In this document: one piece after another, positions 1-36,718 of the stretch | How positions within the stretch are numbered: position 1 is the first letter of the stretch | How the letters are laid out: every line of letters begins with the position of its first letter | Source of the DNA: Eubacteriales bacterium | GTDB taxonomy: Bacteria > Bacillota > JASUSC01 | Direction of reading: 5' to 3' | NCBI GenBank assembly: GCA_030446285.1 | Contig: JASUSC010000010.1 | Location: forward strand, 1 to 36,718 | DNA: 36,718 nt | Made by a program: the position numbers and the translations under genes | Notes under the pieces: generated by a model | What the model saw: only the letters and a program-made list of their open reading frames with translations | Database searches by the model: none | What the model was told of the DNA's origin: nothing

Positions 1-78
1 TTTTACAACAAAAATGTTCCTTTTTGTATGTTTTTCTCACAAAAAAAGACTGCCGACAGATACTTTGTCGACAATCTG

Positions 79-113
79 ATGCAAGGGAACCTTTTCCCTT
101 GCATTTTTCTTTT
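79..113 (+). terminator. rho-independent terminator of an upstream gene
   Basis: An 11-bp perfect inverted repeat (arms 79-89 and 94-104, 4-nt loop) is followed by a T-rich tract on the plus strand. No coding region precedes it in the window, so it most likely ends a plus-strand gene lying outside the left edge. Confidence 0.75.
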
Positions 114-172
114 CTAATGGAAAAGAATAAAGAATAAGGTAAAGATGATGAAGGTAAAGCGGGGGATAGCCT

Positions 173-484
173 TTGCGGGCTAAATACCGATCGGCACCAA
201 CCCCGGCTAGGAGAGTCGTCCGGCTGCTGCACCGGCTGACGTTGCAAATGGAAAAAATAAAGTTGGCCGAGTACGTAGAACTTCTCAATAAGCCCGGGCG
301 GCTTTTGTGGCTGAATTTCCTGGCCGGAGTAGCCAGGGGCCTGGGTATGGCTGTGGGTTTTACTTTCTTAGGGGCTATTCTTATTTTTTCCCTGCGCCGG
401 ATGGTAGCTTTAAATTTGCCGGTCATCGGTCGGTTTATCGCTGAAGTGGTTTTTATTGTTCAGGAATATCTGCAGGAACGGTAG
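173..484 (+). CDS. small membrane protein, DUF5665-like
   Basis: A protein of up to 103 residues. The core from residue 26 on (KLAEYVELL, then LLWLNFLAGVARGLG, a hydrophobic stretch, and VLNLP-IGxFIAEV) resembles the short DUF5665 family of Firmicutes, which has one or two membrane segments and no known function. The TTG start at 173 is chosen because a GGGGGA site lies 6 nt upstream. An internal ATG at 248 would give a 78-residue protein but has no clear ribosome binding site. The basic, proline-containing first 25 residues are not family-like, so the start is uncertain. It is followed 10 nt later by a nitroreductase gene on the same strand. Confidence 0.65.
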   Translation: MRAKYRSAPTPARRVVRLLHRLTLQMEKIKLAEYVELLNKPGRLLWLNFLAGVARGLGMAVGFTFLGAILIFSLRRMVALNLPVIGRFIAEVVFIVQEYLQER

Positions 485-494
485 GGGGGATATT

Positions 495-1022
495 ATGACT
501 AAAGATGTGATCGCAGCCATAATAGAACGGCGGAGCGTGCGCCGGTTTACCGACGAAGAGGTTCCCATGGCTACGGTGGGGAGAATTCTCGATGCGGCCT
601 GCCATGCTCCCAGTGCGGGGAATTTACAGCCCTGGGAGTTTTACGTGGTGAAAAATAGAGAGATGCGGGAGAAATTGGCTGTTGCTGCCCTCAACCAGGA
701 GTTTGTGGCCACGGCACCGGTAGTCATTGTTGTGTGTGCTCTGCCAGAACTTTCCGCCCGCCGCTACGGTGACAGAGGGCGTTATCTCTATGCCATTCAA
801 GACACGGCTGCGGCCGTCCAGAACATTCTCCTTGCTGCCCACGGTTACGGTCTTGCCACCTGCTGGGTAGGGGCTTTTGATGAAGAAAAGGTTGTCCGGC
901 TGTTGCAGTTGCCGCCGGGGAGAAGGCCGGTGGCCCTTATCCCCCTGGGTTATGCCGCAGAGGAGAAGCACGTGGTACCGGCGCGGCGGCCGTGGGAAGA
1001 AGTGGTCCATATTATTGAATAA
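495..1022 (+). CDS. nitroreductase family protein (FMN-dependent)
   Basis: 175 residues. The N-terminal IxxRRSVRRFTDEEV motif, the HAPSAGNLQPWEF segment and the C-terminal G(L)ATCWVGAF region are hallmarks of the compact nitroreductase/NADH-dehydrogenase-like flavoproteins, which dimerise around FMN and reduce nitro compounds, quinones or other acceptors with NAD(P)H. The physiological substrate cannot be read from the sequence. The ATG at 495 is chosen over an upstream in-frame codon at 456 because a GGGGGGA site precedes it and the extension would overlap the preceding gene. The length is typical for the short cytoplasmic branch. Confidence 0.88.
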   Translation: MTKDVIAAIIERRSVRRFTDEEVPMATVGRILDAACHAPSAGNLQPWEFYVVKNREMREKLAVAALNQEFVATAPVVIVVCALPELSARRYGDRGRYLYAIQDTAAAVQNILLAAHGYGLATCWVGAFDEEKVVRLLQLPPGRRPVALIPLGYAAEEKHVVPARRPWEEVVHIIE

Positions 1023-1036
1023 GGAGGGGGAAATGG

Positions 1037-1810
1037 GTGAAGAGAGAAGACCTTTCCCGCTTCCGGGAACGGTTGCTTTCCGAGCGACGACGGCTGCAAA
1101 ACAACATAGCGATGCTGGAAGGAGAAGGATTGGCAGAACCGATGCGGGAAAGTATCGGCGAACTTTCGCTCCTGGATAATCATCCGGCGGATGTGGCCAG
1201 TGAGACTTTGGAACGGAGCAAAGATATGGCTCTGCGCCACCGGGCGGAAATCCGTCTGGAAAAAATCGACCGGGCCTTAGAACGGATTGACCGGGGGACT
1301 TATGGGGTGTGTACCCTGTGCGGGCACCCTATTCCGGTGGAGAGGCTGGAAATGATACCTGAAGCAGAGAGATGTGGAGAGTGTGAGAAAAAGGTATCCC
1401 TCCCGGACCGTCATCCCAGGCCAACCGAAGAAGATGTCATCATGCCTCCTTTTGGTGGCTTAAGTATTAAGGACCGGGAAGAAGCTTTGTTTAGCGATTG
1501 CGAATTTTCCCGGGGTCCTTGGGAGGAGCAGACCCAGTTTGACGGCGAAGATACCTGGCAGGCAGTGGCCCGGTATGGCACTTCCGAGACCCCCCAGGAT
1601 ATCAGCGTTAACCAGCTGGACGATTTCAGCCACATGTATTTGGACGCAGATGAGGATGTCGGAACGGTAGAGGAAGTGGAAGGAATAGCCTATGACATTG
1701 ACAACGAGGGCCGCTACTTGGAAGCGATGCAAGGTGTGGATGATGAAATGGTACGCCTGCCGGATATGAAAGAGGAGAAATGGTTCCTGGAGGAAGGCAG
1801 GGAAAAGTAA
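1037..1810 (+). CDS. yteA: YteA family DksA/TraR-like C4 zinc-finger protein
   Basis: 257 residues starting at GTG, with AAGGAGGGGG 6 nt upstream. The N-terminal half is a charged helical hairpin, followed by the DNHPADVASET signature (47-57) and a four-cysteine zinc finger (C92, C95, C113, C116). This arrangement is the YteA branch of the DksA/TraR superfamily, found in spore formers and associated with sporulation-linked expression. DksA relatives bind in the RNA polymerase secondary channel; whether YteA does so is not established. The C-terminal third is acidic and not part of the zinc-finger fold, as is usual for YteA proteins. It lies 14 nt after the nitroreductase gene and may be co-transcribed with it. 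Confidence 0.87.
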   Translation: MKREDLSRFRERLLSERRRLQNNIAMLEGEGLAEPMRESIGELSLLDNHPADVASETLERSKDMALRHRAEIRLEKIDRALERIDRGTYGVCTLCGHPIPVERLEMIPEAERCGECEKKVSLPDRHPRPTEEDVIMPPFGGLSIKDREEALFSDCEFSRGPWEEQTQFDGEDTWQAVARYGTSETPQDISVNQLDDFSHMYLDADEDVGTVEEVEGIAYDIDNEGRYLEAMQGVDDEMVRLPDMKEEKWFLEEGREK

Positions 1811-1838
1811 AAGCACCTCCTTCCTCTTTCGCTTTTTT
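1790..1838 (+). terminator. probable terminator after yteA
   Basis: An 8-bp inverted repeat (1790-1797 with 1819-1826) with a long loop spans the yteA stop codon, and a run of six T follows at 1833-1838. The long loop makes this a moderate call. Confidence 0.45.
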
Positions 1839-1876
1839 CTGGTAAAATTTTAAAAAAGACTTATTCCTCCGGGGGG

Positions 1877-2376
1877 ATGCCCGTGGGCCCCTTTTTTATC
1901 ACCAGAGAGGTTTACTGTTTTCGTAGCCGCCTGTGGCAGGTGAACACCACCGTACTAACCAATCAACTGGCTACGGTGGTGGTAGATCCAGCTTATTTTC
2001 CCGACGAAATTAAAGAAGTAATAGATTTTTTGGGGGAGCAGCATTGCCGGGCAGGATACATAATTCTAACCCATTGCGATTTTGACCATGTAGCCGACTG
2101 GCAGAAGTTTTCAGCTCCCGTAATTTACGCCGGCAAAGGCTACGGGCAAAGCGACCACAGGGCTCAACTGAAAAAAATGGAGGAGACGGGGGGAGGAGCC
2201 CATACTGCTGAAAAAAAGGGTTTCTGCGACGGTGTCAGGAGGCAAAAATTTTTTCCGATGATCTCTCCCACTTCTTGCTGCTGGAAACTTTCGAGCGGGT
2301 AGCAGCCGATATCGAAGCCTGGCTAGAGAAGAGATTGCCGGCTTCAGAAAAGATGGAAGAAGGAGAAGAAGGGTAG
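1877..2376 (+). pseudogene. broken metallo-beta-lactamase-fold gene joined to a hydrolase tail
   Basis: The first ~100 residues read as the start of an MBL-fold hydrolase: a TVVVDPAYFPDE strand-turn and a metal-site motif THCDFDHVADW, a variant of the HxHxDH motif. The frame then degenerates after about residue 105 and stops at 2302, whereas family members are usually over 200 residues long. In another frame, 2236-2376 encodes 46 residues with DDLSHFLLLE followed by ERVAADIEAWLEKRL, which resembles the extreme C-terminus of an alpha/beta hydrolase around its catalytic histidine. The likeliest reading is that two unrelated gene ends were fused by a deletion and decayed. The ATG at 1877 has a GGGGGG site directly in front, with short spacing. 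Confidence 0.6.
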
Positions 2377-2507
2377 AACTGGGTAAGAGATGAGTCTCCC
2401 GTGAGCTGAGGTACCATCAGCCCGCATTTTTTTCTTCTGCAGGTAAATATTGATAGCCCTTAACAATAAAACTATAATTGTGATAAAAACCTTTGCAGGT
2501 GAACTTT

Positions 2508-3737
2508 ATGTTGAGAGAATTTTTTACTCCGCTGTTTGTCAATATCTCCATAATGATTGGTTTTGCCTATACCTTAAACCGTCTGAAACCTTTTAATCTC
2601 CACCCCAACTCCGGGCAGGGGGTAAAGTTCTTTTATGCCCTAGGCTTTTTCCTGCTTTCCCTGCTGGTGTACCAGTTTGGTTTTACCTATTACCAGGTAA
2701 CTATTGATTTTCACCTGGTGCCGGTGATGGTGGCCGGTTTTTTTGGTGGCCCTTTTACAGGAGGCATTAGCGGTTCCCTAGTAGGTATGTACCACCTTTT
2801 CTTCCGGGGTTGGGGAGGCGCAGGACATGCTCTGGCTGCGCTGGTGCTGGGGTTGGGAAGTGGTTTCTGCAATCCTTGGACTTTTAGACGCCATCGCTTC
2901 TATGTGCTGGTTCCCGCTTTGGGGGGAGCGGTGCTGGTAACTCTGGCCGATTTAATTGAAGGGACTTTCCGTATCAACCAGCCGCGTTTTTGGGGGGGCT
3001 ATTTCATTTTTTTAATTTTACACGTCCTGGTTTACATTTTCATGGTTGGGTTGCTGCGGGATTTGATGGTCCTCAACGAACACTACCAGCGGTTGGAGCG
3101 GGAGGCTACCTTGGATGGCATGACCGGCCTTTTCAATTTTCGCTACTTTAATAACACCCTGCGGGAGTTTCTTGAAGCGGCGGTTCGCCGAGCTGACAAG
3201 CTAACTGTGGCTTTTATCGATATTGACCATTTCAAGAAAATCAACGATACCTACGGGCACCAGGTGGGAGATGAAGTATTGCGCCAATTGGCGGAAGTAA
3301 TTCGTCACAGCCTCCGCCCCTTTGATGTGGCTGCTCGTTACGGCGGGGAAGAGTTTGCGGCTATCCTGCCGGGTTGTAACGCGGAAAACGCCCTCAAAGT
3401 GGGGGAGCGGATCCGCCGCAATGTGGAGCAGAAAATTTTTGCCGTCGACGGTCTTCAGCTCCGGATAACCGTATCTGTCGGTGTAACCACCTTTCCCGAT
3501 TATGCTCAAAACGAAGAAGAACTCATCCGCCAGTCGGATATGGCCCTTTATCGGGCCAAACAGATGGGGCGGAACCGGGTAGTAGCTTATTTCCAGTTGT
3601 TAGAAGAAAATGGGGAGGTTGGGGGGAGAGCAGGTGATGCTGGCGGCTCTGATTCAGATGCGGGTGGAAGAGAAGAAGGAAAACAATCTCCGCCGAGCAG
3701 TGGAACTGGTGCGGCAGGCAGCGAGAGCGGGAGCTGA
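2508..3737 (+). CDS. membrane diguanylate cyclase (5TM sensor plus GGDEF)
   Basis: 409 residues from the ATG at 2508, chosen because AGGTGA lies 5 nt upstream; TTG 2493 and GTG 2499 are possible but overlap that site. Residues ~10-185 form five or six membrane segments with a GGxFxGGISGSLVG loop, resembling the 5TM-5TMR_LYT sensor of LytS-type proteins. A GGDEF domain follows (~200-360). The active site is GGEEF (279-283), the metal-binding aspartates lie in FIDIDHF, and an RxxD inhibitory site (RPFD, 270-273) sits exactly five residues before GGEEF. The protein should therefore make c-di-GMP and be subject to product inhibition. The last ~40 residues are Gly/Ser-rich and overlap the next gene by 101 nt in another frame; they probably reflect loss of the original stop codon. 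Confidence 0.87.
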   Translation: MLREFFTPLFVNISIMIGFAYTLNRLKPFNLHPNSGQGVKFFYALGFFLLSLLVYQFGFTYYQVTIDFHLVPVMVAGFFGGPFTGGISGSLVGMYHLFFRGWGGAGHALAALVLGLGSGFCNPWTFRRHRFYVLVPALGGAVLVTLADLIEGTFRINQPRFWGGYFIFLILHVLVYIFMVGLLRDLMVLNEHYQRLEREATLDGMTGLFNFRYFNNTLREFLEAAVRRADKLTVAFIDIDHFKKINDTYGHQVGDEVLRQLAEVIRHSLRPFDVAARYGGEEFAAILPGCNAENALKVGERIRRNVEQKIFAVDGLQLRITVSVGVTTFPDYAQNEEELIRQSDMALYRAKQMGRNRVVAYFQLLEENGEVGGRAGDAGGSDSDAGGREEGKQSPPSSGTGAAGSESGS

Positions 3738-4455
3738 GTTGATAGTGCTGCCAGAGATGTTTAATTGCCCCTACAGTAAGGAGCTCTTCCCTCTCTATGC
3801 CGAAAGTTATCCAGAAGGAATTACTTTTGCTACCTTGGCAGAGGTGGCGCGCACTCAGCGGGTATGGCTGGTAGGTGGATCGGTGCCGGAACGGGAGGGC
3901 GACCGGATTTACAATTCTGCTTTTGTTTTCAATCCGGAAGGGGAACTGGTGGTCCGCCACCGCAAGGTACATCTTTTTGACGTAGAGCTTCCCGACATGA
4001 TTTTCAAAGAATCGGCAACCCTTGTGGCCGGCAACGACATCACCCTTTTTTCCACCCCTGTTGGGGAAATAGGAGTCCTCATTTGCTACGACCTTCGTTT
4101 TCCAGAAATGTTTCGGCTGCTGGTGGAGCGGGGGGCGGTGGCGGTGGTGATCCCGGCGGCTTTCAACATGGTAACCGGTCCTGCCCACTGGGAAGTATTG
4201 CTCAGGGCGCGAGCAGTGGACAACCAGGTGTACGTGCTGGCAGTTTCTCCGGCCAGGGATCCTGCCGCTTCTTATGTTGCCTACGGCCACAGTATGGCTG
4301 TGGATCCCTGGGGTGAGGTGGTGGCCCGGGCGGGAGCTGGGGAAGAAATCGTTTACGTCCGCCTCGAGAGAGAAAAAATAAAAGAGATCCGGCAACGCCT
4401 GCCTCTTCTCAAGCATAGGCGGCTGGATCTCTACCAGGTGGTTAAGGCAGACTGA
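3637..4455 (+). CDS. carbon-nitrogen hydrolase (nitrilase superfamily, omega-amidase-like)
   Basis: 272 residues with the complete nitrilase triad: Glu40 in LIVLPEMF, Lys110 in RHRKVHLFD and Cys150 in LICYDLRFPE. The surrounding sequence (NCPY, YNSAFVFNPEGE, RAVDNQVYV) resembles NIT2/omega-amidase-type enzymes that hydrolyse omega-amides of 2-oxo acids, but the substrate is inferred. The ATG at 3637 is chosen because it starts the conserved fold (MLAALIQMRV) and is preceded by an AGCAGGTG site; an upstream in-frame ATG at 3610 adds nine non-conserved residues. The start lies inside the 3' end of the diguanylate cyclase frame, so the two genes are probably co-transcribed. Confidence 0.88.
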   Translation: MLAALIQMRVEEKKENNLRRAVELVRQAARAGAELIVLPEMFNCPYSKELFPLYAESYPEGITFATLAEVARTQRVWLVGGSVPEREGDRIYNSAFVFNPEGELVVRHRKVHLFDVELPDMIFKESATLVAGNDITLFSTPVGEIGVLICYDLRFPEMFRLLVERGAVAVVIPAAFNMVTGPAHWEVLLRARAVDNQVYVLAVSPARDPAASYVAYGHSMAVDPWGEVVARAGAGEEIVYVRLEREKIKEIRQRLPLLKHRRLDLYQVVKAD

Positions 4456-4457
4456 AA

Positions 4458-4595
4458 TTATTCTTCTTCTTTTTCTTTTTCTTTAATTCCCACGGGTTCA
4501 ACATAAATTTCTCCAAAGGTAAGGCGGTAATTTTCCCGGGCGTGGAATTTCCCGTCCTTTTTTCTTTTTTTATCCTGCTTTTCTTTTTGGGCCAT
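4458..4595 (-). CDS. small highly charged hypothetical protein
   Basis: A 45-residue minus-strand reading frame begins MAQKEKQDKKRKK, has a central segment FHARENYRLTFGEIYVEP and ends in a Lys/Glu-rich tail. It has an ATG start with a GGGGGA ribosome binding site 6-7 nt upstream on the minus strand, and an AT-rich AATATAA element further upstream. The non-biased middle segment and the good initiation context argue for a real gene, although no family is recognised. It is convergent with the nitrilase-family gene, ending 2 nt from its stop codon. Confidence 0.6.
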   Translation of the reverse strand: MAQKEKQDKKRKKDGKFHARENYRLTFGEIYVEPVGIKEKEKEEE

Positions 4596-4693
4596 GAAAA
4601 GTCCCCCTTTTTTATATTCTGGGGCCAAAAGGGGAGAGAAAAACGGGAAATGTTTGCCGGTATAGGGTTTTTTTAAGGTAGCAAAATAAGAAT

Positions 4694-5095
4694 ATGAAGT
4701 GGCGGCGTTTTTTGGTTTACGGCACTCTCGGCTGGGCTATGGAAATTTTCTGGACGGGACTGGGAAGTCTTCTCAAGGGAGATTTATCCCTCCGGGGGTT
4801 TAGCTCTCTGTGGATGTTTTTCATCTACGGAGGAGCAGTTCTGCTGGAACCTTTCCACGAGGTAATCAGAGAAAAGCCTTTGTTCTGGCGGGCTTTTGTC
4901 TGGGGGGCCCTTATTTTGACGGTGGAATATATGAGCGGCGGATTGATTCGGTTTCTTACGGGAACTTATCCCTGGCTTTACGACGGTCCCTGGGCGGTGG
5001 ACGGCCTTATCCGCCTGGACTATTTTCCCCTTTGGGCCTTGGTGGGTCTGCTTTTTGAGCGAATTCACGATTTTTTGAAGGCAAATAGAGTGTAG
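4694..5095 (+). CDS. putative ABC-transporter-permease-like membrane protein (CmpB-type family)
   Basis: 133 residues with about four hydrophobic segments. The sequence FLVYGTLGWAMEIFWTG near the start, WMFFIYGGAVLLEPFHE in the middle and the aromatic Asp-rich loop PWLYDG near the C-terminus resemble the small family annotated as putative ABC transporter permease (ABC_trans_CmpB). No ATPase partner is nearby, so the transport role is only a family label. The ribosome binding site (AAGGTAGC) is weak. A terminator-like hairpin follows. Confidence 0.65.
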   Translation: MKWRRFLVYGTLGWAMEIFWTGLGSLLKGDLSLRGFSSLWMFFIYGGAVLLEPFHEVIREKPLFWRAFVWGALILTVEYMSGGLIRFLTGTYPWLYDGPWAVDGLIRLDYFPLWALVGLLFERIHDFLKANRV

Positions 5096-5116
5096 CCGTG
5101 TTTTCCCAGTGGCAGT

Positions 5117-5160
5117 AAGCCGGGCCAGAGCTTTTTTGGTTCTCTGGTCGGCTTTACTTT
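5117..5160 (+). terminator. hairpin between convergent genes
   Basis: AAGCCG (5117-5122) pairs with CGGCTT (5149-5154), and CCAGAG (5125-5130) with CTCTGG (5142-5147), with a small internal loop between the two helices and a T-rich tail on the plus strand. It probably terminates the small membrane protein gene and separates it from the minus-strand two-component genes. Confidence 0.6.
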
Positions 5161-5235
5161 TCTGCAGGGAAGGGGGCCAAAACCGGAGGGGGACACGAAA
5201 ACTCCTGGTAGTACCCTTTTCTCGATCTGACCGGA

Positions 5236-5925
5236 CTATTTTAACTCAAATTTATACCCCACTCCCCATACCGTTTTAATGAAAACCGGCTGAGCGGGAT
5301 TTTTTTCTATTTTCTCCCGGAGGCGGCGGATGTGGACGGTGACGGTGTTTTCATCTCCATAGAAGTCGCTGTTCCACACTTGATTCAGGATTTGCATGCG
5401 GGTGAAAACTTGGTTAGGATGGGAGGCCAGAAGCCAGAGGAGATCGAACTCTTTGGCCGTAAGCTCCTTTTTTTCTCCATAAGCTTCCACTTCCCGGGTA
5501 CGGCGGTTGATTTTGAGCTGGGGATAGGTGATAACCTCCTCCTGGTTTTTGGTAGTATCGCCGTGCCGGCGTAAAACGGCTTTAACCCGCAGGGCCAGCT
5601 CGGCGGGGCTAAAAGGTTTTACCTGGTAATCATCTGCTCCCAGCCGGAATCCCACCAGCCGGTCCACCTCTTCGCTGCGGGCAGTGAGAAAAATAACCGG
5701 CAGGTCGCAGCGCTTTTTTATTTCCTGGTACAGCTCAAAGCCGTCCATGTCGGGCAACATAACATCCAGGATGGCCAGGGCCGGTTGCTCTTTCTCCAGA
5801 AGGGTTAATCCTTCTTCGCCGTTTGTGGCTACCACTACATCGAAACCTTCACGGCTCAGGCTGTGAGTCAGGATTTTGCCAATCTGCGGCTCATCATCCA
5901 CTACCAGGATTTTAGCTTTTCCCAT
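5236..5925 (-). CDS. OmpR/PhoB-family response regulator
   Basis: 229 residues. The receiver domain (~1-120) has the acidic pair D10/D11, phospho-acceptor Asp54 in LAILDVMLP, Thr81 and Lys103 in VKPF. A winged-helix trans_reg_C DNA-binding domain follows (~130-229) with LTAKEFDLLWLL and the C-terminal TVHIRRLREKI and VWGVGYKFE. The start at 5925 is preferred over an in-frame codon at 5976 because MGKAKILVVDD is the normal domain start and an AGGAGGAAAAA site precedes it. The start overlaps the end of the histidine kinase gene by 14 nt, indicating translational coupling and a cognate pair. Its target genes are not evident. Confidence 0.93.
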   Translation of the reverse strand: MGKAKILVVDDEPQIGKILTHSLSREGFDVVVATNGEEGLTLLEKEQPALAILDVMLPDMDGFELYQEIKKRCDLPVIFLTARSEEVDRLVGFRLGADDYQVKPFSPAELALRVKAVLRRHGDTTKNQEEVITYPQLKINRRTREVEAYGEKKELTAKEFDLLWLLASHPNQVFTRMQILNQVWNSDFYGDENTVTVHIRRLREKIEKNPAQPVFIKTVWGVGYKFELK

Positions 5926-7549
5926 CGCTTTTTTCCTCCTTCCCGCTGGCTGCGGCTTCGGTGGCAGCCGTGGCAACCGGAAGGGTGAAAAAGAAGGTGC
6001 TACCTTGCCCAGGTGAGCTTTCTACCCACATCCGGCCACCGTGCATTTCAACTAGGGTGCGGGCCAGGGAAAGACCTAAACCAGTGCCAGCTGCGTTTTT
6101 GGCTGCTCGCCCCCGCCGGAATCTCTCGAAAATGTAGCGTCTTTCTTCTTCACTGAGGCCAGGGCCTTGGTCAGTGACGGCAAAGCGAAGGGTTGGTTCA
6201 GGAACGCGAATTACGTCTACGGCAATGGTTATGGTTGAATCAGGTGGGGAATATTTTGATGCGTTATTGAGCAGGTTGGTGAGAATCTGTTCCGCCCTTT
6301 CCGGGTCGGCCAATATGGAAGGCAGCTTTGGCGGCAGAAGCAAGTTCACTTGCTGATTTTTGTGCTGCAAGAGGGGGTGAACCGCCCGCAGGGCTGCGCT
6401 GACGATTTCTTCCGGGCGACAGGCTTTACGATTCAGGTTCATCATCCCGGCCTCGATTTTGGCCATGTCCAGCAGGGAGTTGATCATGTTGAGGAGGCGG
6501 GAAGAACTGTTGAGAATTTCGTTAACAAAGTCTTCCTGAAGGGGAGCTAAAGGGCCCGTCTGAGGGTCTTTGAGCATTTCGGCAAAAGCAATTATGCCGG
6601 TGAGGGGAGTGCGGAGTTCGTGATTGGTGTGGGCGAGGAATTCCCGCTGCAGCCGGTTGGTTTCTCTTAACCTGCGGTTAACTTCTTCCATTTTTTCTTT
6701 TTGCAGTTTGAGAAGGCGGTTTATTTTGTACATACGCTGCAGCGAGGTAATGAAAAGGGCGTAGAGAACCAGCAAGTAAGCGGTAATTTTGTATAGATGC
6801 CCGGCGATATTGAGAAGGTCGTAAACGCTGGCGTAGACAGAAAAAGCCGTTTCGCTCAGGATTCCCGCCAGAAGAGACCATCTCAGGAAAAGAGAAGGTG
6901 CCTCTTTTTCTTCCGCTTCTTTCTGATAACGGTAGATGGAAAAAAGGGCCAGAGCGCGGAGAGAGATAACCACAAATTCCAGACCCTTTTTTACCGGACT
7001 TTGGCCGTAACTGGCCACATACATAGGCGGGAGATGATCCAGCCAATAGATGACGGCCGCCGAAGAAAGAGGGAGAAAGGAAAGAACGGGCAAGAGAAAG
7101 ACAACCAGGGGTATCTCGCGCCGAACTTTTTTCTGTTGCAGCAATACTGCCAGCAAGAAAAAAGCTGCTTCCCACAGGCGAGCGCTAATCCAGAAGGTGG
7201 AGGCTTTGTTGGGTGAACTGGGAGTAAGAAAGGGGGGCATTCCTGGGTAGGACAGGGTATGGATCAGATCGAGAAAGCCCGCACCGGTAAAAGTTAGAGC
7301 TATCAACAGACTGAAAAGGGAACCCGTTTCCCGGTAATTGAACCAGGCAGAAATTACCACCGTAAAGGCGATGACGATGGAGGAAATTTCGACTACGTTG
7401 TGAAAAGCCAGAAAAAGGGAGGAAGCGATTTTCACTTTTGCTAAGTGGGGCAGGAAGAGAAGCAGGAGAAGAGGAATTGATGCCAGACCGGCGAAAAGCA
7501 GGTCCTGCCTCCACGCCGGACGCGCTTTTTTCCCGTGCAGAAAAACCAC
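5912..7549 (-). CDS. membrane sensor histidine kinase with MASE3-type N-terminus
   Basis: 545 residues. Seven to eight hydrophobic segments (~15-265) with FLDLIHTLSYPGM and ISARLWEA match the MASE3 integral-membrane sensor domain. A short coiled coil (~270-300) leads into HisKA with phospho-acceptor His310 (HTNHELRTPL). The HATPase_c domain carries the N box (NLLNNASKYSP, ~425-435), G1 box DQGPG (460-464), F box FERF and G2 box GTGLGL (488-493), so the kinase looks fully active. The last residues after ~520 are Ala/Lys-rich. It is first in a two-gene minus-strand operon with the response regulator and is divergent from the ferredoxin gene. The ligand of MASE3 domains is unknown. Confidence 0.92.
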   Translation of the reverse strand: MVFLHGKKARPAWRQDLLFAGLASIPLLLLLFLPHLAKVKIASSLFLAFHNVVEISSIVIAFTVVISAWFNYRETGSLFSLLIALTFTGAGFLDLIHTLSYPGMPPFLTPSSPNKASTFWISARLWEAAFFLLAVLLQQKKVRREIPLVVFLLPVLSFLPLSSAAVIYWLDHLPPMYVASYGQSPVKKGLEFVVISLRALALFSIYRYQKEAEEKEAPSLFLRWSLLAGILSETAFSVYASVYDLLNIAGHLYKITAYLLVLYALFITSLQRMYKINRLLKLQKEKMEEVNRRLRETNRLQREFLAHTNHELRTPLTGIIAFAEMLKDPQTGPLAPLQEDFVNEILNSSSRLLNMINSLLDMAKIEAGMMNLNRKACRPEEIVSAALRAVHPLLQHKNQQVNLLLPPKLPSILADPERAEQILTNLLNNASKYSPPDSTITIAVDVIRVPEPTLRFAVTDQGPGLSEEERRYIFERFRRGRAAKNAAGTGLGLSLARTLVEMHGGRMWVESSPGQGSTFFFTLPVATAATEAAASGKEEKSDGKS

Positions 7550-7704
7550 CGCCGTGCTTTTTGCTATTAATTATTAGCTGTCGACCAGAAAATTCCTGCT
7601 CTTTCTACGTTTTTTACGTTAAGAAAAATTTAAGGAAAAGGCAAGGGGCAATTAATAACCCTAACTTAAACTAGAGGGCAAGGGGAAAAAAAGGTGGTGA
7701 GAGG

Positions 7705-7881
7705 ATGGCTCCGAAAATAAGAGGAGAAGAATGCGTGGGCTGCGGGACCTGTGTTTCTGTATACCTCCAGGGGGTATGGGAGCTTAAAGAGGATAAAGCG
7801 TACCAGGCTTTTCCGGAAAAATGCAGCGAATGCGGCTCCTGCGTAGAAAACTGCCCGGTGCAGTGCATTTACTGGGAATAA
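7705..7881 (+). CDS. short ferredoxin-like protein with an incomplete 4Fe-4S motif
   Basis: 58 residues. It resembles a small bacterial 2[4Fe-4S] ferredoxin. The second motif is intact (C40, C43, C46, C50 followed by Pro). The first has C10, C13 and C16, but Tyr20 stands where the fourth cysteine is expected (TAC instead of TGC/TGT). By the usual ligand swap, cluster I (C10, C13, C16, C50) is complete, while cluster II lacks one protein ligand unless C54 substitutes. The ATG at 7705 follows a GGTGGTGAGAGG site. The gene lies 19 nt upstream of rubrerythrin, suggesting electron transfer to the peroxide-reducing system. Confidence 0.85.
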   Translation: MAPKIRGEECVGCGTCVSVYLQGVWELKEDKAYQAFPEKCSECGSCVENCPVQCIYWE

Positions 7882-7900
7882 AAAAGGGAGGTAGATACGA

Positions 7901-8431
7901 ATGTACGAGAAAACCAGAGACAACTTGCTGGCGGCCTTTGCCGGGGAGAGCCAGGCCCGAAACAAATACACCTTTTTCGCTGCGGTAGCGAAGAAAGAGG
8001 GCTGGCTGGAAATAGCGGAGATTTTTGAAGAGACGGCCAAAAACGAAAAAGAGCACGCCGAGGTGATTTTCAAACTTCTCGGTTCCCTCAAAGACACGGC
8101 GGCCAACCTGGAAACGGCAATTGCCGGAGAGAATTATGAAGCGACCGACATGTATCCCGAGTTTGCCAGGATTGCCCGGGAGGAAGGCTGGGGAGAGGCG
8201 GCCAAATTTTTTGAGGAAGTATCCAAGGTGGAAGCTTTCCACGCCCGCCGTTTCCAGAAGCTCCTGGAGGATTTAAAAGCAGGACGGCTGCTGAAGAAAG
8301 AAGAAGAAATTTACTGGCAGTGCCGGGAATGCGGCTACATTTACCGGGGTACTGAACCCCCTCTTACCTGTCCGGTATGTAGTCACCCGCGGGAATATTA
8401 CAAACCCTACAACGGGGAGGTTGAACCCTGA
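7901..8431 (+). CDS. rbr: rubrerythrin
   Basis: 176 residues. The ferritin-like four-helix domain (~1-135) has diiron ligands in GESQAR (Glu16), the ExxH motif EKEH (Glu49, His52) and a second half with AFHARRF. A C-terminal rubredoxin domain follows ([10 protein letters not shown], then TCPVC). Rubrerythrins reduce hydrogen peroxide in anaerobes using electrons from rubredoxin or ferredoxin. Start ATG with a GGGAGGT site. The stop overlaps the start of the next gene by one base (TGATG), indicating coupled translation. Confidence 0.95.
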
Positions 8432-8766
8432 TGAAGCTCTGGAAGTGCGGTGTATGCGGGTTTATCCACGAGGGGGAAGAAGCGCCGGAAAAATGTCCTA
8501 AATGTGGGGCACCGCGGGAGGCCTTCAGGCTTTTAGAGGAAAGGGAAGCCGATCTGGTGTTGAAGTCCCGGACTACCAATGACATCCATATGGCCCTGAA
8601 TGGGCTGGTGGAAGAGGCTATGGTTTTGGCCGAGGAGGGTTTGGAGATTAATTTAGATCCCGGCTGTGCGGCCATCTTCCAGGAGATCTTCCAGTTTGCC
8701 AAAGTTATCCGCCAGAAGATCAAGGCTGAGCTGGAAACCCATATGCAGAAGGGAAAATGGGGTTAA
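8431..8766 (+). CDS. rubredoxin-domain protein with a helical tail
   Basis: 111 residues. The N-terminal ~33 residues form a rubredoxin-like iron site of the rubrerythrin-tail type (C6-x2-C9 and C22-x2-C25, with [14 protein letters not shown]). Residues ~40-105 are predicted to be helical and contain no diiron ExxH pair, so this is not a second rubrerythrin. It is translationally coupled to rubrerythrin by a TGATG overlap, which supports a role as electron donor or partner. The function of the helical part is unknown. Confidence 0.8.
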
Positions 8767-8805
8767 CAGGTCTCAAAGGGCCGCCCCTGACAGGAGGGAT
8801 TAGCC

Positions 8806-8985
8806 ATGAAAGAACTGAAAATTCGGGTAGAACCGTGGCGGCCGGAAACTGAACAGGAGGTCCAGAAGCTCCTTGCCGACGGCTGGGAGATTCAGGAGAT
8901 AGCGGTGGAAGAACACCATAGCTGTCATGACAGCCTTTCCACCGGAGCGCGGACGATGATTTATACCCTGGTGAAAGACGAATAA
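8806..8985 (+). CDS. small DUF4177-like protein
   Basis: 59 residues, start ATG with CAGGAGGGAT 6 nt upstream. It begins MKELKIRVEPW, has EVQKLLADGWEIQEIAVEE in the middle and ends TMIYTLVKDE. The 'leader-strand, helix, GWE, strand, YTL-K' layout resembles the ~60-residue DUF4177 family of unknown function. A His/Cys pair region (EEHHSCHD) could bind metal. It follows the rubredoxin-like gene by 39 nt and is probably the last gene of the redox cluster. Confidence 0.75.
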   Translation: MKELKIRVEPWRPETEQEVQKLLADGWEIQEIAVEEHHSCHDSLSTGARTMIYTLVKDE

Positions 8986-8988
8986 AGG

Positions 8989-9016
8989 TTGACAGACCCG
9001 CTGCCATTAGTATAAT
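8989..9016 (+). promoter_or_regulatory. sigma-A promoter of the pheA T-box transcript
   Basis: A perfect -35 box TTGACA (8989-8994) and a perfect -10 box TATAAT (9011-9016) are separated by 16 nt. The -35 box overlaps the sequence just after the preceding stop codon. Transcription should begin near 9023, at the start of the T-box leader. Confidence 0.88.
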
Positions 9017-9022
9017 TTGGTA

Positions 9023-9318
9023 GTAGTTACAGCAGCACAAGGGCAGAAAAAGCGATGACGGAGACTGTACTCCTGGCAGGTCTTCATTCCAGGGAGGAGG
9101 GGCCGGGGACTGGAAGCCCTTCCATGAAGGCCAGGGGGAAATTTCCCTCCCGAGCTGCCGGCTGAAATCTTCCGGCGGAGAGAGTAGGCTTGGCCGGGTC
9201 TTTCCCGTTAGCGAAAGGGGGTATCGGCCCTTTGGGCCCGTACTCTGGTGGGGTTTTTGCTGCTGTAAGGGTGGTTGCGGGAACCAATCCCGTCCCTTGG
9301 GGGACGGGAATTTTTTCT
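9023..9318 (+). promoter_or_regulatory. T-box leader, phenylalanine specifier, upstream of pheA
   Basis: The leader carries Stem I with a likely UUC specifier (9143-9145) placed eight bases before the conserved GCTGCCGG block, the GAGAGTAGGC segment, and a T-box-like sequence AGGGTGGTTGCGGGAACC near 9278-9285, a variant of the usual GGGTGGTACCGCG. It ends in a terminator (9289-9316). Uncharged tRNA-Phe would stabilise the antiterminator and allow pheA transcription. The specifier agrees with the downstream prephenate dehydratase gene. Confidence 0.88.
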
Positions 9319-9320
9319 TT
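9289..9320 (+). terminator. intrinsic terminator of the pheA T-box
   Basis: CCCGTCCC (9289-9296) pairs perfectly with GGGACGGG (9301-9308) around a TTGG loop, followed by two A and six T. The 5' arm lies next to the T-box sequence, as required for the alternative antiterminator fold. Confidence 0.9.
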
Positions 9321-9341
9321 TCCTGGGAGGAGAGGCTGATA

Positions 9342-10175
9342 ATGCGTCTCGGTTATCTTGGGCCGGCGGGGAGTTTTAGTTGGGAAGCTGCCCAAAAGTA
9401 TGCGGAGAAGTTAAATGAAACTGTCCAGGAAGTGGCTTTTAAAGATATCGATGCCGTTTTCGCCGCGGTAGCAGCGGGCGAAATCGAGGCCGGCATGGTA
9501 CCGCTGGAGAACTCGCTGGAAGGGTCGGTTAACATTACCCTCGACCTTTTGGCCCACGAGTACGACCTCCAGGTAACTGGGGAAGTAGTTTTACCTGTGC
9601 ATCACTGCCTGCTGGTGCGGCCGGGGACGAAAATAGAGGAGATTAAAACTATCTACTCCCATCCTCAGGCCCTGGCCCAGTGCCGGCGGACTCTGAAGGC
9701 CCTTTTCCCGGAAGTATGCCGCCGGGAAACGGGTAGCACGGCGGAAGCGGTACGGCTGGTGGCGAGCGGGGAAGAGGGAGCGGCGGCCCTGGGCAGCAGA
9801 AAAGCGGCTGAACTTTATGGGCTTACCGTGTTACGGGAAGGAATGCAGGATGAGGAGAAAAACTGGACCAGGTTTATGGTTATTGGGCGGGAGGGAAGGC
9901 CGGTACGGCCGGAGAAAAGCCGCACCCTCCTGGTTCTTTCCTTCCCCGACCGGCCGGGGGGGCTGTATGAAATTCTGAAAATCTTTGCCCTGCGCCGGAT
10001 TAACCTGACCAAGATCGAGTCCCGGCCGGCCAGAAAGGGACTGGGCGATTATATTTTCTTCCTGGAAATGGAAGGCGCTCCGGCAATATCTACAGTTGCA
10101 GAAGCCTTGCAGGAGCTAAAGGAGCGGACGACCTGGTTGAAGATTTTAGGGACGTACGAAAAGTGGGAAGAATAA
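9342..10175 (+). CDS. pheA: prephenate dehydratase with ACT regulatory domain
   Basis: 277 residues, the normal length for monofunctional bacterial PheA. The catalytic domain (~1-185) contains GYLGPAGSFS, the VPLENSLEGSV segment and the NWTRF motif (Thr176-Arg177-Phe178) essential for dehydration and decarboxylation of prephenate to phenylpyruvate. The ACT domain (~194-270) has GGLYEIL and the ESRP motif (226-229) that binds phenylalanine for feedback inhibition. The ATG at 9342 has GGGAGGAGA upstream and lies beyond the T-box terminator, so expression is controlled by tRNA-Phe charging and the enzyme by end product. Confidence 0.95.
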   Translation: MRLGYLGPAGSFSWEAAQKYAEKLNETVQEVAFKDIDAVFAAVAAGEIEAGMVPLENSLEGSVNITLDLLAHEYDLQVTGEVVLPVHHCLLVRPGTKIEEIKTIYSHPQALAQCRRTLKALFPEVCRRETGSTAEAVRLVASGEEGAAALGSRKAAELYGLTVLREGMQDEEKNWTRFMVIGREGRPVRPEKSRTLLVLSFPDRPGGLYEILKIFALRRINLTKIESRPARKGLGDYIFFLEMEGAPAISTVAEALQELKERTTWLKILGTYEKWEE

Positions 10176-10207
10176 AAGCGGTTTTTCTGAGGGAGGAGGT
10201 TTGCACT

Positions 10208-10993
10208 ATGCCAGTTATCGACATGCACGCCCACGCTTTTCCGGAAAAAATCATGGAAAAAGCGGTGATTAACCTGGAAGAGTTTTACGGCCTGGAAATA
10301 CCCAACCGCGGCGATCTGGAAGGACTCTTGACAGCTGCCGATGAAGCCGGGGTGGAGAAAATTGCCCTTCACATCGCTGCCACCAAACCCTCCCAGGTGA
10401 GGCAGGCCAACGACTGGATAGCGGCGGCAGTGGCAACTTATCCCGACCGTCTGATAGGCTTTGGTACCGTGCATCCTTACTATGAAGATTACAAGGCCGA
10501 ACTGGAGAGAATGGCGACCCTGGGGCTTAGAGGGGTCAAGTTTCACCCTGAACTGCAGAATTACGTTCTGGACGAAGAGAGGGCCATGGCTCTGTATGAA
10601 GCCATCGGCGACCGGTTCATCATCATGTTTCATATGGGCGATGAGCGATCGCACCGCTCGGCGCCGGCCCGGTTGGCCCGGGTGTTGGAGACTTTTCCCC
10701 ACCTCAGGGTTATCGCTGCCCACCTGGGCGGCTATGAGAGCTGGGAGGAAGCTCGCAAGTACCTCTACGGCAAGAACCTTTACCTGGATACCTCCAGTGC
10801 CCTCTGGTGCATGAAGCCGGAAGAGGCGGCGGAGCTCATCAGGGCTCACGGCGTGGACAAGGTGTTTTTCGGCTCCGATTACCCGGTGGCGACGCCGGGA
10901 GAAGAACTGGAACGGCTCCATGCCCTGCCCCTTACCGAGGAAGAAAAGGAAAAAATTCTTTACACCAACGCTTTGCGCCTGCTTCGGGAATAG
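10208..10993 (+). CDS. amidohydrolase (Amidohydro_2-type metal-dependent hydrolase)
   Basis: 261 residues forming a TIM-barrel metallohydrolase: the HAHA motif (His7, His9), GVKFHPEL, MFHMGD, a metal histidine in AAHLGGYES and the catalytic aspartate in FFGSDYPVATP. This is the PF04909-type family, which includes decarboxylases and hydrolases of aromatic or lactone substrates; the substrate cannot be assigned. The ATG at 10208 has a GGGAGGAGGT site. It lies 32 nt after pheA and may be co-transcribed with it, but no role in phenylalanine synthesis is known for such a protein. Confidence 0.87.
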   Translation: MPVIDMHAHAFPEKIMEKAVINLEEFYGLEIPNRGDLEGLLTAADEAGVEKIALHIAATKPSQVRQANDWIAAAVATYPDRLIGFGTVHPYYEDYKAELERMATLGLRGVKFHPELQNYVLDEERAMALYEAIGDRFIIMFHMGDERSHRSAPARLARVLETFPHLRVIAAHLGGYESWEEARKYLYGKNLYLDTSSALWCMKPEEAAELIRAHGVDKVFFGSDYPVATPGEELERLHALPLTEEEKEKILYTNALRLLRE

Positions 10994-11091
10994 ACCGACT
11001 TATTTTCCGAGCTGTTTGTGCCTTTAGCCGGGAGCTAACGGACGCGAGAAGTGCCAAAAAAGAGACGAAACGGTAGCGCAGGGGTAGAAGG

Positions 11092-11825
11092 CAACCGATT
11101 AGTACTGCTGCGGTGCGGGTAGGGACGGTGGCCTTGGTTACCGCAGAGATGGAACGCTCGGGCTACGGCGAGACTGTTTTTTCCCGGGAATTTACCCCCT
11201 ACCTTCCCGACCGCACCGCTCCTCCGGCCGTGGGTAGTGTCTCCATCAGCGGCAGCAACGGTCCTGCCGGCAGCGGCAGCAGCGCCACCGTAACCGCCAC
11301 CTGGACCGGCGTAAACGACCCGACCACCGGGTCCAACTCCGGCACTAACCTCTACCGCGTCTACCTTTACAAAACCGACCTCAAGACCGGGTCACATCCT
11401 CCCAGTACGTAGACATACCCCACACCGGCACCGTGACCCACACCTACATCTTCACCAACCAGCCCGACTCCACCAGATACCAGGTAGCCGTGCGCACCTT
11501 TGACAAAAACGGCAACTACTCTGACCTTACCTACTCCGGCTCCTGGAGCAGCGCCGACCGCACCAACCCCACCGTCAGCATCAGCTCCCCCGCAAACGGC
11601 ACCACCACCTACGAATACAACCCCGAAAACCAGCTTGTGCGGGTCATAAAACCCAACGGCGATGTAATAGAATTTGCCTACGACGGCAGCGGCCGCCGTA
11701 TCAGCAAGACCGTAAACGGTGTCACCACCAAATATGAATACGACGGCGACCTCCTTGCTGCCGAAACCGACGCCAACAACAACCTCCTCTTTACCGTTTT
11801 GAGATTGAGAATTGCCGAGTCCTAA
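11092..11825 (+). pseudogene. remnant of a large FN3/RHS-repeat surface protein
   Basis: Two reading frames, about 11092-11412 and about 11392-11825, join by a one-base shift near 11393 (LKTG continuing as TSSQYVDI). The first part reads as fibronectin-type-III-like beta-sandwich sequence (ATVTATWTGVNDP, YRVYLYKT) and continues with RYQVAVRTFDKNGNYSD. After SISSPANGT the sequence jumps directly into YD/RHS repeats (TYEYNPENQLVRV, YDGSGRRISKTVNG, YEYDGDLLAAETD), which suggests an internal deletion. It then stops mid-repeat. Codons are strongly C-ending, unlike the neighbours. Intact RHS proteins are very large secreted or wall-associated proteins, so this is a small relic. Confidence 0.8.
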
Positions 11826-12200
11826 TAAACCGGAGAAGGAGGTTCGCACCCAAGTAGTGCCCCCGAAGATAGCTAACTTCATCATTCCCAAACAGTTTGG
11901 GCCTGGTAGGAAGTCCGCGGCCCATTTTCTTTTCTCTCTTTGCCGTGTTTTTCTCAAACCTGAACGGAGGCGGGAGGGGCTGAAGAAAGGCGAACTATTT
12001 AAAAGAAAGCAGAGGGATTCCAGGTTTGACAGGTTGTTTTTTGCGGCGCTCTCCAACCACCTGCCGGAAAAAGCTTTTTTCCTCTCTTGCTTTTCCAGTG
12101 GATGTGGCATAATTAATTTTGAGGGCGATTTTTGTCGACCTGATGGCGGTGTGGACAGGCCGGGGAGGAAGAAAAAAGGAGAGGTGAAGGAAGGAAAGGG
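11826..12200 (+). other. gene-free stretch between RHS remnant and next gene
   Basis: No coding region, hairpin terminator or RNA could be recognised. A reading frame crosses it (11812-12204), but it has no family resemblance and unlikely composition. The segment next to the RHS relic (11826-11930) could be debris of the same gene or of a mobile element, which I could not identify. Confidence 0.4.
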
Positions 12201-12863
12201 ATGAGAAAAATTCGGGTTGCCTGGAGCAGCACCCACCAGGAGTTTCTCATTACCGATTCTTATTATTTCTCTGTGCTGGCCAGGGAATCACAAAAAGACG
12301 GAGTGGTTATTGAAGAAGTTGATAAATTTAGCGATCTTTTTGCCTACGATGTTGTTGTTTTCAATTATCCGGAGCGGCCTTTCAGCCAGGAAGAGATTGA
12401 GGTTATTAAAGAGAATGTGATGGAAAAAGGAAAAAGGGTTCTCTTCACGGCTCACTTCCAGAACAAGGACAGGGTGGCGGAGATTTGTTCCGACGTGGCT
12501 CGGCTTTTCGGCCTGCTGGTCCTTCCTGATGAAGTCAGGGATCAAGTCAACCATCTCGATGACGACCCCTATCAGATCCTGACTTCCCGGGTGTTGGCTT
12601 ACAGCGAGGGTGTGAAACAAGTAGTTTTTCCTTACAGCGCTCCCTTAAAATTGCTGGCGGAGGCAGAAATCATTCTCAGAGGTATGGAAACGGCTCGAAG
12701 TGGAGAGGGTGAAGAGGCTCCCGTCTTAGTGGCAGAAAAACGATTTTCTTCCGGAGGTAGTTTTGTTTTATCCGGCAGTTGTATCTTCTGGGACAACTAT
12801 TCTATCACTCGCGAAAACAACCTGCGCTTTGCTCTCAACCTAATCGCCGGTGCTGGCAGGTAA
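12201..12863 (+). CDS. GldG/IFT52-like (GATase-fold) hypothetical protein
   Basis: 220 residues, ATG start with a GGAAAGG site. YDVVVFNYPERPFSQEEIEVI followed by GKRVLFTAHF resembles the 'we cannot afford to be buried' flavodoxin/GATase-like domain seen in DUF4350, GldG and IFT52 proteins, where one strand carries a VV(F/I)N-P-RPFS motif. The C-terminal part has GGSFVLSGSCIFWDN, also typical of these domains. No catalytic cysteine-histidine pair is evident, so it is more likely a binding domain than an amidotransferase. There are no membrane segments. Neighbours give no functional clue. Confidence 0.65.
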   Translation: MRKIRVAWSSTHQEFLITDSYYFSVLARESQKDGVVIEEVDKFSDLFAYDVVVFNYPERPFSQEEIEVIKENVMEKGKRVLFTAHFQNKDRVAEICSDVARLFGLLVLPDEVRDQVNHLDDDPYQILTSRVLAYSEGVKQVVFPYSAPLKLLAEAEIILRGMETARSGEGEEAPVLVAEKRFSSGGSFVLSGSCIFWDNYSITRENNLRFALNLIAGAGR

Positions 12864-12962
12864 CCGGCTATAAACCTTCTCCCTCGCCTTTCCGGGGGTT
12901 TTTTTATTTTTTGAGCAGCAAAAAGTGATCCCCGGGCATATGATGGGACGGGGGGAGAGAAC

Positions 12963-13928
12963 ATGAAAGCCGACGGAGTTTTTGAAGGAGGCGGGGTGAG
13001 GGGGATCGGGTTGGTAGGGGCGCTTGCCGGAGCCGAGGAGAAGGGCTACGAGTTTGTCTATCTGGCCGGAACCTCGGCCGGCGCCATTGTGGCGGCCTTG
13101 AAAGCAGCTGGTTACACCGCCTTAGAGATGAAGAAGATTCTCATGGAGACCGATTTTACTACTTTTCTGGACCCTACCCTCCTGGCCCGTTTGCCGGGCT
13201 TTGTGGGGATGGGGTTGAGCATTTTTTTCCACCTTGGCATCTACCGGGGGCAAGCTTTTGAAGAGTGGCTGCGCAATTTGCTGGCCCGGAAGGGCTTGCA
13301 ACATTTTGGTGACTTAGTGATGCCGGAATACGCCCGCAGACCGGCCTTTCGCTACCGGCTGCGGGTGGTGGCGGCGGACTTGACCCGGGGGCGGATGCTG
13401 GCGTTGCCCCAGGACATTGCTTATTACGGTTTGGATCCGGATTACTTGGAAGTGGCCAGAGCCGTGCGGATGAGTATGAGCATTCCCTTTATCTTTTGCC
13501 CGGTGGTGATTCAGGGTTGTTCTCTGAAGATGAAAAAGAAAAAGAAATTTTACCTGGTAGACGGTGGCATTTTGAGCAATTTCCCCGTCTGGATTTTCGA
13601 CCGCCGCGAAGAGGAGCAAGAGTGGCCTACTTTCGGTTTTAAGCTCCGTTCTTCTCACTGGCAGTGGGAGGAGTGCAATCCCATTCGGGGGCCTTTCACT
13701 ATGGCCCGGGCGATTGTGGAAACCATGATGGAGGCTCATGATGCTCGCTACTTGGAGGAGGTCAGTTACGCCCGGACCATTGTAATTCCCACGGGAGATG
13801 TGAAAGCGGTTGATTTCAGCCTTTCTCGCAAACAAAAGGAGAAGCTCTATCAAAAGGGGCGAGAGGCAGCGGAGAAATTTTTTGCCACCTGGGATTACGA
13901 AGAATACTGCCGGAAGTACGTACGTTAG
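12963..13928 (+). CDS. patatin-like phospholipase
   Basis: 321 residues with the full catalytic set of bacterial patatins: oxyanion glycine loop GGGVRG (9-14), nucleophile Ser38 in GTSAG and the catalytic aspartate in DGG (Asp200). It should be a lipid acyl hydrolase acting through a Ser-Asp dyad. A lysine-rich stretch just before the DGG (KKKKK, ~191-195) could favour anionic membranes. The ATG at 12963 follows GGGGGAGAGA. The gene stands alone and ends at a strong terminator. Some patatins near signalling genes are CBASS or antiviral effectors, but no cyclase gene adjoins this one. Confidence 0.9.
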   Translation: MKADGVFEGGGVRGIGLVGALAGAEEKGYEFVYLAGTSAGAIVAALKAAGYTALEMKKILMETDFTTFLDPTLLARLPGFVGMGLSIFFHLGIYRGQAFEEWLRNLLARKGLQHFGDLVMPEYARRPAFRYRLRVVAADLTRGRMLALPQDIAYYGLDPDYLEVARAVRMSMSIPFIFCPVVIQGCSLKMKKKKKFYLVDGGILSNFPVWIFDRREEEQEWPTFGFKLRSSHWQWEECNPIRGPFTMARAIVETMMEAHDARYLEEVSYARTIVIPTGDVKAVDFSLSRKQKEKLYQKGREAAEKFFATWDYEEYCRKYVR

Positions 13929-13949
13929 AAGATGAAAACTTTTTCTTCC

Positions 13950-13993
13950 AAAGCCGGCAGGCGGAAGGGGAAAATCCGTCGGCCGGCTTTTTG
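13950..13993 (+). terminator. rho-independent terminator after the patatin gene
   Basis: AAGCCGGC (13951-13958) pairs with GCCGGCTT (13982-13989). A second helix CGGA/TCCG lies inside and a run of five T follows. Confidence 0.85.
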
Positions 13994-14068
13994 GTAGTGT
14001 TGAGTAAATGAATTTCGTAAGGCTTTTTTTATTTTTTTGTGCTATTATTCTAAGTAGGAGGAGGGAAA

Positions 14069-14794
14069 ATGCGACAAAAAGTGCTAGTTGTAGCCGAAAA
14101 CCCAGCGATAAGGCTGCTGATAAAAAATAAGTTTGAAAAAGCAGCCGATCTGCTTTTTTCCTATCAGGTGGTGGAGGCCGAGGATACTGGTACGGCCCGG
14201 GAGTTGGCGGAGAGGGAAGAAGTGGATGCGATTATCTGTGATTTGGATGTTCCCCCGGGGGGAGGGCTTTTCCTCTGCCAGCAACTGAAGGAAGTACCGG
14301 CTTTAGCGGGGATTCCAGTGGTGGTTCTGGGAGAGAGAAGCGGGCGGGAAGAGCGGATTGCCGCCTACAGGGCCGGGGCGGTGGCTTTTGTGGCCAAGCC
14401 CTTTGCCGTAAACGAGCTTTATTACCGGCTTCGCGCTCTTCTTCAGATGCGGACGGCCCTTTTCACCGGGAAGGAAATGGAGGCGGTGACGACCTTTTTG
14501 CAGAGAGAAGACTTGGAGCCGGCAGAAGCTCTGGCGCGTTTGCTCCAGGTTCTCTGCCCCGGTTCTCCTTTTTACATCTGGCACAAAGGCCAGGAAGATT
14601 TGTCTCTGATTTTTCCTCAGGACGCAGCCGGTGAGACTCCCGGCAGCCTGTCTCCGGAAAGCTGCCGGATAGAAGGATGGGTAATCTTTTCCTGGTCAGG
14701 GGAAGAAGGGGAATACATAGCGGCTGTGAACAGCAGGGGCATGGGGGCCGGAAAAAGAGAGTTTCTCCGCTGGCTTTTGAGTTTGAGGGGGTAA
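14069..14794 (+). CDS. receiver-domain protein with an uncharacterised C-terminus
   Basis: 241 residues, ATG start with AGGAGGAGG. The receiver domain (~1-125) contains the likely phospho-acceptor Asp58 in IICDLDVPP and Lys110 in VAKPF. One of the usual N-terminal acidic residues is replaced (VVAENP), so phosphorylation chemistry may be weakened. The remaining ~110 residues show no DNA-binding, GGDEF or kinase domain. It starts the cluster of polysaccharide-type genes and lies 4 nt before the HEAT-repeat gene, so it is probably the regulatory input of that cluster through protein contact rather than transcription. Confidence 0.75.
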   Translation: MRQKVLVVAENPAIRLLIKNKFEKAADLLFSYQVVEAEDTGTARELAEREEVDAIICDLDVPPGGGLFLCQQLKEVPALAGIPVVVLGERSGREERIAAYRAGAVAFVAKPFAVNELYYRLRALLQMRTALFTGKEMEAVTTFLQREDLEPAEALARLLQVLCPGSPFYIWHKGQEDLSLIFPQDAAGETPGSLSPESCRIEGWVIFSWSGEEGEYIAAVNSRGMGAGKREFLRWLLSLRG

Positions 14795-14798
14795 GAAA

Positions 14799-16139
14799 AT
14801 GCCCTATGCGGTCTCTTATTTGCTTTTTCTTCTGATACTGTTGTTTGCTCTTTTTGGCTTAATTCTGGTCATGTTTTTCTACAAGGTCCTCCTTCACTTA
14901 CGGAGGGGCGAAGAAGAGAAAAAACGGCAGGAGTTACTTTCTGCCCTCCTCAATTTTTTGAGTGAAGGGACGGAGTTTGCTCTTTCGCCAAAGCAATATC
15001 CTTTGCTTGCGGAAATTTTAACGGCGGAGCTGGCTTTTCTCGGCGGAGAAGACCGGGAGAGACTCTTGGATTTTCTCAAAGCCAAAGGTTTTTACTCTTA
15101 CCTTTTGGAGGAAATAGAGAAAAGAAAAGGGGTTCGCTTTCTCAGGGCGTTAAGGGTTTTTTCTTCCTTTGGCAGCCGGGAAGACTTGGGGTTTTTGTTA
15201 ACCTTGATGGAAAGAAAAGGAGAGAAGTATTTTCCCGACCTGGCCGTGGCTTTTTTGCGCTTGTTAAACACCATAGAGATGGAAAATAAAGGGATTTTTT
15301 TGGCCGCTTTTTTGGACATGCTCCTCAAGCGGCTATCTCTGTTTTCTTTTGCCCTCAGGCGAGAGGTGCAGTTTCTTTTAACCGGGTTAAAAGAAGAGGC
15401 AGCAGCGGTAGTTATGGAGAGGGTGCAAAGGATGCTGCTTACAAGTCCCCCCGAGCTTCTCTCCTTTTCCCTGGACCTTTTGGGTAAGCGTTCCCGGGAG
15501 AAGGGGTCAGCACAGCGGGAAATAGATCAACTCCTTTTTCTTTTAGATGTACTGGGTGAGATAGCTCTGCCGGAGGGAGAGTTCCTCGCCAAAAAGCTCC
15601 TCACCCACCCGGAAGCGGAGGTAAGAGCCCGGGCCTGCCGGCTGGCGGCTGCGGTGGGTTCGGCCGGGGCTTTCTGTGTGGTGGATGGGAGAGAAAGAGA
15701 GTGTTTTGCACCGGCCTACCTTGTTTCCTGTTTGAAAGATCCTGCCCCGGCGGTCCGGGTCCGATGTGCCCATGCCCTCGCGGTCCTGCAGATAGAGGAG
15801 GCTTTACCTCACCTAGCTTCAGCTCTTGCCGACCGGGTTTATTACGTGCGTGATGCGGCCATGCGGGCCCTGTACGCCTACCGCTGGCGGGCTTTTCCTT
15901 ACCTCTGGCAGGTAGTAAAGGAAGGGAAAGATCCTTTCGCCCGGGACAAGGCGCTGGAATGTTTTCAGCTTTATGATAATTTTCTCTTGCTAGTGGAGGG
16001 GAGCAGGGGATTAAACCATCTTGACCCTTGTTTCTGCCGGGAGATTCTCGCCGTGCTGGAGGTGGAAGCGGGGGAGGTGTTTAAGAGAAGGCTTGCGGAG
16101 CTTGCCCCGACCTTTCCTCCGGAAGGGGAAAGTTATTAG
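14799..16139 (+). CDS. membrane-anchored HEAT-repeat protein
   Basis: 446 residues. One N-terminal transmembrane helix (~5-30) is followed by a basic stretch (LHLRRGEEEKKR), placing the rest in the cytoplasm by the positive-inside rule. The body is alpha-helical. Clear HEAT-type repeats occur in the second half (HPEAEVRARACRLAAAVG, DPAPAVRVRCAHALAVL, DRVYYVRDAAMRALYAYRW). Such solenoids are scaffolds, here probably at the membrane next to the glycosyltransferase encoded immediately downstream and the receiver protein encoded immediately upstream. No enzymatic motif is visible. Confidence 0.8.
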   Translation: MPYAVSYLLFLLILLFALFGLILVMFFYKVLLHLRRGEEEKKRQELLSALLNFLSEGTEFALSPKQYPLLAEILTAELAFLGGEDRERLLDFLKAKGFYSYLLEEIEKRKGVRFLRALRVFSSFGSREDLGFLLTLMERKGEKYFPDLAVAFLRLLNTIEMENKGIFLAAFLDMLLKRLSLFSFALRREVQFLLTGLKEEAAAVVMERVQRMLLTSPPELLSFSLDLLGKRSREKGSAQREIDQLLFLLDVLGEIALPEGEFLAKKLLTHPEAEVRARACRLAAAVGSAGAFCVVDGRERECFAPAYLVSCLKDPAPAVRVRCAHALAVLQIEEALPHLASALADRVYYVRDAAMRALYAYRWRAFPYLWQVVKEGKDPFARDKALECFQLYDNFLLLVEGSRGLNHLDPCFCREILAVLEVEAGEVFKRRLAELAPTFPPEGESY

Positions 16140-16146
16140 GCGGTGG

Positions 16147-16241
16147 GTCATTGAGGTCTATACCTGGTTAGTGAGTTGGTCGAGGGGTGAAAGGAGTAAA
16201 TGGCCTATCCTGTCATTGAGGTCTATACCTGGTTAGTGAGT
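16147..16241 (+). repeat. 30-bp perfect direct repeat at the glycosyltransferase start
   Basis: The same 30 bases occur at 16147-16176 and 16212-16241, a 65-nt period. The second copy encodes residues 5-14 of the glycosyltransferase (VIEVYTWLVS). The first copy lies in the intergenic gap after the HEAT gene and can be read as the same peptide, but that frame shifts out before reaching the real gene. It looks like a recent tandem duplication around the start codon. Confidence 0.9.
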
Positions 16242-17597
16242 CTATATGTAGCAGCCCTCAACACTATTTACGCTGTTCTGGCGGTAATTTCCTTGGTGGG
16301 CCTGTTTCTCCACCTGCGGCGAAAGGTGAAGGGACGGCCGGTAGAACGGGTTGGTGCTCTTTTTTCCCTGCCTGTTTCGCTCCTGGTTCCTGCCTACAAC
16401 GAAGAGAAGACCATTGTCAAAGCTGTTCGTTCCTTTCTCCAGAGCGATTATCCCCAGTATGAAGTGGTGGTGGTCAACGACGGTTCCACAGACGGGACTC
16501 TCGACGTCCTGATAAAAGAGTTTGCCCTTTACCCCATCAAACGGCCTTTCCGCAAAGTTATTGCTACGGCACCGGTAAGGACCCTCTACTATTCCCGCTC
16601 CTATCCCAATTTAGTGGTTGTAGATAAAGAGAACGGGGGTAAAGCCGATGCCCTCAATGCCGCTCTCAACGTAGCAGCTTATCCCTACGTTTGCACTCTG
16701 GATGCGGATTCTGTTTTGGAGCGGGATGCTTTAGCCAAGGTTATGGAGCCTTTTTTTGAGGAACGGGGGCGGGCAGTGGCTGTCTCCGGGGTGGTGCGGC
16801 TGGTAAATGGCACTTTAGTAGACGAGTTCGGCAGGGTAAAAGAAGTACACCTGCCCCGTTCTTCCCTGGCCAGGCTGCAGATTGTGGAGTATTTCCGGGC
16901 TTTTTTGGGGGCGCGTTTAGGGTTTTCTTATCTCGGCAGCCTTCTCATAGCCTCTGGAGCCTTTGCTGCTTTTGCCAAGGAGGCGGTGGTCCAGGCGGGT
17001 GGATTCAGTACCCGCACCGTCGGCGAAGATATGGAGATAGTTGTCCGACTGAAGCGTCTCAGTTACCAGGCCGGCAGACCGGGGAAAGTGATTTTCGTCC
17101 CCGACCCCATCGTCTGGACCCAGGCTCCGGAAAACCTCTACGACCTGTCCAGACAACGGCGGCGCTGGCAGAGAGGACTGGCGGAAGTCATTTTCTTGCA
17201 CCGGGGCTGTCTCTTTAACCCCCGCTACGGCGTCTGCGGCCTGTTTGCTCTGCCTTACCAGCTTCTCTTTGAACTGCTGGGGCCGGTAGTGGAAGCGATG
17301 GGTTATGTGGTGGTGCCGGTAGCCTGGCTTTTTGGTCTCATCAATACCACCGGCTTCTGGGTTTTTCTCTGGGCCGAGGTTTTTTACGGGATTTTTGTCT
17401 CTCTACTTTCCGTCCTTTATTCGGAGCTTTCCGAGAAAAGATACGCCACTTTCTTGGAGTTTGCCGTGCTGGTAATTTACGCTGTCTTAGAGAATTTCGG
17501 CTACAGGCAGTTAACTGTCGTCTGGCGGCTACAGGGGTTGATGGACGCCCTGCGACGAAAACGGGGCTGGGCCAAAGTGGAAAGACAGCAAATTTAG
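16200..17597 (+). CDS. membrane family 2 glycosyltransferase (cellulose-synthase/PgaC-like)
   Basis: 465 residues. N-terminal membrane segments (~10-40) precede a GT-A catalytic domain with PAYNEEKTI, VVVNDGSTDGT, the DxD motif D168-A-D170, the acceptor-site TVGED motif with Asp277, and QRRRW (Q319-W323). C-terminal membrane helices follow (~345-455). This is the signature of processive inverting transferases that polymerise and extrude beta-linked sugars, such as cellulose or poly-N-acetylglucosamine; the sugar is not determined here. No PilZ domain is present. ATG start with AAAGGAG; the sequence around the start is partly duplicated upstream. Confidence 0.9.
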   Translation: MAYPVIEVYTWLVSLYVAALNTIYAVLAVISLVGLFLHLRRKVKGRPVERVGALFSLPVSLLVPAYNEEKTIVKAVRSFLQSDYPQYEVVVVNDGSTDGTLDVLIKEFALYPIKRPFRKVIATAPVRTLYYSRSYPNLVVVDKENGGKADALNAALNVAAYPYVCTLDADSVLERDALAKVMEPFFEERGRAVAVSGVVRLVNGTLVDEFGRVKEVHLPRSSLARLQIVEYFRAFLGARLGFSYLGSLLIASGAFAAFAKEAVVQAGGFSTRTVGEDMEIVVRLKRLSYQAGRPGKVIFVPDPIVWTQAPENLYDLSRQRRRWQRGLAEVIFLHRGCLFNPRYGVCGLFALPYQLLFELLGPVVEAMGYVVVPVAWLFGLINTTGFWVFLWAEVFYGIFVSLLSVLYSELSEKRYATFLEFAVLVIYAVLENFGYRQLTVVWRLQGLMDALRRKRGWAKVERQQI

Positions 17598-17609
17598 GGG
17601 GGATTGCGG

Positions 17610-18743
17610 TTGCCGAGGCGGAAAAAATGGTACCTTTTTATCGTTCCGCTGGTGCTGGCAGTCATTGTTAGCGGTCCTTTTCTCTGGTGGTATGCCCTTC
17701 CGGTCAGACCCTTGCAGGTGATTATTCTGGACAAGACGGTTCCCGACCGCACTTACCGGGAGCACCGGGGGCTGATGTGGATTCTCAACCACCGCAAGCG
17801 TTTTAACCGGAACACTGGCAAGCCTTTCCGCTATGATCGGGATTATTACGGCTTTTTCCCGCTGGAAGGGAAGAGTTTCGATATTATTTCCCTTCCCTCT
17901 GACCTTAAAAAGGCGGATATGGTGTACATTGCTGACACTTACGGGGTTTACAGTGAGGATTTCTACGGCGAGAACCTGCCAGGGGAGAGATCGGAGCTCC
18001 TTTATGGTGGGATGACAGAGGAGGAGGCGGCAGCGGTGGCGGCAGCGGCGCGGGCGGGAGTTCTCACCGTGGCTGAGTTCAACACCTTAGCTTCACCCAC
18101 GCCAGAAGGGGCACGGAAGAAGATGGAAGAAGTCTTTGGCGTGGAGTTTACCGGCTGGACGGGGCGCTATTTTTCCGACCTGTCGGCAACAAACAAGGAG
18201 ATGCCGGAGTGGCTGGTAGCCTCTTACGAGCGCCAGGAAGGGAAAAAGTGGAGGTATACCGGTCCCGGACTGGTGCTGGTCCATGCCGGCGGGCGGGTGG
18301 TGGTTCTGGCCGAAGGACGGGAAGTAGAGACCCCGCCCTGTGCGGCGATGGTGCGCCGGCCGTGGCCGAGAGGGCCTGAGGTGGGAAAGAAAATTCCCTA
18401 TTATTACTGGTTTGAGATCCTCCGGCCGAAAAAAGGGAGCGAGGTTTGGGCCGAATTTCAAATTAACGCTACGGCGGAAGGAAAGAAAATCCTTGCTCAT
18501 AACGGCATTCCTGCCTCCTTTCCGGCGGTGGTGGCGGTAACCGACCGGCCGGTTTACTATCTGGCGGGAGATTTCGCCGACTTGGCGGAAGTACCCCCGC
18601 GCTGGTCGGTGGCCGGAATGAGCTGGGTGCAGCGGCTGTTCGGCACCGCTCTCCCTGGTGACCAGACCTATTTTTACTGGCATTTTTACTTCCCGCTGGT
18701 GGATTTTTTTCTGGAGAAGATAGGGGACGGTGGCAGGAGATGA
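17610..18743 (+). CDS. membrane-anchored hypothetical protein of the polysaccharide cluster
   Basis: 377 residues from the TTG at 17610, chosen because GGGGGG lies 7 nt upstream; the TTG at 17604 is also possible. A basic N-terminus (PRRKKWY) and one transmembrane helix (~9-28) anchor an extracytoplasmic domain. ADMVYIADTYGVYSEDF, a helix starting GGMTEEEAAAV, and then GVLTVAEFNTLASPT resemble a GATase/flavodoxin-like fold in which strand ends bear conserved acidic residues, but no catalytic triad was recognised and I cannot name a family. Its start follows the glycosyltransferase by 12 nt and its stop overlaps the next gene (ATGA), so it belongs to the same operon. Confidence 0.72.
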   Translation: MPRRKKWYLFIVPLVLAVIVSGPFLWWYALPVRPLQVIILDKTVPDRTYREHRGLMWILNHRKRFNRNTGKPFRYDRDYYGFFPLEGKSFDIISLPSDLKKADMVYIADTYGVYSEDFYGENLPGERSELLYGGMTEEEAAAVAAAARAGVLTVAEFNTLASPTPEGARKKMEEVFGVEFTGWTGRYFSDLSATNKEMPEWLVASYERQEGKKWRYTGPGLVLVHAGGRVVVLAEGREVETPPCAAMVRRPWPRGPEVGKKIPYYYWFEILRPKKGSEVWAEFQINATAEGKKILAHNGIPASFPAVVAVTDRPVYYLAGDFADLAEVPPRWSVAGMSWVQRLFGTALPGDQTYFYWHFYFPLVDFFLEKIGDGGRR

Positions 18744-20449
18744 ACAGACCGATAGCCGTACTGCTGACGCTGATCCTTACCTTGCTCTTTTCTTTCGTAG
18801 CCGGGGTAGCCGTTCTCTTTCTGGTGATAATCCCCCTGGATGCTTTCCTGAGGACCTATGATGTGGCGCCGGTACTGATAAATTTCGTTACAGCTTTTCC
18901 CATCTTTTTCTGGTTCGTCCTTTCCCTTCTTGGTGCTCTTTTTTTCTACTACCAGCTAACCCATTCGCGCCGGAGCTTGCTGGTGGGGGTGGCATTTCTG
19001 ATCCTCCTTTCGTTTATTAGCGGTGCGGGTATGTTTTTCCTCACCCACACCGAAAATCCCGGCCTAAAACTCCTGCAGGGGAAGAGAGAGGAGACCACCA
19101 AGCGGATTATTTTCGGACCCTATCCGGAAGAAAGCACCCTGAAGAGCCTGAAACAGCAGGGGATAACGGATGTCATCTCCCTTCTTAATCCGTCCATCCC
19201 CTTTGAGAGGGTACTCCTCCTCCGGGAAATGGAGGCGGGCAAAAAAGTAGGGATCACCGTTCATTCCGTGCCCATGCTCCCCTGGGTGAGCAAGAACAGC
19301 GAGGCGCTTGAGGAGATAAAGAAGCTCCTAGCGGAACCTTCCCGGCGTTACTATATCCATTGCTACTTGGGCAAACACCGGGTGGATCTTGTCCGCCAGA
19401 TGCTGGCTGCGGGAGGAAAGGTTAACCAGGGGCGGGAAGTGATTTTTCCCGATCGGCTGGAGCGGGGAAGAGTGGTTTCCCTGAGCGGTGGCAGGTACGT
19501 TTTAGGTCCTCTGCCCACGGAGGAAGAGTGGTTTAACGTAGTGGCGCGAGGGAGATTTACAACTGTAATATCTTTCCTCAACCCGCGTAATCCGGAAGAT
19601 GTTCCCTGGGTGGAAAAGGAGAAAGAGTGGGGGCGTAGTTTAAATATAAAAGTGATGTTTGTACCCTTTTCTCATCCTCCTACTCAGGAGGAAAAAGATA
19701 AACTGGCCAACCTGCTGGGCGACGTTCAGGGCCGGTTTTACATCCACGGCTTCCGGGGCGACGATCCCCGCCTTCCCCTGGTAGAGGGGTACCTGCGCTG
19801 CGGGAGATGGTTGCCTTCGCCGCTGCCGTCCCTTCTGGCCCGGGAAGGAACCGTAGTTGTTGTTCCCGGTCTGTACTTAGGACCCGCGCCCTCCCCTGCA
19901 GAGGTGGCGGAAATAGAGAAAGCGGGCTGGCGGGTGGTGGGAAATCTCACCTCTGAAAATCACCTTTCTCTGCCGGAGATGGCCCGCCGGATTGAAGAGA
20001 CGGTGGCAAAAGAGGGACTTCCTGCTTACTTCTACGGTTTTGCCGGGGAAGAGCAGTTGCACGCGGTAGCGGAACTCCTCCGCCGTTATTACTACGGAAT
20101 GGAAGAGTTGCCTCCTGCCCTGGCAGCGGCGAAGAGTGTGAAAATCAGCGGCTTCATAGCAGTCGGCCCGCTCCAGGGTGAAAAAATGGCGGCGGAACCG
20201 GCCAGAGCTGGGTTCCGCACGGTGGCATTCCTCGCCGGCAGGGATGGAATGGATGCTGGGGAGCGGGAGAAGCTGGTTCGAGCTGTGCACAGAGCAGGGA
20301 TTGAGGGAAAAATCCTTCCCTACCGCGATGGGTATGAGAACGAGATTATTCTCCTTTCCCGGGAGAAAGGGCCGTGCTATGTAGCGATATCTGCCCCGGC
20401 TTTGCCACAGGTGGTCGGGGATCTTAAAGGACACCTTCTTCAGAGGTGA
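18740..20449 (+). CDS. three-TM protein with four tandem dual-specificity-phosphatase-like domains
   Basis: 569 residues. Three membrane helices (~7-32, 48-71, 80-101), with the basic loop THSRRS between helices two and three, put the large C-terminal part outside the membrane if the N-terminus is inside. Four similar units follow, each starting with a GP-(L/Y/A)-P-like turn (FGPYPEE ~125, LGPLPTEE ~255, LGPAPSPAE ~380, VGPLQGEK ~475). The first ends in HCYLGKHR (Cys208 to Arg214), the Cx5R phosphatase loop. The second has HG in place of HC, the third YG, and the fourth has no such loop. Only unit one can be catalytic by cysteine chemistry. It is translationally coupled to the preceding gene. 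Confidence 0.75.
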   Translation: MNRPIAVLLTLILTLLFSFVAGVAVLFLVIIPLDAFLRTYDVAPVLINFVTAFPIFFWFVLSLLGALFFYYQLTHSRRSLLVGVAFLILLSFISGAGMFFLTHTENPGLKLLQGKREETTKRIIFGPYPEESTLKSLKQQGITDVISLLNPSIPFERVLLLREMEAGKKVGITVHSVPMLPWVSKNSEALEEIKKLLAEPSRRYYIHCYLGKHRVDLVRQMLAAGGKVNQGREVIFPDRLERGRVVSLSGGRYVLGPLPTEEEWFNVVARGRFTTVISFLNPRNPEDVPWVEKEKEWGRSLNIKVMFVPFSHPPTQEEKDKLANLLGDVQGRFYIHGFRGDDPRLPLVEGYLRCGRWLPSPLPSLLAREGTVVVVPGLYLGPAPSPAEVAEIEKAGWRVVGNLTSENHLSLPEMARRIEETVAKEGLPAYFYGFAGEEQLHAVAELLRRYYYGMEELPPALAAAKSVKISGFIAVGPLQGEKMAAEPARAGFRTVAFLAGRDGMDAGEREKLVRAVHRAGIEGKILPYRDGYENEIILLSREKGPCYVAISAPALPQVVGDLKGHLLQR

Positions 20450-20453
20450 GAAA

Positions 20454-21807
20454 ATGAAGAAAAAAGCGGTGGCCATCGGCCTTCTGGCACTTCTGATTTT
20501 GCCTCTCTCTTATTATTACCTGCTACCGGGCCCCCTTACGGCCCGGGTTGCCAGTGCCGGTTTGCAGGTGGAACTGAGCTGGCGGCGGTCGGCACTGCCT
20601 CTTGCCTACCTGCTGGAAAAGGAGGAGGGGAGAAAAACGGTGGTGCTGGGGCAGACGACTGCAGGGAGGTGGGTGGACGACGAGGTGGTGCCAGGAAAAA
20701 CTTACCTGTACCGTCTTTCTGCTCCCGCCCGCAGCCGGTGGTGGCGGCGGGAGGCGAAGGTGGAAGTGCCGGACGAGTTTGCCTCCTTCCGGCAAGCCCT
20801 TTACCGCCGTCTTGATGCCCACTTTTTTCCTTCTTCCGGACGCAGTGCGGAGAAGAGATGGATTTACGACGATGCTTTAGGAGTGCTGGTCTACTGCGCT
20901 ACCGGTGAAAAAGAAAAGGCCCGGCGAATACTGGCCGGACTGGCTTCCCGCCAGGGGAAAGAGGGGGCTATAAATTTCTTTTATTTTACCGATAACCAAC
21001 CGACGGAGAGATATATCCGCAGCGGGCTTTAGCCTGGGTAGGGTACGCAGCGGCTGTTTACCAGCTTACCTTTTCCGATCCCTCTTTTCAGCCCATGGCG
21101 GAAAAAATTGCCGCTTACCTTCTGAGCTTGCGGGGGAAAGACGGCCTGGTCCGGGGTGGGGAAGGAACCTACCTTCCCGGGGGTGGATTTAAGCCGGGAC
21201 GGGTGGAGTGGGCAGCAGCGGAGCACAATATCGACACCTGCTTTTTCCTCCAGGCCTTGGCTAAAGCTACCGGCAAGAGCAGTTATGCCCGGGAAGAACA
21301 AAAAATAGGGCAGGCTCTGGAGCAAGTCCTGTGGTTGCCAAAGGGGGACAGGCTGCGTCCAGGCACCGGGGAAGACCGGCCGGCTCTGGATGTGGTGAGC
21401 TGGGGAGGCCTTTACTTCCTGGCTAAAAACGACGCGAAAAAAGTGCGGGCTTCCCTGGATGGCCTCAAAGCCTTTGCTCTCCCCGGCGGTGGTTATAGTT
21501 ACGAGCCGGGGGGAACCCTGTGGCTGGAAGGGAGCTGGGGAGCGTTCCTTCTCCGCCTGCGTTGCGGCGAAGAGGTGGGTAGGGAAATCCGCTTTCTGGC
21601 CCGCAGGCAGGAGGAACTGGGTGGCGGGACGGTGAGCGACGCGGCCTGGGGCTTTTTGGTTTTGGGAGGCAGGGACTTTCTTCTCAGCAAAAAGTTTTTT
21701 GAAGGGGTTTTTTTGAAAATCGCAGCAGAGCGGACGCAGGCTGGGCTTTCAACGAGGAAAAATTTTTCCTGCTCAAAAATTATACTTGCTTCATGAGGAT
21801 ATTCTAA
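20454..21807 (+). pseudogene. frameshifted extracytoplasmic glycosidase-like protein (alpha/alpha toroid)
   Basis: The intact gene would encode ~450 residues: an N-terminal membrane anchor (~4-22), a beta-rich FN3-like module with LLEKEEGRKT and YLYRLSAPARS, then an alpha/alpha-toroid domain reminiscent of family 8 glycosidases or related six-hairpin enzymes (WIYDDALGVLVYCATGE, EHNIDTCFFLQAL, ALDVVSWGGLYFLA, AGWAFNEEKFFL). The frame breaks twice, each equivalent to one missing base: at GGG 21024-21026 (stop at 21030, the sense continuing as ALAWVGYAAAVYQ) and around the T7 run at 21708-21714. The proper end is at 21805-21807. Either the gene is inactive or these are indel errors. It is last in the polysaccharide cluster, as expected for a hydrolase that trims the product. 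Confidence 0.75.
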
Positions 21808-21813
21808 TATAAT
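21786..21813 (+). promoter_or_regulatory. probable promoter of the arsenic/thiol locus
   Basis: A TTGCTT -35 box (21786-21791) is separated by 16 nt from a perfect TATAAT -10 box (21808-21813). It lies over the very end of the broken glycosidase gene and ~60 nt before the first gene of the next co-directional set. No operator repeat was recognised. Confidence 0.6.
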
Positions 21814-21876
21814 GAAAGTAGGAAGAACTAAAAAAGCGAAGGCTAGAAAAAATTAAAAGAAAGAGGAGGGGGAAGA

Positions 21877-22284
21877 GTGGGAGAGTGCCTTTGCACCTGC
21901 GGGGACGAAAGGCAAAACGTTTTGGTTTTTGCCTGTTCAGGAGCTTCCAATCTGGGGCAAATCACCAATCAATCTGCTCTCCGCTTAATGGCCGAAGGCT
22001 TTGGGAAAATGTTTTGTCTGGCCGGAATAGGAGGAGGTGTTGAGAGTTTTATCAATTCAGCCAAGCTTGCAGAAGAGGTGGTAGCCCTTGATGGTTGTGC
22101 AGTGGGATGTGCGCTGGCAACGCTGCGCCGTCAGGGAATAGAGCCAACTTATTACCTGCAGGTTTCGCAACTGAATATTCCCCGCAAACCTGAGCCTGAG
22201 GTTTTGCCCGAGGAAGTAGAGAAAGTGGTGACGGCGGTGAAAAAGGCGTGGGGAGAGAAAAAAGATGGAAATTTACCTGGATAA
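21877..22284 (+). CDS. putative zinc-binding DGC-domain protein
   Basis: 135 residues, GTG start with AGGAGGGGG. FACSGASNLGQITNQ, KMFCLAGIGG and LDGCAVGC (Asp72-Gly-Cys, Cys78) match the DGC domain (PF08859), a cysteine-rich family often encoded with arsenic resistance and thiol-redox genes and thought to bind zinc or another thiophilic metal. Three more cysteines (C4, C6, C8) lie at the N-terminus. The gene overlaps the following cysteine-desulfurase pseudogene by 20 nt. Its exact biochemical role is unknown. Confidence 0.85.
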   Translation: MGECLCTCGDERQNVLVFACSGASNLGQITNQSALRLMAEGFGKMFCLAGIGGGVESFINSAKLAEEVVALDGCAVGCALATLRRQGIEPTYYLQVSQLNIPRKPEPEVLPEEVEKVVTAVKKAWGEKKDGNLPG

Positions 22285-22960
22285 TACCGCAACTTCTTTT
22301 CCCAAGGCAGAAGCCGTTTATCAGGCGGTTTATGATTTCATACGTAACATCGGCGTCAATGCAGGGCGGGGTGCATACCGCCGGCCCCTTGCCGCCAACA
22401 AAATTATGAAACACGCCGGGGTCTGGCAAAACTTTTCGGCATCAAAGAGATTTCCTGGATAGTCTTCACGGCCAACGTTACCGAGGCTATCAACTTGGCT
22501 TTAAAGGGAATACACTTCATCGTGGCGACCATGTAGTAACAACCACTATGGAGCACAATGCCGTATGGAGGCCGTTGAAGGCTTTAGAAGGGGAACGCCA
22601 GGTAAAAATTACGACTGTGCCGTGGGACCGGCAGGGGGCCTGAACCCTCGCCTGGTCGAGGAAGCCATCAACAAGTCCACCCGTGTGATTGTCCTTCTCC
22701 ACGCTTCCAACGTTACCGGAATGATTATCCCAGTGGCAGAAGGGGGAGCCGTTGCCCGCCGGCATGGAATCCCATGCTGGTTGACGCAGCCCAGACAGCA
22801 GGGGTTTTGCCCATTGATGATTCAGGGGCTGAAAAAGTTGGAGGAATGCCGTCCTCTTTTCACCCCGGCCTACGATGAGGCCAGGGAAACCCTGCTGGAA
22901 ATGAGGCGAGCTTTTCTGGGAAGAGAGAAGGTGAGGTATCCATATGGGATTGGGAGGGGA
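22265..22960 (+). pseudogene. decayed cysteine desulfurase/class V aminotransferase
   Basis: The pieces, in four changing frames, spell a SufS/NifS-like protein: MEIYLDNTATSFPKAEAVY (22265 on), then VFTANVTEAINLALKG, HRGDHVVTTTMEHNAVWRPL, LNPRLVEEAINKSTRVIVLLH, NVTGMIIPVAE and LVDAAQTAGVLPIDD. Each step needs a one- or two-base correction (near 22435, 22510, 22640 and 22770). The region with the PLP lysine and the active-site cysteine loop is missing: the sequence jumps to a C-terminal scrap (EARETLLEMRRAFLGREKVRYP) ending near 22960. It must be inactive. Its position between a DGC-domain gene and a thioredoxin-like gene suggests it once supplied sulfur for that locus. Confidence 0.88.
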
Positions 22961-22970
22961 GGTGAGAGGT

Positions 22971-23216
22971 ATGGAAATAAAAGTGTTGGGGCCTGGCTGT
23001 GCTAATTGCAACAGATTGGAGCAGCTCGTTTTCGATGTTTTAGCAGAGATGAATATCGATGCCAATGTAACCAAAGTCACAGACATGAAGGAGATTATCT
23101 CTTACGGGGTGATGTCTACGCCGGCGCTGGTTATCAACGGACAGGTAAAATTTGCCGGCGTGGTGCCCAGCAAAGCCAAACTGGCAGAGATTATTTCTGC
23201 TGAATTAGACAAATGA
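22971..23216 (+). CDS. redox-active-disulfide (thioredoxin-like) small protein
   Basis: 81 residues. It has a compact thioredoxin fold with CxxC at Cys10-Ala-Asn-Cys13 (GPGCANCNRLEQLV), the cis-proline segment STPALVINGQVKF and a helix near the C-terminus. This matches the small redox-active disulfide protein 2 family found with arsenic permeases in anaerobes. The ATG at 22971 follows GGAGGTGAGAGG. The permease gene starts 17 nt later. The likely role is reducing or passing thiol-bound arsenic or metal to the membrane transporters. Confidence 0.88.
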   Translation: MEIKVLGPGCANCNRLEQLVFDVLAEMNIDANVTKVTDMKEIISYGVMSTPALVINGQVKFAGVVPSKAKLAEIISAELDK

Positions 23217-23233
23217 AAAGAGGCTGACTAGGC

Positions 23234-24196
23234 ATGTGGCAAAAATTTGTTGATTACCTCACCTATGATTTAATGGGCTTCCCACCGCAGAGCCGTTTGG
23301 GTTCGGCGGTGAACTTTTTCATTTACGATACGGTAAAAATCCTCGTTCTCCTTTCGGTGATCATCTTTGTCGTCTCCTTTATCCGCAGTTTTTTCCCGCC
23401 GGAGAAGACCAAAAAAATTCTCAGCCACCGGCGACAGGTTATTGGCAACATTCTGGCTGCCCTCCTGGGGATTGTTACTCCCTTCTGTTCTTGCTCGGCC
23501 GTGCCTCTCTTCATCGGTTTTGTGGAGGCCGGTGTTCCCCTGGGGGTAACCTTCTCCTTCCTCATTTCTTCCCCCATGGTTAATGAGGTGGCTTTGGGCC
23601 TCCTCTGGGTGATGTTCGGCTGGAAGGTAGCTCTGATTTACATTGCCAGCGGCCTTACCGTGGCCATCGTTGCCGGCATCATTTTAGGCCGCCTCCACCT
23701 GGAGCACTTGGTAGAGGACTACGTCTACCAGATTGCCTATGCGGCGGGAGGGGGAGCAGGGGGAGAGCTGCCTGCGATGACCTGGCGGGACCGGGTGGAA
23801 TATGCCCGCTCCTACGTGGCGCAAATTTTGCGCAAGGTGTGGCTCTATGTGGTTATTGCCATTGCCATCGGCGGCTTTATCCACGGCTATGTGCCGGAAG
23901 ATTTCCTGGCCCGATATGCCGGGCGGAATAATCCTTTCGCCGTGCCTTTGGCGGTGGCTATTGGCGTACCCCTCTACTCCAACGCTGCTGGTACTATTCC
24001 CATCGTCCGGGCCCTGATTGAAAAAGGGATGCCTTTGGGTACGGCTCTCGCTTTTATGATGTCGGTGACCGCCCTTTCTCTGCCGGAGATGATTATCTTA
24101 AGACGGGTACTAAAACCCAAGCTCATTGCTATTTTCGTCGCCATTGTTGCCACGGGGATCCTGGCGGTAGGGTACCTCTTCAACTTCATCATGTGA
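23234..24196 (+). CDS. ArsP/DUF318-type permease
   Basis: 320 residues with about eight to nine membrane helices. Helix two carries TPFCSCSAVPLFIG (Cys85, Cys87), the signature of the DUF318/ArsP family (PF03773), where the paired cysteines bind arsenicals or other soft metals. A second half has the symmetric GVPLYSNAAGTIPIV. ArsP members export trivalent organoarsenicals, but close relatives have other cargo, so the substrate is inferred from the locus. It is translated right after the thioredoxin-like protein, which may donate the substrate or reduce the cysteines. Confidence 0.88.
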   Translation: MWQKFVDYLTYDLMGFPPQSRLGSAVNFFIYDTVKILVLLSVIIFVVSFIRSFFPPEKTKKILSHRRQVIGNILAALLGIVTPFCSCSAVPLFIGFVEAGVPLGVTFSFLISSPMVNEVALGLLWVMFGWKVALIYIASGLTVAIVAGIILGRLHLEHLVEDYVYQIAYAAGGGAGGELPAMTWRDRVEYARSYVAQILRKVWLYVVIAIAIGGFIHGYVPEDFLARYAGRNNPFAVPLAVAIGVPLYSNAAGTIPIVRALIEKGMPLGTALAFMMSVTALSLPEMIILRRVLKPKLIAIFVAIVATGILAVGYLFNFIM

Positions 24197-24271
24197 AGGG
24201 GGAGCATTCTCTCACCTTTCTAGCATTGTCTGATTAAACAGAATGAACTGGAGCGGAAAAAATGAAACGCC

Positions 24272-24397
24272 GTGGGGATAGTGGTAGCATCCGGTGGATA
24301 CTGGGAGATGGCCGGAGGGATTGACTTCTTCTTCAGCCGGTTCCTGCTGAAAGTAATACCGGTGCCGGCGGTACGCCGGCGAGGAGTAATTTTTTAG
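24272..24397 (+). other. short unassigned reading frame, possible gene fragment
   Basis: A GTG-initiated frame of 41 residues (VGIVVASGGYWEMAGG, then IDFFFSRFLLKVIPVP and a basic end) lies between the permease and the ACR3 gene. Its composition looks protein-like and hydrophobic, but no ribosome binding site is clear and it may continue upstream through a frame change. I cannot tell a small membrane peptide from the tail of a deleted gene. Confidence 0.35.
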
Positions 24398-24410
24398 GGA
24401 GGTGGTTTTT

Positions 24411-25466
24411 GTGGCGGTAAACGAAGCCCGTTTATCTCTTCTGGACCGGTTTCTAACTTTGTGGATTTTTTTAGCTATGGCCTTAGGAGTGGCTGTGGGA
24501 TACCTCTTCCCCGGCGTGGCTGACCTTCTCAATCGGCTGTCGGTGGGGACCACGTCCATTCCCATTGCCATCGGCCTTATCGTCATGATGTACCCGCCTT
24601 TAGCTAAGGTCAACTATCGGGAGCTGTACAAGGTTTTCCAGAACAGGAAGGTATTAGCCCTCTCTCTTATCCAGAACTGGGTCATTGGCCCGGTGCTCAT
24701 GTTTCTTTTAGCCATCATCTTCCTGCGCGGTTATCCCGAATACATGGTGGGGCTTATTTTAATCGGCTTGGCCCGCTGCATCGCCATGGTCATTGTCTGG
24801 AACAGTTTGGCCAAAGGAGATACGGAGTACGCTGCCGCGCTGGTGGCTTTTAACTCCCTCTTCCAGGTCTTTTTCTACTCCGTCTACGCTTATATCTTCA
24901 TTACCATTCTTCCCGGTTTCTTCGGCCTGAAAGGGGCGGAGGTCCACGTTTCCATGGCGGAAGTGGCTAAGAGCGTGGGCATCTACTTAGGGGTTCCTTT
25001 TGCTGCCGGTTTTCTCACCCGCATGATTCTGGAACCGGCCAAGGGAAAGGAATGGTACGAGAAGGTTTTCGTGCCCAAAATTAGCCCGCTGACTCTCATC
25101 GCCCTCCTCTTTACTATCGTGGTTATGTTCTCCTACAAGGGGAACTACATCGTCAAACTACCTTTAGACGTGGTACGGGTAGCTATTCCTTTGGTTCTCT
25201 ATTTTGTGGTGATGTTTACGGTTTCCTTCTTCATCAGCCGCTGGCTGGGGGTTAACTACCCGCAGACGGCAACCCTTTCCTTTACGGCGGCCAGCAACAA
25301 TTTTGAATTGGCCATTGCCGTGGCGGTAGCCGTTTTCGGCATCAACTCCGGCCAGGCCTTTGCTGCTGTCATCGGTCCTCTCATCGAGGTGCCGGTGATG
25401 ATCAGTTTGGTCAACGTGGCCCTGGCCTGGCAGAAGAAATACTTTGCGGTCGAAGGCCAGCGGTAA
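24411..25466 (+). CDS. acr3: ACR3-family arsenite efflux transporter
   Basis: 351 residues with ten membrane segments. The key motif is [13 protein letters not shown] (Cys123), the cysteine known to be essential in ACR3 pumps, followed by [13 protein letters not shown] and, in the second half, [16 protein letters not shown] with its conserved glutamate. ACR3 extrudes arsenite (and in some cases antimonite) using the proton gradient. The GTG at 24411 is preferred because GGGAGG sits 8 nt upstream; the GTG at 24402 overlaps that site. It is the last gene of the arsenic/thiol locus and ends at a terminator. No arsR regulator is seen in the window. Confidence 0.94.
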
Positions 25467-25482
25467 GTGCGGGAACGGGATG

Positions 25483-25511
25483 GCGGGCCTACTGGTCCGC
25501 TTTTCTTTTTT
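25483..25511 (+). terminator. rho-independent terminator after acr3
   Basis: GCGGGCC (25483-25489) pairs with GGTCCGC (25494-25500), with one G-U pair and a TACT loop, followed directly by a T-rich tail. It closes the arsenic operon. Confidence 0.88.
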
Positions 25512-25595
25512 GCAGGCCGGAAAAATTATTGAGAAAAGTGACGGTGCATGTCACCAGGGAAAAGTAAAATAACTTTTGGAAAGGGGGAATAAGAG

Positions 25596-26048
25596 ATGAT
25601 ATGGTATTTTGCCTACGGTTCCAACATGGATGAGGAGCGGATGCGAAAGCGGGTGGGGACGTGGTCTGCCCGCGTGCCGGGAGTGCTTGCGGGCTGGCGT
25701 TTGGCGTTCAACAAACAGGCGGACAATAAGCCTGGCGAGGGCTATGCCAATATCGTACCTTCCTCGGACAGGACGGTGGAAGGAGTCCTCTACGCGGTGG
25801 ATGAGGAAGCGCTGGTGGTATTAGACCGCTACGAAGGGGTTCCTTGGCACTACCGGCGCGAGCGGCTGGCGGTGGAAAGAAAAGATACGGGGGAGACGGT
25901 GGAGGCCGTGGTCTACGTGGCGTGTCCGGAGAGGGTGCGGGAGGGGCTTAGACCATCCCGGGAGTATTTGCACCACTTGCTGGCCGGCAGGGACTGCCTG
26001 AGCGCGGAGTACATGCAGTGCTTGGAACGGGTGGAGACGGTGGATTAA
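25596..26048 (+). CDS. gamma-glutamylcyclotransferase-like protein
   Basis: 150 residues. It has the N-terminal FAYGSNM motif (Tyr7-Gly-Ser-Asn) that binds the gamma-glutamyl group, and the general-base glutamate in LDRYEGVP (Glu80), giving the barrel of the AIG2/GGCT family. It should release 5-oxoproline from gamma-glutamyl amines or dipeptides; the natural substrate in Firmicutes is unclear. ATG start with an AAAGGGGG site. It is a single gene with its own start region after the acr3 terminator. Confidence 0.88.
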   Translation: MIWYFAYGSNMDEERMRKRVGTWSARVPGVLAGWRLAFNKQADNKPGEGYANIVPSSDRTVEGVLYAVDEEALVVLDRYEGVPWHYRRERLAVERKDTGETVEAVVYVACPERVREGLRPSREYLHHLLAGRDCLSAEYMQCLERVETVD

Positions 26049-26177
26049 GGAAAATGTCGGGAAATATTAGCGACGCTCTTATGCTCTGACATTAGCGGAG
26101 TTCGGTTGCACTTCCGGTGTTCGTCCTTGACAGGAAGCGGTGTAAGGATTATAGCCTGGGGTAGGGTTTATTGGTGG

Positions 26178-26264
26178 GTCGATGCCGACGTCGTCTTGCG
26201 ATTTCTCACCGGCGATTCCTCGAAGATGGCTGCTAAAGCTCTGGAGTTTAATGAGACGTGTTGA
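26178..26264 (+). pseudogene. fragment of a VapC-type PIN-domain toxin
   Basis: 28 codons read VDADVVLRFLTGD, then a Met-Ala-rich helix, ending at a TGA. This is the characteristic first strand and helix of PIN ribonuclease toxins, including the first metal-binding aspartates, but intact VapC proteins are ~130 residues. No start codon with a ribosome binding site and no antitoxin gene remain. It lies in the otherwise gene-free space between the cyclotransferase gene and the ileS leader. Confidence 0.65.
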
Positions 26265-26317
26265 AAAAGCAGTTGCAGTAAAAGCGGAACGGGTGTCGGC
26301 CCTACGGGGTTCGCGTG

Positions 26318-26346
26318 TTGACTTCCTTCCCTTTTTTTACTATAAT
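26318..26346 (+). promoter_or_regulatory. ileS: promoter of the ileS T-box transcript
   Basis: TTGACT (26318-26323) and TATAAT (26341-26346) are separated by the ideal 17 nt. Transcription would start near 26353, just before the T-box leader. Confidence 0.85.
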
Positions 26347-26354
26347 TTCACGTA

Positions 26355-26618
26355 GCTTTAGATAGTGAAAGGCGAGGAAGGGGACGAGTAGTTCCGGTAC
26401 GACGTCCAGAGAGCCCGGGGCAGGTGGGAGCCGGGTCGTACGGGCCGGAATGAAAATCACCCCGGAGCTGCCGGCTGAAATCCCGATTTGAGCGGGAAGA
26501 GTAGGCGCGGCCGGTAAAGGGACCGTTATCCCCTGCAAAGGGCCTGCTCCCAGAAAAGCAGGAATCCGGGTGGTACCGCGGGTAAGCAATACCCGTCCCA
26601 TGGGGGACGGGTTTTTAT
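26355..26618 (+). promoter_or_regulatory. ileS: T-box leader, isoleucine specifier, upstream of ileS
   Basis: A canonical T-box leader. Stem I carries the specifier AUC (26456-26458) eight bases before the GCTGCCGG block, followed by the GAAGAGTAGGC segment and a perfect T-box core GGGTGGTACCGCGG (26568-26581). It ends in a terminator. Unacylated tRNA-Ile should permit read-through into the isoleucyl-tRNA synthetase gene; the specifier matches the gene. Confidence 0.95.
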
Positions 26619-26622
26619 TTTT
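26591..26622 (+). terminator. intrinsic terminator of the ileS T-box
   Basis: ACCCGTCCC (26591-26599) pairs perfectly with GGGACGGGT (26604-26612) around a four-base loop, followed by a T-rich tract. It is nearly identical in stem sequence to the pheA T-box terminator. Confidence 0.92.
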
Positions 26623-26649
26623 GGGGAAAAAACAGGAGGGGAGATTAAG

Positions 26650-29436
26650 GTGAGCAAACCCGATTATAGCCACACGCTCAATCTACCGCGCACGGAATTT
26701 CCCATGCGGGCCAACCTGCCCAAGAGAGAACCGGAGATTCTCAAGTTCTGGGAAGAGAAGAAAATTTACCGCAAGATGCAGGAAAAAAATGCCGGCCGAC
26801 CCAAGTTTATTCTTCACGACGGGCCTCCCTATGCCAACGGGGATATTCATTTGGGGCACACTCTCAATAAAATTCTGAAGGATATAATCGTGAAGTTTAA
26901 ATCGATGGACGGCTACCAGGCGCCCTTTGTCCCCGGCTGGGATACCCATGGTCTTCCTATCGAGCAGCAGGCGATTAAAGCCTTAGGGTTGAATCGCCGC
27001 CAGATTTCGCCCCTGGAGTTCCGGCAGAAATGCAAGGAGTACGCCCTGAAATACGTGAACATCCAGCGGGAACAGTTCAAGCGGCTGGGTTGTTTCGGCG
27101 ACTGGGATAACCCCTACCTCACGCTGCAGCCCCATTACGAAGCCCGGCAAATCGAAGTTTTCGGCGAGATGGCCAAGAAGGGTTACATTTACAAAGGCCT
27201 CAAGCCCGTTTACTGGTGCGCCGAGTGCGAGACGGCTCTGGCCGAAGCGGAGGTGGAATACGGGGACAAAAAGTCGCCCTCCATTTACGTCAAGTTCCCG
27301 GTGAAGGACAGCCGCGGCCTTTTTGATGCGAAAAGGACCAGCGTCGTTATCTGGACCACCACCCCCTGGACTCTGCCGGCCAACGTGGCCATCTGCTTGC
27401 ATCCCGATTTCGAGTACGTGCTGGTGCGGGCCGGTGACGAGAAACTCATCGTCGCCCGGGGACTGCTGGAGCAGTTTGCCCAGGAAGTGGGCTTGCAGGA
27501 CTACGAAATTCTCCAGTCCTTCACCGGCCGCGACCTGGAGTACGTGACCTGTTTCCATCCCTTCTTCGAGCGGGATTCCCTGGTCATCTTAGGGGAGCAC
27601 GTAACCTTGGAGCAGGGTACCGGCTGTGTTCACACTGCTCCCGGTCACGGTTTAGAAGACTTTATCGTCGGCCAGCAGTACAACCTGCCGGTAATTTCTC
27701 CTTTGGACGATCAGGGCCGATTTACCGAGGAAGGTGGACCTTTTGCCGGCCAGACCACTGACGAGGCCAACCGGAATGTGGTGGAACTTCTCCAGGAGAA
27801 GGGGCTGCTGATGAAGCACGGGTACATTGTGCACCAGTACCCCCACTGCTGGCGGTGCAAGAAGCCCATCATTTTCCGGGCCACGGAGCAATGGTTTGCA
27901 TCCATCGACGGTTTCCGCCGCGAGGCTCTGGCGGCCATCGATACCGTCCGGTGGATTCCGGCCTGGGGCCGGGACCGCATTTACAACATGATTGCCGACC
28001 GGGGTGACTGGTGCATTTCCCGCCAGCGCACCTGGGGCGTACCCATTCCCATCTTCTACTGCGAGGAGTGTGGTAAGGAAATCATCGACGACCGTACCAT
28101 TGCCCACGTGCGCGACCTCTTTGCCGAGCACGGTTCTGACGTCTGGTTTGCCCGAGAAGCGGCGGAGCTGATTCCGCCTGGCTTCACCTGCCCCCATTGC
28201 GGCGGCAGCCGCTTCCGCAAGGAGACGGACATCATGGACGTGTGGTTTGACTCCGGTTCCAGCCACGCCGCCGTCTTGGAGGACAAGGAGCACTGGCCGG
28301 AGCTGAGCTGGCCGGCCGACCTCTATCTTGAGGGCAGCGACCAGCACCGGGGCTGGTTCAACTCTTCCCTGTGCACGGCGGTGGCCACCCGGGGCCAGGC
28401 TCCCTATCGGGCCGTTCTCACCCACGGCTTCTTAGTTGATGAGCAGGGACGGAAGATGTCCAAATCCTTGGGGAACGGTGTCGATCCCCTGGAGGTGATC
28501 GAGCAACTGGGGGCGGACATCCTGCGACTGTGGGTTTCTTCGGCCGACTACCGTTCCGACGTGGCTTGCTCGCCCAACATTCTCCGACAGATGGCGGAAG
28601 CTTACCGGAAAATTCGCAACACCTGCCGCTTCCTGCTAGGTAACCTCTATGACTTCAACCCCGCCACCGATACTGTGCCCTACGAGGAACTGCCCGAAGT
28701 GGACCGCTGGGCTCTCTTGCGCCTGCACAGGATGCTTAAGCGGGTGCTGGAGGCCTACCGCGAGTACGAGTTTCACATTCTTTACCACGCCGTCCACAAC
28801 TTCTGCGCCGTGGACATGAGTGCCATTTATCTGGACATCAGCAAGGACCGCCTTTACACCCTTGCTCCCAAGAGCAAAGAGCGGCGGGCGGTGCAGACCG
28901 TTCTCTACGAAGTGATCAACGTTCTTGTCCGCCTGCTGGCCCCTGTCCTCTCCTACACGGCGGAGGAAATCTGGCAGCATCTGCCGGCGCCGGACAAGGC
29001 AGAAAGCGTCATGCTCACCGACATGCCGGCGGTGAAGGAGGAATACTTAGACCCTGCTTTGGAAGAACGCTGGGAGCGGCTGCTGGATGTGCGGGATGAG
29101 GTAGCGCGGGCTTTAGAGCAGGCCCGGCGGGACAGGGTTATCGGTCATTCCTTGGATGCCAAGGTTATCTTAGGGGCAGAAGGGAACCTCTTCTCCTTCC
29201 TTAAGCAGTACGAACATGACCTGCCTATGCTCTTCATCGTATCAGCAGTGGAGCTGCGGGAAGGTGCCGTACCGGGTCTAAAAGGCGAAAAACTGCCCTC
29301 CCTGACCGTGGCGGTGGAGAAAGCTCCCGGTCGCAAGTGTGAGCGCTGTTGGACCTACAGCGAAAAAGTGGCGGCAGAAGGAGAAAAGGCGGGCCTGTGC
29401 GAAAAATGTGTGGAAGTTCTGGCGACAACGGGGTAA
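26650..29436 (+). CDS. ileS: isoleucyl-tRNA synthetase
   Basis: 928 residues, the usual bacterial length. Class I signatures are present: the HIGH motif as HLGH (67-70), the CP1 editing domain with [16 protein letters not shown], the [11 protein letters not shown] threonine-rich editing loop, KMSKS at 602-606, an anticodon-binding helical domain, and a C-terminal zinc site CERCW with CEKC. It charges tRNA-Ile and edits mischarged valine. The GTG at 26650 has AGGAGGGG 10 nt upstream, just after the T-box terminator. It is monocistronic, ending at a terminator. Confidence 0.98.
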
Positions 29437-29474
29437 AAGAGGACATGGGAAAAAACAACAGTAAAGGGGAGCAG

Positions 29475-29513
29475 CACCCGTCTCCTTGTGGGGAGCGGGT
29501 GTTTTTGTTTTTT
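29475..29513 (+). terminator. rho-independent terminator after ileS
   Basis: CACCCG (29475-29480) pairs with CGGGTG (29496-29501), and CTCC with GGAG inside, separated by a one-base bulge, followed by TTTTTGTTTTTT. Confidence 0.88.
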
Positions 29514-29660
29514 CGGGCGATAAAAACGATTTGGCGCGGCAGCAAAGTTTTGGCTGGAGGGCAATTTTTTTGCCCGGTGGCAGGATAAGGAAAAAGAGTG
29601 TCGAAGTTCAGCAATAATAATGTTTTTTGCCAAAACAAAGAAGGGAGAGGAAGGAGAGAG

Positions 29661-30117
29661 ATGGAAAACTGGCTGAAGATGTTTGCTTCTACCTGGTACG
29701 TGTGGCTACTTATTTTTTTGTTCTGGCTGGTGGGCCTTTTTTTGCCGAAGATAAGAGGCTTTTTTGGCGAAAAGTCGGTGGCTTTTTTTCTTTCCCGCCT
29801 CGACCCGGCCAAATCCAAGGTGCTGCACAACGTTATGTTACCGGCAGGCAGTAAAACTACCCAGATCGACCACATCGTGGTTTCCAACTACGGGATTTTT
29901 GTCATCGAAACCAAAAATTACGGCGGCTGGATAACATTATATTTCCATCGTGGCTTTTACCACCAGGGCCGACTTAAAAGTTAAAACCAGAACGCCGGTG
30001 GTTTACACCCCGCAACTGCTCAAGACTATTCGCCAGTACCGGGAAGAGACTATCCCCGACGATGTGCGGGACAGAGTTTATTGCTGCAAGTTTAAGTGGC
30101 GGGAAGGAAAAAAGTAG
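29661..30117 (+). pseudogene. NERD-domain membrane protein with an internal deletion
   Basis: From the ATG at 29661 (AAGGAGAGAG upstream), residues 1-35 hold a membrane helix, then GEKSVAFFLSRL and the NERD core DHIVVSNYGIFVIETKNYGGWI. NERD is a nuclease-related fold of the PD-(D/E)xK type; the E-x-K is present in VIETKN. Immediately afterwards the frame breaks and ends at 29984. The normal C-terminal half resumes in another frame as SIVAFTTRADLKVKTRTP and YTPQLLKTIRQYRE, stopping at 30117. About 60-70 residues that usually lie between these parts are missing, so this is a deletion pseudogene. It sits 80 nt upstream of the CRISPR genes. Confidence 0.82.
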
Positions 30118-30197
30118 TCGATTTTTGCGGAAAAAGCAGGAAAAACGCAAAAAATGGCAAATATTGTCCTTTAGCGAGCAAAGAAAGGAGGGCTTGA

Positions 30198-32450
30198 ATG
30201 AAAGAGCTTTACTTAGCGGCCCTTCTCCACGATATCGGCAAGTTCTACCAGCGGGCGGACAAGGAAATGCGCTATGAAAAACATGCTAGGGCTGGAAGTG
30301 TTTTTCTCAACCGTTTCCTCGCTGGCAGGCTTGCGAACGGGGAGAGGGACAGGGTGGTGGAGATGGTTGCCCGCCACCACGAGCCGCAGACTTACTGGGA
30401 CTACGTGCTGGCGATAGCGGATAAGCTTTCTGCCATGGAAAGGGAAGAACAGGAAGGGGAGAAGGGGGAGGCAGCAGCAGAGCCCTTAGTGGCCATCCTT
30501 TCGCGGGTAAAGCTGGGAGACAAGGGTGGGGAGGAAGCCTATCATCCCCTGCGCCTGCCGGACCCGAATAAGCCTTCCTATCCCGAGAAGGCGAAGGAGA
30601 AAGCCCTAAGGGAAGGCGACTATCGCGATTTCTGGCAGCAGTTTACCGGCGAGATGGAGAAGGTTTCTGACCTCGGGGATACGGCGGGAAGGCTTACCCT
30701 TTACTATCTCCTCCAGAAATATCTCACCGCCGTGCCCTCGGCAGCCTACTATTCCCGGACCACCATTTCTCTCTTTGACCATGCCCGCACCACCGCGGCC
30801 ATCGCCTTAGCTTTAGCCCAGGAGAAGCCGGAACATAAAGAGTTAGAGGAGATCCACGCGGCCCTTGTCAAATACCTGCTGGCGCCAGAAAAAGAAAGGG
30901 CACAGAGGGAAGAAGAGATACCGGCCCGGGAGAGGTTTTTCCTGTTGGGGGGAGATATCTCCGGCATTCAGGATTTTATCTACGACATTCCCATGGATGA
31001 TGCCGCCCGCAACCTGCGGGGGCGATCTTTCCTCGTCGCTTACCTGTGCCACTTTTTAGCGCGGTGGCTGGCGGCGGAAGAGGGACTGGCCGAAGCCAAC
31101 ATTCTCCTCGCGGGCGGAGGAAAATTCACCCTCCTCCTCCCGGCGGGGGCAGCCGGGCGGCTGGACAGTTACCGCGAAAAATTGGAGAGGGAGTTTTACC
31201 AAGCCTTTGGCGGGCGGTTGAAAGTGTTTTTAGCCGGTATCTCCTTGACTTACCGTGACTTTCTCCCAGGGAAAATAGCCGCCAAGTGGGATGAGTTAGG
31301 CGGAGAAATTGAACGGGCCAAAAGGCGTCCCTGGGGCTCTCTCCTTGCGGCGGGGGTGGACCTGTGGCAGCCCCGGGAGGATGAGGGCACCTGTCCCGTC
31401 TGCGAGCAGCGGCCGCGGGAGGAAGAAGGCTGGTGCTCTTTTTGCAGCAGCCTTCGCGACCTGGGCCAGATGGTGGGGCAGGCACGGGTGTTGGCGGAGC
31501 GGCGGCGGGAACCTCGGGGCGGGACCGTCCGCACTTTAGGGGATTTCTTCGCCCGCTTCGGCTGGGAAATGGTATTGAGCGAGAAGACGCAGCCGGGATA
31601 CAAGAATTTCCTTTTGGGCGGTTTCGATTTCATTGGTCAAAAATGTCAGGGCTTCTTCTTCGCCCCTGTATGGGAGCCCAAGGCTTTTGACTCCCTGGCG
31701 GAAAAAAGCAGCGGCCTTGCCACCTGGGGAGTGCTGCGGGGAGATGTAGACCACCTGGGGAGAATTTTTCGGGAGGGGCTGCCCGACCTCACCATCTCCG
31801 GTTTGGCTGCTCTTTCCCGATCGCTGAGCGAATTTTTCGGCCTTTACTTTGCCGGTCTTCTTACTAACTGGCGGGATGAGGTCTACCTGATCTACGCCGG
31901 CGGCGACGATTTCTGCCTCGTGGGAAGCTGGTCGGAGCTGCCCAGGGTAGCTCAGCATTTGCGCCGGGAGTTTTCCCGCTACTGCGCGAAAAACCCGGCC
32001 CTTACCTTCTCGGCGGCCATCCGCTTAGCGCCGGGGGTGAAGTTTCCCTTCTACCGGGTTGCCGCTGCGGCGGGAGACCTCCTCGAGGAAAAGGCCAAAG
32101 GCGAGGGAAGAAACCGCATTGCCTTCTTGGACCGGAGTTTCACCTGGGAGGAGTTTAAGGACGCGGAAGAAATAAAAAACCTCATTGTCCACATTATTAC
32201 CAACGGCGGCTCCCGGGCCCTTATCTCCATCCTGCGTTTCACCGGTCCTGTTGACGACTATCGGACGGCCTGGCGTTTAGCCTACCACCTGGCCCGCTAC
32301 CGGGATACCCTCGCCGGGGAGAAGCTCAGAGCGACGATGGAGGAGCTTATGGACCGGCTGTTGCCGGAGGACCGATATGTGTACCCATTCACGCTGGAAG
32401 TGGCCCGCTGGGCTGAATTAGAGACGCGAAGAGGAGGGGATGAAGAATGA
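30198..32450 (+). CDS. csm1: type III-A CRISPR Cas10/Csm1
   Basis: 750 residues. Domains in order: an N-terminal HD nuclease with HDIGKF (His11-Asp12), a first palm, a zinc finger with C399-x2-C402 and C413-x2-C416, a second palm with the cyclase motif GGDD (568-571), and a C-terminal helical domain. Both the DNase and the cyclic-oligoadenylate synthase sites look intact. In the Csm complex Cas10 is activated by target RNA, cleaves nearby single-stranded DNA and makes cA-type messengers. ATG start with AAAGGAGG. Its stop overlaps the csm2 start (ATGA), so the operon is translationally coupled from here on. Confidence 0.97.
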   Translation: MKELYLAALLHDIGKFYQRADKEMRYEKHARAGSVFLNRFLAGRLANGERDRVVEMVARHHEPQTYWDYVLAIADKLSAMEREEQEGEKGEAAAEPLVAILSRVKLGDKGGEEAYHPLRLPDPNKPSYPEKAKEKALREGDYRDFWQQFTGEMEKVSDLGDTAGRLTLYYLLQKYLTAVPSAAYYSRTTISLFDHARTTAAIALALAQEKPEHKELEEIHAALVKYLLAPEKERAQREEEIPARERFFLLGGDISGIQDFIYDIPMDDAARNLRGRSFLVAYLCHFLARWLAAEEGLAEANILLAGGGKFTLLLPAGAAGRLDSYREKLEREFYQAFGGRLKVFLAGISLTYRDFLPGKIAAKWDELGGEIERAKRRPWGSLLAAGVDLWQPREDEGTCPVCEQRPREEEGWCSFCSSLRDLGQMVGQARVLAERRREPRGGTVRTLGDFFARFGWEMVLSEKTQPGYKNFLLGGFDFIGQKCQGFFFAPVWEPKAFDSLAEKSSGLATWGVLRGDVDHLGRIFREGLPDLTISGLAALSRSLSEFFGLYFAGLLTNWRDEVYLIYAGGDDFCLVGSWSELPRVAQHLRREFSRYCAKNPALTFSAAIRLAPGVKFPFYRVAAAAGDLLEEKAKGEGRNRIAFLDRSFTWEEFKDAEEIKNLIVHIITNGGSRALISILRFTGPVDDYRTAWRLAYHLARYRDTLAGEKLRATMEELMDRLLPEDRYVYPFTLEVARWAELETRRGGDEE

Positions 32451-32869
32451 ACGGACAGGGGCACCAGAGTAAAAAAGGGCAAGCCGGAAGGGATGATGAA
32501 CTGAGAGAATTGAAAGCGAAGGTCAAGGTAGTAATCGACCCTAATCAGGATCCGGACGGAGCGGAACTGATTGCAGTGGCAAGAAAGATGGCTGAGGTTT
32601 GTGCAAGAAAAAACATGACCACCTCCCAGATTCGCCATCTTTTTCAGGAAGTCCAACAGATCAGAGGAGGAGAAGGTTTTCTCTATCAGGTAAACAAACT
32701 GCGCTACAAATTCGCTTATACGGCAGGAAGACATAGGGAAGTAAAACCCCTGCAACAGGTGGCAGAAGTTGCTTTGAGCGAAGTGAGAGACGAGAAAAAT
32801 TTGGCCCGCTTTCGCGACTTCTTCGAAGCGGTAGTGGCCTATCACCGCTACTTGGGTGGTAGAGAATAA
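32447..32869 (+). CDS. csm2: Csm2, small helical subunit of the type III-A complex
   Basis: 140 residues. After a charged N-terminus it has MTTSQIRHLFQEVQQI and LRYKFAYTAGRH, followed by LARFRDFFEAVVAYHRY, the typical helical Csm2 pattern. It forms the inner filament ('belly') that contacts the target strand alongside Csm3. It starts by ATGA overlap with csm1. Confidence 0.93.
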   Translation: MNGQGHQSKKGQAGRDDELRELKAKVKVVIDPNQDPDGAELIAVARKMAEVCARKNMTTSQIRHLFQEVQQIRGGEGFLYQVNKLRYKFAYTAGRHREVKPLQQVAEVALSEVRDEKNLARFRDFFEAVVAYHRYLGGRE

Positions 32870-32891
32870 AAGGCTTGAGGAGGGAACGGCT

Positions 32892-33692
32892 TTGCAGCTT
32901 ATCGGGAAAATTGTCATTAAAGGGAAGATCAAAACCCTCACGGGACTCCATATCGGCGGCGCCCAGGGGAACAAGGAGATCGGTGGTGTGGACAAGAGCG
33001 TGGTCAAGGACGCCGAGGGCAAACCCTACATTCCCGGCTCCAGCCTGAAAGGGAAGATGCGCTCCCTTTTGGAGCGGGAAAAAGGGAAGCTGGATAAATC
33101 CAAATTGTACCGGCTGAAAGATGACGGGGATGAAACCAAAAAAATCCGCATTCACATGTGCAACGAGGAAGGCTGTCCCATCTGCGTCATTTTTGGTCGC
33201 AACAACGTAAAGGGGAAAAAGATGGATGACGGAAACCCAATCAATATCACCAACACCACCCCCACTCGTCTCATCGTACGCGATGCCTATCTGATTGAAG
33301 AGAGTTTAGCTAAAGTGCGCGATAAGCTGGACTTGGAGTGGACGGAGGTCAAGTTTGAAAACTCCCTGGACCGCATCACCTCGGCGGCTAACCCCCGCCA
33401 GTTGGAGCGGGTGCCACGGGGAGCGGAGTTTGAGCTGGAGATGGTCTACTCCGTGCTCACAGAAGGAGATAAAGAGCGGTTTAAAGACGTTCTTGCCGCC
33501 ATGCAGCTTCTGGAAGACGACTATTTGGGCGGGTCGGGCAGCCGCGGCTACGGAAAGATAGCTTTTGAAGACCTGAAGCTCTTGTGGCGGCCGGCAGCTT
33601 ATTACCGCGGGGAGAAGGAAGAGAAGGAACTTGCTAGCGGAAATTTGGAGGCGCTGCAGAAGAATTTTAAACCTGAGGAGCTGAGCTGTTGA
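32892..33692 (+). CDS. csm3: Csm3, RAMP backbone and target-RNA nuclease
   Basis: 266 residues from the TTG at 32892, preferred because GAGGAGGG precedes it and the RAMP fold starts at once (MQLIGKIVIKGKI); an upstream GTG at 32856 lies inside csm2. The catalytic aspartate is Asp34 in GGVDKSVVKD, followed by PYIPGSSLKGKMR. A zinc motif is present (HMCNEEGCPICVIFG), and the C-terminus has the glycine-rich GGSGSRGYGKI. Csm3 polymerises along the crRNA and cuts bound target RNA at 6-nt intervals. Its stop overlaps csm4 (TGATG). Confidence 0.95.
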   Translation: MQLIGKIVIKGKIKTLTGLHIGGAQGNKEIGGVDKSVVKDAEGKPYIPGSSLKGKMRSLLEREKGKLDKSKLYRLKDDGDETKKIRIHMCNEEGCPICVIFGRNNVKGKKMDDGNPINITNTTPTRLIVRDAYLIEESLAKVRDKLDLEWTEVKFENSLDRITSAANPRQLERVPRGAEFELEMVYSVLTEGDKERFKDVLAAMQLLEDDYLGGSGSRGYGKIAFEDLKLLWRPAAYYRGEKEEKELASGNLEALQKNFKPEELSC

Positions 33693-34669
33693 TGGCCAAA
33701 ATAGCCGTCTTGGATCTGAAGGGGCCAGTTCACTTCGGGGTGCGGGAGGAGAGCCTCACCCGGATAAGACCCTTAGGGGGAAGCGACCTCCTCTTCAGCG
33801 GTATAGTGAACTGCTTCCGCCTTCTTTTCGGCGAGAAGGAAACAGAGGAGTTCTTGGCAGCTTTCCACCCTGGGGAAGAGCCGCCCCTGCTTCTCTCCTC
33901 CCTTTTTCCGGTGGTGGAGGAGAGGGGAAAAGAACCCCTCTACTTCCTGCCCCGCCCCCTGAGTCTGGACCTCACTCCCTACTTTCCGGAGCGGAAAGAG
34001 GCGAAAAAGATAGCCTTTCTCCCGGCAGAATTTTTACGCCGTCTGGCCGAGGAAGGGGAACTGCCGGATGGGGAGAGGCGAGGGCCTTTCTACTTCCCGA
34101 CCGGAGAAGGACGGGAAATCTTCTGGGAGGAAGAGCGCCCGCGGGTGGCTCTGGATGCCATCACTTCTGCTTCCTCCATCTACTACGCCAGCGTTACCCG
34201 CTTTGCTCCCGGGGTTTGCCTGTACTTCTTCTGGCAGGCTGCGCGGGGGTGGGAGGAAAAAATAAAAGCCGCTCTGCGCCTCTTAGGGGACGAAGGGTTA
34301 GGCGGTGAGCGGAGTTACGGTTTGGGGGGTTTTGTGGTCAAGGATGCTGACCGCTCTCCTTTTCCCTGGCTTGCTGCTGAGGAAGATTGTTCCTGGCTTC
34401 TCCTCTCCGGTTTTTCGCCGGCGGAGAAGGAAAAAGACCTGGCCGGAAGTCTCGTGGCCTGGGGCTGGCGGGAAGAGGGAGGCTACCTTTACTCCCTGCG
34501 GGATACCGGCCGCAAACGGCAGCGCTGCCTGCTGTTAGGGGAAGGCTCCGTGTTCAAAAAAAGGGTGGTGGGGAGATTGGTGGACGTCACGCCGGCAGGT
34601 TTTGGTGAGCACCGAGTCTACCGCTACGGTTATGCTTACCTGCTGCCCTGGCGGGAGGTGAAGAGATGA
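33692..34669 (+). CDS. csm4: Csm4, crRNA 5'-handle-binding RAMP subunit
   Basis: 325 residues. N-terminal RAMP sequence (LDLKGPVHFG, SDLLFSGIVNCFRLLFG) and the glycine-rich loop GDEGLGGERSYGLGGF place it as Csm4. It caps the crRNA handle end and docks Cas10. The ATG at 33692 forms a TGATG overlap with csm3; a TTG one codon earlier is less likely. Its stop overlaps the csm5 start (ATGA). Confidence 0.93.
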   Translation: MAKIAVLDLKGPVHFGVREESLTRIRPLGGSDLLFSGIVNCFRLLFGEKETEEFLAAFHPGEEPPLLLSSLFPVVEERGKEPLYFLPRPLSLDLTPYFPERKEAKKIAFLPAEFLRRLAEEGELPDGERRGPFYFPTGEGREIFWEEERPRVALDAITSASSIYYASVTRFAPGVCLYFFWQAARGWEEKIKAALRLLGDEGLGGERSYGLGGFVVKDADRSPFPWLAAEEDCSWLLLSGFSPAEKEKDLAGSLVAWGWREEGGYLYSLRDTGRKRQRCLLLGEGSVFKKRVVGRLVDVTPAGFGEHRVYRYGYAYLLPWREVKR

Positions 34670-35775
34670 AGTGGGAGTACGAACTGGAATTTATCACTCC
34701 CGTCCACGTCGGCACGGGGAGGAAACTCTACCCTTTTGAATACGTGGTGGATAAGAACCGCTTGGTGGCGGTGGATATGGACCGGCTCTTAGGGAACGAG
34801 GAGTTTCTGCGTCAGGGCATTACCCCTGAGGAGATTAGCCGGGGCAGATTCAGTCTCGGCGAGAGGTATCCGCAGGCGAAAGATTTCCCCCGCTATGCCC
34901 TCTCTGCCGACGCTGCCACCTGCCGGCTGCTGCGGGAGAAAAAGGGTGAGGTGCAGGAGTTAATCAGCGACGCTGCCGGCTGGTACATACCGGGAAGCTC
35001 TCTCAAAGGAGCTCTGCGCACTCTCACCTACAAAGGCAACGACGGCGAAGATTTGCGCCAAATCTGGGAAGAGAAAATTGCTGCCTCCCTGCAGGACAAA
35101 AAAACGAGAAAGGAGTTTCTCGCCAGTCAGGCGGAAAAAGAAGCCACCGGCGACCCCCATCGCTCCCTCTTCCGCGCCCTGCTGATTAGCGACAGCACGG
35201 CGGTGGGAGAGAAAGGAGTGGGGTTGTACGCGGCGTGGGTGATGGCCCGCCGCCAGTCGGGGTGGGGATGGAAAATTCTTCCCCACGGTTACGCCCGGGA
35301 TGAGCGGGAAGCGACCCCCCTCTTTTTCGCCGCCTTCCGTCCGGGGGAGAAAGTGGCGGGCACCCTCATCTTCCAGGAGGCCTACCTGAAAAATCCAGTG
35401 GTGGAACTGAAAAAGAAGGAGTATTTCTCCGACCTTTGGCAGAAGGTGAGGAAGGCGGTGGCGCAGGTGGTGGCCAAGGAGCTTGCCTTCTTCCGGGAGA
35501 CAGGGTTTGCCCCGGGTGAGGAGTTTTACGTGGGACTGAAAGATCTCTGCGCTCAACTCAAGGAGAACGAGATAATTTTCCCCTTAGGCTGGGGGACGGG
35601 CTACGACAGCAAGACTTACCGGGAAGGGATAACGCAAGAACTGTGGCTTAAAGTGGCGGAAAGATTCGATTTTAAGCGGACGGAAGGACTGCCCTTCCCC
35701 AAAACGCGGAAGATAGTTCTCCGGGAGGGCAAACCCTGGGCGCCGCCGGGCTGGGTGAGGATGACTTTGAGGTGA
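34666..35775 (+). CDS. csm5: Csm5, RAMP subunit at the crRNA 3' end
   Basis: 369 residues. It begins with the RAMP strand YELEFITPVHVGTGRKL and contains GWYIPGSSLKGALRTL, the signature shared by Csm3 and Csm5, followed by a long helical insertion and FPLGWGTGYDSKT near the C-terminus. Csm5 helps recruit trimming nucleases and finishes the filament. It is translationally coupled to csm4 and ends 4 nt before cas6. Confidence 0.94.
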   Translation: MKWEYELEFITPVHVGTGRKLYPFEYVVDKNRLVAVDMDRLLGNEEFLRQGITPEEISRGRFSLGERYPQAKDFPRYALSADAATCRLLREKKGEVQELISDAAGWYIPGSSLKGALRTLTYKGNDGEDLRQIWEEKIAASLQDKKTRKEFLASQAEKEATGDPHRSLFRALLISDSTAVGEKGVGLYAAWVMARRQSGWGWKILPHGYARDEREATPLFFAAFRPGEKVAGTLIFQEAYLKNPVVELKKKEYFSDLWQKVRKAVAQVVAKELAFFRETGFAPGEEFYVGLKDLCAQLKENEIIFPLGWGTGYDSKTYREGITQELWLKVAERFDFKRTEGLPFPKTRKIVLREGKPWAPPGWVRMTLR

Positions 35776-35779
35776 GAAG

Positions 35780-36565
35780 ATGCGGATAAAGGTTGTTTTG
35801 CAAACTCCGCCAGATGGGGTTTTTATCCCTTACGATTACCAATACTACTTAACGGCTGCTATCTACCGCAAACTTTCCTTGGCCGACCCTGAGTACGCTG
35901 CTTTTCTCCACCAGCAGGGTTACGGCGAGAGGGGATACAAACTCTTCACTTTTTCCCAGCTCCGGGCCCGTTCCAAAAAAGGAGCGTCGCAAGGGTTCTG
36001 GATAGTGGGGGAAGCGTGGCTGGTGGTGAGTTCCCCTCTCACCCGCTTCCTCTTCCCGCTCCTCCAGGGGCTGCTAAACGAGCCCTTCCTTAGCCTTGGC
36101 GATGTGCACCTTCCCGTGAAAAAAGTTCTCACCCAGCAGGCACCGCCCTTGGCTGGAGGTGCGAAGTTCGTCTGCCTTTCCCCGGTGGTGGTCACAACTG
36201 GCACTGGTGAAGGCCCAGCCCGTTATCTGCGTTACCACGAAGATCCCGCCCTTTTCAGCGAAAAAATTCGCCAGAACCTGCTCCGTCGCTACCGGGCTTG
36301 CTACGGCTCCTCGCCTGAGGACGAGCGCCTCTTTTTCTACTTTGACCACCGCTACCTGAGTGAGAAAAAGGGGACCAAGCTCATCCAGTACCGGGACCAT
36401 AGCATTTTCGGCTACTTGGCCCCGGTGCAACTGGAAGGGTCCCCGGAATTAATTCGCTTTGCTTGGGAAGCCGGGATCGGGGAGAAAAACAGCATGGGCT
36501 TTGGCTGCTTGGAATATGTAGGGAAAAATTCTCCGTGGCAGTTATTTTTCGTCGACCTCCAATAG
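35780..36565 (+). CDS. cas6: Cas6, CRISPR pre-crRNA endoribonuclease
   Basis: 261 residues. The N-terminal ferredoxin-like fold starts MRIKVVLQTP and contains the conserved YDYQYYLTAAIYRKL region with a tyrosine-rich helix. The C-terminal fold has the glycine-rich loop GIGEKNSMGFGCLE typical of Cas6. It should cut the repeat RNA to leave an 8-nt 5' handle, consistent with the ATTGAAAC end of the adjacent repeat. It is part of the csm operon and closest to the array. cas1 and cas2 are not in the window. Confidence 0.95.
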   Translation: MRIKVVLQTPPDGVFIPYDYQYYLTAAIYRKLSLADPEYAAFLHQQGYGERGYKLFTFSQLRARSKKGASQGFWIVGEAWLVVSSPLTRFLFPLLQGLLNEPFLSLGDVHLPVKKVLTQQAPPLAGGAKFVCLSPVVVTTGTGEGPARYLRYHEDPALFSEKIRQNLLRRYRACYGSSPEDERLFFYFDHRYLSEKKGTKLIQYRDHSIFGYLAPVQLEGSPELIRFAWEAGIGEKNSMGFGCLEYVGKNSPWQLFFVDLQ

Positions 36566-36688
36566 TGCAAAAACCCCCGGGGGTCGACGACAGAAAGAAT
36601 GGCTTAACGGCGCCTTTTTTCGCTTTTCTGGCAGGAAAATCCAGAAAGACGGCGAAATAAAAATGTAGATTTTTCAAGGGCAAAATGG
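36566..36688 (+). promoter_or_regulatory. CRISPR leader
   Basis: A 123-nt non-coding stretch lies between the cas6 stop and the first repeat. It contains a palindrome CCCCCGGGGG near its start and an imperfect hairpin at 36619-36656: TTCGC with GCGAA outside, TTCTGG with CCAGAA inside. The downstream half is AT-rich, as leaders usually are. No clear -35/-10 pair was found. Confidence 0.6.
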
Positions 36689-36718
36689 GTTTCGGTCGCA
36701 CCAAGCTGGGATTGAAAC
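36689..36718 (+). CRISPR. first repeat of a CRISPR array running off the window
   Basis: A 30-bp unit begins GTTTCGGTCGCACC and ends GGGATTGAAAC, with GTTTC and GAAAC as inverted ends. It coincides exactly with the end of the window, so no spacer can be seen. The ATTGAAAC 3' end is the hallmark of repeats processed by Cas6 in type I and III systems. The orientation (leader, repeat) points away from the cas genes, so the array is read on the plus strand. Confidence 0.82.

Follow-up and report, generated by a model that had tools for sequence, protein, structure and literature searches.

A predicted four-unit phosphatase-fold membrane protein encoded in a conserved glycosyltransferase operon

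We analyzed a stretch of 36,718 nucleotides from an Eubacteriales bacterium (the window, to whose full length positions refer unless another locus is named) and found that the 569-residue protein encoded at 18740-20449 (forward strand, ATG start) consists of three predicted membrane helices followed by four units, which are homologous by profile comparison and are predicted to have the cysteine phosphatase (PTP/DSP) fold. By sequence comparison across genomes, its gene belongs to a conserved operon with a GT2 glycosyltransferase, a HEAT-repeat protein, a regulator, and a one-helix partner. The fold and the putative chemistry are of known kinds, whereas the protein family, its series of two-, three-, and four-unit repeats, and the operon are apparently undescribed: no library searched names the family or the operon, and no paper on either was found in the literature searched, a body that left most subscription journals outside its scope. 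Cysteine phosphatases have mostly been studied as intracellular signaling enzymes; the occurrence of their fold in a polysaccharide operon, in a conserved, repeated form that is mostly inactive and probably extracellular, suggests that it serves to make or process a surface polymer. The protein thus looks like a new accessory in the making of the slime coat of some bacteria, and it draws attention to an operon in which the family of the one-helix partner is frequent in Bacillales yet has no Pfam name.

Repeat units and predicted fold

The start of the gene overlaps the end of the preceding gene by 4 bases. As the original prediction had it, three transmembrane helices come first, at about residues 3-39, 44-75, and 79-102 (18746-19045; AlphaFold2 model, hydropathy, and charge counts). 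Behind them lie, on the same strand, unit 1 (residues about 120-224; 19097-19411), unit 2 (about 250-355; 19487-19804) with a conserved GPxPTxEEW start and a loop without cysteine, unit 3 (about 372-455; 19853-20104), and unit 4 (about 470-569; 20147-20446), which lacks catalytic residues. Units 1 and 2 were delimited by alignment, profile comparison, and modeling, with a fold search in addition for unit 1, and units 3 and 4 by profile comparison and models. The whole protein had no match in Pfam and a single one, far below the cut-off, in NCBIfam (Blh), while a single-sequence search of the PDB returned nothing usable; matches to ricin and designed repeats in that search, like profile matches to Golgin A7 and others, were judged to be due to chance.

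Relatives were gathered by genome search, and an alignment of the units of 17 proteins, which come from Bacillota and Actinomycetota, was used for profile-profile comparison. All pairs of units were significantly related, with E values ranging from 2.4e-14 for units 1 and 2 (over 105 columns) through 2e-12 (units 2 and 4), 8.5e-11 (units 2 and 3), 1.9e-9 (units 3 and 4), and 1.2e-6 (units 1 and 4) to 9e-6 for units 1 and 3 (only 26 columns), compared to 0.008-0.6 for reversed-sequence controls. The best profile match between the membrane part and the units was no better than 0.011.

An AlphaFold2 model of the full protein had a mean pLDDT of 82.8 and a pTM of 0.55, the latter value making the relative placement of the units uncertain. 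In this model, units 1, 2, and 4 share the order β-α-β-α-β-α-β-α, and unit 3 has the same order minus one α-β pair; a full-length unit 3 is present in one relative (L027). When the whole model was compared with the PDB using Foldseek, the best match was the DUF442 phosphatase 3gxh (E = 2.6e-4), followed by KAP, TpbA, Tk-PTP, NMA1982, PFA-DSP1, a plant phosphatase in complex with product (4kyq), a Sulfolobus PTP, and Siw14, with Cdc14 also among the matches. The evidence for the fold of unit 2 consists of the full model and the strong profile match to unit 1. Units 3 and 4 were also modeled alone (pLDDT 90.5); the matches of highest probability (0.95-1.0) were Tk-PTP, DUF442, and the Sulfolobus PTP, none of which passes an E value of 0.001, and unit 4 gave a weak profile match to NMA1982 (E = 0.045). 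Matches of units 3 and 4 to SRP-GTPase and dehydrogenase folds were dropped for their low probability and rmsd of about 15 Å, and a different fold for these two units was rejected on the strength of the profile homology and the cysteine phosphatase matches of their model. Altogether, the claim of four tandem phosphatase-like units with a DSP-like unit 1 survived structure prediction, the analysis that could have shown units of unlike fold or a unit 1 unlike DSPs, with the qualification that unit 3 is one helix-strand module short.

The DUF442 phosphatases (3gxh and NMA1982) and the N-terminal domain of Blh, which provide the best PDB fold match and the weak match of unit 4, are single domains, and the matched structures have no membrane helices; we know of no tie between these proteins and polysaccharide operons. 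The same matches raise the alternative that unit 1, as a counterpart of the DUF442 domain of Blh, transfers sulfur and is not a phosphatase, given that the best fold match is a DUF442 protein and that Blh is the sole NCBIfam match (residues 119-222). We consider this very improbable, since the Blh match scores 13.7 bits against a family cut-off of 625 bits, and in the loci examined no sulfur-metabolism gene adjoins the phosphatase-fold gene, the context being polysaccharide throughout. A chain that pairs an active phosphatase-fold domain with an inactive one has eukaryotic precedents in Cdc14 and the receptor-type PTPs, which have two tandem domains; the bacterial membrane proteins described here have up to four units, the first being the putatively active one.

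The candidate active site of unit 1

The alignment of the 17 proteins confirmed that HCx5R is confined to unit 1. In the P-loop HCYLGKHR (residues 207-214, 19358-19381), all positions are invariant in 17/17 proteins except for K/R at 212, and D216 is likewise invariant, at an overall identity to the window protein of 23-34%. At the loop position, unit 2 has mostly H-G/D/N/S, unit 3 has Y-G or nothing conserved, and unit 4 has nothing conserved, so that no conserved cysteine occurs there in units 2-4. Mean pairwise identity is 57% for unit 1 and 38, 27, and 29% for units 2-4, respectively, and in 10 of the 17 proteins Cys208 is the sole cysteine outside the membrane part. The conservation of unit 1, the invariance of its P-loop, and the lone Cys208 suit a nucleophile kept by selection, supporting with moderate strength that unit 1 acts as a phosphatase.

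Unit 1 nevertheless does not have a canonical DSP site, because two elements are missing: the residue after Arg214 is Val, Ala, or Ile in all 17 proteins instead of Ser/Thr, and no conserved Asp/Glu acid was found in this alignment in the WPD-like loop PMLPW[VI]xxN (residues 178-186, 19271-19297). The earlier proposal that unit 1 alone is catalytically equipped thus holds for the nucleophile loop and requires amendment for the remainder of the site. An atypical group offers the closest parallel. The Asp/Glu acid of the WPD-like loop is also missing in PFA-DSP1, Siw14, PTEN, and CDC25, and the acid-less AtPFA-DSP1 and Siw14 cleave the phosphoanhydrides of inositol pyrophosphates (PMC9038691). 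In AtPFA-DSP1, His155 beside the catalytic Arg has been proposed as the base, its mutation costing 95-98% of activity, and a Lys-Arg pair in the loop binds inositol phosphates (PMC9038691). Unit 1 resembles these plant and fungal enzymes in fold, in its G-[K/R]-H-R P-loop, and in its acid-less WPD-like loop; it differs in that they are single soluble domains with HCKRGKHRT (consensus HCxxGKHRT) in place of HCYLGKHRV, the Thr being replaced. Because their Lys-Arg is Tyr-Leu in unit 1, the substrate should differ. The corresponding Pfam family PF03162 (PFA-DSP/Y_phosphatase2) gave weak matches in 6 of the 17 members (best E = 0.0014, below the curated cut-off) and none in the window protein, and PFA-DSP1 was the best match, a weak one at E = 0.62, of the unit 1 profile to solved structures.

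These features also bear on a noncatalytic alternative, in which all four units, including unit 1, would serve as a scaffold that binds a phosphorylated or acidic glycan and guides the polymer from the membrane. In its favor, the loop is clearly inactive in units 2-4, two of the usual catalytic elements are absent from unit 1, and in other genomes a hydrolase-like part fills the place beside the partner protein (see below). A pure binding site, however, need not keep a nucleophile, and Cys208 and Arg214 are invariant in every protein aligned, 10 of which have no other cysteine outside the membrane part; we regard the scaffold as a doubtful but serious contender.

Operon context and topology

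Upstream of the phosphatase-fold gene and on the same strand lie genes for a response-regulator receiver protein (14069-14794; PF00072, E = 1.2e-16), which is the first of the run, a HEAT-repeat protein with one N-terminal membrane helix (14799-16139; PF13646, E = 2.4e-11), a membrane GT2 glycosyltransferase (16200-17597; PF13641, E = 2.9e-25), and a predicted extracellular protein with one helix (17604-18743). The GT2 enzyme carries a QRRRW motif and is nearest to PgaC/IcaA, with a TIGR03937 match of E = 2.4e-40 that is below the cut-off. The run has the gene content that characterizes a synthase-dependent exopolysaccharide operon, with a processive membrane GT2 alongside a regulator and accessory genes. 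The original prediction had placed the gene between polysaccharide genes, which is borne out upstream by the GT2 gene and not downstream, where the next gene (20454-21796, forward strand) is frameshifted and has no family match in Pfam or NCBIfam. Its frameshift, near 21027, splits it into open reading frames at 20454-21032 and 21095-21796, whose products resemble two parts of a single secreted protein; the split reflects either an assembly error or a decayed gene.

The order of regulator (REC/GGDEF), HEAT, GT2, one-helix, and phosphatase-fold genes is repeated in six other genomes (G194, G636, G758, G627, G650, and G762); some HEAT and regulator assignments were made by position and BLAST rather than by profile, and in G758 and G630 the comparison covers the genes other than the regulator. 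In G630 the one-helix and phosphatase-fold genes are swapped, in G672 the operon genes form two neighboring groups, and in G302 only these two genes are found together. In Rubrobacter, a gene for the two-unit protein accompanies HEAT, GT2, and GH16 genes. The phosphatase-fold gene of the G015 lineage stands beside a phosphomannomutase-like gene and a gene for a 722-aa protein, with no GT2 or one-helix partner nearby. In different lineages, different neighbors tie the phosphatase-fold protein to the polysaccharide system.

The one-helix protein is a conserved operon partner with more than 50 invariant columns in an 11-sequence alignment; profile searches gave its family no Pfam name, and a first guess that it resembles glutamine amidotransferases was dropped because they support no name. 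Of 250 Bacillales genomes sampled, 85 have the family. As a separate gene it is present in all nine phosphatase-fold carriers of this sample, both genes looking degraded in G648, compared to about 3 of the 241 others (p = 2e-14, a value that is too small because the carriers share ancestry). The one-helix profile was built largely from these nine carriers, so frame length, and not the E value, constitutes the independent evidence. Most other genomes with the family carry it fused to a hydrolase-like part of ~700 aa. The 722-aa protein of the G015 lineage aligns over about 700 aa, at 37-38% identity, with the C-terminal portion of such fusions. The phosphatase-fold protein thus occupies the place beside the one-helix protein that is held elsewhere by the hydrolase-like part. 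Fusions of about 1,090 aa, in which the ~700-aa part has no Pfam match, were seen at L053 (5330-8515), at L054 (6737-10021), and in about 70 further Bacillales genomes; the fusion genes belong to a REC/HEAT/GT2 operon that lacks the phosphatase-fold protein.

The units likely lie outside the cell. Family-wide, the predicted inner segments carry 126 Lys and Arg residues versus 36 on the outer ones, with an inner excess in 16 of the 17 proteins. The exception is the window protein itself, with 3 inner versus 4 outer; hence the outside placement, put forward earlier on the positive-inside rule, is strong for the family and weak in the window's own sequence.

Candidate roles, distribution, and other genes

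The explanation we favor, tentatively and with somewhat less than even confidence, is that the protein, tethered to the membrane and located outside the cytoplasm, serves as an accessory to a GT2 exopolysaccharide synthase whose operon is under the control of a regulator, and that its unit 1 is an atypical cysteine phosphatase like PFA-DSP1 and Siw14. Cys208 would be the nucleophile, the phosphate would be held by Arg214 and the loop backbone, and His213 possibly stands in as a base, there being no Asp acid. Lacking that acid, unit 1 would favor a good leaving group, and possible substrates are a diphosphate or, at the outer face, the phosphate of a sugar or lipid. Units 2-4 would be decayed copies forming an arm that may position unit 1, or may bind the emerging polymer and the neighboring one-helix protein; the original prediction had these inactive units possibly binding a phosphorylated glycan or lipid. 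Support is weak for the substrate and for the role of units 2-4. Counting against this explanation are the missing Ser/Thr and conserved acid, the weakness of the PFA-DSP1 match, the Tyr-Leu replacement, the ambiguous charge of the window protein, and the G015 context; nor do we know of any need of GT2 synthases for a lipid diphosphate.

A broader proposal, which we hold to be rather doubtful, is that these genes represent an undescribed exopolysaccharide machine of Bacillota and Actinomycetota, whose membrane-tethered, multi-unit phosphatase-fold protein would work outside the cytoplasm at the exit of the synthase, as a cysteine phosphatase acting independently of an acid on a diphosphate or a phosphorylated glycan, the inactive copies being a polymer-handling arm. 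The PNAG, cellulose, and Pel systems are alike in having a processive membrane GT2, GGDEF/REC regulation, and an extracytoplasmic partner; to our knowledge, HEAT, one-helix, and multi-unit phosphatase-fold proteins are not parts of them.

The presence of REC/GGDEF regulators in the operon and of TpbA among the best fold matches suggests another possibility, that unit 1 dephosphorylates a residue of an extracytoplasmic protein, for example the synthase or the one-helix partner, and thereby switches polymer synthesis. TpbA of Pseudomonas aeruginosa shares the fold and lies in the periplasm, outside the cytoplasm as is likely for the units here. It acts on phosphotyrosine and is linked to exopolysaccharide and c-di-GMP, exerting control over Pel via a GGDEF protein (PMC2691606). 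TpbA differs from the window protein in that it has a single soluble domain, has its gene outside the polysaccharide operon, and keeps C(X)5R(S/T) (CKHGNNRT), whereas unit 1 has no Ser/Thr after the Arg; moreover, the regulators of the operon have no evident outside part. A regulatory protein phosphatase of this type is in our view unlikely.

The phosphatase-fold protein is rare: sampling found it in 5 of 300 genomes from across the phylum, 9 of 250 from one order (Bacillales), and 3 of 63 from one class, and three cases among 297 genomes from the phylum of Rubrobacter were credible; no relative was found on the plasmids searched. The window protein is the four-unit form of a family that also has two- and three-unit members: other four-unit proteins come from the same phylum, a three-unit protein from G302, and two-unit proteins from Rubrobacter. 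A match in G353 (L014, E = 7e-4) was discarded, as no related open reading frame was found there on reading. Two nearly full copies and a fragment lie on three contigs of G879 (L036, L037, and L038). In G648 (L046, 8896-10407, reverse strand), the phosphatase-fold gene is cut to 139 codons, corresponding to the membrane part, and a stop codon interrupts the frame of the one-helix gene, indicating a decaying locus. Elsewhere in the window are a gene for a histidine kinase with a MASE3 membrane sensor domain (5912-7549, reverse strand) and, on the forward strand, an ArsP-like permease and an ACR3 arsenite efflux gene (23234-25466) and type III-A CRISPR (Csm) genes encoding Cas10, RAMP proteins, Csm4, and Cas6 (30198-36565).
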